Below, in pieces: positions 1 to 64,000 of a stretch of DNA of 64,000 nt (position 1 is the stretch's first letter; each line of letters begins with the position of its first letter). Source of the DNA: Mycobacterium sp. (GTDB lineage Bacteria > Actinomycetota > Actinomycetes > Mycobacteriales > Mycobacteriaceae); the NCBI GenBank assembly GCA_003987775.1, contig RXJD01000022.1, positions 123,590 to 187,589 of the forward strand. Reading direction: 5' to 3'. The notes under the pieces are model-generated. The model searched no databases and was not told the DNA's origin. It saw nothing but the letters and a program-made list of their open reading frames with translations. Position numbers and translations under genes: made by a program.

Positions 1-49
1 CCCACTTTCGCTGCAATTGTTCAAAGGGCAATCGGTACGAGGTCGCGCT

Positions 50-199
50 ATGACCGGGCAGACAGGTCGTGTGGTCAATCGGAAACAGCCGCACGACAAG
101 AAGCCCAAGGACGCGAGCATTCCGCAGCCGGACCACACCGAGAAAGACGCGGTGCTTCAGCGCCTCAAAGAAAGGACCTCCGATGACCGACCGCGATGA
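50..199 (+). CDS. small hypothetical protein of the integrated element
   Basis: A 49-residue, very hydrophilic, lysine- and arginine-rich peptide with no recognisable domain. The ATG at 50 has a GAGG box seven bases upstream and its stop overlaps the start region of the next gene, as in a phage early operon. The same frame is open to the left edge of the window, so the true start may lie outside it and this may be the end of a longer gene. Function unknown; the call rests on frame, ribosome site and tight packing with the next gene. Confidence 0.4.
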   Translation: MTGQTGRVVNRKQPHDKKPKDASIPQPDHTEKDAVLQRLKERTSDDRPR

Positions 200-524
200 A
201 CGGTTCTTCTCGATGGACTTAGACGCGCCGTGGGATCACCAAGTCGAGGGCTACACATTCGTGCCGCCCGGTATCGGCTGGGCGTGGGATACCACACCCG
301 AACATCCGCCGCATAAGGCGAAGCCGTGCCCAGAATGCGATGAGGCCTCAGAGCCACGACGCAGGTTCGAGTTCGAGCCCGAGGAGCGTATGCCGGGCGG
401 TAGTGCTTGGGCGGTCGGTGTGGGCGTATTTACGTGGGTCTGCCCAGAGCACGGTGAGTTCGTAGGCGAAGTCATCGAACGATTACCAAAGGCTCCACGC
501 AATGGCCGGGTGGTGATCAGGTGA
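183..524 (+). CDS. hypothetical protein with paired Cys zinc-binding motifs
   Basis: A 113-residue protein starting at an ATG preceded by AAAGGA. It contains CPEC near residue 47 and CPEH near residue 93, so the four ligands could form a zinc ribbon. The spacing between the halves is rich in Glu and Arg. I do not recognise the family. It overlaps the previous frame by 17 bases and ends in a GTGA overlap with the next gene, so the three first genes look co-transcribed. Small zinc-ribbon proteins of this kind are common in actinophage accessory regions; no function is assigned. Confidence 0.65.
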   Translation: MTDRDERFFSMDLDAPWDHQVEGYTFVPPGIGWAWDTTPEHPPHKAKPCPECDEASEPRRRFEFEPEERMPGGSAWAVGVGVFTWVCPEHGEFVGEVIERLPKAPRNGRVVIR

Positions 525-745
525 GCACAACCGAGGTCCTCGTCTTGCTACGCGGCGACGAATTGCCCCAGTGCTCCGAGTGCTGCGCGCCGGTGTTCGC
601 GTCCCATTCCCGGTACTACGCGAATGACCAGACCTATTACCTCAAGGCCGAAATCGAGTGCGAGCGAGGACATATCCATACCTACGTGCAGTCGCCGCAG
701 CCTCTGACAGATGAAATGAGGGAACTACTCAATGAGAACGAATGA
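521..745 (+). CDS. small zinc-ribbon-like protein
   Basis: A 74-residue protein starting at GTG inside the stop of the preceding gene (GTGA). It has a CSECC group near residue 18 and a second group with Cys and His (CERGHIH) about 30 residues later, which fits a small zinc ribbon. Its end overlaps the start of the HNH gene by 14 bases, so translation is probably coupled. No family name can be assigned from sequence alone. It is one of four small Cys-rich proteins in this element. Confidence 0.65.
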   Translation: MSTTEVLVLLRGDELPQCSECCAPVFASHSRYYANDQTYYLKAEIECERGHIHTYVQSPQPLTDEMRELLNENE

Positions 746-1046
746 CAGCTCCGGTTGGGACTGGCACCGGATTCAGAGACGCACACTCGCCCGCAACCAG
801 CGCGAGAATGAGGGTCGATGCCAGGCCGGATTCGAAGGCTGCGAGGGCATCGCGGTCGAGGTCCACCACCGTGTGGAACGGATCGACGGAGGTACCGACC
901 ACGACTCCAACTTGGTCGCGATCTGCGACGCGTGCCACACGAGGCTCACCGTCGAAGCGAACCAGGTCCGAGCGCAGAAACGTGCAGCCGCCAAGAAGGC
1001 GGCCAAGAGGAAGAACCATCCAGGAAGGAAAGACAGGTATGCCTAG
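732..1046 (+). CDS. HNH endonuclease
   Basis: A 104-residue HNH-family nuclease. The core shows VHHR near residue 44 (the catalytic HH pair), a D-x-N segment (DHDSNL, residues 56-61) and a zinc-binding C-x2-C-H group (CDACH, near residue 66), with a Lys/Arg-rich tail. Small HNH proteins of about this size in phages often sit beside terminase and help packaging; in satellites they can act in DNA processing or interference with a helper. Here the neighbour is a replication ATPase, not a terminase, so a packaging role cannot be claimed. The gene overlaps both neighbours, in line with one operon. Confidence 0.85.
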   Translation: MRTNDSSGWDWHRIQRRTLARNQRENEGRCQAGFEGCEGIAVEVHHRVERIDGGTDHDSNLVAICDACHTRLTVEANQVRAQKRAAAKKAAKRKNHPGRKDRYA

Positions 1047-2325
1047 CGACGCTGTGACGACCGATCACGCGCACGATGCGCAATCCCTTGCAACACAACC
1101 GAAAGACGCTCAGGAGGGACCTCAGGGCATGAAAACGATCACCTACGACGAACACGTGGCGCGGTTGCAGCGGCTGCGCGACGACGAGGCCGTCCGAGAC
1201 GACTCTGAGGAGTTCCGCGCAGCCGCATGGTTCTACGACCTGGACATGTTCGTCACCAACGAGGAAATCCAACGGGTATGGGATCGCCAGCCCATCGAGA
1301 AGCCGGTGGTTGACGCAGAGGCCGACGAGGCTAAGGAACTCCGGGCCGAGTTTGGATTTGAGCGCCTCGATGAGGACGAGGACGAGGACGAGACGGAATG
1401 GCTATACAACAAGCTGATTCCAGCCGGTGGATACTACGGGAACTGGTCCGCGACTGAGGGACTGGGCAAGAGTGGATTGGCGCAGGACGTGTCCGTGCAG
1501 ATGGTGCTCGACATGGTGCAACTCGACGACGGTGACGATGACGTAGTGCCGAGACCTCGCGTGCTGTACTTCGACTTCGAGAATCCAACGGCCACCTACA
1601 AGCGCCGAGCGCGGATGATGCCGTACGGACGCCTGAGCGACGTTCAGAAGCGCTTGTTTTACAAGCGGGTGAACACGGGCGACATTCGTAAGCTGGATAC
1701 GTACGAGGGCGGTCAGGACGTGCTGCGCTGGGCGCTGCGCTGCGAGGCGGATCTGGTCGTCATCGACACCAAGACCAGTTCCGTCGAGGGCCGCAACAAT
1801 CAGGATTCCACTGAGTACGACTTCTACACGCACACGGTGCGCCCGATGACTGAGGTCGGGATAACCGTTCTGGTCATCGACCACTCGAATCCGTCGGACC
1901 TGAAAAGGCCGGGTGGTTCGAAAGCCAAAACCCAGAAACTCGACTTCCTCTGGACAGTGGAGAAGCTGCGGGAGTATCGGAATGAGGCCGGCGAGCTGGA
2001 AGTCACCGACCTGGTAATGACGCTGCGCAAGGACCGGGCGAACACGATGCCACCCAAGATCTACATCCGGCGTACGTCGAATCCGTACCAGCATGAGTTG
2101 TCGCTGAAGCCGTTCAAAGCGCTGACGACGGCGACAACGGCCCACACCGAGGCGAGCAGCGACGACCGCGTCATGGAATTGCTCAAGGCGAAGTACCCCG
2201 ACCGCAAGGTCGGTATCAACGAGGGCTACGCGTACCTGAAGGACCAAGGCATCAAGGGCGACACGTCCAAGCTCAAAGCTCAGGTACGAGCTTTCAGGGA
2301 CGAACCAGGTGGTTTGAACGAATGA
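1039..2325 (+). CDS. RecA-fold replication ATPase (AAA_25 / RepA-like)
   Basis: A 428-residue protein; the ATG at 1039 is chosen because AGGAAGG lies about ten bases upstream and it overlaps the HNH stop. Residues around 145-155 carry a Walker A motif (TEGLGKSG), a Walker B strand follows at LVVIDTK, and a third hydrophobic strand ends in VIDHSN, the pattern of the RecA-like AAA_25 ATPases used as helicases or helicase loaders by plasmids and phage satellites. The N-terminal 110 residues are acidic and unassigned; the C-terminus could bind DNA. The nine-copy repeat array begins inside its last codons, suggesting that this protein acts at that origin. No primase motif is visible. Confidence 0.8.
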   Translation: MPSDAVTTDHAHDAQSLATQPKDAQEGPQGMKTITYDEHVARLQRLRDDEAVRDDSEEFRAAAWFYDLDMFVTNEEIQRVWDRQPIEKPVVDAEADEAKELRAEFGFERLDEDEDEDETEWLYNKLIPAGGYYGNWSATEGLGKSGLAQDVSVQMVLDMVQLDDGDDDVVPRPRVLYFDFENPTATYKRRARMMPYGRLSDVQKRLFYKRVNTGDIRKLDTYEGGQDVLRWALRCEADLVVIDTKTSSVEGRNNQDSTEYDFYTHTVRPMTEVGITVLVIDHSNPSDLKRPGGSKAKTQKLDFLWTVEKLREYRNEAGELEVTDLVMTLRKDRANTMPPKIYIRRTSNPYQHELSLKPFKALTTATTAHTEASSDDRVMELLKAKYPDRKVGINEGYAYLKDQGIKGDTSKLKAQVRAFRDEPGGLNE

Positions 2326-2447
2326 CCTCGCAAACCAGTTCAAACCACTTCGTCAAACCAGTTTGAACGTTTGCCAAACCAGTCAAACCACCCGGAGCCC
2401 TTTTCGCACGTCAGTGGTGGTTTGACCCGGTGGTTTGAAGTGGTTTG
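2310..2447. repeat. iteron array, candidate replication origin of the element
   Basis: The heptamer CAAACCA occurs at 2331, 2341, 2354, 2375 and 2384, and its reverse complement TGGTTTG at 2418, 2431, 2441, plus one at 2310 inside the end of the ATPase gene. Outer copies are mirror-symmetric: starts at 2331, 2341 and 2354 (steps of 10 and 13) match ends at 2447, 2437 and 2424 (steps of 10 and 13) around a centre near 2389. An AT-rich stretch follows at 2449-2467. Repeats phased near helical turns, next to a replication ATPase and an AT-rich segment, are the usual form of an iteron origin. They could instead be operator sites for a repressor. Confidence 0.7.
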
Positions 2448-2493
2448 CGTAAAGATCTTTTATTTACTGGGACATGTAAACGTTTCGGAGGTT

Positions 2494-2513
2494 GCATTGT
2501 ACGTAGTACATGC
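2494..2513. promoter_or_regulatory. inverted repeat, possible operator
   Basis: A dyad of the form GCAT-(T)GTAC-gta-GTACATGC lies in the non-coding stretch between the iteron array and the next gene. The arms match over eight bases with one unpaired T. It has no T-run, so it is not a typical terminator; an operator or part of the origin is more likely. The rest of 2448-2646 holds the AT-rich segment and the ribosome site of the next gene and no convincing coding frame. Confidence 0.4.
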
Positions 2514-2646
2514 ACCACCTCACGAACAAGTCGGCGAAAAACTAGAGGATTAAAGATTAACGAAATCGCCTCGTGTGGGGATGGAAATTGCTTACCCGCG
2601 CGCGAGAACCCTCGTCGTAATATTGAGTGAAAGGAGCGACAACGAA

Positions 2647-2916
2647 ATGGCTATTTTAAGAAGACTGAAAAATCTTCAACCCGTGTATCGGCATAAAGGC
2701 CGTGTAATCGACGTACCCGACGAAATGCTCTGCCTCGATTGCCGGACTCCCGTCGTGTGGGTCGAGGACGATTTGACCGTGAGTCGGATCTATCACGACT
2801 CGACCTGTATTCAGGTGAAGCTCGGGCGAGGCGAGGTCGCACCGACAGGACGGCGTAAGCCGATCGACCACGCTTGGCCCACCGAACTCGACATCTCGAA
2901 CGCGAAGCGCCCATGA
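2647..2916 (+). CDS. small Cys/His protein of the element
   Basis: An 89-residue basic protein beginning at ATG 2647, preceded by GAAAGGAG. It contains CLDC near residue 29 and a downstream HDSTC group, so a zinc ribbon is plausible. The N-terminus is rich in Arg and Lys. It overlaps the next gene by four bases (ATGA). An upstream in-frame start at 2575 exists but lacks a ribosome site. Family and function are not recognised; position after the putative origin suggests a second operon that leads to the capsid gene. Confidence 0.65.
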   Translation: MAILRRLKNLQPVYRHKGRVIDVPDEMLCLDCRTPVVWVEDDLTVSRIYHDSTCIQVKLGRGEVAPTGRRKPIDHAWPTELDISNAKRP

Positions 2917-3185
2917 TTTGCGAACAGCACGGCATCGAACACTCGCAGCGATTTCCGTGCGCGGAATACGAGCGATACAGGAAGCTCACGGCGAAGGCGG
3001 CTAGCGTCACCGAGCACGAGACGCGGCCCATAGAAGACCCGAACGTTGAAGGCTTGCTCGGATTGGAGCAAGTCGAGATCGGCAAGCACGAGGCTGGTTG
3101 GACGGGCAACAGCGAAGTGGTGCAGCTCGATGACGAGGACGAGATGCGACGCTGGCGCTTCACGCGTCCCGGACAGTACGAATAG
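2913..3185 (+). CDS. hypothetical protein of the element
   Basis: A 90-residue protein whose ATG overlaps the preceding stop. The first 20 residues hold two Cys and two His (ICEQHGIEHS, then FPCAEY), suggesting metal binding; the remainder is acidic and mixed-charge with a Trp/Arg-rich end. No known domain is visible. Tight coupling to the preceding gene supports that it is translated. It could be a small accessory or regulatory protein of the element. Confidence 0.6.
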   Translation: MICEQHGIEHSQRFPCAEYERYRKLTAKAASVTEHETRPIEDPNVEGLLGLEQVEIGKHEAGWTGNSEVVQLDDEDEMRRWRFTRPGQYE

Positions 3186-3549
3186 AGGTACCTCAGCGCG
3201 TCTGTGCGATCCGAACAATTGCGACGTTGGGGAATCGTCGTGGGGGAAATGTAGACGCCGCAGAATCGCGCTGAGACCCGGATCGCCGCACCATTGCCCA
3301 ACAATTTTCCGGCGCGTAATGTCGCCGGCACGCGCACCGAAGCGGTAATTCGGGGTCCAGCATTAGGACGTTAAAGCGAATGCGCCTGACGAGGTTTACA
3401 ACGGCATAATCGAATAGTCCCATGAGCGCAAACCTGGGCACTGCGCTATGACCCGCTGATCCTGAACAGCGCGAGGCGATGGGAAACCCAAAGGCAACTA
3501 ATGGGTGTGGCATTGAGCTGCGCTCAAACTCATCGAAAGAACTGAGGCA
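3186..3549. other. non-coding stretch before the capsid gene
   Basis: A 364-base gap with no convincing coding frame. It contains a distant inverted repeat (CTCAGCGCG near 3187-3200 and CGCGCTGAG near 3267-3280), a small hairpin TTGAGC-tgc-GCTCAA at 3513-3527, and the GAGG ribosome site of the capsid gene. It may carry the late promoter and perhaps a packaging signal, but nothing in the sequence proves either. Confidence 0.4.
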
Positions 3550-4392
3550 ATGACAAATCTCGTAACCGAATCAGGCGCATGGGGCCTCGACGTATTGGGG
3601 TTGCAGCCCCTCGACGTCATTCCCGATGCGCTGATCATGACGTGCTCGACCAGGGCCGGAACGGTCGAAGGCGACGCACCAGCGGTCAAGATTCCGCTCA
3701 TCCGACTGGACGACGACGTGCATCCCGTGCGCGAGGGCGCCGAGATTCCCGAGGCCAATCCCGACCGAGACGAAGCCACGGTGATCACCAACAAGGTGGC
3801 GGTTCTCGTGAAGACTTCGAGGGAGCAACTGGCACAGCCTGATGCCCTCACGGTCATCACTCACGAGATCCGGCGTGCGTTGACCTACCGGGCGGACTTC
3901 ATGTTCGCGGCACAGCCAGCCCCGGCGGTCGGTGAAAGCTGGCCCCCAGCTGGCTTGCTGGCTCGTGCGTCGGCTGCCGGTGACATCGTGGACAACCTCG
4001 ATGCTCTCGTGGATGCGGTGGCCCTCATCGAATCGACGCCGGGTGGACAGGCCTCGCACATTCTGGCTCACCCGCTGGCGTACTCGGCCATCCGCAAGTA
4101 CAAGACGGCAACGAACTCGAACGTGAGTCTCGTGGGAGCGGGAACCGAGGCAGGGCCGAAGACCTTGCTCGATCTGCCCGTGATCACGCGTGCGGCGCTG
4201 CCTCCCGACGTGGTGATGGTTCTCGACAAGAGCCAGGTCCTGAGCGCTTACGGCGACGTGCTCGTGAACCGTTCGGATCATGCGGCGTTCAGCAGCGACT
4301 CGGTGATGCTTCGCGCGACCTACAGGTTCGGCATCACGCTGGTGGATCAGGACGCTGTGCAGGTACTGCAGGTTCCTGAACCCACGCCGTAA
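3550..4392 (+). CDS. HK97-fold major capsid protein
   Basis: A 280-residue protein of the HK97 gp5-like capsid family. Typical features are the segment PVREGAEIPEANP near residue 60 (E-loop/P-domain region), the following KVAVLVKTSREQL, and a C-terminal beta-rich stretch with FGITLVDQDAVQVL. It starts directly with the core fold, so the roughly 100-residue scaffolding delta domain seen at the N-terminus of HK97 gp5 is absent, and no protease gene is adjacent. In satellites such as capsid-forming PICIs, and in M. tuberculosis phiRv1/phiRv2, a single capsid gene is likewise found in a small element. The start is supported by GAGG upstream. Confidence 0.85.
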   Translation: MTNLVTESGAWGLDVLGLQPLDVIPDALIMTCSTRAGTVEGDAPAVKIPLIRLDDDVHPVREGAEIPEANPDRDEATVITNKVAVLVKTSREQLAQPDALTVITHEIRRALTYRADFMFAAQPAPAVGESWPPAGLLARASAAGDIVDNLDALVDAVALIESTPGGQASHILAHPLAYSAIRKYKTATNSNVSLVGAGTEAGPKTLLDLPVITRAALPPDVVMVLDKSQVLSAYGDVLVNRSDHAAFSSDSVMLRATYRFGITLVDQDAVQVLQVPEPTP

Positions 4393-4449
4393 CAATTGTC
4401 CTGTTCCGGAATTTCGCGTTGGAGATCGCACTTTCGCCGGAGTAGGCAA

Positions 4450-4506
4450 AGGGAAGGCCTGGGTGTACTCAAGGTTGTCGGGCCCATCGGCACCCAGGTC
4501 TTCCCT
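4450..4506 (+). terminator. long inverted repeat after the capsid gene
   Basis: Arms 4450-4465 and 4491-4506 are complementary at 15 of 16 positions, with a 25-base loop. It lies 58 bases after the capsid stop and fits a terminator of the Rho-independent type without a strong T-run, which is usual in mycobacteria. A structural or packaging role is an alternative. The remaining bases between 4393 and 4702 show no convincing gene. Confidence 0.6.
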
Positions 4507-4702
4507 CCCCAATCTCATATCTGGTGCTGCACCGCGTTTTCCTTTTCCTTTCCGCGATGCGCCCACCTCGAACGGTGATAGGTCTGCCCAACATCGAACC
4601 TATTGCCGTTCTTGGTAGGTACCCAACGTCTCAGGTGTGGACAGAACCTTCAGCACGCCCATCGCACGTATCGGGATACGTTGTGCTGCCGCATGATTGC
4701 TG

Positions 4703-4731
4703 TTGGGTTGTACGCGTCAACGCCTTAGGAT
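4703..4731 (+). promoter_or_regulatory. leaderless promoter
   Basis: TTGGGT at 4703 and TAGGAT at 4726 are separated by 17 bases, and TAGGAT ends six bases before the ATG at 4738. Transcription would then begin at or next to the start codon, giving a leaderless message, a common class in mycobacteria. No ribosome site precedes that ATG. Confidence 0.6.
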
Positions 4732-4737
4732 AGAAGC

Positions 4738-4947
4738 ATGACGAACACGACGAACACCCTCGAAATCTACTCGATCAACGATGCCGACGAATCCGATCCT
4801 GATCCCATCATGACGGGCTCACACGACGACATGATCCGCATGTTTGGCGATGTTTCCCTTGACTTCCTGTACGACGACGAAGGCACCAACGTCTACAACA
4901 TCGTGCGCCCCGATGGCGTCGTGATCGGTGTCGCGTACAACGTTTAA
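4738..4947 (+). CDS. small acidic hypothetical protein
   Basis: A 69-residue acidic protein (many Asp and Glu) with a C-terminal hydrophobic strand pattern. It begins at an ATG with a well-placed leaderless promoter and ends before a hairpin, so it forms a single-gene transcription unit between the capsid gene and the oppositely oriented integration genes. Such isolated, strongly promoted small acidic genes in prophage-like elements sometimes encode DNA mimics or repressor antagonists, but that is speculation; no domain is recognised. Confidence 0.65.
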   Translation: MTNTTNTLEIYSINDADESDPDPIMTGSHDDMIRMFGDVSLDFLYDDEGTNVYNIVRPDGVVIGVAYNV

Positions 4948-4966
4948 CTGTCCACACCAACCCACC

Positions 4967-5000
4967 AAGGCCCGCTCGCCAATATGCGTGAGTGGGTCTT
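4967..5000 (+). terminator. hairpin terminator after the small acidic gene
   Basis: A stem of about 11 pairs (AAGGCCCGCTC with GAGTGGGTCTT, two G-U pairs) and a short loop begins 20 bases after the stop at 4947. It probably separates this unit from the convergent minus-strand genes. The rest of 4948-5255 holds a second GC-rich repeat (GACCCC...GGGGTC near 5032-5057) and no clear gene. Confidence 0.55.
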
Positions 5001-5255
5001 CGTGTAGTCGCGTGTGGAAGTGACCCCTGGGGGTAGCAGGGGGGGTCCTGCCTTCCCGCCGCGGAGAGGCTTTGGCGCCGACGCTCGCTACAGATTCCCC
5101 AGCTTTTAATTCGAAGGCTTGATATACCGGCGATTCCGGGTCTCACCATGCCCTATGAGCTTGAACTCGCACCGTTGCATCCTCGACCTCACTGCGGTAT
5201 TCGCGTGTGGGCGCTCAGCGCGCTTGTGCGCGTCTGCGGCCGCGTTCGCGTGTGA

Positions 5256-5480
5256 TTACGCGTGCGACGACGTTTCGGGCGTTAGAACCGACCTCAGGTA
5301 CCCGCGATTGCGTGTCTTCAGGTGCTCGGCGAGCGCGACGACTTGCTCAGGCGCGAACAGGTACGGCCCGCCTCGGCGCTGACGCTGTAGGTACCACCTC
5401 ATGCCCGTTGTCCTGATCACCCGGTAGATCGTGCGTTCGGTAACCCCAAGTGCCGCAGCCGTTTCGTACGTCGTCATCAT
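5256..5480 (-). CDS. helix-turn-helix protein, excisionase-like
   Basis: A 74-residue protein starting at tandem ATG codons (5480 or 5477). Residues 5-20 (YETAAALGVTERTIYR) form a MerR/excisionase type helix-turn-helix, followed by a basic wing. Proteins of this size and fold beside a serine integrase are usually recombination directionality factors or regulators. It is the third gene from the attachment end, on the same strand as the integrase. Longer upstream frames to 5660 run antisense over the next gene and lack support. Either this or the next protein could be the directionality factor. Confidence 0.7.
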   Translation of the reverse strand: MMTTYETAAALGVTERTIYRVIRTTGMRWYLQRQRRGGPYLFAPEQVVALAEHLKTRNRGYLRSVLTPETSSHA

Positions 5481-5554
5481 GGCGGCATTGTGCGCTAGGC
5501 GATATACCAAGAAACCCCGTGTCGCGGGGACACAGGGCTCCTGGGTGTGGGACG

Positions 5555-5866
5555 TTACGAGGCCTCGGCGTCCTCGACGGGCGTGGCGTCGTCGGCTTTC
5601 TGTGCGGCGACTTTGGCTTCGGCCTTCGCCTTCTTCGAGGCGGTGCGGTCGGCGACCCACTTGGGATAGGCCTTCTTGATCGCGGCGACGTTCGCCTTCG
5701 TGAACACGTACGACTTGCCGTCACGCGACGACAGGCCTTCACCGGCAGCGCGCAGGAACACGCGCAGTTCCTTGGCGGTGATGCCCAGGGCCTCGGCGGC
5801 GTCCTTGGTCGTGAGGTTCGCGGGAGCGGTCATGACGGTTCCTTTCGTTGGGGTGTTCGTCGTCAT
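5555..5866 (-). CDS. small DNA-binding protein, candidate regulator or directionality factor
   Basis: A 103-residue protein with a helix-turn-helix-like segment (TTKDAAEALGITAKEL, residues 19-34) and an Ala/Lys-rich tail that resembles histone-like or Lsr2-type DNA-binding tails. Two starts are possible: ATG 5866, placed six bases after TAGCGT (leaderless), and ATG 5833, preceded by AAAGGA. Both may be used. The first codons (MTTN) and the bases just upstream resemble those of the integrase gene. Its location between integrase and the excisionase-like gene points to control of integration or excision. Confidence 0.7.
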   Translation of the reverse strand: MTTNTPTKGTVMTAPANLTTKDAAEALGITAKELRVFLRAAGEGLSSRDGKSYVFTKANVAAIKKAYPKWVADRTASKKAKAEAKVAAQKADDATPVEDAEAS

Positions 5867-5872
5867 GTACCT

Positions 5873-5878
5873 ACGCTA
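5873..5878 (-). promoter_or_regulatory. -10 box of a leaderless promoter
   Basis: On the minus strand TAGCGT lies six bases before ATG 5866. The bases between box and start match those before the integrase start closely (AGGTAC in both), so the two genes may have arisen from, or share, one promoter design. No clear -35 box is seen. Confidence 0.45.
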
Positions 5879-5923
5879 AGACAGCGACCGTCCGCCTCCA
5901 TACTCCTACCGGCGGTAGACTTT

Positions 5924-7567
5924 TCACTCCCCGTCGTCATCAGGGAGGGAGCCCTCGGACAAGGCGGCCACGATGTCGCCGAGCGGTCCCAGGAGCATGT
6001 CGGCGTCGAGGTCCAGCGTCAGGTCGCCGACTTGGTTGAACTCATCGACCACGATTCGCCCGTTGTCGCCGGAGTGTGAGCGCCACTCGTACCGAAATCC
6101 GTACTGGCGCAACCAGATGTTCTTCTCCTCGTCGGACGCGTCAGCCCACCAGTCGGCGAGTGTTTCGCCGGTCGGTTCGTACACCCATCCGGGCGGTTGC
6201 GAAGGCACAGAGGCCAATTCGGTTTGACGGGTGGTCAGGTGTGCCAGCCGTTCATCGAGAAGTGCGCGTTGGGTAGTGCCACGCTTGAACTGTCCTGTAC
6301 CGATCACTTCGGCAATGTCCGTTAGCGCGGCGTCGATCTCGCTCAGCTCGTCCGTGTGGTCATTGCCGGCGAACCACACCCGTCGCTTGCGTTCGAGCGG
6401 GCCCATGTTCTGAAGGATCTGGCGCTCGACCTCGGCGTCCGCGTAGTCCAGCGCAATCGTCTTGTTGCCACATGCTTGCACCGACGAACCTTGATGAGAT
6501 GCACAGCGATACCGGGGCTTTCGACCTGGGCCGCCCTTCAATCGGTACGCGGGTGATCCGCATACGCCGCAGTAGATGATCCGAAGCAAGAGCCCCGTCG
6601 TTCTCGATGTCGGGTCGCTGCGTACCTCGCGAGTTTCCAACTCTGCCTGCACGCGCTGGAACACGTCTCTGGAGAGAATGGGTTCAGCCCTGACCACAGG
6701 CGATCCATCGTCGCCGCGGACGAGCACGTCGTCACCGAACAGTTTGTGGCCCTTTGCGTCACGCTGAGGTCGTCCGTGAGCGTCTGTCAGCTGTTCACGC
6801 GACACAACACGCCCGAGGAGCGTTTGGCTCGTCAGAAACGCTTTCAGGCGCGACGAGTGCCAGGCGTAGCCCTTGGGGTCTCGGCCCTGATGCGCGGCGA
6901 ACGCATCCCGGGGAGTCGGGACTCTCCGCCTGGTGAGGTCATGAGCGATAGCGCGGAGGGGTTCGCCAGCGAGTACACGCTCGACTACCTCTCGGATGAC
7001 TTCGACCTGGGCGGCGTCCTGCACCAGTCGCCAATCGCCGGAGTCGTCGCGGACGGGCACGTATCCGAAGGGCGGTACGCCACCCCTGTACTTACCCTTG
7101 GAGAAGTTGTGCTTGAACGCCGACGCGTTGCGCTCGCGGATGGCTTCGAGCTCCATTTGAGCCACGGTGCCCATGAGGGCGATGACCACAGGCGCGAATG
7201 GGGAGGACGTGTCGAAGTGAGGTTCTGTCGCTGACACGACGAGCTTGCCGTGGTCGTCAGCCCAGTGCATCAGTTCTTGCAGATGACGAATCGACCTGGT
7301 GAGTCGATCCACGCGGTACACCACGATGACATCGAAGGCGTGATGCTCCTGGGTGAGCCATCGTGCGAGGTGTGGTCGTTTCTTGAGGTCGAACGGATTG
7401 ACGGCGCCCGAGATGTCCAGGTCTTCGGCGATGCCTACTTCCTCGTATCCGCGCTGCTTGCACACCTCGCGACAGTCCTTGAGCTGGCGCTCTGGGCTGG
7501 TCGTCGCATCGGTGACTCGCGAGAGGCGTATCACTATCAGTGCGCGGAGTGGTCTGTTCGTCGTCAT
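5924..7567 (-). CDS. large serine integrase
   Basis: A 547-residue large serine recombinase. The resolvase domain occupies residues 8-155 with the catalytic Ser16 in IRLSRV and the conserved YRVDRLTRS segment near residue 84. A recombinase domain follows (GGVPPFGY near 165), then a zinc ribbon with CGVC and later Cys residues near 360-390, and a C-terminal coiled region. Such enzymes join attP and attB in one direction and need a small directionality factor for excision. The gene ends the element, 40 bases from the broken pilin gene, which places the right attachment site directly upstream of it. The start is supported by a leaderless promoter. Confidence 0.95.
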   Translation of the reverse strand: MTTNRPLRALIVIRLSRVTDATTSPERQLKDCREVCKQRGYEEVGIAEDLDISGAVNPFDLKKRPHLARWLTQEHHAFDVIVVYRVDRLTRSIRHLQELMHWADDHGKLVVSATEPHFDTSSPFAPVVIALMGTVAQMELEAIRERNASAFKHNFSKGKYRGGVPPFGYVPVRDDSGDWRLVQDAAQVEVIREVVERVLAGEPLRAIAHDLTRRRVPTPRDAFAAHQGRDPKGYAWHSSRLKAFLTSQTLLGRVVSREQLTDAHGRPQRDAKGHKLFGDDVLVRGDDGSPVVRAEPILSRDVFQRVQAELETREVRSDPTSRTTGLLLRIIYCGVCGSPAYRLKGGPGRKPRYRCASHQGSSVQACGNKTIALDYADAEVERQILQNMGPLERKRRVWFAGNDHTDELSEIDAALTDIAEVIGTGQFKRGTTQRALLDERLAHLTTRQTELASVPSQPPGWVYEPTGETLADWWADASDEEKNIWLRQYGFRYEWRSHSGDNGRIVVDEFNQVGDLTLDLDADMLLGPLGDIVAALSEGSLPDDDGE

Positions 7568-7575
7568 GTACCTGC

Positions 7576-7604
7576 ATCATAACGAGGGTATGAATGATGG
7601 ACAA
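7576..7604 (-). promoter_or_regulatory. integrase promoter, leaderless
   Basis: Reading the minus strand, TTGTCC (7604-7599) and TATGAT (7581-7576) are separated by 17 bases, and TATGAT lies eight bases before the integrase ATG. The -35 box lies only a few bases from the pilin fragment, so the promoter abuts the attachment core. Confidence 0.6.
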
Positions 7605-7630
7605 TCGACTACTCGACCGTCGACATGCCC
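7600..7630. other. probable right attachment site (attR)
   Basis: Pilin coding sequence runs on the minus strand down to about 7612 and then changes to element sequence, giving a premature TAG at 7611-7609. Large serine integrases recombine at a core of a few bases, so the crossover should lie near the shared GTCGAGTA segment at about 7610-7617. The left counterpart, attL with the 3' part of the pilin gene, is not in this window. Confidence 0.65.
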
Positions 7631-7689
7631 GACTCGTCGCTCGCCAGCATCGTCAGACGTGTGGCGATCACCCGGAACTTGTTGCGCAT
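7609..7689 (-). pseudogene. truncated Flp-type pilin (DUF4244, Rv3656c-like)
   Basis: From ATG 7689 the frame encodes 26 residues ending SDESGMSTVE before TAG. The GMST(V/A)E sequence is the conserved start of the DUF4244 Flp-like pilins, where the next residue is the Tyr that begins the hydrophobic helix. That helix is missing, so the gene is cut exactly there. AGGAAGG precedes the ATG, and the gene follows tadC by 15 bases, the order known for the mycobacterial Tad locus. Disruption is inferred to come from integration of the element; the pilin helix should lie at its far left end. Confidence 0.75.
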
Positions 7690-7704
7690 CAATGTATTCC
7701 TTCC

Positions 7705-8289
7705 TCATATCAATCCCGACTGCAGAACATCTCCGGCCAACCCGGCCACCACCGGAACGATGCCGAGGCACACGAAGGCCGGTAGGAAACACAACCCGAG
7801 CGGTCCCGCGATCAGCACTCCCGCCCGCTCCGCGGCAGCTGCCGCCGCGGCTGCGGCGTCGTGGCGAGACTGCACCGCGAGTTCGGCAACGCCATCGGCG
7901 AGGGCGGCCCCCGAAGACGACGATCGACGAGCCAGCCGCAGCAGGCCGTCGATTTGGCCGTCGGTTTCGCCCCGATCCCCCGGCGTCGACCATGCGACGG
8001 ACGGGTCGGCACCCAGCGCGAGCAGATCCGCGGCGCGCCGCAGTGCCAGCGCAAGTCGCGGCGGCGCGGATGCGGCGGTCGCCGACGCGGCCGTCGCGAC
8101 GGCCATACCCGCCAGCAGGCATACCGCGAGCACGTCCAGGCTCGACGCCATCCCCAACGGATCCGGGCCGCGCCGACCCTCGCGGCGGCGCCGGGACGGC
8201 CGCGGCAGCAGCCCCGCACGAGCGCGCACCACCGAAGGGCCCACACCGATCAGCAATGCCACGGCTAATAGCGCCGCCGAGACGCTCAC
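7705..8289 (-). CDS. Tad platform protein TadC-like (Rv3657c)
   Basis: A 194-residue membrane protein of the type II secretion F family. It has an N-terminal membrane segment, an Ala-rich central helical domain and a C-terminal hydrophobic hairpin (LGLCFLPAFVCLGIVPVV). GTG 8289 overlaps the tadB stop (GTGA). With TadB it would form the inner-membrane platform that pulls pilin into a fibre, driven by TadA. The protein looks full length, so the element has spared it. In mycobacteria no Tad pilus has been firmly shown, so the assembly role is by family. Confidence 0.85.
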   Translation of the reverse strand: MSVSAALLAVALLIGVGPSVVRARAGLLPRPSRRRREGRRGPDPLGMASSLDVLAVCLLAGMAVATAASATAASAPPRLALALRRAADLLALGADPSVAWSTPGDRGETDGQIDGLLRLARRSSSSGAALADGVAELAVQSRHDAAAAAAAAAERAGVLIAGPLGLCFLPAFVCLGIVPVVAGLAGDVLQSGLI

Positions 8290-9089
8290 GTCGCGGCCGC
8301 GCGATCGGTGATCCGGTCCGACCAGCACAGTCCCGCGCAGGTCAGCGTCACGCCCGCCAGCAGAAACCATCCGCCCGCACCGCCCCCGAACAGGAATTGC
8401 AGCGGCCGGGCGCCGATCAACTGCCCGAGCAGCAGGCCCAGCAGCGGCAGCCCCGCAAGGATGGCCGCTGTCGCGCGGGCACCCGCCATATCCGACTCGA
8501 CCTTGGCCGAAAACCGTTGCCGCTCAGCAATGTCACGCTGAGCCGCCCGCATCAGCGTGGCGATCGCCAAGCCATGATCGCTGGCCAGCTGCCAGCACAC
8601 CGCCAGCCGCTCCCAGTGTTGCGGCAGCACCGACGATCCCGCCGCGGCACGCAGTCCGGCGGCGACGTCGGCACCCAACCGGGCTCGCGCCGCTACCGCC
8701 CGCAGGCCAGCTGACACCGCACCGGTGGTCTCACCGGCTGCGACGTCGAATGCGAGAACCGGGTGGGCGCCCACCCGCAGTTCACCAACCAGCACGTCGA
8801 GGCCCGCTTCCAGCGCCCGCCCCGCGGCTCCGGCGCGCCGAGCGCTGACGCGACGGCGATAACGGAGGCCTACGACGACGCTTACCAAGGCGACCGATAA
8901 CACCGTCGTCAACGGCAGCAGAAACGCCGCGACGACTCCGACGCACCCGGATGCACACAGTGCCGCCCGCGACCCGATCGCGATTCGCCGACCCGCCGGT
9001 GTCACGGGGACCAACCGGGCCCGCGGCGACGCGGGCGATGCCAGCAGCGCCAACGACAACAACAGCGCCGCAAGTTGCAGTCCCGTCAT
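8286..9089 (-). CDS. Tad platform protein TadB-like (Rv3658c)
   Basis: A 267-residue protein with N-terminal membrane segments (residues 3-20 and 45-70), a cytoplasmic helical T2SF domain (residues 95-210) and a C-terminal hydrophobic region. ATG 9089 overlaps the tadA stop (ATGA). It would partner TadC in the membrane platform of the Flp/Tad machine. Much longer upstream readings in this frame overlap tadA and are spurious. Confidence 0.85.
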   Translation of the reverse strand: MTGLQLAALLLSLALLASPASPRARLVPVTPAGRRIAIGSRAALCASGCVGVVAAFLLPLTTVLSVALVSVVVGLRYRRRVSARRAGAAGRALEAGLDVLVGELRVGAHPVLAFDVAAGETTGAVSAGLRAVAARARLGADVAAGLRAAAGSSVLPQHWERLAVCWQLASDHGLAIATLMRAAQRDIAERQRFSAKVESDMAGARATAAILAGLPLLGLLLGQLIGARPLQFLFGGGAGGWFLLAGVTLTCAGLCWSDRITDRAAAT

Positions 9090-10252
9090 GCCGGCACCCG
9101 GGTCCGTAGCACCGCGTCCAACTCGGCGGCAGCGTCCATGCTGCCGTGGTCGGCGTGCCACGCTGTGACCACCCGGACCAACCCGCCCCCGGAGCGGCGC
9201 AACAGCGCGATCTCGCCGAGCCGTCGCCGTCCGGCGCCGTCCCGTGTCATGTGCAGGAGCACCTGCACCGCGGCGGCGAGTTGACTGTGCAGAGCGCCGC
9301 GGTCGAGTCCGCCGAGTGCGCCGAGTGCCTCCAATCGGGCGGGTACCTCGCCCGGGCTGTTGGCATGCAGCGTGCCCGCGCCCCCGTCGTGCCCGGTATT
9401 GAGAGCGGTCAACAGATCGACCACCTCGGCTCCCCGGACCTCTCCCACAACGATCCGGTCGGGACGCATCCGCAGCGCCTGTCGCACCAGCTGACGCACC
9501 GTGACCTCGCCGGCACCCTCCACGTTGGCGCATCGCGCAACGAGCTTCACCAGGTGCGGATGATGCGGGGCCAGTTCGGCGGCGTCCTCGACGCATACGA
9601 TCCGCTCGCCCGGCGAGACGGCACCCAGCATCGCCGCCAGCAGCGTCGTCTTGCCGGCTCCCGTGCCACCGCACACCAGGAAGGCCAGCCGCGCGGCGAT
9701 GATGCCGGACAGCAGTTCAGCGGCCCGCGGTGCCACGGTGCCCGCAGCCGTCAGGGCCTCCAGGTTCTGGGTGGCCGGCCGCAGCACCCGCAGAGACAGG
9801 CAGGTGCCTCCGGCTGCCACCGGCGGCAGGACGGCATGCAAGCGCACCGCGAATCCGCCTGCCCCGATCCCGGTCAGCTGTCCGTCCACCCACGGCTGGG
9901 CATCGTCGAGCCGGCGGCCGGCGGCCAACGCCAGCCGTTGCGCAAGTCGCCGCACCGCAGCCTCATCGGCAAATCGAATATGGCTGCGCTGCAAACCATT
10001 TCGATTGTCTATCCAAATCTCGTCCGGCGCCGTCACGAGTACGTCGGTGGTGTCGTCCGCGCATAGCAGCGGTTCGAGGATGCCGGCGCCGGTCAATTCC
10101 GTCTGCAGCAGCCGAAGGTTGGCGAGCACCTCCGTGTCGCCGAGTACTCCCCCGGATTCGGCGCGGATCGCCGCGGCGACCACACTGGCGCGCAGCGGAC
10201 CGGGCTCGGCGGCCAGCCGCTCCCGCACGCGCTCGATCAACGAGCCCTTCAC
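9086..10252 (-). CDS. tadA: Tad secretion ATPase TadA/CpaF-like (Rv3659c)
   Basis: A 388-residue type II/IV secretion ATPase. Walker A is CGGTGAGKTTLL near residue 190; an Asp box (VEDAAEL), a His box region (HPHLVKLVAR) and Walker B (MRPDRIVVGEVRG) follow in the order of CpaF/VirB11-type ATPases. It should hydrolyse ATP in the cytoplasm to drive pilus assembly by TadB/TadC. GTG 10252 has AGGAG upstream and overlaps the ssd stop (GTGA). The frame is intact although the downstream pilin gene is broken. Confidence 0.9.
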   Translation of the reverse strand: MKGSLIERVRERLAAEPGPLRASVVAAAIRAESGGVLGDTEVLANLRLLQTELTGAGILEPLLCADDTTDVLVTAPDEIWIDNRNGLQRSHIRFADEAAVRRLAQRLALAAGRRLDDAQPWVDGQLTGIGAGGFAVRLHAVLPPVAAGGTCLSLRVLRPATQNLEALTAAGTVAPRAAELLSGIIAARLAFLVCGGTGAGKTTLLAAMLGAVSPGERIVCVEDAAELAPHHPHLVKLVARCANVEGAGEVTVRQLVRQALRMRPDRIVVGEVRGAEVVDLLTALNTGHDGGAGTLHANSPGEVPARLEALGALGGLDRGALHSQLAAAVQVLLHMTRDGAGRRRLGEIALLRRSGGGLVRVVTAWHADHGSMDAAAELDAVLRTRVPA

Positions 10253-11364
10253 GCCGCGCTCCTGCCGAGCGCGCCACGCCTGCTCGGCAAGACTGCGAGT
10301 ACCGAGCGTGCCGCCACAGCCAGCGGGCTTCGCCGCCCCAATCGCAGGCCGCCCCGCTCGAGCTGGTCGGACAACCCCGGCTCGGCACGCATCGACGCCA
10401 GCAGCGGTGCTCCGGCGATGTCGGCAACCTCGGTGGCCCGCAATCCGCCCGGCGCCGGCCCGCGGACCACCAATCCGAGGTTGGGATTGATGGCCGTCAG
10501 CACTGGGACGAGCGCCGCGGTGGCCGCACATCCCCGCACATCGCAGCGGCTGACCAGCACCACCAGTTCGACGCTGTCCAGGGCGGCACGGGTCGCCTCG
10601 GTCAGACGCCGCGGGAGATCACACACCACCGTGACGCCGCCGCGGCGGCCCGCGTCGATGATCGCGGCAACCGGGCCGGGCTCCAACTCATAGCCGCGCC
10701 GGGTGCCCGAGAGGACGCTCACTGCGTGATGCCGCGGGAGCGCCTCGCGGATCGCCGGCCAACTCAGCCGTCCACCCTGAAGTGCCAGGTCGGGCCACCG
10801 CAGTCCGGGAGTGGACTCCCCTCCGATCAGCAGATCCATGCCACCGCCCCACGGGTCGAGGTCGATCAGCAGCGCGTTGCCCGCACTGTGTGCCAGGGCG
10901 GCGGCGAACAGCGAGGCCCCGGCACCGCCACAGCCTCCGATGACTGCCACGCCCTCGCCGTCGCGGCCGTGGTCACGCGCCGACTCCGCGGCTTCAGCGA
11001 GTTCGGCGACCAACTCGCGCTCCTGTTGCGGCAGCTGCAGCACCCGCTCGGCACCCACTGCCACCGCGGCCGCCCAGGCGGCCGCCTCTGCGTCGCCGCC
11101 CGTGACCACGCTGACGTGGGCGCGCCGCGGAAGTGCGTCCCGGCCGCACCGCTCGGCCGCCGCCCGATCGAGCACGACAGCCGCGGCCGCAGACCACGAC
11201 TTGCGGCTCACCGAACCTCGCTCGCCGGTATGTACCACCCGGACCCCGACGGCTGCGGCCACCCGGTCGATTTCTTCGCGCAGATGTGGTTCCGCCACGA
11301 TCGCCAGGACCCCCGATCCGCTGGAATCGGCGAGGGAACCGCCCGGGGAAAGTTCGTTCACCAC
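10249..11364 (-). CDS. ssd: CpaE/MinD-like septum site-determining protein Ssd (Rv3660c)
   Basis: About 371 residues. An N-terminal receiver-like domain is followed from about residue 130 by a MinD/CpaE fold with a deviant P-loop (GGCGGAGASLFA) and ALLIDLDPWGGGMDLL. In M. tuberculosis Rv3660c is reported to influence septum formation; in other bacteria CpaE places the Tad pilus. It heads the Tad operon. Start codon choice is uncertain: tandem GTG codons at 11364 and 11361 follow a GGTGGA box very closely, and a longer reading to 11490 is possible. Confidence 0.8.
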   Translation of the reverse strand: MVNELSPGGSLADSSGSGVLAIVAEPHLREEIDRVAAAVGVRVVHTGERGSVSRKSWSAAAAVVLDRAAAERCGRDALPRRAHVSVVTGGDAEAAAWAAAVAVGAERVLQLPQQERELVAELAEAAESARDHGRDGEGVAVIGGCGGAGASLFAAALAHSAGNALLIDLDPWGGGMDLLIGGESTPGLRWPDLALQGGRLSWPAIREALPRHHAVSVLSGTRRGYELEPGPVAAIIDAGRRGGVTVVCDLPRRLTEATRAALDSVELVVLVSRCDVRGCAATAALVPVLTAINPNLGLVVRGPAPGGLRATEVADIAGAPLLASMRAEPGLSDQLERGGLRLGRRSPLAVAARSVLAVLPSRRGALGRSAA

Positions 11365-11460
11365 TCCACCGTGCGGGGCGGACGGTATTGGACACCAGTG
11401 CCAAAGCGGGATCTGTGGAGAAAGACCGGTCTGTGCACCGAGTCGTTCGCTGGGCACTGG

Positions 11461-11505
11461 TCCGTTCTGGAACGGACGTCGCTCCCGCAACGCATGTGTT
11501 GCGGG
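11461..11505. repeat. two further hairpins upstream of ssd
   Basis: TCCGTTC-tg-GAACGGA (11461-11476) and CCCGCAAC-gcatgt-GTTGCGGG (11484-11505) are perfect inverted repeats just past the 6C terminator, in the direction of the ssd start. They could be operator sites or structure in the ssd leader. The rest of 11365-11803 is the 6C gene and the promoter region of the HAD gene. Confidence 0.45.
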
Positions 11506-11537
11506 ATTTCACTACCCGGGAGAAGATTTTTTACCCC

Positions 11538-11636
11538 AGAAAAGGGACGACCCCCGCCAGGGGGGGAGGAGGCGGAGGTCGTCGTGTATCAGCCCCGGGG
11601 GGTCGGGCTGATACACCCTCGGCTCAAGGCCGAGTA
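11538..11636 (-). ncRNA. 6C small RNA (B11, ncRv13660c-type)
   Basis: On the minus strand two GC-rich hairpins occur in tandem. The first has a perfect 12-pair stem (GTGTATCAGCCC with its complement, 11616-11584) and a loop with six C residues; the second (11583-11546) has a loop with seven C residues and is followed by CCCTTTTCT. Two stems with C-rich loops define the actinobacterial 6C RNA, and its gene lies between Rv3660c and Rv3661 in M. tuberculosis, exactly as here. TATAGT at 11648-11643 supplies a -10 box. The RNA is known to affect growth and metal or DNA-replication gene expression by C-rich loop pairing. Confidence 0.9.
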
Positions 11637-11791
11637 ATGCTTACTATACACATGCCAGCCGGGATTCACGCAAGTACTCCGCGCAAGGAAATAAGGGCTT
11701 GAGCCGTGTAAATGCGGTGGGCTCAAAGACAACAGCCGTATTCAGCCGTTCGGTTTCGGCTCAACATCGCAGCCCTGCGGGTTCGCCGACC

Positions 11792-11797
11792 TATGCT
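11792..11797 (+). promoter_or_regulatory. -10 box of leaderless HAD hydrolase promoter
   Basis: TATGCT lies six bases before GTG 11804. This decides the start of the following gene, because no ribosome site precedes that GTG and a longer reading frame to 11699 would cross the promoter. Confidence 0.6.
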
Positions 11798-11803
11798 GGA
11801 CTG

Positions 11804-12661
11804 GTGACCGTCCCCGACGAGGCCGCGCCGCAGCAAATCTCACCGCAAACATCGGAGCCGGCGCCACCGAGTGCCCGCACCGCTGCCTTCTTCGACTTGG
11901 ACAAGACCATCATCGCCAAGTCGAGCACCCTGGCGTTCAGCAAACCCTTCTTCGCACAGGGTCTGCTTAACCGGCGGGCGGTGCTGAAGTCGAGCTATGC
12001 GCAGTTCATCTTCCTGCTTTCCGGCGCCGATCATGACCAGATGGATCGCATGCGCACCCACCTGGCCAACATGTGCACGGGATGGGACGTCGCGCAGGTG
12101 AAGTCGATCGTCGCCGAGACGCTGCACGACATCGTCACACCGCTGGTGTTCGCCGAAGCGGCCGATCTCATCGCCGCGCACAAATTGTGCGGCCGCGACG
12201 TCGTCGTGGTGTCCGCGTCGGGTGAGGAGATCGTCGGCCCCATCGCCCGCGCCCTGGGCGCCACCCACGCAATGGCGACCCGCATGGTGGTGGAGGACGG
12301 AAAGTACACCGGCGAGGTCGGCTTCTACTGCTACGGCGAGGGCAAGGTGCAAGCGATCCGCGAGTTGGCCGCCCGCGAGGGCTACCCGCTCGAACATTGC
12401 TATGCGTATTCCGACTCGATCACCGACCTTCCGATGCTGGAGTCCGTGGGCCACCCGTCGGTCGTCAATCCCGATCGCGGACTGCGCAGGGAAGCCCTCG
12501 AACGCGGCTGGCCCGTGTTGTCGTTCTCCCGTCCGGTGTCGCTGCGCGATCGCATCCCCGCGCCCTCGGGTGCCGCGATCGCGACCACCGCCGCAGTGGG
12601 TGTCACCGCGGCGGCCGCCGGCGCGGTGACGTATGCGTTGTTGCGCCGCTTCGCCTTCTAG
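11804..12661 (+). CDS. HAD-IB family hydrolase (Rv3661-like)
   Basis: A 285-residue protein of the HAD subfamily IB (SerB-like). Motif I is FFDLDKT near residue 28, motif II VVSASGEE near 135, and motif III/IV YSDSITDLPML near 200. A C-terminal hydrophobic helix (ATTAAVGVTAAAAGAVTYALL) suggests membrane attachment. The sequence is highly similar to Rv3661 as I recall it. The substrate is a phosphate ester that has not been defined with certainty for this family member. It stands alone between two small RNA genes. Confidence 0.9.
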   Translation: MTVPDEAAPQQISPQTSEPAPPSARTAAFFDLDKTIIAKSSTLAFSKPFFAQGLLNRRAVLKSSYAQFIFLLSGADHDQMDRMRTHLANMCTGWDVAQVKSIVAETLHDIVTPLVFAEAADLIAAHKLCGRDVVVVSASGEEIVGPIARALGATHAMATRMVVEDGKYTGEVGFYCYGEGKVQAIRELAAREGYPLEHCYAYSDSITDLPMLESVGHPSVVNPDRGLRREALERGWPVLSFSRPVSLRDRIPAPSGAAIATTAAVGVTAAAAGAVTYALLRRFAF

Positions 12662-12749
12662 CGCTCTCACCGCAGCAAACACTTAGTGGACGCAATTAAT
12701 TTGCGTTGCACAACTTTGACACGTCTAGGCCTTGCTGTGCCTGTGGTCT

Positions 12750-13062
12750 AGTAGTACAAAGGAGTCACGGCAGCCTGGTGAGGCCAAGGTCGATCCGGAA
12801 GAGAAGGTTCGATCTCCCAACCCGGGCACCCAGCACGGTTCCCGGCACCCACGCGGAGTCATAGCCACTGATATGGCAGAAGTGTTGCGGGCCTGCGTAA
12901 TTGCGAAGAACGGAATGCCCCGACGGTCCTTTGGGTGGGGTCGCAGCAGGAAGTGTCGCAAACGCGCCGAGGCCACCCACGCAGCCCAGAAATGCACGCT
13001 TGGTAACCGAGAACCGTGTTGGCGGGCGGCGATTCGATAAATTCGGATCGCCGCCCGCTTTG
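12750..13062 (+). ncRNA. Ms1-type small RNA (MTS2823 homologue)
   Basis: The gap between the Rv3661 and Rv3662c homologues holds no gene but ends in a strong terminator, which is the site of MTS2823 in M. tuberculosis and Ms1 in M. smegmatis. Ms1 is about 300 bases and binds RNA polymerase core lacking sigma factor in stationary phase. The region here is 12662-13095, and a transcript ending at 13062 would have the right length if it starts near 12750. TTGACA at 12716 may be the -35 box; a clear -10 is not seen, so the 5' end is approximate. Confidence 0.75.
13022..13061 (+). terminator. terminator of the Ms1-type RNA
   Basis: A perfect 12-pair stem, GCGGGCGGCGAT (13022-13033) with ATCGCCGCCCGC (13047-13058), is followed by TTT and a T-rich stretch. 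It is a clear Rho-independent type terminator on the plus strand. Confidence 0.8.
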
Positions 13063-13095
13063 CATTTCCGCATCGTTTTTGCAGCGACTCGCCAG

Positions 13096-13863
13096 CTACC
13101 CTCGGGGAACCGATTCCGCGATCGCCAGCGCTTCCTGCGCGCCCGACCTCATCGCCCGGCAACACAGCACCAGCCAGGCCGCGACACCCTCGGAAGTCCC
13201 CTCGGCGAACTTCGTCGCGGCGTCGCGGTAGGCCGCCGGCTGGCGCATCCAGGTCACCTCGGGCACCCCGAGCCCGTGTGGATCCAACCCCGTGGCGATG
13301 GTCACCAGACGCGACACTCCGCGTGCCACCACGCCGTCGGCACTGCCGAACGGCCGCAGCGTCAACAACTCACCGTGCGCCACCGCAGCAACCACCGGCG
13401 CCGAGGCCTGAGTGGGACGGCTGACCACTTCGGCCAGCAACTCCAGCCGCCGCCCGATGTCGGTATCGGTGCGCGGCCGGCCGAGCCGATCATCGTCGAC
13501 CAGATCGGCTGCGGCGAGCACGTGCAACCGAGCCAGCGCTTGCAGGGGCGCCCTCCGCCACACCGCGACGAGCGCTCCCCCACCGCCTTCGAGGGCCTGG
13601 GCCACCCGGAGCGCACCGGCGAACACCGGGTCGCTGATCCCGCCGCCTTCGGACACCGTGTCGGCCAGATCGTCCATCCGCACCGGGCCGCCGTCGAGGA
13701 CCGACGATGCCCGGGCCGCCCGCAAGGATGCCTCCGCGGCGGTCACGGGCCAGCCGCGCAGGTTGGCGCGGTGCCGGTGAGCGCGGCCGAGCGCCTCGCG
13801 GGCCCGGTCGCTCGCTTCGGCGACGCCGGGCAGTTCCATCAGCGGAGCCAGCGGGTCAGTCAC
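13096..13863 (-). CDS. conserved hypothetical protein, Fic-like fold (Rv3662c)
   Basis: A 255-residue protein, full length relative to Rv3662c. The segment HGELLTLRPFGSADGVVAR near residue 165 looks like a degenerate version of the Fic motif HxFxDGNGR: the position of the catalytic His is Leu or Arg and the DGNGR part is ADGVVAR. If it is a Fic-fold protein it is probably not an active AMP-transferase. The resemblance is my inference. It is transcribed convergently with the Ms1-type RNA. Confidence 0.75.
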   Translation of the reverse strand: MTDPLAPLMELPGVAEASDRAREALGRAHRHRANLRGWPVTAAEASLRAARASSVLDGGPVRMDDLADTVSEGGGISDPVFAGALRVAQALEGGGGALVAVWRRAPLQALARLHVLAAADLVDDDRLGRPRTDTDIGRRLELLAEVVSRPTQASAPVVAAVAHGELLTLRPFGSADGVVARGVSRLVTIATGLDPHGLGVPEVTWMRQPAAYRDAATKFAEGTSEGVAAWLVLCCRAMRSGAQEALAIAESVPRG

Positions 13864-13874
13864 AGGTTGCCAAC

Positions 13875-15512
13875 CTATCGGGGCCCGGCCGGGGCGCCGG
13901 GAATGGCCTCCAGCAGTTGGCGCGTGTAGCCGTGGGCGGGCCTGGTGAACACCGTTTCGGTCGGCGAATGTTCCACCACCTTGCCGGACTGCATCACCAG
14001 CACGTCATCGGAGATCTGCCGCACCACGGCCAGATCGTGGCTGATGAACAGGTAGGTGAGCCCCAGGTTGGCCTGCAATTCGCCCAGCAGGTCGAGGATC
14101 TGCGCCTGCACCAGGACGTCGAGCGCCGACACCGCCTCGTCGCAGACGAGGACGTCCGGTCGCAGCGCCAACGCCCGCGCGATCGCGACCCGCTGCCGCT
14201 GGCCCCCGGAAAGCTCGCGGGGCAGCCGGTCGAACACCGACGACGGCAGTGCCACCTGCTCCAGCAGCTCGCGCACCGCCTGCTCGCGCTGCCGGCGGTC
14301 GCCCACCCGGTGAATCCGCAGTGGCTCCTCGATGGCGCGAAACACCGAGTACATCGGATCCAGACTGCTGTACGGGTTCTGGAACACCGGCTGGATGCGG
14401 CGCCGGAATGCCAGCGTCTTGCGCACCGCGCCGACGTCGGTTCCGTCGAAGACAACGCTGCCAGACGTCGGTGGCAGCAGACCGAGCACCATGCGTGCCA
14501 CGGTCGACTTCCCGGAGCCGGACTCCCCCACCACCGCCAGCGTGCTGGCCCGTCGCACCCGGAAGGACACCCCGTCGACCGCACGAAATTCCGTCCGCCG
14601 CCAGGGCACTCCGCCGGATTCCGGGTAGACCTTGGTCAGCCCCGACGCCACCAGGATGTCGTCCTGGGCGCGGGCATGTTCGGCCGCCTCGGTCGCAACC
14701 CGCTCCCGAATCTGCGCGGCGCGTTTGTCTCGCGCGGTCACAGACGGCGCCGCGGCCACCAGCCGCCTGGTGTACTCGTGCCTCGGTTCGCGCAGAATGG
14801 CTTGCGCAGCACCGGATTCGACGACCGTTCCGTGGTGCATGACGACTACCCGCTCGGCACGCTCGGCGGCCAGCGCCAGATCGTGGGTGATCAGCAGCAA
14901 CGCGGTTCCCAGTTCATCGGTGAGCCGCTGCAAGTGGTCGAGGACCTGCCGTTGCACGGTGACGTCCAGCGCCGACGTGGGTTCGTCGGCGATCAGCAAC
15001 TGTGGCCGGCCGGCCAGGCCGATGGCGATCAGTGCGCGCTGACACATGCCGCCGGAGAGTTGGTGCGGGTACCGCCCGGCCTGCTTGTCCGGGTTGGGCA
15101 TGCCGGCGTCGGCGAGCAACTGCACCGCGCGCCGCCGCGCATCGCGCCCCTCGGTGTTGACCCGCAGCGCCTCGCGGACCTGGAAGCCGACCTTCCACAC
15201 CGGATTGAGATTGGTCATCGGATCCTGTGGCACATAGCCGATTTCGCGTCCGCGGATGGACCGCATCAGGCGCCGGCCGGCACCGGTGATGTCCTGCCCG
15301 TCGAACATGATGCGACCGGCGGTGATTCGTCCGCCGGGTGACAACAGCCCGAGGATCGCGGCCGCTGTGGTGGATTTCCCGGAACCGGATTCGCCGACGA
15401 CGGCCACGGTCTGGCCGCGGCGGACGCTGAGATCGACGCCGCGGACCACCGGTTCGCCGGTGCCGAACCGCACCTGCAGGCCCTCGACCGACAGCAACCC
15501 CTGACCGGTCAT
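13875..15512 (-). CDS. dppD: peptide ABC transporter ATPase DppD (fused double ATPase)
   Basis: A 545-residue protein with two complete ABC domains. The first has Walker A GESGSGKST near residue 43 and signature LSGGM; the second has GESGSGKST near 325 and LSGGQRQRVAIARAL. Both Walker B and His-switch segments are present (LLLITHDLAL, LFISHDLAVV). It powers uptake of peptides through DppB/DppC; in M. tuberculosis this system also takes part in haem uptake. ATG 15512 overlaps the dppC stop. Length matches Rv3663c (about 548 residues). Confidence 0.95.
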   Translation of the reverse strand: MTGQGLLSVEGLQVRFGTGEPVVRGVDLSVRRGQTVAVVGESGSGKSTTAAAILGLLSPGGRITAGRIMFDGQDITGAGRRLMRSIRGREIGYVPQDPMTNLNPVWKVGFQVREALRVNTEGRDARRRAVQLLADAGMPNPDKQAGRYPHQLSGGMCQRALIAIGLAGRPQLLIADEPTSALDVTVQRQVLDHLQRLTDELGTALLLITHDLALAAERAERVVVMHHGTVVESGAAQAILREPRHEYTRRLVAAAPSVTARDKRAAQIRERVATEAAEHARAQDDILVASGLTKVYPESGGVPWRRTEFRAVDGVSFRVRRASTLAVVGESGSGKSTVARMVLGLLPPTSGSVVFDGTDVGAVRKTLAFRRRIQPVFQNPYSSLDPMYSVFRAIEEPLRIHRVGDRRQREQAVRELLEQVALPSSVFDRLPRELSGGQRQRVAIARALALRPDVLVCDEAVSALDVLVQAQILDLLGELQANLGLTYLFISHDLAVVRQISDDVLVMQSGKVVEHSPTETVFTRPAHGYTRQLLEAIPGAPAGPR

Positions 15513-16330
15513 ACCCGCCACGCCCGGGATGCCGGATCCAGCCCGTCGCGCAACGCGTCGCCCATCATCATGAACGCCAACACGGTAATCGCCAGGGCGC
15601 CAGCGGGATAGAAGAGAATGGCGGAGCCGGCTCGCAGCCGCATCTGCGCCACGTTGATGTCGCCGCCCCAGGACACCACTGTGGTCGGCAGCCCGACCCC
15701 GAGATACGACAAAGTCGCCTCGGTGACGATGAAGACTCCGAGTGCGATGGTGGACACCGCGATCACCGGGCCGATCGCGTTGGGCACCACGTGCCGTAGC
15801 AGAGTGCGAAAACTGCCCAGGCCCAACGCCTTCGCTGCCAGTACATAGTCGCGGCCACGCACCTCGAGCACCGAGCTGCGCGCGATGCGCGCCACTTGCG
15901 GCCACCCGAACAGAGCCAGTATCGCGACCACCGTCCAGACCGTGCGATGGTGCATGACCTGCATCAGCACAATGGCGGCCAGCAACAACGGCAATGCGAA
16001 GAACACGTCGGTGATGCGCGAGACCAGCGCGTCCACCCAGCCCCCGTAGAAACCGGCCAGCGCGCCCAGGGTTCCACCGACGACGAATACGGCCAGCGTG
16101 GCGCCCAGGCCGACGGTGACCGAGGCGCGCGCGCCATACACGGTGCGCGCGTAGATGTCGTGGCCCTGGAGGTCGGTCCCGAACCAATGCGTGGCCGACG
16201 GAGGCAGCAGACTCTGGCCGGGGTCGGCGTAGCCGGGATCGGCACCGGTGAACAACGCCGGAAATGCGGCGACCAGCAATATCAATCCGATCAGCACCGC
16301 GGCGACGACGAACTTGGGACGCCTATACAT
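15509..16330 (-). CDS. dppC: peptide ABC transporter permease DppC
   Basis: A 273-residue inner-membrane permease with six hydrophobic segments and the EAA-loop (AAKALGLGSFRTLLRHVVPNA). The N-terminal HWFGTDLQGHD segment is typical of DppC/OppC permeases. ATG 16330 overlaps the dppB stop region; its own stop overlaps dppD. It pairs with DppB to form the transport channel. Confidence 0.95.
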   Translation of the reverse strand: MYRRPKFVVAAVLIGLILLVAAFPALFTGADPGYADPGQSLLPPSATHWFGTDLQGHDIYARTVYGARASVTVGLGATLAVFVVGGTLGALAGFYGGWVDALVSRITDVFFALPLLLAAIVLMQVMHHRTVWTVVAILALFGWPQVARIARSSVLEVRGRDYVLAAKALGLGSFRTLLRHVVPNAIGPVIAVSTIALGVFIVTEATLSYLGVGLPTTVVSWGGDINVAQMRLRAGSAILFYPAGALAITVLAFMMMGDALRDGLDPASRAWRV

Positions 16331-17249
16331 AACGGATCCGCGGGTCCAGCGCCGCATACAGCAGGTCCACCAGCAGATTGCTGATCAGATAGATCAACAC
16401 CAGCACCGTCACGATCGACACGACCGTCGGCGCCTCCTGACGGGTGACCGCCTGATACAGCACGCCGCCGACCCCGTGAATGTTGAAAATCCCCTCGGTC
16501 ACAATCGCTCCGCCCATCAACGCACCGAGATCGGCGCCGAGGAAGGTGACCACGGGGATCAGCGAATTGCGCAGGATGTGGACCGTCACGACCCGCGGCC
16601 GCGACAGCCCCTTGGCGGTGGCGGTTCGCACGTAGTCGGCATGCGCATTCGCGGCGACGGCGGAGCGCGTCAACCGCACCACATACGCGAATGACACCAG
16701 ACCCAGCACGATCCCGGGTAGCAGCAACCGCCCGACAGTGGCCCGTCCGCCGACGGTGACCGGAGCCCAGCCCAGCCGGACGCCGAACACGAACTGCGCC
16801 AGAAAGCCCAGCACGAATATCGGGATCGCGATGATGACCAGTCCGGTGACCAATACCGTGGCATCGAAGATGCCGCCCTGGCGCAGTCCGGCGACCACCC
16901 CGAAACCGATGCCGAGCACTCCCTCCACCACGAGTGCGATCAGTGCCAGCCGGATGGTCACCGGAAAGGCATGTGCCAGAACAGCACTGACCGGCAGACC
17001 GGAGTAGGCGCGGCCCAGGTCGCCGTGCACCAAGCCGCCCAGGTAGCGCAGGTACTGCACCAGGAACGGATCGTCGAGGTGGTAGCGGGCCCGCAGTTGC
17101 GCGGCCACTTCCGGACTCAGCGGCCGATCCCCGGCGATCGCGGCCACCGGGTCGCCGGGCAGCAGGAACACCATGCCGTAGATCATCAGCGTGGCGCCCA
17201 GGAAGACCGGGATCATGACGGCGACCCGGCGCAGCACATACCAGTACAT
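16323..17249 (-). CDS. dppB: peptide ABC transporter permease DppB
   Basis: A 308-residue permease with an N-terminal DppB/OppB segment (VLRRVAVMIPVFLGATL, then FLLPGDPV), six membrane spans and the EAA loop (TATAKGLSRPRVVTVHILRN). ATG 17249 shares one base with the dppA stop (TGATG), so translation is coupled. It is the partner of DppC in the Rv3663c-Rv3666c-type operon. Confidence 0.95.
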   Translation of the reverse strand: MYWYVLRRVAVMIPVFLGATLMIYGMVFLLPGDPVAAIAGDRPLSPEVAAQLRARYHLDDPFLVQYLRYLGGLVHGDLGRAYSGLPVSAVLAHAFPVTIRLALIALVVEGVLGIGFGVVAGLRQGGIFDATVLVTGLVIIAIPIFVLGFLAQFVFGVRLGWAPVTVGGRATVGRLLLPGIVLGLVSFAYVVRLTRSAVAANAHADYVRTATAKGLSRPRVVTVHILRNSLIPVVTFLGADLGALMGGAIVTEGIFNIHGVGGVLYQAVTRQEAPTVVSIVTVLVLIYLISNLLVDLLYAALDPRIRYV

Positions 17250-18871
17250 CAGCCCATCACGCCCTTCACGATGTTCTCGTAGTCGGGCAGCCCGTTCCAG
17301 GTGGGCTTGACGTTGCTGACCTGGCTCGACCATCCGATGACACTGATGTAGTACCACAGCGGCACGGCGGGCATGTCGTGCAACAGGATTCGTTGTGCCA
17401 CGTTGGCCAGCACATCGGCCTGACGCAAGTCCGGCGCGGCTTCGGCGGCCGCCAGTGCGGCGTCGAATTCCCGGCTGGAATATCCGACGTCGTTGGACCC
17501 GGCTCCGGTGGCGTAGAGCGGCGCCAGGAACTCGATCATCGACGGATAGTCACCGATCCAGCCGGCGCGAAACGCGGAGTCGATGGTGCGGTTCGTGATC
17601 TGGGTCCGGAATCCGGCGAAGGTCGGCTGCGGTGCGCCGACCGCGTCGATGCCCAGGGTGTTCTTGATGCTGTTGGCCACCGCGTCCACCCACTCCTGAT
17701 GGCCGCTGTCGGCGTTGTAGGCGATGGCGTAGCTACCGTTCCACGGCGCCATCGCATTGGCCTGCGACCACAACTGGCGGGCACGTTCAGGATTGAAGTC
17801 CAACGCTTCGTTGCCCGGGATGTGCGGGTCGAAGCCCGGCAGTGAACTTGCGGTGAAATCACGCGCCGGACTGCGGGTGCCGTTGAAGATCTGCTGACAG
17901 ATCTGTGGGCGGTTGATCGCCGCCGCTATCGCCAACCGGCGCAGCCTGCCTTCTTCGCCGCCGAAATGCGGCAGCCGCAAGGGCGTATCGAGCGACTGGC
18001 TGACGGCCACCGGCCCCTTCACGGCGTTGCCGCCCAGGTCGCGCTGATAGATGGTCAGCGCGCTGGACGGAATCGTATCCAGCACATCGAGATTGCCCGA
18101 CAGGAGATCGGCATACGCGGTGTCCAGATTGGCGTAGAACTCGAACCGGAGTCCCTTGTTCCTGGGTTTGCGATTGCCGTGATAGTCGGGGTTGGCCGCC
18201 AGGTCGATCTTGACGTTGTGTTCCCACGCCGGTTCGTCCGGACGGTCGTCCAGCTTGTAGGGACCGTTGCCCACCGGATGCCGACCGAACGCCGCCATGT
18301 CGCGAAAAGCCCACGAGGGCAACGGATAAAACGCGTTGTGGCCCAGACTCAACATGAAATCGATGGTCGGCGCCCGCAACCGTACGGTGAACTCGAGGTC
18401 GTTGACCACCCGCAGCCCGGACATGGTGGTCGGCTTGCCGTCGCCTGCGGCCGCCGATAACCCGTCGAAACCCTCGATCGGGCTGAAAAACTGCTGCTGC
18501 AGTTGGGCATTGACGCTTGACGCGCCGTAGTTCCACGCATCGACGAACGAGTGGGCCGTGACCGCAGATCCGTCAGTGAATTTCCAGTCCGGCTTGAGGA
18601 CGATCCGGTAGTTGATGTTGTCGACGCTCTCGATCGATTGCGCGACCTCCGGCGAGGATCGCCCGGCGGCGTCGTAGGACACCAGGCCGGCGAACAACCG
18701 GTCGATGATGCGGCCACCGTTGCTGTCATTCGTGCCGGTCGGGATCAGTGGATTGGGGGGTTCACCGCCGTTGACCACCACCACGTCAGGTGTGAGCATT
18801 CCGCCGCCGCACCCGGCCAGGCACGCAGCCACGAGCAGGACAGCCAGCACCACCCGCATCGTCCGGCCCAC
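17249..18871 (-). CDS. dppA: peptide-binding lipoprotein DppA
   Basis: A 540-residue substrate-binding protein of the SBP_bac_5 family. The N-terminus is a lipoprotein signal with lipobox LAGC (Cys about residue 20), so the protein should be anchored outside the membrane. It binds peptides and hands them to DppBC. The start is GTG 18871 because TAGGGT lies seven bases upstream (leaderless); ATG 18859 is a possible alternative. It is the first gene of dppABCD. Confidence 0.92.
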   Translation of the reverse strand: MGRTMRVVLAVLLVAACLAGCGGGMLTPDVVVVNGGEPPNPLIPTGTNDSNGGRIIDRLFAGLVSYDAAGRSSPEVAQSIESVDNINYRIVLKPDWKFTDGSAVTAHSFVDAWNYGASSVNAQLQQQFFSPIEGFDGLSAAAGDGKPTTMSGLRVVNDLEFTVRLRAPTIDFMLSLGHNAFYPLPSWAFRDMAAFGRHPVGNGPYKLDDRPDEPAWEHNVKIDLAANPDYHGNRKPRNKGLRFEFYANLDTAYADLLSGNLDVLDTIPSSALTIYQRDLGGNAVKGPVAVSQSLDTPLRLPHFGGEEGRLRRLAIAAAINRPQICQQIFNGTRSPARDFTASSLPGFDPHIPGNEALDFNPERARQLWSQANAMAPWNGSYAIAYNADSGHQEWVDAVANSIKNTLGIDAVGAPQPTFAGFRTQITNRTIDSAFRAGWIGDYPSMIEFLAPLYATGAGSNDVGYSSREFDAALAAAEAAPDLRQADVLANVAQRILLHDMPAVPLWYYISVIGWSSQVSNVKPTWNGLPDYENIVKGVMG

Positions 18872-18891
18872 AGGACCGACCCTAGAGCGTG

Positions 18892-19416
18892 CTATGACGG
18901 TGGCGCCGGTTCGATGACCACCTGGGTTACCGGGTGCACCTGCAACTGGCAGCTGTCGATCGCCGCCGGCACGGTGACCGGATCGCCTCCACCGGGCGGG
19001 ACGACGCTCAGGTCGGTGTAGTTGGGACACGGGTCGCCACTGGCATTGACCGACATGCCCTCGACCACCGCCTCCGCCCGCTGCGAGGGCGACACCGTGA
19101 CGGTCGGCGGCACGTCGAGGCCGCTCGGCAGCCCACCCATGTATCCGCGCAGCGTGGGCTGCGCCGTGACAGGCGGTCCCCCGCTGCCCGACTCCACTCT
19201 GGGGTAGCCGCTGAGCGTGCAGGGCTCCGCGCCCGGGGCCGGCGCGAATATCAGGGTCACCGCGCGGTGGCCCACCGCCGCCTCGGGCCCGGCGGCGGTC
19301 ACCACGACCTGTCCTGGGGAGCAGGGCGCGACGTCAGTCGGCGCCGCCCACCCGGGCGGGGCCGTAACGCCCGCGCCGACCACCAGAACAGCGACTAACC
19401 GAAATGCGGGTGCCAT
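18892..19416 (-). CDS. secreted DUF4232 protein
   Basis: A 174-residue protein with a signal peptide (hydrophobic residues 6-20, cleavage after GWAA) and a DUF4232 beta-domain containing four Cys residues likely to form two disulphides (APCSPGQ, EPCTLSG, GDPCPNY, DSCQLQ). DUF4232 proteins are exported and of unknown function, sometimes lipoproteins. The gene lies between dppA and acs and ends 20 bases upstream of the dppA start. The dppA promoter lies between the two genes, so it is probably a separate unit. The ATG at 19416 is chosen to fit the signal peptide; a longer frame exists. Confidence 0.75.
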   Translation of the reverse strand: MAPAFRLVAVLVVGAGVTAPPGWAAPTDVAPCSPGQVVVTAAGPEAAVGHRAVTLIFAPAPGAEPCTLSGYPRVESGSGGPPVTAQPTLRGYMGGLPSGLDVPPTVTVSPSQRAEAVVEGMSVNASGDPCPNYTDLSVVPPGGGDPVTVPAAIDSCQLQVHPVTQVVIEPAPPS

Positions 19417-19501
19417 GAGACGAATTGTCCGGCAGATGGACTCCCGGTGACGAATCGAAGCCCGTCCGTGTCCGCACCGCCGCGGAGTTACGCTCACACC
19501 C

Positions 19502-21454
19502 GTGACCGCTACCGAAGCAGAGCACCCCGGTTCCTACCCGCCTCCAACGCAGTTCGCCGAACAGGCCAACGCCCGGCCGGAGCTGTACGAACAGGCCGAG
19601 GAAGACCGGTTGGCGTTCTGGGCCGCCCAGGCCGACCGGCTGTCGTGGGAGACGCCCTACACCGAGGTGCTGGACTGGTCGGACGCGCCGTTCGCCAAGT
19701 GGTTCGTCGGTGGCAAGCTCAACGTCGCCTACAACTGCGTGGACCGGCACGTCGAGGCCGGCAACGGCGACCGGGTCGCCATCCACTGGGAAGGCGAACC
19801 GCAGGACCAGCGCCGCACCCTGACCTACGCGCAGTTGCAGCAGGAGGTGTGCAAGGCCGCCAACGCGCTCACCGACCTCGGCCTGGTCGCCGGCGACCGG
19901 GTCGCCATCTACCTACCGCTCATCCCCGAAGCCGTGATCGCGATGCTGGCCTGCGCACGGCTGGGCGTCATGCACAGCGTGGTATTCGGCGGCTTCACCG
20001 CGCACGCCCTGCGGACCCGGATCGCCGACGCCGACGCCAAACTGTTGATCACTGCCGACGGGCAGTTCCGCCGGGGCAAGCCGGCGCCGCTGAAGGACGC
20101 CGCCGACGAGGCGGTGTCGGTCGAGGACAGCCCCGTCGAACACGTTCTGGTGGTGCGGCGCACCGGCATCGACGTCGCGTGGAACGACGATCGCGACCTG
20201 TGGTGGCACGACGTCGTGGACAAGGCCTCGCCCGAACACACCGCCGAAGCGTTCGACGCCGAGCAGCCGTTGTTCCTGCTGTACACCTCGGGCACCACCG
20301 GCAAACCCAAGGGCATCGTGCACACCAGCGGCGGCTATCTGACGCAGTGTGCGTACACGATGCACGCCATTTTCGACGTCAAGCCGGAGACCGACGTGTT
20401 CTGGTGCACCGCCGACATCGGCTGGGTCACCGGGCACACTTACGGCGTCTACGGCCCGCTGTCCAACGGCATCACCGAAGTACTGTACGAAGGCACACCC
20501 AACACCCCCAGCGAGCACCGCCACTTCGAGATCATCGAAAAATACGGTGTCACAATCTATTACACGGCCCCGACGTTGATCCGGACGTTCATGAAGTGGG
20601 GCCGCGACATCCCGGACGCGCACGATCTGTCGAGCATCCGGCTGCTCGGTTCGGTCGGCGAGATCATCAACCCCGAGGCGTGGCGGTGGTACCGCGACGT
20701 CATCGGTGGGGGCCGGGTGCCGGTGGTGGACACCTGGTGGCAGACCGAAACCGGCTCGGCGATGATCTCGCCACTGCCCGGCGTCAGCGAGGTCAAACCG
20801 GGTTCGGCCATGACCCCGCTGCCGGGGATCTCGGCCAAGATCGTCGACGACCACGGTGAACCGTTGCCGCCGGATGCCGAAGGGGAAGCCCACGTCACCG
20901 GCTACCTGGTGCTGGACCAGCCGTGGCCGTCGATGCTGCGCGGCATCTGGGGTGACCCCGAGCGGTACCGCAAGACGTACTGGTCTAAGTTCGCCGACAA
21001 GGGCTACTACTTCGCCGGTGACGGCGCCCGCTTCGACCCCGACGGCGCGATCTGGGTGCTGGGCCGCATCGACGACGTGATGAACATTTCCGGGCACCGC
21101 ATCTCCACCGCGGAGGTGGAATCCGCGCTCGTCGGACACCCCGGCGTGGCCGAGGCGGCCGTCGTCGGGGTCACCGACGACACCACCGGCCAGGCCATCT
21201 GTGCGTTCGTCGTGTTGCGTTCCAACTACGACGTCAGCGAAGGGACCGTCGAGGAGTTGCGCGGCGAGGTCGCCCACGAGATCTCGCCGATCGCCAAGCC
21301 GCGCGAAGTACACATCGTGCCCGAGCTGCCGAAAACCCGCAGCGGCAAGATCATGCGCCGGTTGCTGCGCGACGTCGCCGAGAACCGCGACCTGGGCGAT
21401 ACGTCAACACTGTTGGATCCCAACGTGTTCGACGCTATCCGCGAAGCGAAGTAA
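19502..21454 (+). CDS. acs: acetyl-CoA synthetase
   Basis: A 650-residue acetate-CoA ligase, normal full length. Core motifs are YTSGTTGKPKG near residue 261, DTWWQTETG near 410, GDGAR...DPDGAIWVLGRIDDV near 500, and the C-terminal PKTRSGKIMRRLLR with the Lys that is acetylated to control the enzyme. It converts acetate, ATP and CoA to acetyl-CoA in the cytoplasm. GTG 19502 is the start. It corresponds to Rv3667; M. tuberculosis Acs is known to be regulated by a cAMP-responsive lysine acetyltransferase. Convergent with the next gene, only one base apart. Confidence 0.95.
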   Translation: MTATEAEHPGSYPPPTQFAEQANARPELYEQAEEDRLAFWAAQADRLSWETPYTEVLDWSDAPFAKWFVGGKLNVAYNCVDRHVEAGNGDRVAIHWEGEPQDQRRTLTYAQLQQEVCKAANALTDLGLVAGDRVAIYLPLIPEAVIAMLACARLGVMHSVVFGGFTAHALRTRIADADAKLLITADGQFRRGKPAPLKDAADEAVSVEDSPVEHVLVVRRTGIDVAWNDDRDLWWHDVVDKASPEHTAEAFDAEQPLFLLYTSGTTGKPKGIVHTSGGYLTQCAYTMHAIFDVKPETDVFWCTADIGWVTGHTYGVYGPLSNGITEVLYEGTPNTPSEHRHFEIIEKYGVTIYYTAPTLIRTFMKWGRDIPDAHDLSSIRLLGSVGEIINPEAWRWYRDVIGGGRVPVVDTWWQTETGSAMISPLPGVSEVKPGSAMTPLPGISAKIVDDHGEPLPPDAEGEAHVTGYLVLDQPWPSMLRGIWGDPERYRKTYWSKFADKGYYFAGDGARFDPDGAIWVLGRIDDVMNISGHRISTAEVESALVGHPGVAEAAVVGVTDDTTGQAICAFVVLRSNYDVSEGTVEELRGEVAHEISPIAKPREVHIVPELPKTRSGKIMRRLLRDVAENRDLGDTSTLLDPNVFDAIREAK

Positions 21455-21455
21455 T

Positions 21456-22142
21456 TCAGGCGATCGGAACGAACCCCGAGCCCGGGCGGTTCTTGGCGAC
21501 GATGTCGTCCAGGTCGGTGTTGATCGACATCACCACCGCCGGCGTGTGCAGCGGGATGTACTTGGTGACGCAGCTGGGCAGGCTGTCACTGAAGGCGCCG
21601 TGGATCATTCCGACCAGCAGGTTGTCGACGGTCACCGGGGCTCCGGAGTCACCGGGGCCACCGCAGACCTGCATCAGGATGCTGCCCGGGTCCTGGCCCG
21701 GACCCCAGGTGACGCCGCACGAGTTGCCGGTGGTGCGGCCCTGCTTGCACGCGACCTGACCGAAAACCGGCTCCGGGCCGATGCCGTTGATCGCGAAGCC
21801 GTTGACGTTGTTGACGGGGTTGACCTTGGCGGGATCGAATTTGATCACCGCATAGTCCAGCCCGTCGTTGCCGGCGACCATCGTGCCGACCTGGCCGCGG
21901 TTCTCGGCGCCCTCGGCGGCCACCGGCGCACCGGGGCCGCCGCAGTGGGCAGAGGTGAATCCAATGAGGTCGTTGAACTTGTCGTGACCGATCGCGGTCA
22001 GCGTGCACAGCGTGCCGGTGTTGACCACGATGCCCGATCCACCCCCCAGGGCGACCTTGTCGTCTGCGGATGCGGTCTTCGCCGGCAGGAACAGAAGGCC
22101 CAAGAAAACGGCCAGGACGGCCGCGGCAGAAGCCGATTTCAC
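21456..22142 (-). CDS. secreted trypsin-like serine protease (Rv3668c-like)
   Basis: About 228 residues, exported. A signal peptide (MKSASAAAVLAVFLGLLFL...TASA) precedes an S1-type protease domain. The triad can be read as His in TSAHC, Asp in LDYAVI and Ser in GDSGAPV; paired Cys residues fit disulphides. I chose GTG 22142 because AGAAGG precedes it and the signal peptide begins there; a TTG at 22187 would add 15 residues but has no ribosome site. Substrate unknown. Confidence 0.85.
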   Translation of the reverse strand: MKSASAAAVLAVFLGLLFLPAKTASADDKVALGGGSGIVVNTGTLCTLTAIGHDKFNDLIGFTSAHCGGPGAPVAAEGAENRGQVGTMVAGNDGLDYAVIKFDPAKVNPVNNVNGFAINGIGPEPVFGQVACKQGRTTGNSCGVTWGPGQDPGSILMQVCGGPGDSGAPVTVDNLLVGMIHGAFSDSLPSCVTKYIPLHTPAVVMSINTDLDDIVAKNRPGSGFVPIA

Positions 22143-22373
22143 GCCGCTTCGCGCCTTCTGCAAAGTGATACCCCGTTCGGTTGTCAAAGATTGGAGTGAG
22201 GAATCTCAGACCAGTGGGCCAGTGTAGAGGATCAATGCATACGTCCCGCCGCACTTGCGACGGCCCTCGGCTGGCCTCGTCCGGCCTCGCGCCGCATGGC
22301 AACATAAACCGCGACTACGCGCACTGCGCGGCCCGGAGGGACACCGCGGGCCGCGAGACGGAGAGGACGGTCT

Positions 22374-22916
22374 GTGAGCAAACCCGATCGAAAGAACGGT
22401 GTGCCGAGCACGCTGACCACGATCCCGTTGGCCGACCCGCATGCCAGGGCCGGTGAGCCGTCGGTCGGTGACCTGATCAAGGATGTCACGACCCAGATGT
22501 CGACCCTGGTGCGCGCCGAGGTCGAATTGGCCCGCGCGGAGATCACCCGCGACGTCAAAAAAGGCCTGACCGGCAGCGTCTTCTTCATCTCCGCCCTGGT
22601 CGTGCTGTTCTATTCGACCTTCTTCTTCTTCTTTTTCCTCGCCGAGCTGTTGGACAACTGGCTGTGGCGCTGGGCGGCGTTCCTGATCGTCTTCGGCATC
22701 ATGGTCGTCGTCACGATTGCGCTGGCGCTGTTCGGCTTCCTGAAGGTCCGCAGGATCCGCGGGCCGCAGAAGACCATCGAATCGGTCAAAGAGGCGCGCA
22801 CCGCCTTCGCCCCCGGCCACGACAAGACCCCCGCGGGCCCCAAGCAGCTCCCGGAGCACCACGGCAAACACGAGAAGCCGGAGAACAACGCCCCCACCGA
22901 TCCCTCGGGCTGGTAA
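22374..22916 (+). CDS. phage holin family / membrane stress protein (Rv3669-like)
   Basis: A 180-residue protein with a soluble N-terminus, an amphipathic region (STLVRAEVELARAEITRDVKKG) and two strong membrane segments (residues 67-90 and 97-122), then a Pro/His/Lys-rich tail. This is the actinobacterial Phage_holin_3_6 (PF07332) family, named by similarity and not a lysis protein here. GTG 22374 is the start. Its stop directly abuts the GTG of the next gene, so the two are co-transcribed with the conserved Rv3669-Rv3670 order. Confidence 0.85.
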   Translation: MSKPDRKNGVPSTLTTIPLADPHARAGEPSVGDLIKDVTTQMSTLVRAEVELARAEITRDVKKGLTGSVFFISALVVLFYSTFFFFFFLAELLDNWLWRWAAFLIVFGIMVVVTIALALFGFLKVRRIRGPQKTIESVKEARTAFAPGHDKTPAGPKQLPEHHGKHEKPENNAPTDPSGW

Positions 22917-23870
22917 GTGCCGGCTCCAGATCCGTCGGTCGTCCGCATCGACGGGCCTTGGCGCCATCTGGATGTGCACGCCAACGGCATCCGGTTCCAC
23001 GTCGTCGAAGCCGACGCCGGCAACCCCAACGGCGCCGGCACCGGTCGGCCCCTGGTCATGCTGCTGCACGGCTTCGGATCGTTCTGGTGGTCGTGGCGCC
23101 ACCAGTTGCGCGCCCTCGCCGGAGCCCGCGTGGTCGCCGTCGACCTACGCGGCTACGGGGGCAGCGACAAACCGCCCCGCGGCTATGACGGCTGGACGCT
23201 GGCCGGCGATACCGCCGGGCTGATCCGGGCACTCGGACATTCCTCGGCGACGCTGATCGGCCACGCCGACGGCGGACTGGCCTGCTGGGCCACCGCACTG
23301 CTGCATTCCCGGCTGGTGCGCGGCATCGCCGTGATCAGTTCGCCGCACCCGGCGGCGTTGCGACGGTCCACCCTCACGCGCCGGGACCAGGGCCGCGCGC
23401 TGCTGCCGACGCTGCTGCGGTACCAGGCTCCGTTATTGCCCGAGCGACTGCTGACCAGACACGACGGCGCCGAGATCGAGCGTCTCGTCCGCAGCCGCAG
23501 TGGCCCCAAATGGCTTGCGACTGAAGACTTTTCGCAGACGATCCGGTACCTGCGCCAGGCCATCCAGATCCCGGGCGCCGCGCACTGCGCACTGGAATAT
23601 CAGCGATGGGCGGTGCGCAGCCAGCTACGCGGGGAAGGCCACCGGTTCATCAAGTCGACCACCGCGCAACTAGGTGTGCCCCTGCTGCACATCCGTGGCG
23701 ACGCGGACCCCTACGTCCTGGCCGCGCCCGTCGAACGCACCCAGCGCTACGCGCCGCACGGGCGCTATGTATCCGTGGCCGGGGCAGGCCACTTCAGCCA
23801 CGAAGAGTCACCCGAGGAGATCAACCGGCTGCTGACGCGATTTCTGGCCAAGGTGCAGCAGGTCAGCTGA
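22917..23870 (+). CDS. ephE: alpha/beta hydrolase, epoxide hydrolase type (EphE)
   Basis: A 317-residue alpha/beta-hydrolase. LHGFGSFWWSW gives the oxyanion HG-x region, and DLRGYGGSDKP is typical of epoxide hydrolases. The nucleophile elbow is GHADGG, with Asp near residue 117 rather than Ser, as in the epoxide hydrolase and dehalogenase group. Later DADPYV and GAGHFSHEE supply the acid and His. It would open epoxides with water; substrate unknown. It matches Rv3670. The end overlaps the convergent marP stop by eight bases. Confidence 0.85.
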   Translation: MPAPDPSVVRIDGPWRHLDVHANGIRFHVVEADAGNPNGAGTGRPLVMLLHGFGSFWWSWRHQLRALAGARVVAVDLRGYGGSDKPPRGYDGWTLAGDTAGLIRALGHSSATLIGHADGGLACWATALLHSRLVRGIAVISSPHPAALRRSTLTRRDQGRALLPTLLRYQAPLLPERLLTRHDGAEIERLVRSRSGPKWLATEDFSQTIRYLRQAIQIPGAAHCALEYQRWAVRSQLRGEGHRFIKSTTAQLGVPLLHIRGDADPYVLAAPVERTQRYAPHGRYVSVAGAGHFSHEESPEEINRLLTRFLAKVQQVS

Positions 23871-25065
23871 CGCAAGCCCCGGTGCTCACCGGCGCGGTGG
23901 CGCCGATCTTGGAGAGCTGGCCGGCCACCTCCTCGGCCGTCAGCACGAAACCGGTGTCCGCGTCGTCCACGGCCGCACCGAACACCACCCCGAGCACGCG
24001 GCCGTCGAGGTCGATCAGCGGCCCGCCCGAATCGCCCTGCTCCACATTGGCCCGGATGGTGTAGACGTCGCGGGTCACCTGCTGCGGGCTGCGGTAAATA
24101 TCCGGCCCGCTGAGCTTGATGACCTCCCGGATGCGCGCCGGGGTGGCCGTGAAGTTGCCACCGCCCGGATAGCCCAGCACCACCACGTCGGTACCGGTCT
24201 TCGCGGGGGTGTCGTCGAACACCAGCGGCGCGGACGGCAGACCCGGGACAGCCAGGATCGCGATGTCCACCTGCGGGTCGTAGGAGACCACCGTGGCGTC
24301 GTAGTTCTTGCCGTTGGCCTGCAGCGAGACGCTGCTGGAGCCGGCCACCACGTGCGCATTCGTCATCACCCGCTCGGGTGAGATCACGAAGCCGGTGCCT
24401 TCGAGCACCTTCTGACAACTCGGCGCCAGGCTGCGTACCTTGACCACACTCGGCGCGGCCGCCGCCACCACCGGGTTGTTGGCCAGTGCCGGGTCCGGCG
24501 AGGCAACCGGTATCACCGGGGTACGGCTGAACGGCTCCAGCACCGCGGGCAGGCCAGAGGTGTTCAGCAGCGCCGAAAGGCGTTTGGGCACCGTCTTCAG
24601 CCAGGTCGGCGCCACCTCGTTGACCTCGGCGAGCACCCGTGAACCCCGGACCGCGGCGGCCAGTTCCGGCTGGTCCTTCGATTGGGTCAAAGGCGTCGCC
24701 AACAGCCAGGCGGCGGTCAGCACCACCATCAGCTGCACGCCGACACCGATGACGGAGTCGATGGTGCGGATCGGCCGGTTGCGGATCGCGCCGCGCACCG
24801 CGCGTCCCAGCACCACGCCGGCGACCTCACCGACCACCACCAGCGCCAGGATCAGGAACAGCGCGGCGAACAGCTTGGCCCGCGGAGCGGCGATATGGCT
24901 GACGATGTGCGGCGCCAGCAGCACGCCGGCCACCGCGCCCAGCACGACTCCGGCGAACGAGAGCACCGAACCCAGCGCGCCGGAACGCCATCCGGAGATG
25001 GCGGCGATGAACGCGACCGCCAGGACGGCGATGTCCAGCCACTGCGAGGGCGTCATGGAATTCAT
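23863..25065 (-). CDS. marP: membrane serine protease MarP
   Basis: A 400-residue protein with four N-terminal membrane segments (CvpA-like part, residues 10-130) and a periplasmic trypsin-like domain. The triad is visible in TNAHVV, VDIAIL and QGDSGGPL; two Cys residues flank the protease domain. In M. tuberculosis, MarP (Rv3671c) is required for pH homeostasis in acid and cleaves the peptidoglycan hydrolase RipA. ATG 25065 overlaps the stop of the Nudix gene (ATGA); ATG 25056 would give 397 residues, the length of Rv3671c. Confidence 0.95.
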   Translation of the reverse strand: MNSMTPSQWLDIAVLAVAFIAAISGWRSGALGSVLSFAGVVLGAVAGVLLAPHIVSHIAAPRAKLFAALFLILALVVVGEVAGVVLGRAVRGAIRNRPIRTIDSVIGVGVQLMVVLTAAWLLATPLTQSKDQPELAAAVRGSRVLAEVNEVAPTWLKTVPKRLSALLNTSGLPAVLEPFSRTPVIPVASPDPALANNPVVAAAAPSVVKVRSLAPSCQKVLEGTGFVISPERVMTNAHVVAGSSSVSLQANGKNYDATVVSYDPQVDIAILAVPGLPSAPLVFDDTPAKTGTDVVVLGYPGGGNFTATPARIREVIKLSGPDIYRSPQQVTRDVYTIRANVEQGDSGGPLIDLDGRVLGVVFGAAVDDADTGFVLTAEEVAGQLSKIGATAPVSTGACVS

Positions 25066-25877
25066 CGCAGCCCGCCCCTCAACCCGTCCGAGTCACCGAC
25101 CAGCACCATCGCGTCGTCCAACTCGCGGATGTCGTCGGTGTCCCAGGGCTGCGCCCAGCCCGCGACGTCGAGTACCGCAGAGATCACCTGGCCAGTGAAG
25201 CCCCACACCAGCATCTGGTTCAGCAGAAACGCCGGTCCGGCCCAGCGGCGTCCCAGGGTGCCCCGATAGACCATCAGCCGATTCTCCGGGTTGATGAAAG
25301 CCCGCACCGGGACCCGGGCGACGATCGCGGTCTCGGCGTCGTTCACGACCGTCACCGGGCCGGGGTCAGGCGAGTAGGCCAGCACCGGGACGACGTGGAA
25401 GCGCGACGGAGCGATGAAGGTCCGTTCCATGGTCACCAGGGGGTGCAGCCTCCCGGTGTCGATACCGGTCTCCTCGCGCGCCTCCCGCAGGGCGGTGGCA
25501 ACCGGGCCCTCGTCGCCGGGGTCGGATGCGCCGCCCGGGAAGGCGGCCTGCCCGGCGTGATGACGCAGGGTCGAGGCCCGCACGGTCAGCAGCAGGTCGG
25601 CGTCGTCGGGAACGCCGCCGTCGGCGGCACCTGACTCCGGTCCCGAGAAGAGCACCAGCACGGCGGCGTCCCGGCCGCCCCGGCCCAACGACTTGGCGGC
25701 CGTCACCATGGCCAGTACGTCAGCCGGCAGCCGGCGACGGTATGCATCGGGAATCTGGTCGACGTTGTCGATCAGCGGCCGCAACCAGGCCGGGCCGGCG
25801 TCAGGAGTGAGTGCGACCGTCCCCCGCTCGCGCGCGGTACCCGCAGCAGTCACCGGCACCTCATCTGATTCGTTCAC
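25062..25877 (-). CDS. Nudix hydrolase, CoA pyrophosphatase type (Rv3672c)
   Basis: A 271-residue protein. The Nudix box is GGASDPGDEG...REAREETGI near residue 115, preceded by LLTVRASTLRHHAGQAAFPGG, which is the UPF0035 signature of CoA diphosphatases (NUDT7/NUDT8 type). It should cleave CoA or its derivatives to 3',5'-ADP and phosphopantetheine. The N-terminal 45 residues are family specific. GTG 25877 is the start. It is coupled to marP by overlap. Confidence 0.85.
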   Translation of the reverse strand: MNESDEVPVTAAGTARERGTVALTPDAGPAWLRPLIDNVDQIPDAYRRRLPADVLAMVTAAKSLGRGGRDAAVLVLFSGPESGAADGGVPDDADLLLTVRASTLRHHAGQAAFPGGASDPGDEGPVATALREAREETGIDTGRLHPLVTMERTFIAPSRFHVVPVLAYSPDPGPVTVVNDAETAIVARVPVRAFINPENRLMVYRGTLGRRWAGPAFLLNQMLVWGFTGQVISAVLDVAGWAQPWDTDDIRELDDAMVLVGDSDGLRGGLR

Positions 25878-25883
25878 CCCGCC

Positions 25884-26522
25884 TCACTCCCCGACCGCGG
25901 CCGCAATCTCGTCGGCGCTGTCGAATGCCCGCGGCAGGGTCTGCGCAACGCTACCGTCCGGCCGCAGCACGACCGTCGCGGGCATCACGTTTGCCACCCG
26001 CAGCGCGGCCGCCACCCGGCGGCGACCGTCCTGCAGCGTCGGCAGATGAACGCCCAGCTCGGCCAACCGCAGCAGGGCAGCCGTCTCGTTCTCGTCCTGA
26101 TGCACCGTCACCACCGTCACGTCGGAACCCGCCCGACGTTGATACTCGGCCATCGCGGGCAATTCGGCAGCGCACGGCCCACACCAGTAGGCCCAGAGGT
26201 TGATCACCACGCGCCGTCCCGCCAGCGCCTTCGCCACGTCCACCGCGGAACCGTCGGCCGCACATTCGGCCACCACGCCCTGCAGGACCGGGACGCCCGG
26301 CCCTGTCCCCGGGGCCGGACAGGGCGCCAGCGCGGCCCGTTGTCGCGGTCCGGCCAGTGCCTCGGCGGTGTCGGCATCCCGGTGTTCGCGCCCGGCCTGC
26401 CCCTGCGGGGTCGTCGGCGGCGCCGCGTCGTCGTGCAATTGCGCCACCAGCGCCACCACCAAAGCGACCACCACCGCCACGACCGCAATGGTCCAGCGGG
26501 CAGCACCGGAGAGCCCCTTCAT
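25884..26522 (-). CDS. membrane-anchored thioredoxin-like protein (TlpA type, Rv3673c)
   Basis: A 212-residue protein with one N-terminal membrane helix (residues 10-30) and an exported thioredoxin fold with WCGPC near residue 120. This is the redox-active motif of TlpA/ResA-type thiol-disulphide proteins that act outside the membrane. ATG 26522 is preferred because the helix begins right after it; longer readings overlap nth. It is the second gene of an nth-tlpA-nudix-marP operon, with gaps of 6 to 11 bases. Confidence 0.85.
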   Translation of the reverse strand: MKGLSGAARWTIAVVAVVVALVVALVAQLHDDAAPPTTPQGQAGREHRDADTAEALAGPRQRAALAPCPAPGTGPGVPVLQGVVAECAADGSAVDVAKALAGRRVVINLWAYWCGPCAAELPAMAEYQRRAGSDVTVVTVHQDENETAALLRLAELGVHLPTLQDGRRRVAAALRVANVMPATVVLRPDGSVAQTLPRAFDSADEIAAAVGE

Positions 26523-26533
26523 GCCGCGAGCGG

Positions 26534-27322
26534 CTACAACCCGGCCAGGGCCAACAAGTGGTCGGTCTCCGGGCCCTGGACGAGTGGAGCGGCCAGCAAT
26601 GGCTCGGTGGGGCCAAGCCCGTAGGTCGGGCAGTCCTTGGCCAGGACACACACCCCGCACGCCGGCTTACGGGCGTGGCACACCCGGCGGCCGTGGAAGA
26701 TCACCCGGTGGCTGAGCAGGGTCCATTCCTTGCGTTCAATCAGTTCGCCGACGGCGTGCTCCACCTTGACCGGGTCTTCTTCGGCGGTCCACCGCCAGCG
26801 GCGCACCAGCCGGCCGAAATGGGTGTCGACGGTGATGCCGGGGATGTCGAAGGCGTTGCCCAGGATGACGTTGGCGGTCTTGCGGCCGACCCCCGGCAGC
26901 GTCACCAATTCCTCCATGGTGTGGGGCACCTCGCCGTCGAACCGCTCGACAAGAGTCTGGCCCAGTCCGATGAGCGAGGTGGCCTTGTTGCGGAAGAAGC
27001 CGGTGGGGCGGATCAGCGCCTCCAGCTCGTCGCGATCGGCCTGCGCATAATCCAGCGCGGTCCGGTACTTCACGAACAGCGGCGGCGTCGTCAGGTTCAC
27101 CCGCTTGTCGGTGCTCTGCGCCGACAGGATCGTCGCGACGGCGAGCTCGAGCGGCGTGGTGAAGTCCAGCTCGCAGTAGACGTGCGGAAATGCCTGCGCC
27201 AGCGTCCGATTCATCCGGCGCGCCCGTCGCACCAAACCGGTGCGGGTTTCGTTGGCGAAGCGCTTGGCGACCGCCTGCTTCGTCCCCTTTTCCTTGACTG
27301 GGGACGACTTAGCCGCTGACAC
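26534..27322 (-). CDS. nth: endonuclease III
   Basis: A 262-residue DNA glycosylase/AP lyase. The helix-hairpin-helix [13 protein letters not shown] is followed by the catalytic Asp in TVDTHFGR, and the Fe-S cluster ligands appear as C-x6-C-x2-C-x5-C ([17 protein letters not shown]). It removes oxidised pyrimidines in base excision repair. The catalytic Lys lies in [14 protein letters not shown] 27322 is the start by frame; the N-terminal 30 residues are basic. Homologue of Rv3674c. Confidence 0.95.
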
Positions 27323-27366
27323 CTACGACAGAGTACTGATTTCGTAATCTGGCTGAGACCTTGGCC

Positions 27367-27762
27367 ATGTTTACTCGATTTGTGTTGTGGTTGCTGGTGG
27401 CCTGCATCCCCGCGTTGCTGATGTTGGCCGCGCTGGGGCTGGGGCGGCTGGAAAAGTCACTCGCCCATGACACCGTGACCGCCTCCGATGTCGCCGATTT
27501 CCTCGATCACGCCGACGCTGTCGACGTCCGTACGCTGGCCCGCGAGGGGATGCCGGAGGCGCTGGAGCTGCTGCACCGCCGTCAGGCGCTCGGACTTGAA
27601 GCCGCGCCGCAGCCCAGAGCGCTGACCGGGCGGCATCACGCCGAGACATTCTTTGCCGCCGACATGGTCGGGCGTATCGAATCCGGCCTGCCGACCCGCA
27701 TCCAGGGGCGGTATCTGAGCAATACGCAGTTTACGGTGATTCGACACGTTAATCGTGTGTAG
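27367..27762 (+). CDS. small membrane-anchored protein (Rv3675-like)
   Basis: A 131-residue protein with one strong N-terminal membrane helix (residues 5-26), a central acidic region and a C-terminal part ending in [10 protein letters not shown]. No known domain. The position between nth and crp on the plus strand equals that of Rv3675, annotated as a possible membrane protein. ATG 27367 is preferred to the TTG at 27361. Function unknown. Confidence 0.7.
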
Positions 27763-27793
27763 CGTTGGCAGGCCGCACCGTTTGGCCTACCTT

Positions 27794-27815
27794 TAGACTC
27801 GTGTCGGCCGTCACA
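27794..27815 (+). promoter_or_regulatory. crp promoter with a Crp-like operator
   Basis: TAGACT at 27794-27799 can serve as the -10 box for crp. Immediately after it, 27800-27815 reads CGTGT-n6-TCACA, matching the Crp consensus TGTGA-n6-TCACA at eight of ten positions including a perfect right half. A site over the transcription start suggests autorepression. Confidence 0.4.
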
Positions 27816-27869
27816 GGTTGGCCAGCCCGTATCTACTCGTCGGAAACTGAAGAGGCAAGAAGAGGCAAC

Positions 27870-28544
27870 GTGGACGAGATCCTGGCAAGGGCCGGAATCT
27901 TTCAAGGGGTTGAGCCCAGCGCAGTCGCCGCACTGACCAAGCAGTTGCAGCCCGTCGACTTTCCCCGCGGACACACCGTTTTCGCTGAGGGTGAACCGGG
28001 TGACCGGCTCTACATCATCGTCGCGGGCAAGGTGAAGATCGGTCGTCGCTCACCCGATGGGCGGGAGAACCTGCTCACCATCATGGGCCCGTCGGACATG
28101 TTCGGTGAGCTGTCGATCTTCGACCCGGGCCCGCGAACGTCGAGCGCAACGACGATCACCGAGGTGCGTGCGGTCTCGATGGACCGCGACGCGCTGCGGG
28201 CGTGGATCGCCGACCGTCCGGAGATCGCCGAGCAGCTGTTGCGCGTCCTGGCCCGCCGGTTGCGGCGCACCAACAACAACCTGGCCGACCTGATCTTCAC
28301 CGACGTGCCCGGCCGGGTGGCCAAGCAGTTGCTGCAGCTCGCACAGCGTTTCGGCACCCAGGAGGGTGGCGCCATGCGCGTCACCCACGACTTGACCCAG
28401 GAGGAGATCGCCCAGCTGGTTGGCGCGTCCCGGGAGACGGTCAACAAGGCGCTGGCCGATTTCGCGCACCGCGGGTGGATTCGCCTGGAGGGCAAGAGCG
28501 TGCTCATCTCGGACTCCGAGAGGCTCGCGCGCCGAGCGAGGTAA
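27870..28544 (+). CDS. crp: cAMP receptor protein Crp
   Basis: A 224-residue regulator with the length and sequence of Rv3676. Residues 10-120 are the cyclic-nucleotide-binding domain (phosphate-binding segment [17 protein letters not shown]), and residues 150-215 hold the winged helix ([20 protein letters not shown] is the recognition helix-turn-helix). It controls many promoters in response to cAMP. GTG 27870 follows an AAGAGG ribosome site. Longer readings to 27765 run through the promoter. Confidence 0.97.
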
Positions 28545-28545
28545 G

Positions 28546-28564
28546 CGCGCGCGCCCAGCGCGCG
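28546..28564 (+). terminator. GC-rich hairpin after crp
   Basis: CGCGCGC (28546-28552) pairs with GCGCGCG (28558-28564) around a five-base loop, starting directly after the crp stop. It lacks a T-run, as many mycobacterial terminators do. It may terminate crp transcripts and shield the convergent gene that ends at 28678. Confidence 0.45.
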
Positions 28565-28677
28565 TCCGCGACACTTATCTGAGGTACAGAACACGCCGGC
28601 GCAGGTGTGCGTGGTTTCAATTTCGGCGCGCCAAACCGCCCGGACGCGCGACGTGCCGGAAACCGGCGCCGCAGCCG

Positions 28678-29463
28678 CTACGCCCGCAGGTAGTCCAGCT
28701 GCACCTGCACCGACCACTCAGCGGCGTCCCACAGCTTCTCGTCGACGTCGGTGTAGACGTGTTCGACGACCTGGCGGGCGCTGGCATCCTCGCCGAGTTC
28801 GCGCAGCGCCGACCGCACCTGCTCGAGCCGCTCGTTCCGGTGCGCCAGATACCCCTGGGCAACCGCGTCGAGAGCCGGCAGTTCCGGCCCGTGTCCAGGC
28901 AATACCGCCCGCCGTCCCAGCCCGCGCAGCCGGTGCAGCGATTCCAGGTAGGCGGTCAGATTGCCGTCTTCCTTGTCCATCACGGTGGTGCCGCGCCCCA
29001 GCACTGTGTCGGCCGTCAGCACCGCGTCCTCGAGCACGAACGACAATGAATCGGCGGTGTGCCCGGGCGTCGACATCACGGTGATCCGCAGACCGGCGGC
29101 GTCGATCACCTCGCCGTCGACCAGCTCGCCGCCGAACCCGCGCAAGAACCCGCTGCCCGCCGAGCGCACCGTCGCCCCGGTGAGCTCGACCAGCTTGTCG
29201 ATGCCGTCGGTGTGGTCCCCGTGCCGATGACTGATCAGCACCAGAGTGATGCGGCCCAGGGCGGCCACCCGTGCGATGTGCTCGTCGTCATCGGGTCCCG
29301 GGTCCACGATCACCAACTCGTCGCTGCGCGGACCACGCAGCACCCAGGTGTTCGTGCCTTCCAGCGTCATCAGGCCGGGGTTGTCGCAGAGCAACACCGA
29401 GGCGGTATCGGTCACCGCCCGCAGTTGGGCGTAGGCGGGATGGGCGAGCGCTGACCCGGCCAC
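28678..29463 (-). CDS. MBL-fold metallo-hydrolase (Rv3677c)
   Basis: A 261-residue metallo-beta-lactamase-fold protein with the metal motif [10 protein letters not shown] near residue 75, a further His in TPGHTADS and PGHGPEL near 185. The C-terminal winged-helix-like domain ([24 protein letters not shown]) places it in the LACTB2-like group, enzymes acting on RNA or thioesters. GTG 29463 is the start, five bases after the RidA stop, so the genes are co-transcribed. Confidence 0.9.
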
Positions 29464-29468
29464 GGCCG

Positions 29469-29924
29469 CTACCCGACCTCCACGATCATTTCGACTTCCA
29501 CCGGCGCGTTCAGCGGCAGCTCGGCGACACCCACCGCCGAGCGTGCGTGCACACCGTTGTCGCCGAACACCTCGGCAAGAAGTTCTGAAGCGCCGTTGAC
29601 GACGCCCGGCTGACCATGAAAGCCCGGCGCGGAGGCGACGAATCCGACCACCTTCACCACCCGGGTCACCGAGTCCAGACCCGCCACGGAATCCACCGCG
29701 GCGAGCGCATTGAGGGCGCACACCCTGGCCAGCGCCTTGCCCACGTCGGGGGCGACGTCAGCGCCGACTTTGCCGGTGGCACTCAACTTTCCGGCGACGA
29801 GCGGCAACTGGCCGGCGGTGTAGACGAGATTTCCGGTGCGCACTGCCGGCACGTAGGCCGCCAGCGGTGCCGCCACCTGCGGAAGCGTCAGGCCTAGCTC
29901 CTCCAGGCGTGCTTTCGCGCTCAT
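29469..29924 (-). CDS. RidA family protein (Rv3678c)
   Basis: A 151-residue YjgF/YER057c/UK114-family protein with the domain spanning residues 15-148 and the typical YTAGQLPLV segment near 35. RidA proteins deaminate reactive enamine/imine intermediates; the family is broad, and without a full active-site comparison the exact activity is not certain. ATG 29924 follows the DUF4177 gene by 11 bases; it is part of a three-gene minus-strand operon. Confidence 0.9.
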
Positions 29925-29935
29925 CCGGCCGGACC

Positions 29936-30097
29936 CTACTTGGGGCGCTTGAGGTAGGCGACGTGCTGCTCGCCGGTGGGGCCGGGCAACACCGCGACCA
30001 GCTCCCAGCCGTCGGCGCCCCACTGGTCGAGGATCTGCTTGGTGGCGTGGGTGAGCAGCGGAATCGTCGCGTACTCCCATGTGGTGGGTTGGGTCAT
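29936..30097 (-). CDS. DUF4177 small protein
   Basis: A 53-residue protein of the DUF4177 type: WEYATIPLL at the N-terminus and GADGWELVAVLPG in the middle are the family hallmarks. Function unknown. ATG 30097 has good context; the much longer frame upstream is antisense to the next gene. It heads the ridA-MBL operon and is divergent from the Rv3679-like gene. Confidence 0.85.
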   Translation of the reverse strand: MTQPTTWEYATIPLLTHATKQILDQWGADGWELVAVLPGPTGEQHVAYLKRPK

Positions 30098-30139
30098 GGT
30101 CGCGAGCTTATCGGGCAAAACAGCAACGGCTAGCATGCG

Positions 30140-31162
30140 ATGGTGGCAAACACATCGAGCGGCGGTAGTACCGTCGGGTGGCCCTCGCGGTTGTCGAAGG
30201 CTCGCCTCCATTTCGTAACCGGCAAGGGCGGTACCGGAAAGTCGACCATCGCGGCCGCCCTGGCGCTGACCCTGGCGGCTGGCGGGCGCAAGGTCCTGCT
30301 GGTGGAAGTCGAAGGGCGCCAAGGGATTGCCCAGCTGTTCGACGTCCCGCCGCTGCCCTACCAGGAACTCAAGATCGCGACCGCCGAACGCGGCGGCCAG
30401 GTCAACGCGCTGGCCATCGACATCGAGGCCGCGTTCCTGGAGTACCTCGACATGTTTTACAACCTGGGCATCGCGGGCCGGGCGATGCGCCGCATCGGCG
30501 CCATCGAGTTCGCGACCACCATCGCGCCCGGGCTGCGTGACGTGCTGCTCACCGGGAAGATCAAAGAGACGGTGATCCGGGTCGACAAGAATCGCCTGCC
30601 GGTCTACGACGCGATCGTCGTCGACGCACCCCCGACCGGCCGCATCGCCCGCTTCCTCGACGTGACCAAGGCGGTGTCCGACCTCGCGAAGGGCGGACCG
30701 GTGCACTCGCAGGCCGAAGGCGTGGTCAAGCTGCTGCATTCCGACCAGACGGCCATTCACCTGGTGACGCTGCTGGAAGCGCTGCCGGTGCAGGAAACGC
30801 TGGAGGCCATCGAGGAGCTCGCCGAGATGGAGCTGCCGATCGGCAGCGTCATCGTGAACCGCAACATCCCCGCCTACCTGGGCAGCGACGACCTGGCCAA
30901 GGCCGCCGAGGGCGTGGTGGACGCCGACGCCGTGCGTTCCGGGTTGGCGACGGCCGGAATCGAGCTCGAGGACGCCGATTTCGCGGGCCTGCTGACCGAG
31001 ACCATCGAACACGCCACCCGGATCAGCGCTCGCTCGGAGACCGCCCAGCAGCTCGAGTCGCTGCAGGTCCCCAGGCTGGAGCTGCCGACGATCTCCGACG
31101 GAGTCGACCTGGGCAGCCTCTACGAGCTTTCGGAAGTACTTGCGCAACAGGGAGTTCGGTGA
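30140..31162 (+). CDS. GET3/ArsA-like ATPase (Rv3679)
   Basis: A 340-residue ATPase of the anion-transporting ATPase/GET3 family. The deviant P-loop [12 protein letters not shown] lies near residue 26, and [15 protein letters not shown] supplies the switch II region. In M. tuberculosis Rv3679 and Rv3680 form a complex reported to help resistance to reactive metabolites. TAGCAT lies just upstream of the start, and GTG 30143 would suit a leaderless start equally well. It pairs with the next gene. Confidence 0.92.
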
Positions 31163-31163
31163 C

Positions 31164-32300
31164 ATGACGCAGCCACACAAGCCGCAAACCCTTGATATGG
31201 CCTCGATTCTGGCCGATACGACCAATCGGGTGGTGGTGTGCTGCGGCGCGGGCGGCGTCGGCAAGACGACCACCGCGGCGGCGATAGCACTGCGCGCGGC
31301 CGAATATGGGCGCACGGTAGTGGTTTTGACTATCGACCCGGCCAAGCGACTCGCACAAGCGTTGGGAGTCAACGACCTTGGCAACACGCCGCAACGTGTT
31401 CCGCTGGCTCCGGAGGTGCCCGGCGAGCTGCACGCGATGATGCTGGACATGCGCCGCACCTTCGACGAGATGGTGGTCCAGTACTCGGGATCCGAACGGG
31501 CGCAATCGATTCTGGACAACCAGTTCTATCAGACGGTCGCCACCTCCCTGGCCGGCACGCAGGAATACATGGCCATGGAGAAGCTGGGACAGCTGCTGGC
31601 CCAGGACCGCTGGGACCTGGTGGTGGTGGACACACCGCCGTCTCGCAACGCCCTGGATTTCCTGGACGCCCCCAAGCGTCTGGGCAGCTTCATGGACAGC
31701 CGGCTGTGGCGCCTGCTGCTCGCACCCGGCCGTGGCATCGGGCGGCTCGTCACCGGTGCGATGGGTCTGGCCATGAAAGCGATGTCGACAATCCTGGGCT
31801 CGCAGATGCTGGGCGACGCGGCGGCGTTCGTTCAGTCGCTGGACGCGACGTTCGGGGGCTTCCGGGAGAAGGCTGACCGCACCTACGCGCTGCTGAAGCG
31901 GCGCGGCACCCAGTTCGTGGTCGTCTCGGCCGCCGAGCCCGACGCCTTGCGCGAGGCGGCTTTCTTCGTCGACCGCCTGTCCCAGGAAGGGATGCCGCTG
32001 GCCGGGCTGGTCCTGAATCGCACCCATCCGCTGCTGTGTTCGCTGCCGGTCGAGCGGGCGATCGACGCCACCGAAAAGCTCGAGGCCGAGGCGAACGGTT
32101 CCGAGGCCGCGTCCCTGGCGGCCGCCGTGCTGCATATCCATGCCGATCGCGGTCAGACGGCCAAGAGGGAGATCCGGCTGCTGTCCCGGTTCACCGGCGC
32201 CCACCCCCATGTGCCCGTCGTCGGAGTGCCCTCGCTGCCGTTCGACGTCTCCGACCTGGAGGCGCTGCGCGCCCTGGCCGATCAGATCACGTCCGCTTGA
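31164..32300 (+). CDS. GET3/ArsA-like ATPase, partner subunit (Rv3680)
   Basis: A 378-residue paralogue of the preceding protein, with P-loop [14 protein letters not shown] near residue 27 and [15 protein letters not shown] near 160. ATG 31164 has GGAG upstream and starts one base after the previous stop. The pair is conserved across mycobacteria and probably works as a heterodimer on a membrane or stress substrate. The C-terminal region is variable. Confidence 0.92.
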
Positions 32301-32304
32301 TCGC

Positions 32305-32745
32305 GCGCTGACCTGCGACGATGCTTCTGCGCACGGCCGTTATTTGACGCCCATTCAACGGCGGACCCGAACAACATCAGTATCTACTGCCCCAAAAACC
32401 CCGCTGACCTGCGTTAATGCAGCGATCCGGATAGTTCGTCCTGCTAAGCTGTAACAATAAAGTAATGATGGAGGCGGACTCAAAATGAGGCGCCTGGAAC
32501 TCCGCGGACCCCCGCCGTCCGGGCCGTGCGGCCACCTGCCGGCGATCGTCGAGTTACGTCAGCAACCAACTCTGTAAAGGTGTCATGACCTGCGGTGACG
32601 GCGCTCAGAACCGCCCTTATTTGACGCTCATTCAATGACGGTCAGCAGGCCCAATCGGCGCTGCACCGCAAAAAAGGGCGCTGACCAGGGAAAATAGCCG
32701 GGCGCAACTACGACGTCCAGCTAAGCTGTAATAAAAAAGTAATGA
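32305..32745. repeat. imperfect direct duplication between Rv3680-like gene and whiB4
   Basis: Four sequence blocks recur with exactly the same offset of 277 bases: TGACCTGCG (32309 and 32586), TTATTTGACG plus following bases (32340 and 32617, 18 of 19 identical), GCTGACC (32403 and 32680) and the 25-base block beginning CTAAGCTGTAA (32444 and 32721, 23 of 25). The unit is about 165 bases. Conserved blocks at conserved spacing, with diverged bases between, suggest a duplicated functional element such as a promoter region or small RNA. It accounts for most of the 32301-32781 gap. Confidence 0.65.
32485..32577 (+). CDS. possible small peptide gene
   Basis: A 30-codon frame beginning at ATG 32485 with GGAGG about ten bases upstream, directly after the first copy of the 25-base block. 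The peptide is Arg/Pro-rich and has no recognisable match. The second copy of the block is not followed by a similar frame. It could be a leader peptide or a chance reading. Confidence 0.3.
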   Translation: MRRLELRGPPPSGPCGHLPAIVELRQQPTL

Positions 32746-32781
32746 CGTGAGGGCCCGCAGCACGCGGGTTTGCGCAGCCGG

Positions 32782-33132
32782 TCAGACGATGTTGCGGCGC
32801 TTGCGCTTGTCGAAGTAGTCCGACCAGGACACCACCTCGGGGTGCTGCTTCAGCAGCGCCCGGCGCTGACGCTCGGTCATGCCGCCCCAGACGCCGAACT
32901 CCACCTTGTTGTCCAGGGCGTCCGCGCCGCATTCCTGCATTACAGGGCAGTGCCGGCAGATAACAGCGGCCTTGCGCTGGGCGGCGCCGCGTACGAACAG
33001 CTCGTCGGGATCCGTCGCCCGGCACAACGCCTGCGACACCCAGGTGATGCGCTCCTCAGCCTCGACGCTGCGGAGCAGATTGCCTGTGGACGTGAGGTTG
33101 GTCCTTCGTGCGCCCGGACGCGTTCCTGACAC
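32782..33132 (-). CDS. whiB4: WhiB-family redox sensor WhiB4
   Basis: A 116-residue WhiB protein. Four Cys ligands for the [4Fe-4S] cluster can be seen (ALCRATD, ICRHCPVMQEC), followed by the GVWGG turn and a basic C-terminus (RQRRALLKQH, KRKRRN). In M. tuberculosis WhiB4 (Rv3681c) senses O2/NO and condenses DNA under oxidative stress. GTG 33132 is the start by comparison with the 118-residue homologue and a GGAAGG-rich leader; a longer frame to 33219 exists. Confidence 0.93.
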   Translation of the reverse strand: MSGTRPGARRTNLTSTGNLLRSVEAEERITWVSQALCRATDPDELFVRGAAQRKAAVICRHCPVMQECGADALDNKVEFGVWGGMTERQRRALLKQHPEVVSWSDYFDKRKRRNIV

Positions 33133-33248
33133 GAGCTGATCCCTTCCTTCCGGTCGCCGCCTGCGACCGCCCTCTTCGGGTACCAGCCGACCATGCGATT
33201 CGAGCCACAATGTGCACATCGGTGTTACCTGAATCTCACTGCGTCTCT

Positions 33249-33278
33249 AAGTTAGGGGTTGGGACGCCAATTGCGCAA
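33249..33278 (-). promoter_or_regulatory. possible whiB4 promoter
   Basis: On the minus strand TTGCGC (33278-33273) and TAACTT (33254-33249) are separated by 18 bases, about 115 bases before the whiB4 start. This is the best promoter-like pair in the divergent gap 33133-33493, which otherwise holds the ribosome site of whiB4 and the leaderless promoter of ponA2. Confidence 0.35.
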
Positions 33279-33480
33279 CAGTCCGATAACGCTTTTTCTG
33301 GGACGTTCGTGCCGTCTTGCGTCGACCGGCCGGGCAAAACAGGGCCGGCTTGTCCCCTTTTGGGGCTCTGACCAGTGCAGTCGCAGGAAATTCACAGTTC
33401 CCAGGGGTAGCGGACCGGTCCGACAGCTGCTACAGAAATTTTTTCCAGCCGCACGGCGCGGGGGGGTGACGAGAGGTCGC

Positions 33481-33486
33481 TACTGT
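33481..33486 (+). promoter_or_regulatory. -10 box of leaderless ponA2 promoter
   Basis: TACTGT ends seven bases before ATG 33494 and no ribosome site precedes that ATG, so the ponA2 message is probably leaderless. Confidence 0.5.
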
Positions 33487-33493
33487 AGTACGC

Positions 33494-35923
33494 ATGTCCG
33501 AGCGTCCCCCGGTAGCACTCACGCTGCTGAAGCTCGCGGGCTTCTGTCTGCTCGCCAGCGTGGTCGCCACCGCGCTCATGTTCCCGCTCGCCGGTGGCGT
33601 GGGGCTGATGTCCAACCGCGCCTCCGAGGTCGTCGCCAACGGCTCGGCTCAACTCCTGGAGGGACAGGTGCCGGCGGTGTCGACGATGGTCGACGCCAAA
33701 GGAAACACGATCGCGTGGCTGTACTCCCAGCGTCGTTTCGAGGTGCCGTCGGACAAGATCGCCAACACCATGAAGCTCGCGATCGTGTCGATCGAGGACA
33801 AGCGGTTCGCCGACCACAACGGTGTGGACTGGAAAGGCACGCTGACCGGCCTGGCCGGCTACGCGTCCGGGGATGTCGAAACCCGCGGCGGTTCGACCAT
33901 CGAGCAGCAGTACATCAAGAACTACCAACTTCTGGTGACGGCGCAGACCGACGCGGAGAAGCGCGCGGCCGTCGAAACCACCCCGGCGCGCAAGCTGCGC
34001 GAGATCCGCATGGCACTCACGCTGGACAAGACCTTCACCAAGCCGGAGATCCTCACCCGCTACCTGAACCTGGTGTCGTTCGGAAACAACTCATTCGGCA
34101 TCCAGGACGCCGCACAGACCTACTTCGGGGTCAACGCGATCGACCTGAACTGGCAGCAGGCGGCGCTGCTGGCCGGCATGGTGCAGTCGACCAGCGCGCT
34201 CAACCCGTACACCAACCCCGAAGGCGCACTGGCCCGGCGCAACCTGGTGCTGGACACCATGATCGAGAACATCCCCGCCGAGGCCGACGCCCTGCGCGCC
34301 GCCAAGACCCAGCCGCTCGGGATCCTGCCGCAGCCGAACGAATTGCCGCGCGGCTGCATCGCGGCCGGCGATCGCGCCTTCTTCTGCGACTACGTGCAGG
34401 AGTACCTCTCGCACGCGGGGATCAGTAAGGAACAGGTAGCCCGCGGTGGTTACCTGATCCGGACCACGCTGGATCCCGACGTCCAGATTCCGGTCAAGTC
34501 GGCCATCGACAGGTTCGCGCCCCCGACGCTCAGCGGCATCTCGAGCGTGATGAGCGTGATCCTGCCCGGCAAGACGTCGCACAAAGTGGTGGCGATGGCC
34601 AGCAACCGCAAGTACGGCCTGGACACCGAGGCCGGCGAGACGATGCGGCCACAGCCCTTCTCCCTGGTCGGCGACGGCGCCGGATCAATCTTCAAGATCT
34701 TCACGACGGCGGCCGCGCTGGACATGGGCATGGGCATCAACGCCCAGCTCGACGTCCCGGGCCGCTTCCAAGGCAAGGGGCTGGGCAGTGGTGGCGCCAA
34801 GGGCTGCCCGAAGGACACCTGGTGCGTGATCAACGCCGGTAACTACCGCGGCAGCATGAGCGTGACGGACGCGCTGGCCACCTCGCCCAACACCGCGTTC
34901 GCCAAGCTGATCTCGCAGGTCGGCGTGTCCCGGACGGTGGACATGGCCATCAAGCTCGGCCTGCGGTCCTACGCCAACCCCGGCACCGCGCGCGACTACA
35001 ACCCCGACAGCAACGAGAGCCTGGCCGACTTCGTCAAACGGCAGAACATCGGCTCGTTCACCCTCGGCCCCATCGAGGTCAACGCGCTGGAACTGTCGAA
35101 TGTCGCCGCCACGCTCTCCTCCGGCGGCATGTGGTGCCCGCCGAACCCGATCGACAAGCTCATCGACCGCAACGGCAACGAGGTCTCCGTCACCACCGAG
35201 ACCTGCGAGCAGGTGGTCCCCGAAGGACTGGCCAACACGCTCGCCAACGCCATGAGCAAGGACGCGGTGGGCAGCGGCACGGCGGCCGGTTCGGCCGGAG
35301 CGGCCGGCTGGAGCCTGCCGATGTCCGGCAAGACCGGCACCACCGAGGCGCACCGGTCTTCCGGCTTCGTCGGCTTCACCAACCGCTACGCGGCGGCCAA
35401 CTACATCTACGACGACTCGCCCTCGCCGACCGACCTGTGCTCGGCCCCGCTGCGGCATTGCGGCAGCGGTGATCTGTACGGCGGTAACGAGCCCGCGCGC
35501 ACCTGGTTCACCGCGCTACAGCCGATCGCCAACAACTTTGGCGAGGTGCACCTGCCGCCCACCGACCCGCGGTACATGGACGGTTCGCCGGCCGGGCGGG
35601 TGCCCAGCGTGGCCGGTCTGGACATCGACCAGGCACGTCAGCGCTTGCGGGACGCCGGTTTCCAGGTCGCCGACCAGCCCAACTCGGTCAACAGCAGCGC
35701 CAAGTATGGCGAGGTCGTCGGAACGTCGCCGACCGGCCAGACGATTCCCGGCTCGATCGTGACGATTCAGATCAGCAACGGCATCCCGCCGCCACCGCCG
35801 CCGCCGCCCGAGGGCGGGTTGCCGCCGGAGGTTGTCGGATCGCAGGTCGTCGAAATACCCGGCCTGCCCCCGATCACCATTCCGCTGCTGGCGCCTCCAC
35901 CGCCGGCACCGCCGCCCCCCTAG
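33494..35923 (+). CDS. ponA2: bifunctional class A penicillin-binding protein PonA2
   Basis: An 809-residue class A PBP. A membrane anchor (residues 10-36) precedes the glycosyltransferase domain (EDKRFADHNGVDW near 96, GGSTIEQQYIKN near 135). The transpeptidase domain has SIFK near residue 397, SPN near 460 and KTGTT near 613. A PASTA domain (residues 700-760) and a Pro-rich tail follow. It builds and cross-links peptidoglycan in the periplasm; in M. tuberculosis and M. smegmatis PonA2 (Rv3682) matters in stress and non-growing cells. It is divergent from whiB4. Confidence 0.95.
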   Translation: MSERPPVALTLLKLAGFCLLASVVATALMFPLAGGVGLMSNRASEVVANGSAQLLEGQVPAVSTMVDAKGNTIAWLYSQRRFEVPSDKIANTMKLAIVSIEDKRFADHNGVDWKGTLTGLAGYASGDVETRGGSTIEQQYIKNYQLLVTAQTDAEKRAAVETTPARKLREIRMALTLDKTFTKPEILTRYLNLVSFGNNSFGIQDAAQTYFGVNAIDLNWQQAALLAGMVQSTSALNPYTNPEGALARRNLVLDTMIENIPAEADALRAAKTQPLGILPQPNELPRGCIAAGDRAFFCDYVQEYLSHAGISKEQVARGGYLIRTTLDPDVQIPVKSAIDRFAPPTLSGISSVMSVILPGKTSHKVVAMASNRKYGLDTEAGETMRPQPFSLVGDGAGSIFKIFTTAAALDMGMGINAQLDVPGRFQGKGLGSGGAKGCPKDTWCVINAGNYRGSMSVTDALATSPNTAFAKLISQVGVSRTVDMAIKLGLRSYANPGTARDYNPDSNESLADFVKRQNIGSFTLGPIEVNALELSNVAATLSSGGMWCPPNPIDKLIDRNGNEVSVTTETCEQVVPEGLANTLANAMSKDAVGSGTAAGSAGAAGWSLPMSGKTGTTEAHRSSGFVGFTNRYAAANYIYDDSPSPTDLCSAPLRHCGSGDLYGGNEPARTWFTALQPIANNFGEVHLPPTDPRYMDGSPAGRVPSVAGLDIDQARQRLRDAGFQVADQPNSVNSSAKYGEVVGTSPTGQTIPGSIVTIQISNGIPPPPPPPPEGGLPPEVVGSQVVEIPGLPPITIPLLAPPPPAPPPP

Positions 35924-35968
35924 GCGCTGATCACGCGAAGAGCCGCGCGTCGAGTCGGTTCCCGGCAG

Positions 35969-35974
35969 TAAACT
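35969..35974 (+). promoter_or_regulatory. -10 box of leaderless promoter before the phosphoesterase gene
   Basis: TAAACT lies seven bases before ATG 35982 and sits in the centre of a GGCAG-taaa-CTGCC dyad. A repressor binding this dyad would cover the -10 box. Confidence 0.45.
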
Positions 35975-35981
35975 GCCTGGC

Positions 35982-36941
35982 ATGGCTGAGGTACTCCCTG
36001 TCGCGTTGAAGACCGGAGCCGCAGTGCTTGGCTCGGCGGTCGCCGGGATCGGCTACGCGGCGTTCGTCGAGCGCAATGCATTCGTACTGCGCGAGATCAC
36101 GATGCCGGTGCTGAGCCCGGGTTCGACCCCACTGCGGGTGCTGCACATCAGCGACCTGCACATGACACCGAACCAGCGGCGCAAGCAGGCCTGGCTGCGC
36201 GAGTTGGCCAGCTGGGAGCCCGACTTGGTGGTCAACACCGGCGACAACCTGGCCCACCCCAAGGCGGTGCCGGCGGTGGTGCAGGCCCTGGGCGACCTGC
36301 TGTCCCGTCCCGGGGTCTTCGTCTTCGGCAGCAACGACTACTTCGGGCCGCGCCTGAAGAACCCGATGAACTACCTGACCAACCCCGATCACCGGATCAA
36401 GGGCGAGCCGCTGCCCTGGCAGGACCTGCGTGCGGCGTTCACCGAACGGGGTTGGCTCGACCTCACCCACAATCGCCGCGAGTTCGAGGTCGCCGGTCTG
36501 CACGTCGCCGCCGCCGGCGTGGACGACCCGCACATCGACCGAGACCGCTACGAGACGATCGCCGGACCGGCCAGCCCCGCCGCCAATCTGCGGCTGGGGC
36601 TGGTGCACTCGCCGGAGCCGCGGGTGCTGGACCGCTTCGCCGCCGACGGGTACCAGCTGATCATGGCCGGCCACACCCACGGCGGACAGCTGTGCCTCCC
36701 GTTCTACGGCGCGCTGGTCACCAACTGCGGGCTGGACCGCTCCCGGGCCAAGGGCGCTTCCCAGTGGGGCTCTCACACCCGGCTGCACGTCTCCGCGGGT
36801 ATCGGCACCTCACCGTTCGCGCCGGTGCGGTTCTGCTGCCGGCCCGAGGCGACCCTGCTGACGCTGATCGCCACCCCGATGGGCGGCCGGGATTCGACCA
36901 GCAACCTGGGGCGCTCACAGCCAACCGTGTCCGTGCGTTGA
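35982..36941 (+). CDS. metallophosphoesterase (Rv3683)
   Basis: A 319-residue calcineurin-like phosphoesterase. Metal motifs are SDLHM near residue 58, NTGDN near 85, GSNDYF near 115 (the GNH[DE] position) and GHTHGG near 231. An N-terminal hydrophobic segment suggests membrane attachment, as in the YkuE-like group. Substrate unknown. Its stop overlaps the next start (TTGA). Confidence 0.9.
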
Positions 36942-38041
36942 CACAGACCCGCATCGCGGCCCGAAGTCTCTCCCGGACCTGGACCGACAATGCGATCCGG
37001 CTGATCGAGGCGGACGCCCGGCGCAGCGCCGACACCCATCTGCTGCGGTACCCGCTGCCGGCCGAATGGGGTTCCGGGGCCGGCGTCGAGCTCTACCTCA
37101 AGGACGAGACGACCCATATCACCGGAAGCCTCAAACACCGGCTCGCGCGCTCCCTCTTTCTCTACGCGCTGTGCAACGGCTGGATCGAGGAGGGCACGAC
37201 GGTGGTGGAGGCGTCCTCGGGTTCCACCGCGGTGTCGGAGGCCTATTTCGCGGCGATGCTGGGTTTGCCGTTCGTCGCGGTGATGCCGGCGGCGACCAGC
37301 GCGAGCAAGATCGCATTGATCGAATCACAAGGCGGCCGTTGCCATTTCGTGGAGAAGTCGAGCGAGGTCTACGCCGAGGCCGCCCGTGTCGCCGCGGAGA
37401 CCGGCGGCCACTATCTGGACCAGTTCACCAACGCCGAGCGTGCCACCGACTGGCGCGGCAACAACAACATCGCCGAGTCGATCTACCTGCAGATGACCTT
37501 GGAGTCCCACCCGATACCCGCCTGGATCGTGGTGGGGGCCGGCACCGGTGGCACCAGCGCAACGATCGGCCGCTACATCCGCTATCGGCGGCACGCGACG
37601 CAGTTGTGCGTTGTCGACCCGGAGCATTCCGCGTTCTTCCCGGCCTACGTCGACAACCGGGCCGACGTGGTGACCGGCGCGTCCTCGCGGATCGAGGGCA
37701 TCGGCCGGCCGCGGGTGGAACCGTCATTTCTGCCGTCCTTGGTGGACAGGATGGTCTCGGTGCCCGATGCGGCTTCGATCGCGGCCGCCCGCCACGTCAG
37801 CGCGGTCCTCGGCCGACGGGTGGGCCCGTCGACGGGCACCAACCTCTGGGGTGCCTTCGGCCTGCTGGCCGAGATGGTCGCCGAGGGCCGCCACGGTTCG
37901 GTGGTCACACTGCTGGCCGACAGCGGTGATCGCTATGCCGACACCTATTTCGACGACGAATGGGTGGCCGCCCAGGGGCTGGACCCCCGTGGTGCCGCCC
38001 GGGCGCTAGCCGAATTTGAACGCTCCTGCCGCTGGGACTGA
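36938..38041 (+). CDS. PLP-dependent cysteine synthase-like protein (Rv3684)
   Basis: A 367-residue fold-type II PLP enzyme. The PLP lysine lies in TGSLKHRLA near residue 62, followed by [10 protein letters not shown] (substrate loop) and [10 protein letters not shown] (phosphate loop). The family resembles cysteine synthase but lacks an assigned reaction; Rv3684 is annotated as a probable lyase. TTG 36938 overlaps the previous stop, which supports this start over the long upstream frame. Confidence 0.88.
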
Positions 38042-38102
38042 CCCGCCGACCTGCCGTTTGGGAGGTGACTGGTCCGGTGCGATAGGCTGTCGAGGCTTCA
38101 AG

Positions 38103-38176
<74 letters not shown>

Positions 38177-38268
38177 CTCATGTTCTACCGACCAAAAATG
38201 CGTCGGACCGAAACCGCGTTTCCGCAGTTCCGGTCCGACGCAACTAGCTCAGGGCGCAGGCGAGTGCG

Positions 38269-38424
38269 CTAGAACCAGACTCTTCGGCCTCCGACCGGGC
38301 GCCCAACCGCACCCAGAATCCACAGAATCACACCGACGAGCACGAGAATGCCGCCGATTGTGTAGAGAATTGGGATGCCGGCGAAATAGCCGATCAGCAG
38401 CAAAATAATTCCCAGGATAATCAC
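38269..38424 (-). CDS. small membrane protein (DUF6131-like)
   Basis: A 51-residue protein made of two hydrophobic helices (ILGIILLLIGYFAGI and IGGILVLVGVILWILG) and a basic RRVWF-type end. GTG 38424 follows AGAAGGGG, which supports this start over the longer frame. Tiny two-helix membrane proteins like this are common in mycobacteria and have no known role. Confidence 0.75.
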   Translation of the reverse strand: MIILGIILLLIGYFAGIPILYTIGGILVLVGVILWILGAVGRPVGGRRVWF

Positions 38425-38519
38425 GTCGCGCCCCTTCTGTTGAACGCTGTCTAATTGGCAGATCCAACCTCCGTGTACCCCGCGAATTGTGGGTCCAATC
38501 ACATCGCTCTGTCACAGAT

Positions 38520-38768
38520 CTACATCGAAGATCCGTGCAGCACCGCCACTGCCACTACCACCCAGGTCGCCGATATCACCAGCGCCGCGATAGCCTCGCG
38601 CCTGCCCTGTGGGAGGGTTTCAGGCTGCAACAACGCCGCGATCGCGCAGAAGACACCCAGCAGCACCGCTCCGACGATGCTGAATACCAAGGCCGCCGAG
38701 GCGTAACCGCTGGTGGCCGGTTCCGGCGCCGCACCCACAACCGCCTTCCTCGAAAAGTTGGTCGTCAT
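38520..38768 (-). CDS. small two-helix membrane protein (DUF4190-like)
   Basis: An 82-residue protein with a polar N-terminus and two membrane helices (SAALVFSIVGAVLLGVFCAIAALL and AIAALVISATWVVVAVAVL). The pattern resembles DUF4190 proteins. Function unknown. It is monocistronic between the DUF6131-like and P450 genes. Confidence 0.65.
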   Translation of the reverse strand: MTTNFSRKAVVGAAPEPATSGYASAALVFSIVGAVLLGVFCAIAALLQPETLPQGRREAIAALVISATWVVVAVAVLHGSSM

Positions 38769-38801
38769 GGCAGCACCATGGCACCCGGCCCTGGACGGGT
38801 T

Positions 38802-40124
38802 CTAAACGAATTCTTGGAGCGGCCGGAATCGCACGCTCGTGCCGCGGCGCGGCGCGAGCATGATGGACCGGCGCACCGCCTGCTCGGGCCGGGAATCCAC
38901 GGAAATGAATTCACCTTCACGCAGCAATACGTGCAGCACCGTAATCAGCTCCCGCATCGAGAATGCGGCGCCCAGGCAGCGTTTCACCCCGCCACCGAAC
39001 GGCAGCCAGGCATACGTCTGAGGCCGGACACCCAGGAACCGCTCCGGCCGGAATTCCCGTGGCGACTCGTAGACGGCCGGATCCCTGTTGATCGCGACGA
39101 TGTGGACGACGATCCGGGTCCCCGCCGCGACCTCGTAGCCGCCCAACCGAAAGGGTTGCGCCGCCACCCGGGAGGTCAGCGGGGCGGGCGGGCGTACCCG
39201 CAGCGCCTCATCGATCACCGCCGTCGTGTACTCCTCTCCGCCGGCCGTCGCCTCGTCCCGCACCCGCCGCAGGGCATCGGGATGATGCAGCAACAGGTCG
39301 AACACCCATGCCAGGGTGGTTGCGGTGGTTTCGTGGCCGGCCAGCATCAAGGTAATCAGGTCATCTCGAATCTCGCTGTCCGACAGCCCGTCGTCGGATT
39401 GAGCGCACATCAACAACGACAGGATGTCGCGGCGGGTGGCCAGCCCGGGGTCGTTGCGGCGCTCGGCGATGAGCCGCATGACCACGTCGTCGATCTCGCG
39501 ATTGGCCCGCGCCCGCGCCGGCCACACCCGCAACGTGCCGAGCCCGCGCAGCGCGTAGCGCACGGTCAACTGCTCTGATACCCCGAGGTTCAGCAGGTGT
39601 TCGAAGGGCCGCCCCAGCCGCCGGACTTCTTCCGGCTCCTCGACGCCGAAGATGATTCGGACGATCACATCGAGCATCAGCGCCCGCGCGGCCTGCAGCA
39701 TCTCGAAAGGGCGATCGACGGGCCACGCGCGCATGGCCCCCCGTGTCGACGCTTCGATCACCGGCACGTAGGAGTTGAGCGCGGCGCCGTGCAGCGGTGG
39801 TGTCAACATCCGGCGCCGCCGCAGGTGCTCCGGTTCCTCCTGGACGAACATGGACCCGGATCCGTAGATGGCCGCCGCAGGTCCCACCCCTTCGCCCCCC
39901 AGCAGCACATCCGTCGGCGCGGTGAAAACTTCTTTGGCCAGCGCCGCATTGGACACAATCGCAACGTCACCCAGGCTGAGGATCGGCATGGTCATGATGG
40001 GGCCGTACCGGCGGATCAGCCGCATCATCCGGCGTTCGCCGCCTATCAGGTAGGCCAGTGCGTACGCCGCGGCGAAGGCGCTACGGAACCCGCGCGGAGC
40101 GGGCAGTCCGGGTGGAGGGCTCAC
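38802..40124 (-). CDS. cytochrome P450 (CYP137-like, Rv3685c)
   Basis: A 440-residue P450. The I-helix motif AGHETTAT is near residue 245, ExxR (EALR) near 303, and the haem-binding loop FGGGVKRCLG near 385 with the thiolate Cys. Membrane anchor absent, so it is soluble and needs separate redox partners. GTG 40124 follows AGGAGGAC. Substrate unknown. Located as Rv3685c (cyp137) relative to tRNA-Pro. Confidence 0.9.
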   Translation of the reverse strand: MSPPPGLPAPRGFRSAFAAAYALAYLIGGERRMMRLIRRYGPIMTMPILSLGDVAIVSNAALAKEVFTAPTDVLLGGEGVGPAAAIYGSGSMFVQEEPEHLRRRRMLTPPLHGAALNSYVPVIEASTRGAMRAWPVDRPFEMLQAARALMLDVIVRIIFGVEEPEEVRRLGRPFEHLLNLGVSEQLTVRYALRGLGTLRVWPARARANREIDDVVMRLIAERRNDPGLATRRDILSLLMCAQSDDGLSDSEIRDDLITLMLAGHETTATTLAWVFDLLLHHPDALRRVRDEATAGGEEYTTAVIDEALRVRPPAPLTSRVAAQPFRLGGYEVAAGTRIVVHIVAINRDPAVYESPREFRPERFLGVRPQTYAWLPFGGGVKRCLGAAFSMRELITVLHVLLREGEFISVDSRPEQAVRRSIMLAPRRGTSVRFRPLQEFV

Positions 40125-40152
40125 ACGCAGGGATTGTCCTCCTACGCGGGAG

Positions 40153-40452
40153 TCACGCGCAGTCGGCGCAGATCTGCCGTCCGCCACTGGTGTCGCGCAA
40201 TCGGTTGCGGTGCTGCACCAGGAAGCAACTCGAGCAGGTGAATTCGTCGGCGCGCTGCGGGATCACCACGACCGAGAGTTCTTCGCTGGAGAGGTCCGCA
40301 CCCGGCAACTCGAAGAAGAGCGACTCGTTCGGGTCGTCGTCGACCACAGTCGTGGCCAGCTTCGGCATGGGTCCCAGCTCACGCAGTGTGGATCGATCCG
40401 CGGCGTCGGTATCGGTCACGCGGCGGGCGTCATAGTCGCTGACGGTAGTCAT
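40153..40452 (-). CDS. DUF4193 zinc-ribbon protein
   Basis: A 99-residue acidic protein with a C-terminal zinc ribbon (CSSC and, 20 residues later, CADC). This is the DUF4193 layout common in actinobacteria, where the N-terminus is acidic and the C-terminus binds zinc. GGAAGGAA precedes ATG 40452. Function unknown; ends 28 bases before the P450 gene start. Confidence 0.85.
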   Translation of the reverse strand: MTTVSDYDARRVTDTDAADRSTLRELGPMPKLATTVVDDDPNESLFFELPGADLSSEELSVVVIPQRADEFTCSSCFLVQHRNRLRDTSGGRQICADCA

Positions 40453-40588
40453 GGCAGTTCCTTCCTGCGGAGGGCCGGGCCGGCCACCACATGGTCGCCC
40501 GTTGGCACAGGCAGTACCCCATTCCGCAGCCGCCCACACCCCTTCGGCGGGAGGAAATCTCAGATGTGCTATCGCGCGCCCGCGGGTG

Positions 40589-40906
40589 TCAGCGAGCGGT
40601 GAGTTGCAACGTCGGCCAACTGCCCGGGTACAGCACGGCCTGCTGGGCAAGCGCGCGTTGACGACGCATGTCGGCACGCTGGGTGCGCGCCACCCAGGCC
40701 AGGCCGAGCCAGGGCGACATGATGGCCAGTACAAGTGCCACTCCGGCCAGCAACTCGTGTCCCGATGCCATTGCGACCAGCCCGATGACCAGACCGACCG
40801 CCCAGGTGGCTGCAGCTACCAAACCGGGCACGCTCACGGCGCGCTCACCCGAGTCGCTGGTCGTGGCCGGCCCGTGGACGAGCGGGTCTGTCCCGATGTA
40901 AACCAT
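40589..40906 (-). CDS. small membrane protein (Rv3686c-like position)
   Basis: A 105-residue protein with two membrane helices (LVAAATWAVGLVIGLVAMASG and AGVALVLAIMSPWLGLAWV) and a basic C-terminus. ATG 40906 is preceded by GGGAG; TATAGT near 40946 may be its -10 box. The position and size fit Rv3686c, but I cannot confirm identity from sequence alone. Function unknown. Confidence 0.65.
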   Translation of the reverse strand: MVYIGTDPLVHGPATTSDSGERAVSVPGLVAAATWAVGLVIGLVAMASGHELLAGVALVLAIMSPWLGLAWVARTQRADMRRQRALAQQAVLYPGSWPTLQLTAR

Positions 40907-41048
40907 GCTCACTCCCAGAGACGTAGGAAACCTCATTACGGTTACTATATCCCAGGGACACAGTTGCCGCACTCGCCAATTTTGGTGGCGGCTCCCCAGG
41001 ATTACGCATCATCCTGTTGAGTTCCCGGAGAGCGGGTACAAGTCGACT

Positions 41049-41588
41049 GTGAGTGATACCGCGGTGCTGATCATCGATATGTTCAACGACTACGACCACC
41101 CCGATGCCGAACAACTGGCCGACAACGTTGCCGGCATCATGGATCCCCTGGTCGGGCTGGTGAACGACGCTCGCGACAACGACGGCGTCGACCTCATCTA
41201 CGTCAACGACAACCACGGCAACTTCACTGCCGACCGCCGCTCGATCATCTCCGCCGCGCTCGACGGCAAGCGGCCCGAACTGGTCAAACCGCTGGTGCCG
41301 CCGGAGGACACCTACGTCATCACCAAGGTCCGCCACAGCGTCTTCTACTCGACGGCGCTGGATTACCTGCTGGACCGCTTGAAGAGCCGGCGTCTGGTGC
41401 TGGCCGGCCAGGTCACCGAACAGTGCATCCTCTACAGCGCACTGGACGGCTATCTGCGCCACTACGAGGTGGTGGTGCCGCCTGATGCGGTGGCCCACAT
41501 CGACGAGGAACTCGGTTCGGCCGCGCTGAAGATGATGGAGCGCAACATGAGCGCGGAGCTGGTGGACGCTGCGCACTGCCTGTCCTAG
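41049..41588 (+). CDS. isochorismatase-family cysteine hydrolase
   Basis: A 179-residue hydrolase. The triad positions are Asp in LIIDMFN (residue 10), Lys in ITKVRHS and Cys in VTEQCI near residue 122. The family includes nicotinamidases and amidohydrolases; the substrate cannot be told. GTG 41049 is chosen because the coding signal begins with DTAVLIID; a longer frame to 40905 has no support. It is divergent from the previous small gene and marks the left edge of an accessory region. Confidence 0.85.
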   Translation: MSDTAVLIIDMFNDYDHPDAEQLADNVAGIMDPLVGLVNDARDNDGVDLIYVNDNHGNFTADRRSIISAALDGKRPELVKPLVPPEDTYVITKVRHSVFYSTALDYLLDRLKSRRLVLAGQVTEQCILYSALDGYLRHYEVVVPPDAVAHIDEELGSAALKMMERNMSAELVDAAHCLS

Positions 41589-41632
41589 CGCGAGCCCAGA
41601 CCCCACACACCCAAGACCTGAAGGAGGTCGCG

Positions 41633-41800
41633 ATGACCGGTGGCAAAGAGAAGAGCGAAGAAGACGTACAGGGCGACGAGCACGTCGCCAACTCACGCGA
41701 GGGACGCGACCAGGACGGCGACTACGTGGGACGCACGGCCGCCGACGACGATTTCGACGCCGGTATGACCGGCGCGGAGGCGCGCAGCCAGCAGGAGTGA
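41633..41800 (+). CDS. tiny acidic hydrophilic protein
   Basis: A 55-residue protein rich in Asp, Glu, Gly and Gln with no hydrophobic core, starting at ATG 41633 after an excellent AAGGAGG ribosome site. Low complexity suggests intrinsic disorder, like small stress-linked hydrophilins, but no family is recognised. It follows the isochorismatase gene by 44 bases and could be co-transcribed. Confidence 0.7.
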   Translation: MTGGKEKSEEDVQGDEHVANSREGRDQDGDYVGRTAADDDFDAGMTGAEARSQQE

Positions 41801-41834
41801 CGCAGCGGGCGGTGACTCAGCGGGCAGGAGTGAC

Positions 41835-42596
41835 TCAGCGGTGCAGGTCCGCCACCAGCGGGCGGTGATCTGAAATCGGCATCAGCTCCGCGACCGTCGC
41901 GCCGGCACGCAGTTCCCTGTCGTCGGTCACGATGTGATCGAGCTGCCGGGTCGGCGCGTCGGCCGGAAACGTCGCCGCCGACGCCAGTGGCCGCATCCCG
42001 GTCCAGCGGTGGACGGGAGCGGGCGGGAGGTTGAGGTCGCCGACCAGCAGCCGCGGCCCCGGCAGTCCCCGCAGGTCCCGCATCAGGCGCCGCAGCTGAC
42101 GCACATTCCACGCCGGCACGAAGGACAGGTGGGTGTTAGCCACCGTCATCAGCCCCAGCGGAGTCTGCAGTCGCGCGATCACAGCAGCCCGGGGCTCCTC
42201 GTCGACGATCATCACCTTGTTGGGGCCAGGCAGATACATCGGGAAGCGCATCGGAATCCGGGGTAACCGCACCACCTGCCAGCTGGTCACCGGGAAGCGG
42301 GACAGTAATGCAATCCCATAGGCCGCGGTCCCCGGTTGTTCGCGTCCGGTAGCCGCCATCCAGGTCGCCCCCGGCGTTCCCGAGATGGCGGCGACGAACC
42401 GGTGCTCCACGGCACCCATCGCCTCGGCCGCGGCCGCGGTCAGATCGGCCCGACCGGACCGCGGCTGGTCGAAGTCGACTTCCTGCAGGGCGAGCACGTC
42501 CGGATCGAGGCGTCGCACGCAGTCCCGTAGCCGTTGCGGGTCGACGCCGTCGCCGACGGTGCGGCCGTGCAGGATGTTGAAGGTCGCTATCCGCAT
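41835..42596 (-). CDS. endonuclease/exonuclease/phosphatase family protein
   Basis: A 253-residue protein with the EEP fold. MRIATFNILHG opens the domain, LALQEVDFDQ supplies a metal-binding Glu, and NTHLSF, LVGDLNLPP and a C-terminal SDHRPLVADL give the Asn/His/Asp pattern. This fold hydrolyses phosphodiesters in nucleic acids, inositides or lipids. It is the last gene of the five-gene operon and overlaps the methyltransferase gene by ten bases. In this context a phosphodiesterase acting on a lipid or sugar phosphate is as likely as a nuclease. Confidence 0.85.
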   Translation of the reverse strand: MRIATFNILHGRTVGDGVDPQRLRDCVRRLDPDVLALQEVDFDQPRSGRADLTAAAAEAMGAVEHRFVAAISGTPGATWMAATGREQPGTAAYGIALLSRFPVTSWQVVRLPRIPMRFPMYLPGPNKVMIVDEEPRAAVIARLQTPLGLMTVANTHLSFVPAWNVRQLRRLMRDLRGLPGPRLLVGDLNLPPAPVHRWTGMRPLASAATFPADAPTRQLDHIVTDDRELRAGATVAELMPISDHRPLVADLHR

Positions 42597-43228
42597 GTTC
42601 GCTCCCGCGCGCCGGGAACGTTCTCCCGCGCCGCCACTGAGCGACCGTCGGCGGTGTCGAAGACATCGATCACGACGTCGTCGTCGCAATATCGCCCCAG
42701 TGGTGTCAGCCCGGGCGTGGCCGCAATGACGGCGTGCGCCGCATCGCCGGTGAGCAGATAATCATCCACCGGGTGCCGCCAGTGGGCGGCGACGACAGTC
42801 GCGCCGCGCACCAATCGCGGACACTCCCGTCGCAGCACCTCCGCGAGGGTTTCCGCCGCGAGGTAGTAGGCGATCTCGCTGAGCACCAACAGGTCGAACG
42901 GGCCGCCCGCCCACGGCTCGTCCAGGGATCCACGCGAGAGCGTCACGCGGTCGCGGCAGCCGCTATCCCGCAGCCGGGCGTCGGCGGTGCGAATGGCCGC
43001 GTCGGCCACGTCGACGGCGGTGACGTGGTCACAGCGCGCCGCCAACTGCCCGGTCAACGTCCCGATCGAGCAGCCCGGCTCGAACGCGTGCCGATATCTC
43101 GGTCTGGGCAGCAGTGCCAGCGTGATGGCGTACTTGCGCTCCTCATACCAGCGCGTCGACAACTCCCAGGGATCGTGTGCGCCGGCGTACATCCGGTCGA
43201 AGTACGCGTCGGGCAGCCGCGTGGTCAC
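42587..43228 (-). CDS. SAM-dependent methyltransferase (NodS-like)
   Basis: A 213-residue class I methyltransferase. The SAM-binding motif I is FEPGCSIGTLTGQLA near residue 45, and the segment AYFDRMYAGAHDPWELSTRWYEERKY at the N-terminus is typical of the NodS-like family, which N-methylates deacetylated aminosugars in rhizobial Nod factors. That role fits well beside a PIG-L deacetylase. GTG 43228 overlaps the deacetylase stop (GTGA). In related genomes the two activities are sometimes annotated as one bifunctional protein. Confidence 0.85.
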   Translation of the reverse strand: MTTRLPDAYFDRMYAGAHDPWELSTRWYEERKYAITLALLPRPRYRHAFEPGCSIGTLTGQLAARCDHVTAVDVADAAIRTADARLRDSGCRDRVTLSRGSLDEPWAGGPFDLLVLSEIAYYLAAETLAEVLRRECPRLVRGATVVAAHWRHPVDDYLLTGDAAHAVIAATPGLTPLGRYCDDDVVIDVFDTADGRSVAARENVPGARERTCG

Positions 43229-43974
43229 CGGAAAACCATCTCCCCCACGGCAAGTAGCCGCTCGAGCACGAACGGCGGCAACACCGCTGCCGGGGGCTCG
43301 AATTGGCTTCGAAAGCATTGTGCGGCTTGACTTTTGCGCTCCACCGCCCACCGCGGCAGGGAAATTCCGCGGGCTCGATCCCAGGGCACGTCCGGATCAT
43401 CCGGGGTGGCCCAGTGCCACATCCACAGCGGATACTCGACCAGGGTCACACCAGCGCGTGCACAGGCCGTCGCAGCCGCCCGGCCCACTGCCTCATGGTC
43501 GGGGTGACCGTCACCCCGCCAGGTCGCCGCGCACCAGGACCCGGGCGGGCACGCGTCCAAAATCCCACTGAGCTGACCCACCAGATGATCCTCGTGCTCG
43601 GCCAGCTGCCCGTCGGGCAATCCGAGCGACAGCGGCGGCCCCACACCGAGAACAGCCGCGGCAGCGCGAAGCTCGGCACGGCGCGCGTCCTCGAGTCGAA
43701 CCCGCTCAGCCACCGACGCATCCGGGCGCGCGGCCCCGCCGTCACTGACCGACACGACCCGGACGGGCACGCCGGAAGCAATCAGCTGCGCCATCGTCGC
43801 GCCCATGCCCAGGGTCTCGTCGTCCGGATGCGCCGCCACCACGACCAGAGATGTGCAGGTCAGCGCCAGCGTCGGTGGACGAAGCGCGGAAAGCCAGTCC
43901 TGCGCGGGGGTGCCGCCACCTGTTAAAGGTCTGGCGGCGAATCGCGGCCCGTTGGTGGGCGGCGTGACCCTCAA
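43225..43974 (-). CDS. PIG-L family deacetylase
   Basis: A 249-residue zinc-dependent deacetylase. Motifs are AHPDDE near residue 48 and HPDHEAVG near 145, the metal ligands of the LmbE/PIG-L fold. Such enzymes remove N-acetyl groups from sugar conjugates (as MshB does in mycothiol synthesis). TTG 43974 overlaps the acyl-CoA dehydrogenase stop (TTGA). Substrate unknown; the operon suggests an N-acetyl-sugar linked to an acyl or glycosyl product. Confidence 0.88.
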   Translation of the reverse strand: MRVTPPTNGPRFAARPLTGGGTPAQDWLSALRPPTLALTCTSLVVVAAHPDDETLGMGATMAQLIASGVPVRVVSVSDGGAARPDASVAERVRLEDARRAELRAAAAVLGVGPPLSLGLPDGQLAEHEDHLVGQLSGILDACPPGSWCAATWRGDGHPDHEAVGRAAATACARAGVTLVEYPLWMWHWATPDDPDVPWDRARGISLPRWAVERKSQAAQCFRSQFEPPAAVLPPFVLERLLAVGEMVFR

Positions 43975-44918
43975 CGGCTGGGCCGGCCGGCCAAGCGGCC
44001 GAGTTCGGCCAGGTCGCGCTCGGCGTGACTCTGCCGTATGTAGATAGTCAGGTCGGCCACCCGCTGGGCGTGCCGGCCGTCCTGGCAGAGCGGGCCGGGC
44101 CCAAGTGCGCGTCCGGTGCGGGTGATCGCTTCGTCGACGGCGTGTTCCACGACCGCGCGGACGCGTCGGGCCAGCAGTTGCGCGGCGCGCGCCCGGTCGA
44201 ACGGATCTGCGTCGATCTGCGCGGCGGCCGCGGCCAGCATCGCATCGCCGGCGGCCAGCGCGGCGTCGACCGCGCCCAGGTGTGCCAGAGCGTAGGCGTC
44301 TGCCGACTCGCTGCGGGCGCAACGGTACAGCGGGTCGGCCACCCGGCGGGCACCGCCGAGCCAGCAGGCGGCGACGCCGATCGCCCCGTGCCAGAACCCG
44401 GCACGGCTCAGGTAGTCCCCGGGCTCACCGACCAGGATCGCGTGCACGTTGCTGAATTGCACCGACCGGGTGTCACTGCCTGCCATCCCGGGGTTCCACC
44501 AGGTACTCGGCAGCGGCTTCACCCCGGCGTCGGTAAGGGTGACGGCAAACAGGCCACGCTCGCCGCCTTCCATGTGCGCGGTGACCAACGCGTTCGTGCA
44601 GAACCCGGCGCCCGAGCACCAAACCTTGATGCCATTGAGCTGGAACTCATCTCCGGAGACGCTGGTGGCGGTCAGCTTCGCGTCGGATGCCTCGGCCGCC
44701 CACACCCCCCACAGCTGATTGGGCTCGGGCGGCTTGCCCCCCAGCTCATGCAGGATGGCGACCGCATCGACGTGGGCTTCGGCGATGCGCGCCGCCGCGA
44801 TGTCGTCCTGGGCCAAACGCGTCAGCTGCTGCAGGCGGTCTGCGGTGTATCCCGCCGCCGGCAACGGCAATTCCAGTCGTCCCGATTCCAGCCAGTGTTG
44901 AACTAATCCGGCGGTCAT
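43971..44918 (-). CDS. acyl-CoA dehydrogenase family protein
   Basis: A 315-residue protein with acyl-CoA dehydrogenase features (NGIKVWCSGAGFCTNALV and the C-terminal helical bundle), but shorter than typical 380-residue members, with the N-terminal helical domain reduced. I do not see the usual catalytic Glu with certainty. It may oxidise a carrier-bound acyl chain or have become non-catalytic. Starts and ends in four-base overlaps with its neighbours. Confidence 0.8.
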   Translation of the reverse strand: MTAGLVQHWLESGRLELPLPAAGYTADRLQQLTRLAQDDIAAARIAEAHVDAVAILHELGGKPPEPNQLWGVWAAEASDAKLTATSVSGDEFQLNGIKVWCSGAGFCTNALVTAHMEGGERGLFAVTLTDAGVKPLPSTWWNPGMAGSDTRSVQFSNVHAILVGEPGDYLSRAGFWHGAIGVAACWLGGARRVADPLYRCARSESADAYALAHLGAVDAALAAGDAMLAAAAAQIDADPFDRARAAQLLARRVRAVVEHAVDEAITRTGRALGPGPLCQDGRHAQRVADLTIYIRQSHAERDLAELGRLAGRPSR

Positions 44919-45631
44919 GCGACATCCCCCGTCGCGCTTTCTGAGAGCGTGCTCAAGTGATCAGCAAATCCGCGTGGCGCCCGAGCCTGGATTCGCGCCG
45001 AAGTGACAACCGATCGTGCGGTATCTCGGCAAATTCGGTAGCCAGCATGCTCGAACCGCGCTACCAAGTCAACATCCTCACCGGACGTCAGGGCCCGAAA
45101 GCCACCGACGCGCCAGTAGGCCGATGAGCTGAAAGCCATGTTGGCGCCATGAATATGGTCATGTTCGTCGTCCACTCGCGCGTCGTAGTCGTGCTCGTAC
45201 TTGTCCACCACTTCGCTGCGATGTTGTTCCCAGTCCGTGACCCTCACCAGGCCCAGGAACATGTCCGCGCCGCAATCGAGTTGCCGCACCAACCAGTCGG
45301 GATTCACGGTGCTGTCGGCGTCGGTGGTGGCATACCAAGAGTTGGTGTCCGTCCCGCCCCAATCCCGCGCATAGTCGAATCCGGCTGCCCGCGCCGCACC
45401 CACGTTGCGGGATTCCACCCGGACGAAGTGAACATCGGTTCCGTAATCGCCGGCCAGCTGGGCACTCTCGTCTTCGCTGGCATCGAGCACCACGACGATG
45501 ACGACCGGCAAAGGGACGCACAGGGCCGCGGTCACTACCGCCGACAGACAGTCGGGAAGACTGTCCTGCTCGTTATGGGCCGGAATGACGACCGCAATAT
45601 GGTCGTAAGTGCGCGACGCTGCGGCTGACAT
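44915..45631 (-). CDS. family 2 glycosyltransferase
   Basis: A 238-residue GT-A glycosyltransferase. VVIPAHNEQDSL opens the nucleotide-binding domain, TTDADSTV is the DxD metal motif, and DVDLVARFEHAG near 210 gives the acceptor-side ED motif. No membrane helix is visible, so it is cytoplasmic or peripheral. It is the first gene of the operon; ATG 45631 is preferred to TTG 45661, which lies inside the operator-like repeat. Confidence 0.88.
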   Translation of the reverse strand: MSAAASRTYDHIAVVIPAHNEQDSLPDCLSAVVTAALCVPLPVVIVVVLDASEDESAQLAGDYGTDVHFVRVESRNVGAARAAGFDYARDWGGTDTNSWYATTDADSTVNPDWLVRQLDCGADMFLGLVRVTDWEQHRSEVVDKYEHDYDARVDDEHDHIHGANMAFSSSAYWRVGGFRALTSGEDVDLVARFEHAGYRICRDTARSVVTSARIQARAPRGFADHLSTLSESATGDVA

Positions 45632-45634
45632 AAT

Positions 45635-45667
45635 GAATCTAAGTTCCCGTTTAGATTCCAACTAAAC
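45635..45667. promoter_or_regulatory. operator-like inverted repeats before the five-gene operon
   Basis: GAATCTAA-gttcccgt-TTAGATTC (45635-45658) is a perfect dyad with eight-base arms and an eight-base spacer. A second overlapping dyad, GTTTAG-attccaa-CTAAAC (45649-45667), shares its right arm. Both lie within 40 bases of the glycosyltransferase start, an ideal position for a repressor or activator that binds as a dimer. No regulator gene of obvious partnership is adjacent. Confidence 0.6.
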
Positions 45668-45734
45668 GGTTGAGCAACAGCACAACCCGGCCGGCAGGTT
45701 GCCGTGATTGAAGGCCGGGTATGCCCTACCGACC

Positions 45735-46289
45735 ATGACTCCCTCCCCCGAGCCTCGCGAACTTCGTGAAGCGTTGCGCTGTGCGGCATCGGCGCTCAAA
45801 GAGCACGGCCCGGCGTTCGCATTGGCGGGCAGCTACGCGCTGTGGGCCTATGGCGCACCCGAGCCGACCCACGACGTCGACTTCATGCTGGCCGAAGCCG
45901 ACGTGCCGGCGGCCGCCACCACGCTCGGCAAAGCCGGATTCCGAATCGAACGTCCTCCGGAGGACTGGCTCTTCAAGGCCCACTTCGGCGAGACGGTGGT
46001 CGACGTCCTGCACCGGGTCAACGGGGTGACGGTGACTGCGGATGCATTGGACTGCGCCGAGCAGCGCGTGGTGCTGGCGGTATCGATCCCGGTACTGCCA
46101 CCAACCATCGTGTTCATTCAGAAACTGCGCGCTCTCACCGAGCACTACTGCGACTTTGCGAAGTTGATTCCCCCCGCGCAGGCGATCAGGGAACAGTTGG
46201 ACTGGGACCGCATGGCCGCGGAGACAGCGGACAACGATTTCGCGGTCGCATTCCTGGTGCTGGTCGACCGTCTGGGTCTACGGAGCTGA
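45735..46289 (+). CDS. nucleotidyltransferase-fold protein
   Basis: A 184-residue protein with an N-terminal nucleotidyltransferase core (LAGSYALWAYG...THDVDFML, residues 32-55), where DVD supplies the metal Asp pair. Length and layout resemble the MNT/AbiEii-type and DUF6036-like NTases. Some members are toxins or antitoxins, yet no partner HEPN or AbiEi gene is adjacent. Start ATG 45735 is the second possible one; the first, 45708, is a weaker choice. The gene is divergent from the GT2 gene. Confidence 0.75.
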   Translation: MTPSPEPRELREALRCAASALKEHGPAFALAGSYALWAYGAPEPTHDVDFMLAEADVPAAATTLGKAGFRIERPPEDWLFKAHFGETVVDVLHRVNGVTVTADALDCAEQRVVLAVSIPVLPPTIVFIQKLRALTEHYCDFAKLIPPAQAIREQLDWDRMAAETADNDFAVAFLVLVDRLGLRS

Positions 46290-46327
46290 CGGGATAAAAC
46301 CCGCGATTACGGGTACTTAGCTGCACC

Positions 46328-46498
46328 ATGGACCCGCAACCGAGTCGTGGACTTCGACGTGACCAGGACCTGGAAGACGTGGTCGACGAACTACAGCAGA
46401 ACGTGACCGACGAACGCCGCGACAAGGACGTGCCCGGCAACGCGACCGAGCGCGAGCAGGCACCGGTCCAAGGGTCGGAGGACGAGCCGCCGGACTGA
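46328..46498 (+). CDS. tiny acidic hydrophilic protein
   Basis: A 56-residue protein dominated by Asp, Glu, Gln and Arg with an amphipathic segment (LEDVVDELQQNVTDERR) and no hydrophobic core. It begins at ATG 46328 and ends one base before the convergent DUF7218-like gene ends at 46499. No ribosome site of strength is seen; start may be leaderless. No known family. Interesting as one of several such proteins in the accessory block. Confidence 0.5.
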   Translation: MDPQPSRGLRRDQDLEDVVDELQQNVTDERRDKDVPGNATEREQAPVQGSEDEPPD

Positions 46499-46756
46499 TC
46501 AGTGGTTGCGCAGCTTCTGGACCAGTTTGTCCTTCGTCAGGCTCGAATACCCGGACATGCCCAACTCTTTGGCCCGCTTCTTCAGTTCCGGCACGGTCCA
46601 GTCCGCGTAGGAACCGGACTTGCCGCCCTTGCGTGCGACCTTGGACTTACCCTGCGCGGCGGCAGCATTCGAGATCCGCGCGGCCTTCTCCTTCGACTCA
46701 CCCTTCTGACGCAAGTCTTCGTAGAGCTTTTCGTTCTTGATTGACGAATTCGGCAC
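46499..46756 (-). CDS. Rho N-terminal/SAP-like small protein (DUF7218)
   Basis: An 85-residue protein. The N-terminal part (NEKLYEDLRQKGESKEKAARISNA) and Ala/Lys-rich linker precede a Rho termination factor N-terminal or SAP-like motif (YADWTVPELKKRAKELGMSG...KLVQKLRNH). GTG 46756 is chosen because AGGAGG lies eight bases before it; the longer GTG 46765 overlaps that site. Members are common in actinobacteria as small DNA-related proteins of unknown role. Confidence 0.8.
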   Translation of the reverse strand: MPNSSIKNEKLYEDLRQKGESKEKAARISNAAAAQGKSKVARKGGKSGSYADWTVPELKKRAKELGMSGYSSLTKDKLVQKLRNH

Positions 46757-46995
46757 AGCAGCCACCTCCTACAACGTTCCCGCAGCGAAGGATGCCCGCA
46801 TCCGGGCCGCACTAACCCCCATGCCCCGGAGTGAAATCTTCTGCTGGGCCGGACTTTTGATTCAGATGAAATTCGCTTTGGCCGTATAACTTCTGTGCCG
46901 ACCCCGTGATCTGTTTGAGCCGATCCGGACCGGGAACCCGACCACGCGTTACCGCGGCTACCGGTCGCGACAGCTGCAAAAAGATGGGAAATCAC

Positions 46996-47079
46996 ATGAG
47001 CGAGAAGGACAGTGGACCCGAATCAGGCGCCAAGGGTGTCGCCGAAGCCGCCGAAGAGCGGCAGAAGTCCAACCAGTAA
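46996..47079 (+). CDS. very small peptide resembling the N-terminus of CsbD proteins
   Basis: A 27-residue peptide beginning MSEKDSGPESGAKGVAEA, which resembles the first residues of CsbD stress proteins (KSGPQEA-KGVVEGVKGKAKE in typical members) but stops before the repeated motif. ATG 46996 has a GGGAA stretch upstream. It may be a real short protein or the relic of a csbD gene. The gap 46757-46995 holds no other gene. Confidence 0.4.
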   Translation: MSEKDSGPESGAKGVAEAAEERQKSNQ

Positions 47080-47108
47080 CCCGTTCATTACCGGGGCTGA
47101 ACGACTCG

Positions 47109-47879
47109 GTGACGCAGATGACGAAACCCAAACCCGCCGTGGCGACGACGAGGGACTGCCTGAACGACTCCGTTGTCCTGCGCACCCGTGGCGTACTGGA
47201 CGGTTCCACCTACCGGGGGTTGCGCGACAGCGTCATCAGGGCGGCATTGGACGAACCCCGAGCCGTGATCGTGGACGTGGACCGTCTGGCCGTGCCGTCC
47301 CCGTCCGCGTGGTCAGTGTTCACCAGCGCGCGCTGGCACGTTAACACCTGGCCGGGCGTGCCGATTATGTTGGTGTGCAGCGACAGTCGTCAAAGGCGCG
47401 CCATCGCGCACTGCGACGTGGCGGGATATCTACCGGTTCACCCCACCTGTGAGTCCGCCCTGGTCGCGGCCGCCGAACTCCCCTCGCCCTGTCGCCGCCG
47501 AGGGCGCGCGGCGCTGCCGAGAAGCCGAGTCAGCATCCGTCTTGCGCGCACCATGATCGGAGGGTGGCTCACCGCCTGGTCGGCCGAGCGCCTGATACCG
47601 GTCGCCAACACGATCGCGACCGTCTTCATCGAAAACGTATTGGAGCACACGGACAGCGCGCCGCTGCTCATTATGGAGAGCCGCGGAGACGCCGTGGCGG
47701 TCGCCGTCGAAGATCGCAGCCGGCAGCCCGCCAGCCGCCTCGAAGCGGCAGGCTTCGGCGTTGACATCGTTTCCGGCCTGGCGATCGTCGCCGTCTTATG
47801 CCGTTTCTGGGGTAGCACGCCGACATCGTCAGGCAAGACGGTGTGGGCTTTGATAGGAGCGGAAAACGAGCTGGGATGA
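47109..47879 (+). CDS. STAS domain - HATPase fusion protein
   Basis: A 256-residue protein. Residues 15-110 form an STAS-like domain (VVLRTRGVLDGSTYRGLRDSV, then AVIVDVDRLAVPSPSAWSVF), and residues 165-250 resemble an anti-sigma-factor-type HATPase, with the N-box ATVFIENVLEHTD. The combination of an anti-anti-sigma-like and a kinase-like domain in one chain suggests a self-regulating switch in a partner-switching pathway. The usual phospho-acceptor Ser in the STAS loop appears as SPSAW. Start GTG 47109 or ATG 47118. Confidence 0.75.
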   Translation: MTQMTKPKPAVATTRDCLNDSVVLRTRGVLDGSTYRGLRDSVIRAALDEPRAVIVDVDRLAVPSPSAWSVFTSARWHVNTWPGVPIMLVCSDSRQRRAIAHCDVAGYLPVHPTCESALVAAAELPSPCRRRGRAALPRSRVSIRLARTMIGGWLTAWSAERLIPVANTIATVFIENVLEHTDSAPLLIMESRGDAVAVAVEDRSRQPASRLEAAGFGVDIVSGLAIVAVLCRFWGSTPTSSGKTVWALIGAENELG

Positions 47880-48054
47880 CGGCGTGCACCGGGCCGATGC
47901 CAGGGTCGGCACCGGTCCCGGCGTGGCTGACCTGCATCTCCTCTCCCGCTGCGCGCGGTGATCCGTTGTTTATGGGCCCCCACCGGCCCTATCCAGCGCT
48001 GTCCAGTAAGCGAATCACTTGCTCCGCGCCGTTTGTCCGGCACCGGGCGCGGTA

Positions 48055-49245
48055 ATGCAATGCTGCGTGAGAATCGCCATTGTCTGGGGCGACGACTTCT
48101 CTGGCGACGAGCTGGACCTCGTCGGAAACCGCCTGGAGGACGAATGCCAACAACTTTGCGCGGCGCTGGCCGGCCACGGCCACACCGTGACGGCGTTGCC
48201 ACGCCGACCCCCTGAGCGTGCTGATTCGTCCTACCGGACCACGCCGGCGAGAGTCGGGCCGCCCGCACCCGTCCCGCCAGCGAAGGTCCTGCCTTTTGTC
48301 GGCGATTGGGCTGCTGAACTATCCCGCCACTGGGCCGGCGAACCGCCCGACGTCGTGCACAGCTTCGGATGGCTGGGCGGACTGGCGGCACAGCTGGCGG
48401 CTCGTCGCAGCCGCTTGACCACCGTGCAGAGCTTTCACGGCTTGGCTGCGACGGGTTGCGGTCCGGGCGCTGGGCAGCCGAGCGATTCGGAACGTGCCCG
48501 GATCGAACCTCTGCTGGCTCGCGGTGCCACCTGGGTTACCGGGGGCAGCAGCGAAGAACTCGGGGTGCTGACCAGATTGCGCCGCAATCGGGCACGCACG
48601 TCGGTCCTTTCAGCCGGAGTCGACGTCGACCGCTACGCGTGCACTGACCCCACCTGGGCGAACCACGACACCCACCGGATAGTGCAAATTGCGCCGAATC
48701 TACAGCCGTGCAACGGATTTGACAGGACAATTCGGGTCTTGCCGCACGTGCCGGACAGCGAGCTGGTGATCGCGCAGAGCTCCACCGATGACGCCCGCAA
48801 CAGAAGAGAGCGGGCCAAGCTCAAGCGCATGGCCAGCGGACTGGGCGTCGGCAAACGTGTCCACTTCGCGGGTTACGTTGCGCCCGAGGATGTTCCTCCG
48901 CTGCTGTGGTCCGCCGATGTGGTCGCCAGCACACCGCGGCTGGCACCTCGCGCCGGCTCAGCACTGCAGGCGATGGCCAGCGGGCGAGCCGTGGTCGGGA
49001 CGGCCGTGGGCGCGCTGACGGACACCGTCGTCGGCAACGTCACCGGCCTGCTGGTGTCCCCCACCAAGCCGCACGAACTGGCCAGGGCACTGAAAACCAT
49101 GCAGAGTCAACGGTTCCAGTGCCAGAGCATGGGTTCGGCCGGCCGCTCCCGGGCGATGTCGCGTTTCACCTGGGACCGGATCGCCCAAGACGCGCTGAGC
49201 ATCTACGACCAGGTGAGCCACCTGAAAACCGTTGCCACGGCTTAG
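48055..49245 (+). CDS. family 4 glycosyltransferase
   Basis: A 396-residue GT-B glycosyltransferase. The C-terminal half holds the UDP/GDP-sugar binding pattern (VHFAGYVAPEDVPPLLWSADVVASTPRLAP...GSALQAMASGRAVVGTAVGALTDTV), where the final E-x7-E position is altered. The N-terminus begins VRIAIVWGDDF. Start uncertain: ATG 48055 or GTG 48067. It is 12 bases upstream of the AraC gene, so the two are probably co-transcribed. Substrate unknown. Confidence 0.82.
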   Translation: MQCCVRIAIVWGDDFSGDELDLVGNRLEDECQQLCAALAGHGHTVTALPRRPPERADSSYRTTPARVGPPAPVPPAKVLPFVGDWAAELSRHWAGEPPDVVHSFGWLGGLAAQLAARRSRLTTVQSFHGLAATGCGPGAGQPSDSERARIEPLLARGATWVTGGSSEELGVLTRLRRNRARTSVLSAGVDVDRYACTDPTWANHDTHRIVQIAPNLQPCNGFDRTIRVLPHVPDSELVIAQSSTDDARNRRERAKLKRMASGLGVGKRVHFAGYVAPEDVPPLLWSADVVASTPRLAPRAGSALQAMASGRAVVGTAVGALTDTVVGNVTGLLVSPTKPHELARALKTMQSQRFQCQSMGSAGRSRAMSRFTWDRIAQDALSIYDQVSHLKTVATA

Positions 49246-49257
49246 GACAAAGAGACT

Positions 49258-50253
49258 ATGACAACCGCGCCTTATCCTCAGGAAACCGACCGGTCGCCGG
49301 AGACACGCGCGCCGGACGCAGTCCGGTACGAAAAGTTTCATACCAGCGACTCCGAGGCCGCCCAGCGATTCTTCGCCCAGGCCTACCACCCGGGCTGGCG
49401 GATCAGCAGCCTGGCCGGCGGCTCGTCGGTCACCCATCATCGCTTCGTGTCCGAAGCGGTCACCGTCGACGAGTTGCTGATCGAAGGCCGGGTGGGCTGC
49501 GAAATCCGGGCCACCGATGCCGCGGTGGTGATACACCCCCGTGCGGGCTCGCTGACACTGGCCGGTGACCCCGGCACCAGGATGGACACCCCGGTCATCG
49601 CCGCCGACGATCTGCCGTGCGCCATCCAAGCGAACACGGCGCGATTTCATGTCGTCCAGCTGGATCTGCGGCACCTCACCCAGGTCGCCGCGGACCGAAA
49701 CGGGCCGCTGCCCCAACAGATCCGCTTCGCCGGCTGCCGCCCCCGCTCCACGGCCGTGGCTCGGACATGGAGCCAGGCACTGGATTACGTCATCGCCGGC
49801 TTCTCGCACGCGGAAACCGCACAACAACCGCTGGTCGTCGGCGCGGCCGGCCACCTGCTCGGTGCCGCTCTGCTCGAATGCTTCCCGTCCAACATGAGCG
49901 ACGGCCAGGACCTGCTGCGCAACCCGTCGGTGCCACCGACCCTCAAAGGCGCGATCTCGTTCATCCATCGCCACGCCGGAGATGGCATCGGGGTCAACGA
50001 TGTCGCCGACGCGCTGCGCATGACCTCCCGCGCGGTCCAGTATCTCTTTCGGCAGCATCTCGAGACCACACCCACCGAGTACCTGCGGCGTGTGCGACTA
50101 CACCGCGCGCATCAGGAATTGGTCAACAGCGACCGGTCCACCACCACCGTCAGCGAAGTGGCCCACCGGTGGAGCTTCGCCCACACCGGGCGGTTCGCGG
50201 CCCTGTACCGCAAGACCTACGGTCAGAGCCCGCACGCCACCCTGCAACAGTGA
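49258..50253 (+). CDS. AraC-family transcription regulator
   Basis: A 331-residue regulator with a C-terminal AraC DNA-binding domain: first helix-turn-helix in GIGVNDVADALRMTSRAVQYLFRQ and second in TVSEVAHRWSFAHTGRFAALYRKTYG. The N-terminal 200 residues are a sensor domain of unknown ligand (AraC_binding_2 type). It follows the GT4 gene by 12 bases and could control it or the nearby cluster. Confidence 0.88.
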   Translation: MTTAPYPQETDRSPETRAPDAVRYEKFHTSDSEAAQRFFAQAYHPGWRISSLAGGSSVTHHRFVSEAVTVDELLIEGRVGCEIRATDAAVVIHPRAGSLTLAGDPGTRMDTPVIAADDLPCAIQANTARFHVVQLDLRHLTQVAADRNGPLPQQIRFAGCRPRSTAVARTWSQALDYVIAGFSHAETAQQPLVVGAAGHLLGAALLECFPSNMSDGQDLLRNPSVPPTLKGAISFIHRHAGDGIGVNDVADALRMTSRAVQYLFRQHLETTPTEYLRRVRLHRAHQELVNSDRSTTTVSEVAHRWSFAHTGRFAALYRKTYGQSPHATLQQ

Positions 50254-50258
50254 CGGCG

Positions 50259-50906
50259 CTATAACCCTTCGCGGGTGCGCAGCAGCCGATCGACCCGGTC
50301 GGCCGCGTTGTCGTTCAAGACGTCCTGTGCGGTGATCTCGTCGACTACCCGCTCGGCGATATCGCGCAGCTTGACGTTGGACTCCTGCGAGAGCTTGACC
50401 AGCAGATCGAAGGCCGACTCGGCATTGACGCCATACCGCAGCATCAGGATTCCCATCGCCTGGTTGATCACCGCGCGTCGCGAGTCGACTGCCAGCAGCG
50501 CCTCACTCAGGTGCTTCTGCAGGTCAGCGTCGAATTGATCGGTGACGTCGATGTAGAAGCCGCCGATACCGAGCAACCGGCCGTCCGGCCCGCCGAACCG
50601 GTCCCCCACCACGACCACCACATGCGTTTCGCCGCGGGTGTCGACGATTCGATGCCTGCTGCTGAAGGCGGCACCGTGCCGGCGCACCTGCTCGATCAGC
50701 TCTGGAACTGTCGGCTTCTCGTCCGGATGCTTGTGTTTGATCAACAACTGGGTCGTCGGCTGCACGGTACCCGGCTCGTAGCCGTGCATCCGTGCCACCT
50801 CGTCCGACCACTCCCAGCGGTCCTCACGGGCCAGGTAGCGAAATCTCCCCACCGGTGGCCACCGGCGACCCCTCTTTCGCCGCGAATCTGCGCACACCAG
50901 ACTCAT
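50259..50906 (-). CDS. PAS and ANTAR domain protein
   Basis: A 215-residue protein with a PAS domain (WEWSDEVARMHGYEPGTVQ to GFYIDVTDQ, residues 30-125) and an ANTAR RNA-binding domain (VDSRRAVINQAMGILMLRYGVNAESAFDLLVKLSQ, residues 140-190). ANTAR proteins prevent termination by binding two-hairpin RNA targets. Here a signal sensed by the PAS domain would control antitermination. Common in mycobacteria with unknown targets. Confidence 0.9.
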   Translation of the reverse strand: MSLVCADSRRKRGRRWPPVGRFRYLAREDRWEWSDEVARMHGYEPGTVQPTTQLLIKHKHPDEKPTVPELIEQVRRHGAAFSSRHRIVDTRGETHVVVVVGDRFGGPDGRLLGIGGFYIDVTDQFDADLQKHLSEALLAVDSRRAVINQAMGILMLRYGVNAESAFDLLVKLSQESNVKLRDIAERVVDEITAQDVLNDNAADRVDRLLRTREGL

Positions 50907-50993
50907 GATATTCCGACGGGCCCCGCCCGGCTGAACTTCGGTGTCTGCTGCATTCGCATTCCGGACAAAGTACGGAAAGCGAACGATGTCGGC

Positions 50994-52052
50994 TCAAGCC
51001 GTTTTGGCCAGCTCCGAGGGCCGGGTCTTCTTGTCGCCCTTGGCTATTCGGCGGATCATCTCCCGAGTGGCTTTCTCCAGCACACCTTGCGCGCCATCCG
51101 GCCGATCAGAACGGGCGGCCCGCCGCACCGCCGCAGCGATGGTGATGCCGTCGCGGTAACCACCGACCACCCGCGGATCCACATAGGAACTGCGGGCGAC
51201 GGCCGGCGTGTTCCCCAACTCCTCGGAGACCTCCCGCATCACCGCAGCCTCGACCCGTTTGGCGACCCGCTGCGATACCGCCGGGTCCGCATCGGCGAAA
51301 GCCACCGCGGCGAGGACGGTGCCGTGCCACGTCCGCAGATCCTTCACGCTGTAATCCGAGCCGACCAGCTCCTTGAACCGGGCGTTGAGGTCGTCGCTGT
51401 GCACGTCGACCCATTCGGCGGCGTTGCGCCACACCAAGAATCGCCCGCTGCTGCAGTCGGTCCTGCGCAGCAGCGCCCGCACCGCCCGCACCACCTCGGC
51501 ATTCTCGATCTCGTACTGGCGCTGCACGCCGCTCTTAGCGGGGTAATCGAAGGCCACCGCGTCGCGGCGCAGTGTCACATGTTCACACAGCAGGGTGGCC
51601 AGGCCGTAGGACTCGTTCTCCTCGGCGTACTGTTCGCCGCCGGCACGGAAGTATCCCAAGTCGAGCAGATGCAGCCCCAGGGCAAGGACCCGGTCGCGGG
51701 TCAGGCCCCGTCCCGCCAGGTCGCTGGCGATCCGCTCGCGCCAGGCCGGCAGCTCTTTGGACATCTCCAGCACCCGGTCGAACTTCTCTTCCGCCCGTTC
51801 CTGCTGCCACCGCTGGTGATAGAGGTACTGGCGACGGCCCGCTGCGTCAGTCCCCACCGCTTGGATATGCCCGTTGCCGTACGGCGCGATCCAGACCTTC
51901 TTCCACGCCGGCGGGATCACCAGATCCTTGATCCGCTGCAACGCCTCGGCGTCGGTCAGCCGCTCGCCGTCGGGCCCGTAGTACGCGAAGCCCTTGCCCC
52001 GCCGTTTCCGCGTGATACCGGGCTTGGTTAAAACACTGCGGCGCAGCCGCAT
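50994..52052 (-). CDS. DNA topoisomerase IB
   Basis: A 352-residue type IB topoisomerase of bacterial type. The N-terminal beta domain contains KDLVIPPAWKKVWIAPYGNGHIQAVG; catalytic residues are in FGYFR-like LDLGYFRAGGEQY (first Arg), KDLRTWHGT (Arg), and the nucleophile Tyr in NTPAVARSSYVDPRVV near residue 300. It relaxes supercoils of both signs. Found in some but not all mycobacteria; M. tuberculosis lacks it, so it is an accessory gene here. Confidence 0.92.
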   Translation of the reverse strand: MRLRRSVLTKPGITRKRRGKGFAYYGPDGERLTDAEALQRIKDLVIPPAWKKVWIAPYGNGHIQAVGTDAAGRRQYLYHQRWQQERAEEKFDRVLEMSKELPAWRERIASDLAGRGLTRDRVLALGLHLLDLGYFRAGGEQYAEENESYGLATLLCEHVTLRRDAVAFDYPAKSGVQRQYEIENAEVVRAVRALLRRTDCSSGRFLVWRNAAEWVDVHSDDLNARFKELVGSDYSVKDLRTWHGTVLAAVAFADADPAVSQRVAKRVEAAVMREVSEELGNTPAVARSSYVDPRVVGGYRDGITIAAAVRRAARSDRPDGAQGVLEKATREMIRRIAKGDKKTRPSELAKTA

Positions 52053-52228
52053 CGAAGTCCTCCGCTGTCCCCGACGTCACGTCGGCTGCACGGTGGATAA
52101 CCCGCTCCGCAGGGGCTCACACCTGCCGGCCGCGGGTTCGTAGCAGCAACAATACGAAACGACCACCCGGCGGATACGGAACGACCCGCCACTTCGTTGT
52201 GGCGGGTCGTTGCGTCGTGGCCGGCGAA

Positions 52229-52627
52229 TCAGCCGGCCATGAATTCCTGATATGCCGATTCCAGGTTCGGCGGCAGCGCAGAAACGTTGCACTGCCGTTC
52301 GGTGTCGCCGATCGGCGCCAGAATTCCCCGCAGGTCGTAGTACTCGTTGGGATGCGCGGTGAAGTAGCCCCGAAGGTTGGCGGCTGCCTCCCCACGCGGC
52401 TGCCCGTACGCCGCGGTGACCACCTGGCTGGCGCCCGGGTGGCCGGCGAGGTACTGCTCCGCCGCACCCCGCGCGGACATGACGGTGGAGCTGACGCCGT
52501 CGGGGGTGCAGTCGGGTGCTGCCACGGCCACTGGCGCGCCGGCGATACCGACGACGATTCCCCCGAGCAGACACCCGGCGCTGATGCCGGCAACGCGGCG
52601 GCGGGCGGCGATGCTGCTGAATTTCAT
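52229..52627 (-). CDS. exported haem-binding protein (Rv0203-like)
   Basis: A 132-residue secreted protein with a signal peptide (RRRVAGISAGCLLGGIVVGIAGAPVAVA) and a helical domain with PDCTPDG and the conserved QYLAGHPGASQVVTAA and YFTAHPNEYYDLRGI, which fit the haemophore family of Rv0203 (PF16525). It would bind or transfer haem outside the membrane. GGAGGAAC before ATG 52627 settles the start. Ends 150 bases from the topoisomerase gene. Confidence 0.85.
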   Translation of the reverse strand: MKFSSIAARRRVAGISAGCLLGGIVVGIAGAPVAVAAPDCTPDGVSSTVMSARGAAEQYLAGHPGASQVVTAAYGQPRGEAAANLRGYFTAHPNEYYDLRGILAPIGDTERQCNVSALPPNLESAYQEFMAG

Positions 52628-52911
52628 AATGTTTGTTCCTCCGAATGAGTGAACCGTTAGCTGGGGGCCCGATCCCCTGAAATCCAAAGTAGCGGAACCA
52701 AAACCGATCTTCGGCCGACGTTCGCGCACCATGAATGGGTGCGCGCTGCCGGGCTTGGTAAACATGTGACGCAAGGAACTCAGGTGGCATAATTAGCTAA
52801 GCAAACAAGCCAACAAAGTCGCCGAAAAATGAGAATTCTTAGAAAGTGGCGCGATTTCTTAGACGATCGTGATCCGGGTTCGTGACGTAAACGTTATCCG
52901 CGGGGACTGGA

Positions 52912-53280
52912 TCAACCGTTGAGCTTGGCTTCCCGCACTCCGGTCAGGGCATCGTCGAGCGTCGGATACAACGGAAAGGTCTTGTCCAGACCGGTCAGGT
53001 GAATCGGCCTTCTGGTCGCCGGCCCGCGCGCCACCACACCGAACTGCGCAGAATCGCCGAGCTTCTCGTATGTCGCCGCCAGGATCTTCAGGCCCACCGA
53101 GCCGAGGAACTCCACCGCGGACAGGTCGATGATCAGCGCTTCCGGATTGTCCACCACTACACCGCCGATGGCTTCTTCCAGGGCCGGCGCGGTCACCAGG
53201 TCAATTTCGCCGCCGATACTGAGTACGACGATGCCGTCATGGTCTGCGACCGCGGCGGTGATCGAATCAGGAGCAGACAA
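52912..53280 (-). CDS. rsfB: anti-anti-sigma factor RsfB (Rv3687c)
   Basis: A 122-residue STAS protein equal in length to Rv3687c. The core IIDLSAVEFLGSVGLKIL holds the conserved Ser that is phosphorylated in this family. RsfB binds the anti-sigma factor UsfX (RsbW) and so releases sigma F. TTG 53280 follows an AAGGA ribosome site and gives the same first residues as the M. tuberculosis protein; longer readings to 53379 are less likely. Divergent from the stressosome genes. Confidence 0.9.
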   Translation of the reverse strand: MSAPDSITAAVADHDGIVVLSIGGEIDLVTAPALEEAIGGVVVDNPEALIIDLSAVEFLGSVGLKILAATYEKLGDSAQFGVVARGPATRRPIHLTGLDKTFPLYPTLDDALTGVREAKLNG

Positions 53281-53439
53281 CTGGCGATCCTTCAGTCCGG
53301 GCGGGTGGCGAGTGTGCTGCAAGCCTAACCTGCCGTGCTTATCCCAAGAAGTAGAAGACCTCAACACGTCCGTCGCCACAGCTCAAGCTAGTCTCCCCTT
53401 AGGGGCCTGCGGTGGGCTAGGAGCGGCTTGGAGGGGCAC

Positions 53440-54318
53440 ATGTCAGATTCGCCGTCAGAATCCAGCAGCACCGGTAACAGCGTCTCCTCCGAAGGTTTGC
53501 TACCACAGCTGGTGCAGCACCTGCGGCGAAATCGGACCGCGCTGCGCGAAGAATGGGCCCGCCGGATCACCGAGGCGGAACTTCTCACCGCGATGACCCC
53601 CGAAGAAATCTTCTCCGAGGCGACCGCCGTCTACGACAATTACGTGGAAGTGCTCGAGACCGGCAGCGTCGAGGCGCTGCAGGATTACGCGCGCGACCTT
53701 TCCGAACGCATCATTCCCCGGGGCGTGGAGACCGACGAGGTGCTCGGCATCGTGCTGTTGCTGCGTGACGTCCTCGCGCGCTCGTTGTTCGAGAAGTACC
53801 AGGCCGAATTCGACATGCTCAACCGAGTGCTGGACGCCTACGAGCCGGCGGCGAACCGCATCGCCAACACGGTGGGCGTCAGCTTCGTGCAGGAGCGCGA
53901 GCGCATCATCCGTCAGCAGCAGGAGGCAATCCGCGAGCTGTCGACCCCGGTGTTGCAGGTCCGCGAGCAGCTGCTGATTCTGCCGATCATCGGCGTGCTC
54001 GACAGCCAGCGCGCCCGGCAGGTCACCGAGCAACTGCTGCGCGCCATCCGCGCCAACCGCGCCAAGGTGGTGGTCATCGACATCACCGGTGTCCCCACCA
54101 TCGACTCCACGGTGGCCAATCATCTGGTGCAGACGGTCGACGCGTCGGGACTGATGGGCGCGAGCGTCATCATCACCGGCCTGTCGTCCGAAATCGCACT
54201 GACCCTGGTGACCATCGGGCTGGACCTGTCGAAGATGAATGCCGTCGGCGACCTGCAGGGCGGCATCGAAGAAGCCGAGCGCCTGCTGGGTTACGAAGTC
54301 ACCCGCACCGGCGAATAG
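53440..54318 (+). CDS. rsbR: stressosome sensor RsbR (STAS protein)
   Basis: A 292-residue protein with an N-terminal globin-like helical sensor domain (residues 25-160) and a C-terminal STAS domain (residues 170-285, VVIDITGVPTIDSTVANHLVQ). RsbR-type proteins make the stressosome core with RsbS; Thr/Ser phosphorylation by RsbT signals stress. The phosphorylatable residues probably lie in TIDSTV and in ITGLSSE. ATG 53440 follows GGAGGGG. First gene of a tightly packed five-gene cassette. Confidence 0.88.
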   Translation: MSDSPSESSSTGNSVSSEGLLPQLVQHLRRNRTALREEWARRITEAELLTAMTPEEIFSEATAVYDNYVEVLETGSVEALQDYARDLSERIIPRGVETDEVLGIVLLLRDVLARSLFEKYQAEFDMLNRVLDAYEPAANRIANTVGVSFVQERERIIRQQQEAIRELSTPVLQVREQLLILPIIGVLDSQRARQVTEQLLRAIRANRAKVVVIDITGVPTIDSTVANHLVQTVDASGLMGASVIITGLSSEIALTLVTIGLDLSKMNAVGDLQGGIEEAERLLGYEVTRTGE

Positions 54319-54333
54319 GTCGGCGACCCGTCC

Positions 54334-54723
54334 ATGCCCGTACCGATTCTGAAGCAGGGCGCGATCCTGATCGCCACCGTTCAGGCCGCGCTCACCGACT
54401 CCGACACCGAGCGGTTGCGCGAGGACCTGATGGAGCGGGTCAGCAGGTTCCGCGCGCAGGGGATCGTCGTCGACGTGACCGCCATCGACGTGATGGATTC
54501 GTTCGCGGCCCGGTCATTGCGCACCATCGCGCACATGACCCGGCTACGGGGGGCCACCACGGTGATCGTGGGCCTGCAACCGGAGGTCGCGTTCGCCATG
54601 GTGCAGCTCGGACTGGCTTTCGACGACATGAGCACCGCGCTCGACCTGGAAGAGGGCATCGCGCTGCTGAACAAGCAACTGGGGCTGGGTAAATCGATGA
54701 TCGGGCGCGATGGTGGCGGGTGA
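54334..54723 (+). CDS. rsbS: stressosome scaffold RsbS
   Basis: A 129-residue single STAS-domain protein. MPVPILKQGAILIATVQ and VDVTAIDVMDSFAARSLR are hallmarks of RsbS, with the phospho-Ser in DSFAAR. It co-assembles with RsbR, and in the unphosphorylated state holds the kinase RsbT. Its stop overlaps rsbT by 14 bases. Confidence 0.9.
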   Translation: MPVPILKQGAILIATVQAALTDSDTERLREDLMERVSRFRAQGIVVDVTAIDVMDSFAARSLRTIAHMTRLRGATTVIVGLQPEVAFAMVQLGLAFDDMSTALDLEEGIALLNKQLGLGKSMIGRDGGG

Positions 54724-55123
54724 GGTCGTGGTCGCCATCAACACCTCCGACGACATCGTCGCTGCCCGCAAAGCCGGCCATCAGCTCGCCCTCGATCTGG
54801 GATTTTCCCTGACCGACGTCACGATGATCGCCACCGCGATCTCCGAGATCGCTCGCAACATCACCAGCTACGCCGGGCACGGGGAGGTTCGGGTCGGCGT
54901 GGCCGACCGGGAGGGACGCAGGGCGCTTATTGTGCGCGCCGAAGACGAAGGTCCCGGCATCGCCGACATCGACCGGGCGATGGAAGACGGATACACCACC
55001 GGTCGCGGGCTGGGCATGGGACTCCCGGGTGCCCGGCGCCTGATGGATCGCCTGATCGTGGAGTCCTCGCTGGGGCGCGGAACAGTCATCGAGATGTGGA
55101 AATGGGTTCCGGCCCGTGCCTGA
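54710..55123 (+). CDS. rsbT: serine kinase RsbT
   Basis: A 137-residue HATPase-type kinase. The N-box EIARNITSYAGHG, G1-box VRAEDEGPGI and G2-box TGRGLGMGLPGARRLMD are in order. RsbT phosphorylates RsbR and RsbS, leaves the stressosome and activates the RsbU phosphatase. Overlaps both neighbours. Confidence 0.92.
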   Translation: MVAGEVVVAINTSDDIVAARKAGHQLALDLGFSLTDVTMIATAISEIARNITSYAGHGEVRVGVADREGRRALIVRAEDEGPGIADIDRAMEDGYTTGRGLGMGLPGARRLMDRLIVESSLGRGTVIEMWKWVPARA

Positions 55124-55754
55124 CCGAGCCCGGTCGGCGGGTCGGTTCGGTCCGATCGAGTGGGCGACGGCGGGTCGCCCCCGCCCGGGCGAGCAACTCT
55201 GCGGCGACCAGGCCATTGCGGTGGAGGTGGACGACGAGGCCGCGCTGTTCGGCGTGCTGGACGGGCTGGGCCACGGACCGGCCGCTGCCGGCGCCGCGCT
55301 CGCGGGAGTCGAGGCGCTCGCGAATGCCCGCGGGGAGCGGCTGGAGGTTCTGGTCGCGCTCTGCCACCGGGTGCTGACGGGCACCAGGGGTGCCGCAATG
55401 TCGCTGGCCCGCATCGATTTTCAGACCAGCAAGCTGACCTGGACCGGTATCGGCAATGTCCGCGCGAACCTGGTGGCCAAGAGCGTCGGCGGCGTGCAAG
55501 TCCGTTCCAGCGCCCGGCTGGCCGGCGGCATCGTCGGTTACCGGATTCCGGAAACCCGCCCTGCACAAGTGGTTTCGATACGAACCGGCGATCTGCTGAT
55601 GATCACCAGCGACGGCATCTCCGAGGACTACCTCGACCACATCGACTTCGCGGCTTCCGCTGCCGACATCGCCGAGCAGGCCTTGGCCAAGCACGCTAAG
55701 GAAACCGACGACGCCATGGTGCTGGCCGCACGTCACCGGGGTATCGCGACATGA
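55116..55754 (+). CDS. rsbX: PP2C-type phosphatase RsbX-like
   Basis: A 212-residue SpoIIE/PP2C domain protein with motifs LFGVLDGLGHGPAAA, WTGIGNVRANL and LLMITSDGISEDY. RsbX resets the stressosome by dephosphorylating RsbR and RsbS. GTG 55116 overlaps the rsbT stop; the end overlaps the next ATG. Confidence 0.88.
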   Translation: MPDRARSAGRFGPIEWATAGRPRPGEQLCGDQAIAVEVDDEAALFGVLDGLGHGPAAAGAALAGVEALANARGERLEVLVALCHRVLTGTRGAAMSLARIDFQTSKLTWTGIGNVRANLVAKSVGGVQVRSSARLAGGIVGYRIPETRPAQVVSIRTGDLLMITSDGISEDYLDHIDFAASAADIAEQALAKHAKETDDAMVLAARHRGIAT

Positions 55755-57958
55755 CCTACACCGACGAATTTCACGATCACTACCGCGCTGCGCTGCGGAC
55801 CTATCTGCAAACGCGCAACGAGGACAGCCTGGCGGTGGGGCACGAACTCGGGCGCCGGGCACTGCAGGAACAGATCAGCATGCTCGACATCATCGAGAAC
55901 ACGTTCTGGCTCCTTGACGAACTTTCGCAGACCGAGCAGGTGGATCGGGGCACCGCGCTGGAGTTCGTGTTGCAGACCCTGGCCCCGCTGGACGTCGCGA
56001 CCCGCGGATTCATCGACGGCACAAGGCGGTACGCGCAGGAACGGGCCCGCGCCGAAGACCTTGCCGACCGGGACAGGTTCCGCACCGCGTTGGTGAACTC
56101 GCTGCAGGAGGGTTTTTTCGTCGCCGACGAGCACGGCGCGGTGGTCGAAATCAACAGTGCCTTCGCCGAGATTCTCGGATATGGCGCCAACGGTCTGCCG
56201 TATTCGTGGCCACAACCGTGGCTGGTGGACCGGGACGGCACCTACGCCGAGCAGCAGCGGGTCCGGGAACTGGGCAGCGCCGAGTACGAGATCCCGGTAC
56301 GTCACCGCGACGGGCATCCGGCGTGGGTGGCGGTGAGTATCAACGCCGTTCGCGGTCCCGACGGCGGGCCGGACGTGTACGTCGGGACCGTCCGTGACGT
56401 CACCGCCCGGCGGGCCTTCGCCGCGCGCGAGAGCGCGGTCATGCGCTTGGCCACCTCGGTGAGTGTGGCCAAGAGCGTCGCAGAGGTGCTGGAGATCACG
56501 CTGGGCGAGAGCCGTGCCACGGTCGACGTGCGCCGGGTGGTCGCGGTGATGTGGCCGTCCGGCGAGGCCGAACCGCAGGTGATCGGCGCGGGTGATCCGC
56601 AGGAATCGAATTGGCGCACCATGGATTCCGGACTACGGAAGATCTTCCAGGAAGCCCGCCACCAATTGCCGCTGACCGCGAAGACGGTCGAGTGGCCGGA
56701 CGCCCCCGGCAAGGCACGCGGTTTGGTCGCGATGCTTTCCGGCGCCGGGGACGTGGCCCTCTGGCTGGAACTCGCTGCACCGCGCTGGGTAAGTGCCGAG
56801 GACAAGCTGCTGGTGACGATGCTCATCGGTCATCTGAGTCTGGCCATTCAGCACGTCCGGCAGTTCGAGGCCGCACGGGTGACGTCGCTGACCCTGCAAC
56901 GGGCGATGCTGCCGCCGATGACGCCGCCACCTGGTTTCGCGGTGCGGTACGAGCCCGCGGTGCCGCCGCTGGAGATCGGCGGTGACTGGTACGACGTCCT
57001 TCCGATCGACGAGACCCGCATCGGCATCGTCGTCGGCGACTGTGTGGGGCGTGGGTTGCCTGCCGCCGCGATCATGGGCCAACTGCGCAGTTCCGCGCGC
57101 GCCCTGCTGCTCACCGGCGCCAAACCGGCGCTGTTGCTGGAGCAACTCGACGCCGCGGCGTCGCTCATTCCGGACGCGTACTGCACGACGGTGTTCCTGG
57201 CGATCATCGACACCGAATCCGGCGTACTCGAGTACAGCAACGCCGGGCACATGCCCGCTGTCCTCGTCCGGCCCGAGGCGGGCACGACGCTGCTCACCGA
57301 GGCCAGTTCGGTACCACTGGCGGTGCGCCGCAACGAAACTCGACCGCAGGCGGCCGAGCTGCTGCCGCCGGGGTCGACGCTGATCTGGTTCACCGACGGC
57401 CTGGTGGAGCGCCGGCGCGAGTCCATCGACGAAGGACTTGCCCGCGTCGCCGATGTCCTGTCAGACAATGCGGGGCTGCCGATCGATGCAGTTGCCGATG
57501 CGGTGCTCGACCAGCTGGCGCCGGCGGACGGCTACGACGACGACGTCGCGATGGTTCTGTACCGGCACCGGTTGGCTCCGCTGCGCCTCGAAACGCCGGC
57601 GACCGCGGAGAATCTGGCGCCCATCCGGCGGGCGCTGACTCCCTGGCTGCAGGCCGCCGGCGTCCTCGAGCTGCAGGCCTCCGACGTCGTGCTGGTGATC
57701 AGCGAGGCATGCACCAACTGCGTCGAGCATGCCTACGAAGGACACGAGGTCGGCACCATGCGGCTCGATGTGGAGGCCTCCGACGGAGAGATCCACGCGC
57801 GGATCGTCGATTCGGGATCGTGGAAGCCGCCGGCCGCCGATCCCGGAAACGGCGGCCGGGGCCTGCCGCTGATGAGGGTGATGAGCGAGTCGATGGAGAT
57901 AGACCACCGCCCCGACGGCACCACCGTCGACATCGTTTTTCGTTTGCCTGCCGGATAG
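55751..57958 (+). CDS. RsbU-type phosphatase fused to sensor and kinase domains
   Basis: A 735-residue multidomain protein. Residues 1-95 resemble the RsbT-binding N-terminus of RsbU, residues 110-222 form a PAS domain, 230-375 a GAF domain, 385-590 a SpoIIE phosphatase (GGDWYDVLPI, VVGDCVGRGLPAA, YSNAGHMPAVL, IWFTDGLVERR), and 600-735 an RsbW-like HATPase (VVLVISEACTNCVEHAYEG). One chain therefore joins the stress input, the activating phosphatase and an anti-sigma-like kinase. Its target is probably an STAS protein such as RsfB. It overlaps rsbX by four bases (ATGA). Confidence 0.88.
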   Translation: MTYTDEFHDHYRAALRTYLQTRNEDSLAVGHELGRRALQEQISMLDIIENTFWLLDELSQTEQVDRGTALEFVLQTLAPLDVATRGFIDGTRRYAQERARAEDLADRDRFRTALVNSLQEGFFVADEHGAVVEINSAFAEILGYGANGLPYSWPQPWLVDRDGTYAEQQRVRELGSAEYEIPVRHRDGHPAWVAVSINAVRGPDGGPDVYVGTVRDVTARRAFAARESAVMRLATSVSVAKSVAEVLEITLGESRATVDVRRVVAVMWPSGEAEPQVIGAGDPQESNWRTMDSGLRKIFQEARHQLPLTAKTVEWPDAPGKARGLVAMLSGAGDVALWLELAAPRWVSAEDKLLVTMLIGHLSLAIQHVRQFEAARVTSLTLQRAMLPPMTPPPGFAVRYEPAVPPLEIGGDWYDVLPIDETRIGIVVGDCVGRGLPAAAIMGQLRSSARALLLTGAKPALLLEQLDAAASLIPDAYCTTVFLAIIDTESGVLEYSNAGHMPAVLVRPEAGTTLLTEASSVPLAVRRNETRPQAAELLPPGSTLIWFTDGLVERRRESIDEGLARVADVLSDNAGLPIDAVADAVLDQLAPADGYDDDVAMVLYRHRLAPLRLETPATAENLAPIRRALTPWLQAAGVLELQASDVVLVISEACTNCVEHAYEGHEVGTMRLDVEASDGEIHARIVDSGSWKPPAADPGNGGRGLPLMRVMSESMEIDHRPDGTTVDIVFRLPAG

Positions 57959-57972
57959 CGGGGTAGAACATC

Positions 57973-58992
57973 GTGGTGACCCACACGTCGATCACCGTTG
58001 AACCCGCCCTGCCGGCGGCCCACGGTCCCTTGTCGACGGCTGTACGCCGCATTCTTTCCGCACCGGTGTCCCGCGAGCCGTCGAGCGGCATCGGAGCGTC
58101 GGTGCGCGACTCCGATCCCTACGGCCTGGACCTGCAGCTGGCGCTGTACATGTGCTACGAACTGCACTACCGCGGCTTTGCGTCGGTGGATCCGGGATGG
58201 GAATGGAACCCCGCGCTGCTGGGCTTACGCGCGGAACTGGAGCGCGTCTTCCTGGCTGGCGTACGTCGCGACGTCGGGCCCATCGATGCCGGCCACACCG
58301 CCGCCGCGGAAATGGAGTCGCTGACCATCGAACCCCGTCAGGGCACCGGTCCGTCCTGGTATCTGCGGGACAGCGGGACCTGGGAGCAGATGCGCGAATA
58401 TTTCGTGCACCGATCCCTCTACCACCTCAAGGAGGGCGATCCGCACGCGTTCGCTATCCCCCGTCTGACCGGAACCGCCAAGGCGGCGTTCGTCGCGATC
58501 GAGTTCGACGAGTACGGTGCCGGCTCGGGCCCGAAGATGCACCAACAGCTTTTCGCCGACTTGTTGAACGCGGCGGGCCTCGATTCGACTTACCTGGCTT
58601 ACCTGGACTCGGTGCCGGCGGAGGCCCTTGCGGCGGTGAACCTGATGTCTCTGTTCGGGTTGCACCGGCGGTGGCGTGGCGCCGCGGTCGGGCATTTCGC
58701 ATCCACCGAGATCACCTCACCGCCGGGGTCTCGGCGCATGGTCGACGCGCTGCGGCGGATGCAGGCGCCCGCCGAATGCGTGGCTTTCTACCAGGAGCAT
58801 GTGGAGGCCGACGCGGTGCACGAGCATGTGGTGCGCAACGACGTGGTCGGCGATCTACTGGCCCGCGAACCGCACCTGGACAGCGATATCGTCTTCGGAA
58901 TCCGTGCGCACGCCGCCGTCGAAGACCGGTTGGCCGACGCGCTGATGAGCGCCTGGCAGCAGGGGCGGTCGTCCTTGCGGCGGTTGCCCTGA
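57973..58992 (+). CDS. haem-oxygenase-like iron-containing enzyme
   Basis: A 339-residue protein of the haem-oxygenase-like diiron family (iron-containing redox enzyme). Likely metal ligands can be picked out: Glu in LYMCYELHYRGF, His in EYFVHRSLYHLKEGD, Glu/Asp in AIEFDEYG, and later His in FYQEHVEADAVHEHVV. Family members oxidise and cleave small substrates. Substrate unknown. It starts 15 bases after the RsbU gene, GTG 57973, so it may belong to the same transcription unit. Confidence 0.82.
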   Translation: MVTHTSITVEPALPAAHGPLSTAVRRILSAPVSREPSSGIGASVRDSDPYGLDLQLALYMCYELHYRGFASVDPGWEWNPALLGLRAELERVFLAGVRRDVGPIDAGHTAAAEMESLTIEPRQGTGPSWYLRDSGTWEQMREYFVHRSLYHLKEGDPHAFAIPRLTGTAKAAFVAIEFDEYGAGSGPKMHQQLFADLLNAAGLDSTYLAYLDSVPAEALAAVNLMSLFGLHRRWRGAAVGHFASTEITSPPGSRRMVDALRRMQAPAECVAFYQEHVEADAVHEHVVRNDVVGDLLAREPHLDSDIVFGIRAHAAVEDRLADALMSAWQQGRSSLRRLP

Positions 58993-58997
58993 GTGAG

Positions 58998-59213
58998 TCA
59001 GCGTTCGGCGTTGAGCATTCGCTCGACCTTGGGGCCGCGGCACCGCCGGTGACTGGTGTCGCACAGCGGGTAATCCTGGCTGCGCCGGCACGTGCACACG
59101 GCGACCATGAACCGATCGGACTCCACTACGCCACCGCCTGGCGTCTCGATCCGCGCCGGGCCGGAAACCAGCACCGGCCCGTTGGGTATTACCTGCACGC
59201 GAGTCGTGCTCAC
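58998..59213 (-). CDS. CDGSH iron-sulfur protein
   Basis: A 71-residue protein with the zf-CDGSH pattern (CTCRRSQDYPLCDTSH), three Cys and one His that bind a [2Fe-2S] cluster, near residue 40. GTG 59213 overlaps the stop of the methyltransferase gene (GTGA). Such proteins act in electron transfer or cluster storage. Confidence 0.88.
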   Translation of the reverse strand: MSTTRVQVIPNGPVLVSGPARIETPGGGVVESDRFMVAVCTCRRSQDYPLCDTSHRRCRGPKVERMLNAER

Positions 59214-59902
59214 GGCTTGTCCGCCCGGATCACCACGATCTGCTCCTTCCGGCAACCGCGCCCGATGCGGCCGGTCTCCTCCAGCCATTGTGCTCGCGCC
59301 GTCAACACCGGTCCGAACGGGATGAGCTGTGATGCAACGACATCGGCCTTCAGGCCGGTGTCACGCAGGGATTGCACAGTCTGCTCGACACCGGCGAGGG
59401 CCGAGTGCACCAGCAACAGCGATCCACCGTCCGCCAGCAACTTCGACGCTGACCCGCACAGCGGATCCAGGACTAACCGCCCGTCCGGACCCGCGTTGTA
59501 AGCCCGGGACGGGCCGGCGATGGACGCGATAGTGCCCGTGTCGTCCAATGGCGGGGTCGGCACATAGGGCGGGTTGGAGACGACAACGTCATACGGGCCA
59601 TGATCCAGCGCCTTGACCCAAGATCCCTGCCGCACATCGACATCCACCCCGGCGCCGGCCGCGTTGCCCCGCGAGTACATAACGGCCGAGGGGCAGATGT
59701 CGTAGGCGGTCACACTTGCGCAACCCATTTCGGCTGCCGAGATGGCGACGAATCCTGAACCGGTGCAGAGGTCGAGCACTCGGCGTTGCGGAATCAGACC
59801 TGACCGCCGCATCGTGTCGACCAGCAGGTAGGAGTCGTGCTGAGGTTGATAAACCCTTTCGGCAATCAGAGATTCGACTGGCGCTGGGTAGGTGGTCGTC
59901 AC
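59210..59902 (-). CDS. PrmC/HemK2-like methyltransferase
   Basis: A 230-residue class I methyltransferase with SAM motif LDLCTGSGFVAISAA near residue 38 and the Gln-methylating signature NPPY (VVSNPPYVP) near 108. This pairing occurs in PrmC/HemK release-factor methyltransferases; the short N-terminus is closer to HemK2/Mtq2. The target may be another protein. GAAAGG precedes GTG 59902. Coupled to the CDGSH gene. Confidence 0.82.
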   Translation of the reverse strand: MTTTYPAPVESLIAERVYQPQHDSYLLVDTMRRSGLIPQRRVLDLCTGSGFVAISAAEMGCASVTAYDICPSAVMYSRGNAAGAGVDVDVRQGSWVKALDHGPYDVVVSNPPYVPTPPLDDTGTIASIAGPSRAYNAGPDGRLVLDPLCGSASKLLADGGSLLLVHSALAGVEQTVQSLRDTGLKADVVASQLIPFGPVLTARAQWLEETGRIGRGCRKEQIVVIRADKP

Positions 59903-60006
59903 GGCAAGCCTTTCTCGACCCGTCGGAGGAATTGCCGTGGCGATCACGGCTCGGCGTTTTGATGCCCCCAAATTTGGGTGTTAAAACCGATTTCAGGAGT
60001 TTGTCG

Positions 60007-60564
60007 TTATTCGGACGAAGCGGTGGGCACCTCGGCGAATTGCCGCAAAATCGTTGAACAAAAGGCCGACAAATCTCTTGGTGACCGACTGGTGATCAGA
60101 TTCCCGTCGACCACTACTTCTTCGTCGACGACGCGTGCTCCGGCGTTGCGGAGATCGGTGCGGATGCTCGGGTATGAAGTCAGGGTGCGGCCGGCCACCA
60201 CGCCGGCTTCGACCAGCGTCCAAGGGCCGTGACATATTGCCGCGACGGGCTTTCCGGACTCCACGAACTCGCGGACGAATGAAACCGCGGCTTCGTCGGC
60301 ACGCAGTTTGTCCGGGTTGACGGTGCCACCCGGCAGAATCAGGCCGTCATAGTCCGCGGCGGATGAGTCTTTCACAGCACGGTCCACCGTGATCGTCCCA
60401 GCGGGTTCCAGATCGTGATTGCGGGCTTGGATTTCACCGGTTTTCAGCGACACGATGTCGATTCGCGCACCCGCTTCCCGCAGCGCCTCACGGGGTTGCT
60501 CGAGTTCGATTTTCTCTACGCCGTCGGCGGCTAAGATGGCAATTCTTTTGCCGTCCAGTGTCAT
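60007..60564 (-). CDS. DJ-1/PfpI family protein
   Basis: A 185-residue type-1 glutamine amidotransferase-like protein. The nucleophile elbow AAICHGPWTL (Cys near residue 107) and YDGLILPGG are typical of the DJ-1/PfpI group, including YhbO-like deglycases and chaperones. AGGAG precedes ATG 60564. It lies 14 bases after the convergently ordered alcohol dehydrogenase stop, so the two are probably one operon. Confidence 0.88.
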   Translation of the reverse strand: MTLDGKRIAILAADGVEKIELEQPREALREAGARIDIVSLKTGEIQARNHDLEPAGTITVDRAVKDSSAADYDGLILPGGTVNPDKLRADEAAVSFVREFVESGKPVAAICHGPWTLVEAGVVAGRTLTSYPSIRTDLRNAGARVVDEEVVVDGNLITSRSPRDLSAFCSTILRQFAEVPTASSE

Positions 60565-60578
60565 CGACAATTCTCCTT

Positions 60579-61748
60579 TTAGGGATTCAGAACCACTTTT
60601 GTGCAGTTGTCCTGCTTGTGTTTGAAGATTTCGTAGCCCTTCGGCGCCTGGTTCAACGGTAAATGGTGACTGATGATTGCCGTCGGATCGATCTCACCGT
60701 TGCGGATCCGTTCTAGTAGCGGACGCATGTAGCGGTGGACGTGGCACTGTCCGGTCTTGATGGTCAGCGAGCGGTTCAGCACCGCCCCGATCGGGAATTT
60801 GTCCATCATTCCGCCGTAGACACCGACGATCGAAATCGTGCCGCCGTTACGACAGCTCATCGCGGCTTCCCGAATCGCGTGTGGCCGTTCGGTTTCCAGG
60901 CGCGCGGCCTGCTTGACCCGGTCATAGGCGTCGACCACCTTGGAGCTGTTGCGGGCCTCCATACCGACCGCGTCGATGCAGTGGTCGGGCCCCCGGCCGG
61001 CGGTGATCTCCTGCAACTCTCCGAGCACCGACGTTTCAGCGAAGTTCAGCGGGGTGGCCCCCAACCGCTCCGCCAGCTCCAATCGGTAAGGCACCCGGTC
61101 GATCACGATCACCTGTGCCGCGCCGAGCAGCCGGGCGCTCACCGCCGCGAACAGGCCGACCGGACCGGCACCCCACACCGCGACGACGTCGCCGGGTGTG
61201 ATGTCGCACATCTCGGCACCCATGTAGCCGGTCGGGAGGATGTCGGAGAGGAACAGCGCCTGGTCATCGGTGAGGTCGTCGTCGACCTTCAGCGGACCGA
61301 CGTCGGCGAACGGGACGCGTGCGTATTCGGCTTGCCCACCAGCGAATCCGCCGAGCATGTGCGAATAGCCGAAGAGGCCGGCGGGGGAATGCCCCATCAG
61401 CTTTTCGGCGATTCCCGCGTTGGGGTTCGAGTTTTCGCAGAGTGAGTAGAGGTCACGGTCGCACGCCGAGCAAGCTCCGCAGGCGATCGGGAACGGCACC
61501 ACCACCCGGTCGCCAACCTGGAGATTGTCGACGCCCTTGCCAACTTCCACCACCTCACCCATGAATTCGTGTCCGAGGATGTCGCCGTCTTTGACGGTGG
61601 GGATGTAGCCGTTGTAGATGTGCAGATCCGAACCGCAGATCGCGGTCGACGTGACCCGCACGATGGCGTCTCGGTCGTTGAGAATCTTGGGATCCGGAAC
61701 CGATTGCACCTCAACGTTATTGCGCCCCGCCCATACTGTGGCCTTCAT
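60579..61748 (-). CDS. zinc-dependent alcohol dehydrogenase
   Basis: A 389-residue medium-chain dehydrogenase. Catalytic zinc ligands are Cys in AICGSDLH (residue 38) and His/Glu in GHEFMGEV; the structural zinc site is CGACSACDRDLYSLC. The Rossmann motif is VWGAGPVGLFAA near residue 192. The length and loops resemble glutathione-independent formaldehyde dehydrogenases. It overlaps the SRPBCC gene by four bases. Confidence 0.9.
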   Translation of the reverse strand: MKATVWAGRNNVEVQSVPDPKILNDRDAIVRVTSTAICGSDLHIYNGYIPTVKDGDILGHEFMGEVVEVGKGVDNLQVGDRVVVPFPIACGACSACDRDLYSLCENSNPNAGIAEKLMGHSPAGLFGYSHMLGGFAGGQAEYARVPFADVGPLKVDDDLTDDQALFLSDILPTGYMGAEMCDITPGDVVAVWGAGPVGLFAAVSARLLGAAQVIVIDRVPYRLELAERLGATPLNFAETSVLGELQEITAGRGPDHCIDAVGMEARNSSKVVDAYDRVKQAARLETERPHAIREAAMSCRNGGTISIVGVYGGMMDKFPIGAVLNRSLTIKTGQCHVHRYMRPLLERIRNGEIDPTAIISHHLPLNQAPKGYEIFKHKQDNCTKVVLNP

Positions 61749-62680
61749 CGCGACACCACCTTGCCTGAGGGCTGGGCCGACTGCTGATGCAGCTGCCGGC
61801 GTGCGACAGTGCCGTCCGGCGATCCGTCTGAACGCAACACCTGACCGGTCTCCAGGATCTGTTTGAAACGGCGGAGATCGTCATTGACCTGCTGATCGGG
61901 AGACTCCCCCAGGAGGGTGGCCGCTGCCTTGCCGAGCGCACCGCCGGGCATCTGGTAGGCCATCGTGACCCGTACCTCGGTGCTTTTGCCCGTGGGATCG
62001 GGGGTGAAGTCGACGCACCCGCTGTTCTCGATTCCCGAGCCCGGCAGCGATTGCCATGCGATCCGCTTGCCGGGCAGGTCCTCGGTGATCTGCGCGTCCC
62101 ACTGAACAGGTTGCCCGACAGGCGAATTGGCGATCCAGTGCGAGCATCCGTCCTGTGCGGTGGTCACCGATTGCAGGTGGTGCATGAACGTCGGCAGGTT
62201 TTCCAGGTTACGCCAGAAGCCGTACACGTATTCCGGAGTGCGCAGAACGGTGACGGCGGCGCGCAACGTCCGGGGCGGCTGACCACCCGCGTGGCGGGCG
62301 GTGTCACCGTGCGTGGTGCGCAGCGCTGCATAGAGGTCCGCCCCGCCTATCGCAGTGAGCGCGGCAGCGGTAATCAGGCCGCGCCGGCGCCGGCCGGGCC
62401 CACGGCGCATGACGCCTGCCCCCAGGAACGCGACGTCGAGCACGTCGCCAGCGACGCGAGTCCAGACGAGTTTGTCCGGGCCCGCCAACAACGCTGCGCC
62501 GTGCCCACATTCACGCATACCCAAGGCACGGATAATCGCGCGGGATCGCCTCGTTTCGTCTACGCCGGCAAGCGCTGCGATTCTCCCCGGTGCCACGATT
62601 TCGGACAGCCCGAGGCCGAGACTTGCCGCACCCAGTGCTTTGACCAGAACCGCCGTCTTACTTGCCGCGGAATCGTTCAT
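61745..62680 (-). CDS. SRPBCC domain membrane protein
   Basis: A 311-residue protein. The N-terminal 130 residues contain two to three membrane segments (VKALGAASLGLGLSEIV, LITAAALTAIGGADLY), and residues 135-275 form an SRPBCC/START-like cavity domain (PEYVYGFWRNLENLPTFMHHLQSV is typical). It resembles proteins annotated as coenzyme Q-binding or cyclase/dehydrase. Stop overlaps the dehydrogenase start. Confidence 0.82.
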   Translation of the reverse strand: MNDSAASKTAVLVKALGAASLGLGLSEIVAPGRIAALAGVDETRRSRAIIRALGMRECGHGAALLAGPDKLVWTRVAGDVLDVAFLGAGVMRRGPGRRRRGLITAAALTAIGGADLYAALRTTHGDTARHAGGQPPRTLRAAVTVLRTPEYVYGFWRNLENLPTFMHHLQSVTTAQDGCSHWIANSPVGQPVQWDAQITEDLPGKRIAWQSLPGSGIENSGCVDFTPDPTGKSTEVRVTMAYQMPGGALGKAAATLLGESPDQQVNDDLRRFKQILETGQVLRSDGSPDGTVARRQLHQQSAQPSGKVVSR

Positions 62681-62812
62681 TGGTCGAACTCCTTGCGTCG
62701 CCGGATAATCCGGCGTTCGTCATTGCGTACTGTTGAGCGGATCCGACCCGCGATTGCGCCATCGCTAACGGCAGCGATACCCGTGCAACGGCCACCCAAA
62801 CGTGGCGTTCAG

Positions 62813-63799
62813 TCAGCTCGAGGCGCTGCGCAGCGCATCCAGCAATGGCTCGGCGGCTTCCTTCAGGAATTGCTGTTGAGTGTCGCCACCGATCTGAACG
62901 AGCGCGATATCTGTGAAACCGGCCTCCCAGTAAGACTTCGCGGCCTCGACGATCGCATCCAGGTCCGGACCGCAGGGGATGCTCTCCGCTACATCCTCGG
63001 GCCGCACGAACTGTGTTGCGCCGGCGAATCCGGCGGGCGTCGGCAGGTCCGCGTTGACTGTCCAGCCGCCGGCAAACCAGCGGAACTGATCGTGTGCCCG
63101 GGCGACCGCCGCGTCGCGGTCGGGATCCCAGCACACCGGCAGCTGCCCGACGACCCGGCCGGCGCCGGGCCAGCCGCCGCTCTGGCGGGCCGTGCGCCAG
63201 GCGTCGACCAGTTCCTGGTCGGGTTCCACCGCGATGAGGTGGTCGGCCAGTTTGCCGAACTTCTCGACGCCCCTGGCGCCCGCCATCGCCACTCCGATGC
63301 CGGGCGGCACGTCCGGTGCGTCCCACAAGCGGGCGGAGTCCACCTGGAAGTATTCGCCGCGCCAGTCCACCAGTTCGCCGCCGAAGAGTTCGCGGATGAT
63401 CTTGATGGCTTCGCGCAACATGTCCTGGCGGCGCTCGACGGTCGGCCAGCCTTTGCCGATCACGTGTTCGTTGAGATTCTCGCCACTACCCAGGCCCAGC
63501 GTGAAGCGTCCGTCGGAAAGAATCTGCACGGTGGCGGCCTGCTGAGCGACGATCGCGGGGTGGTACCGCATGGTGGGGCACGTCACGTAGGAGTAGAGAT
63601 CGACGCGTTCGGTGGCGTGCGCCACCGCGCCGAGCACAGCCCATGCGTTAGGGGCGTGACCCTGCGAAGTCAGCCACGGCGAAAAGTGATCGCTGCAGAC
63701 CTCGAAGTCGAATCCCCGTTGTTCGGCCGAAACAGCATCGCGCACAAGCTCTTTGGGACCAGCTTGCTCTGTCATCAGGGTATATCCGAACCGGGGCAT
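62813..63799 (-). CDS. F420-dependent LLM-class oxidoreductase
   Basis: A 328-residue luciferase-like monooxygenase of the TIGR03557 (G6PDH-like F420) type. FGYTLMTEQ, SDHFSPW, GLGSGENLNEHV and GIGVAMAG are recognisable family segments. The cofactor should be F420, typical of mycobacteria. Substrate unknown. Start ATG 63799. Confidence 0.9.
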   Translation of the reverse strand: MPRFGYTLMTEQAGPKELVRDAVSAEQRGFDFEVCSDHFSPWLTSQGHAPNAWAVLGAVAHATERVDLYSYVTCPTMRYHPAIVAQQAATVQILSDGRFTLGLGSGENLNEHVIGKGWPTVERRQDMLREAIKIIRELFGGELVDWRGEYFQVDSARLWDAPDVPPGIGVAMAGARGVEKFGKLADHLIAVEPDQELVDAWRTARQSGGWPGAGRVVGQLPVCWDPDRDAAVARAHDQFRWFAGGWTVNADLPTPAGFAGATQFVRPEDVAESIPCGPDLDAIVEAAKSYWEAGFTDIALVQIGGDTQQQFLKEAAEPLLDALRSASS

Positions 63800-63940
63800 A
63801 CCTGGGGGTACCCTGCGACCGGCGAAGCAAACGACGCTGGATTGTCAGAAGAAGTTCCGCCTGCGGCGCACCAACTCAAAGGAGTGCCCGGTGAGTGGCG
63901 TCTTTTCGCCGTCGCCTCTGGGTGAGGTGTTGACCGGTCC

Positions 63941-64000
63941 TCAGAAGGGTGGCGGGTCGTCGTTGGGGTGTGGTGGTGGGTGGTTGTCGGCGTAGGCGAA
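63941..64000 (-). CDS. possible C-terminus of a gene cut by the window edge
   Basis: On the minus strand the last 20 codons before a TGA at 63943-63941 read as a Pro/His/Asp-rich tail (ADNHPPPHPNDDPP). Such tails occur at the end of 13E12/DUF222 HNH-type proteins. Too little is visible to assign a family, and a short plus-strand reading over the same bases exists. Confidence 0.3.
   Translation of the reverse strand, partial: FAYADNHPPPHPNDDPPPF

What the first reader, a model, noticed from the sequence alone, without database searches (positions are those of the whole stretch)
1..7630. Satellite-like element integrated inside the Tad pilin gene
A serine integrase, two small helix-turn-helix proteins, a RecA-fold replication ATPase, an HNH nuclease and a lone HK97 capsid protein occur together. 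No terminase, portal or tail gene is visible, the layout of phiRv1/phiRv2 and capsid-encoding satellites. The right end cuts the DUF4244 pilin gene just before its hydrophobic helix (after GMSTVE). A pilin gene as attB means integration also switches off the pilus, and excision would restore it.
Basis: partly seen in the sequence, partly recalled or inferred. Interest (0 to 1): 0.85.

Follow-up and report, generated by a model that had tools for sequence, protein, structure and literature searches.

The report
Phage satellite splitting a pilin gene
A small virus-like element that carries its own shell protein has inserted itself into the gene for a bacterial surface-fibre protein, and relatives of it have cut the same gene at the same point in other mycobacteria and their kin.

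Summary
The element is complete in the host genome: 9,476 bp, of which 1,865 bp lie left of the window; the missing 3' pilin piece and left junction were found. No other DUF4244 pilin passes the cut-off in the genome. The element holds integrase, two small HTH proteins, ATPase, two HNH nucleases and an HK97-type capsid; large terminase (PF03354) and portal (PF04860) are absent from it.

In 11 of 297 genomes of the genus a related integrase sits in the pilin gene, cut after MSTVE; ten have both pilin pieces, 9.5-13.2 kb apart. The same occurs in Tsukamurella, Gordonia and Rhodococcus/Prescottella. Host and element share only TA at the crossover, a palindrome, and elements sit in both orientations. 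Unrelated tyrosine-recombinase elements also cut this gene in other genomes.

Candidate satellites (PICIs) of mycobacteria are published; in the searches made I found no report of this pilin site. New variant of a known kind. Pilin loss is well supported; helper use, excision and any benefit of silencing the pilus are inferred.

The parts
1..7611 (.). the element as far as it lies in the window (7,611 of 9,476 bp; the other 1,865 bp lie to the left, G000:C40:121725-123589)
   Evidence: both junctions read
7612..7689 (-). 5' piece of the DUF4244 Tad pilin gene, 26 codons ending GMSTVE
   Evidence: 3' piece at G000:C40:121614-121724
7610..7611 (-). right crossover, core TA
   Evidence: only TA is common to host and element across junctions
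5924..7567 (-). large serine integrase, 547 aa
5555..5866 (-). small HTH protein, possible excision/directionality factor; relatives beside the integrase in G052, G145 and Tsukamurella
   Evidence: (weak); function inferred
5256..5531 (-). second small HTH protein
   Evidence: weak
4738..4947 (+). 69-aa protein with a relative in the G145 element
3550..4392 (+). HK97-type major capsid protein, 280 aa
   Evidence: dN/dS 0.26 against G078
2874..3185 (+). small frame of unknown function
   Evidence: no family match
2575..2916 (+). small frame of unknown function with a relative in the G145 element
   Evidence: no family match
1039..2325 (+). AAA_25 (RecA-fold) ATPase, likely replication
   Evidence: (scanned as 1069-2325)
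732..1046 (+). HNH nuclease
521..745 (+). small frame with a relative in the G145 element
183..524 (+). small frame of unknown function
   Evidence: no family match
1..53 (+). 3' end of a second HNH / endonuclease VII-like gene that starts left of the window (L005:6146-6643)
7705..11490 (-). upstream genes of the split tad operon (tadC-, tadB-, tadA-, tadZ-like frames)
   Evidence: names recalled, not searched

Best explanation
This is a complete capsid-encoding phage satellite of about 9.5 kb. Its large serine integrase recombined the element's attP with the DNA that encodes the conserved TVE|Y of the Tad pilin (DUF4244), exchanging strands at the two bases TA, and so split the only DUF4244 pilin gene of the genome. 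Its integrase belongs to a group that uses this site across several genera of Mycobacteriales. Likely cycle: it sits integrated with the pilin off; when a helper phage is present the HTH proteins allow excision; it copies itself with its own ATPase, builds shells from its own capsid protein, and takes large terminase, portal and tail from the helper; excision leaves the pilin gene whole. Shown: gene content, both junctions, recurrent site, TA as the only shared bases, both orientations, purifying selection on the capsid. Inferred: excision, helper use, loss of the pilus as a phenotype.
For: Both junctions and a 9,476-bp length. Only DUF4244 in the genome is the cut one. Same cut with a related integrase in 11 of 297 genus genomes, ten of them with both pieces and lengths of 9,476-13,222 bp, and in other genera. 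In 147 predicted proteins of the ten elements: 10 integrases, 8 capsids, 6 small terminases, 5 scaffolds (only the 25 commonest families are listed there). PF03354 and PF04860 inside 0 of 10 elements. Capsid dN/dS 0.26 against its nearest relative.
Against: No sign of excision, packaging or a helper could be tested. The window's own element lacks a recognisable small terminase or scaffold, unlike six and five of its relatives, and its 5'-side arm lacks the TTACACC motif that most relatives have. More distant capsid pairs show weaker constraint (pN/pS 0.59 and 0.77). Two of ten elements (G059, G240) have no recognised capsid.
Confidence: 0.82

Rival explanations
1. A decayed prophage: a full phage integrated in the pilin gene and lost terminase, portal and tail by deletion, leaving a remnant that no longer moves.
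For: The window's element has no small terminase or scaffold. Its nearest integrase relatives outside the pilin group include full mycobacteriophages.
Against: Ten same-site elements in different species all lie in the range 9.5-13.2 kb, each without PF03354 and PF04860; independent decay to the same size and content is unlikely. The junctions are sharp and the capsid and integrase frames are open and under constraint.
Confidence: 0.12
2. The capsid is not for packaging: it forms an empty protein shell (encapsulin-like) or is otherwise domesticated by the host.
For: Lone capsid gene of mature length (280 aa) in this element, with no protease gene recognised.
Against: Relatives at the same site pair the capsid with scaffold and small terminase genes. 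The closest capsid (74%) lies near a tyrosine-type integrase frame and a tRNA-Gly gene, that is in another mobile element (integrase type judged by eye).
Confidence: 0.05
3. The pilin gene is hit only because its DNA is conserved, a convenient target, with no advantage from silencing the pilus.
For: The attB half ATGTCGACGGTCGAGTAC lies in a conserved stretch of the gene, and conserved genes are common integrase targets (general knowledge). G168 and G098 carry the integrase at other sites that match the half-site while their pilin stays intact.
Against: Elements with unrelated recombinases cut the same short gene at other positions. No rate for other genes was measured, so this is weak evidence.
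Confidence: 0.6

Closest known systems
Candidate PICIs of Mycobacterium (PMC10654092; passages read)
   Same: Chromosomal regions with an integrase and a major capsid gene, some with serine integrases, helicases, terminase and scaffold genes.
   Different: No use of a pilin gene is mentioned: the words pilin, DUF4244 and TadE do not occur in the main text. The shared site, TA core and mixed orientation are additional.
phiRv1 / phiRv2 of M. tuberculosis (recalled; named in PMC10654092 passages)
   Same: About 10 kb, capsid gene, few other virion genes; phiRv1 has a large serine integrase.
   Different: Different target (phiRv1: REP13E12 repeat, recalled); they carry a protease gene (recalled), none was recognised here. 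No sequence comparison with them was made.
Bxb1-type mycobacteriophage serine integrases (relatives seen: Severus, BabyBack, Wheeler)
   Same: Same integrase family; 52-56% identity.
   Different: They form a separate supported group whose genome members abut a His-rich frame end like GroEL1 in 7 of 8 cases (GroEL1 recalled). They are full phages, and Bxb1 integration has a fixed orientation set by a non-palindromic core (recalled; Ghosh 2003 is cited in PMC3783163).
Prophages in comYC of streptococci (PMC4774983; passages read)
   Same: One integrase group repeatedly cuts the gene of the main pilus subunit in several species.
   Different: Full prophages in Firmicutes, and transformation is blocked. 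Here small satellites and the actinobacterial Tad pilin, whose role in DNA uptake is shown in Micrococcus luteus (PMC4322843; passages) but not in mycobacteria.
Helper-embedded PICIs (PMC10111431; start of abstract in a listing)
   Same: An integrase clade of satellites that repeatedly targets a kind of gene.
   Different: Their target is a late gene of the helper prophage, not a host pilin gene.

Membership tests
Candidate PICI / capsid-encoding satellite | Integrase and major capsid gene in one small integrated element (the criterion of PMC10654092) | tested here: met
Candidate PICI / capsid-encoding satellite | No large terminase and no portal of its own | tested here: met
   PF03354 and PF04860 inside 0 of 10 same-site elements, the window's included; tail families were not searched one by one
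Candidate PICI / capsid-encoding satellite | Own small terminase (redirected packaging), as in capsid-forming PICIs (recalled) | tested here: not met
   not found in the window's element (E 2.6); present in 6 of the 10 same-site elements
Candidate PICI / capsid-encoding satellite | Induction and packaging by a helper phage | not testable with these tools
   needs culture; the genome holds a large terminase elsewhere (C5:251195)
phiRv1-like element | Large serine integrase and about 10 kb length | tested here: met
phiRv1-like element | Prohead protease next to the capsid (recalled) | tested here: not met
   no protease match among its scanned proteins; lists show only the 25 commonest families
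phiRv1-like element | Integration in a REP13E12 repeat (recalled) | tested here: not met
   it lies in the DUF4244 pilin gene
Large serine integrase | Resolvase, recombinase and zinc-ribbon domains; very short shared core | tested here: met
Large serine integrase | One fixed orientation, set by a non-palindromic central dinucleotide | tested here: not met
   shared bases TA; integrase on the 5'-piece side in 14 and the 3'-piece side in 8 of 22
Active lysogeny (reversible gene switch) | Regulated excision that restores the host gene | not testable with these tools
   no reads or cultures; only the split state was seen in this genome

The most novel reading that the evidence does not exclude
The Tad pilin gene is an actinobacterial counterpart of comYC: satellites and unrelated site-specific elements repeatedly silence it because the pilus takes up DNA (and so could cure the element by recombination) or serves as a phage receptor. 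The satellites' integrase works with a palindromic TA core, so it inserts in either orientation.
Probability: 0.25. Interest if true: 0.88.

Novelty: new variant of a known kind. Interest (0 to 1): 0.68.

Why it matters
It gives a natural, repeated loss of the Tad pilin across Mycobacteriales, tied to mobile elements, which makes the little-known role of the mycobacterial Tad pilus testable. It also gives a mapped group of serine integrases with a defined pilin attB and an apparently orientation-neutral core, against the usual rule that the central dinucleotide fixes orientation (PMC3783163, passages). If the pilus takes up DNA, it would extend the conflict between mobile elements and transformation, known from streptococci, to actinobacterial satellites.

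Tried and rejected
Longer repeat at the two ends: only a 9-base chance match was found between the compared flanks, as expected for a serine integrase. A spare Flp_Fap pilin: two hits on contig C104 are segments of long PPE-like frames. A hidden capsid in G059 and G240: a 253-254 aa protein of unknown family sits there; profile comparison with the capsids gives probability 0.2% and the G059 protein has no NCBIfam or Pfam match. Capsid relatives elsewhere: none in phage records at E 1e-5; none in IMG/VR by a search that reaches close relatives only. ComEC as a sign of competence: in 14 of 14 pilin-split genomes, but also in 10 of 14 control genomes, so it says little. Weak pilin scores in G041 and G306 are contig breaks in the gene and were not counted as insertions. 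Integrases of the group outside the pilin: G168, G098 and the MAG L147; L161 and L165 lie at contig edges and L163 is a broken integrase. No structure prediction was run. I did not compare how often other genes are hit, and did not compare the element with phiRv1 sequence.
Full report
What is in the window. Most of the element lies at window 1-7611. hmmscan gives a large serine recombinase, two small HTH proteins (weak), an AAA_25 ATPase, an HNH nuclease and an HK97-type capsid. The minus strand at 7689-7609 reads 26 codons that end GMSTVE and then a stop. Upstream, 7705-11490 holds tadC-, tadB-, tadA- and tadZ-like frames (names recalled).

The missing end. The window is G000:C40:123590-187589 of a 7.29 Mb genome in 114 contigs. 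The DUF4244 3' piece (profile positions 18-54, 55.7 bits) lies at C40:121614-121724, left of the window. I fetched that stretch and read both junctions. The cores are 9,476 bp apart. The 1,865 bp outside the window hold a second HNH / endonuclease VII-like gene and small genes of unknown function. No other DUF4244 match in the genome passes the cut-off. Two Flp_Fap hits on contig C104, one over that family's cut-off, lie in long PPE-like frames (name recalled).

The site recurs in the genus. I searched 297 genomes of the genus with the integrase, the capsid and the pilin family. The pilin family passes its cut-off in 279 of 297. Most listed copies score near E 1e-22; a small set scores far worse. 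In ten genomes (G000, G027, G052, G059, G081, G145, G204, G221, G240, G273) both pilin pieces are present with a related integrase between them, cut after MSTVE; element lengths are 9,476 to 13,222 bp, nine of them estimated to within some bases. G289 shows the 5' piece and the integrase, but no 3' piece was found. That is 11 of 297. Capsid relatives at E 1e-5 occur in 90 of 297 genomes, mostly at other sites.

Other genera. A scan of named genomes with an alignment of the ten integrases gave 19 loci; 15 abut a pilin piece: M. rhodesiae, M. parafortuitum, M. vulneris, M. iranicum, M. arosiense, Mycobacterium sp. URHB0044, a Mycobacterium MAG (WOFB04), Tsukamurella sputi, three Gordonia, and four Rhodococcus/Prescottella. 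The search patterns came from pilin-site integrases, so this share is biased upward, and five of the 15 were already in the 297. The other four: Mycobacterium sp. D16R12 (a secondary site), a MAG at another site, a contig edge, and a broken integrase in M. asiaticum. Twelve of these genomes were searched for both pilin pieces: six have them on one contig, about 9.9 kb apart in R. triatomae, 10.0 in Prescottella, 11.8 in Tsukamurella, 11.9 in R. hoagii, 12.6 in Rhodococcus sp. JCM 9791 and 25.2 in G. spumicola. The last is not of satellite size and its gene calls look unlike the others. One of the twelve (the MAG L147) has an intact pilin and one (L161) none over E 0.8.

What the elements carry. 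I scanned 147 predicted proteins of the ten elements. The gene caller is a simple codon-use script; three spurious or truncated G000 calls were dropped and five G000 frames it had missed were added. Ten are integrases, eight match PF05065 capsid, six phrog_1496 small terminase, five phrog_4708 scaffold, two a head-tail adaptor. Two Mrr-type restriction enzymes, one TIR protein and one Panacea-domain protein suggest defence or addiction cargo in some. Searches list only the 25 commonest of 106 and 41 families, so tail genes in a single element could be missed there. Large terminase PF03354 occurs in three of the ten genomes and portal PF04860 in one, never inside the element. The window's element has the capsid but no small terminase or scaffold by profiles built from its relatives. 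G059 and G240 lack a recognised capsid.

Constraint. The window's capsid and that of G078 (74% identical) give dN/dS 0.26 (dS 0.93). More distant capsid pairs give pN/pS 0.59 and 0.77 and integrase pairs 0.21 to 0.39, with synonymous distances of 0.9 to 1.4, near saturation. In G078 the capsid lies near a tyrosine-type integrase frame (by eye) and a tRNA-Gly gene, so capsid and integration module are exchanged.

How it integrates. In pilin orientation the host half reads ...GGCATGTCGACGGTCGAG|TA|C. On the 5' side the base after TA is G in 3 of 21 junctions (two of the 21, and one of the three, are secondary sites), while it is C or T in 32 of 32 intact genes. On the 3' side the base before TA is C in 3 of 18, while it is G or A in 32 of 32 intact genes. 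So the bases common to host and element come down to TA, if all elements cross over at one place. With one mismatch allowed, TTACACC stands 15 bp after TA in 16 of 21 (3 of 21 at 16, none at other offsets to 35) and GGTGTAA 15 bp before TA in 14 of 18 (none at other offsets). The window's own 5'-side arm does not have the motif; its 3'-side arm does.

Orientation. TA is palindromic. Among 22 pilin-site integrases I assigned the side by hand: 14 lie on the side of the 5' piece and 8 on that of the 3' piece. G221 was counted with the 14 although its integrase stands 1.7 kb inside. The tree forces at least six changes and 187 of 500 shuffles need as few, so orientation is not inherited. M. vulneris and M. 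arosiense, close relatives with full support, differ in it. In G059 and URHB0044 the same integrase-side arm is joined to opposite pilin pieces. This is what a core without polarity predicts.

The integrase tree (43 rows) has a well supported group of 11 with three mycobacteriophages; 7 of its 8 genome rows abut the end of a His-rich frame like GroEL1 (identity recalled), G067 does not. The pilin label needs six changes on this tree, at least five forced, so it is not one clean clade: G098, G168 and the MAG L147 sit elsewhere, L161 and L165 are at contig edges, and the phage-like group is nested beside them. G168 and G098 keep an intact pilin gene, and the junctions at their new sites repeat the pilin half-site ATGTCnACnGTCGAGTA, which points to the bases the integrase reads.

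Other elements in the same gene. In G222 and G150 the pilin gene is cut by elements with two tyrosine recombinases each; G222 also has a DUF6262 protein. G159 has relatives of the G222 recombinases at the same cut. G048 shows similar frames by eye beyond a third cut. G024 shows the G159/G222 cut near a contig end without a recombinase in view. They resemble Tn554 (recalled). In Prescottella the gene is in three pieces: the satellite, and a second element with another serine recombinase, a protease-capsid fusion and a portal. So unrelated enzymes hit this short gene. I did not measure how often other genes are hit.

What is known. Candidate PICIs in mycobacteria are published, some with serine integrases (PMC10654092, passages); that main text has no 'pilin', 'DUF4244' or 'TadE'. 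Searches on integration in pilin genes, on DUF4244 alone (3 papers, seen as a listing, none on integration by title) and on palindromic cores (listing; one paper's passages) gave no report of this site. The library holds only openly licensed papers, and most listings were capped. The nearest parallel is prophage insertion in comYC of streptococci, which blocks transformation (PMC4774983, passages; also PMC12637031, passages). In Micrococcus luteus the Tad/Flp genes are needed for transformation (PMC4322843, passages). I saw nothing on DNA uptake by mycobacterial Tad pili.

Verdict. A real, complete satellite-type element in the pilin gene; a new variant of a known kind, with an unusual, repeated target and an apparently orientation-neutral integrase.

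Noticed in passing
L186 (G000:C104) about 9000-12617, minus: Two long PPE-like frames carry a Flp_Fap-like segment (ATAVEYGLIA...) near their C-terminal part; one passes the Pfam cut-off.
   Followed up: partly
L181 (G000:C5:240000-259900) about 6300-17700: A second phage-derived element in the same genome: a large terminase, frames that look like integrase, portal and capsid by eye, and four tRNA genes at one end.
   Followed up: partly
L176 and L177 (Prescottella defluvii): The pilin gene is cut in three pieces by two different capsid-carrying elements.
   Followed up: partly
L133, L134, L135, L184 (G159, G222, G150, G048): Elements with two tyrosine recombinases cut the same pilin gene at three positions; the G159 one carries frames like a cation-efflux protein and an ArsR regulator (by eye).
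   Followed up: partly
L126:4503-5264, L128:8442-9206, L175:5955-6725, L173:5107-5964: A 253-285 aa protein of unknown family takes the capsid's place in four pilin-site elements that have no recognised capsid.
   Followed up: partly
L144:10695-11639 and L182:10853-11803: A TIR-domain protein in the M. rhodesiae element and a similar-looking one in the G168 element, a likely defence cargo.
   Followed up: no
L142 (G149:C1:4744000-4756000): Two intact DUF4244 pilin genes about 5 kb apart in one genome.
   Followed up: no
L005:50-811: A very Gly-rich, PE_PGRS-like frame downstream of the split tad operon (name recalled).
   Followed up: no
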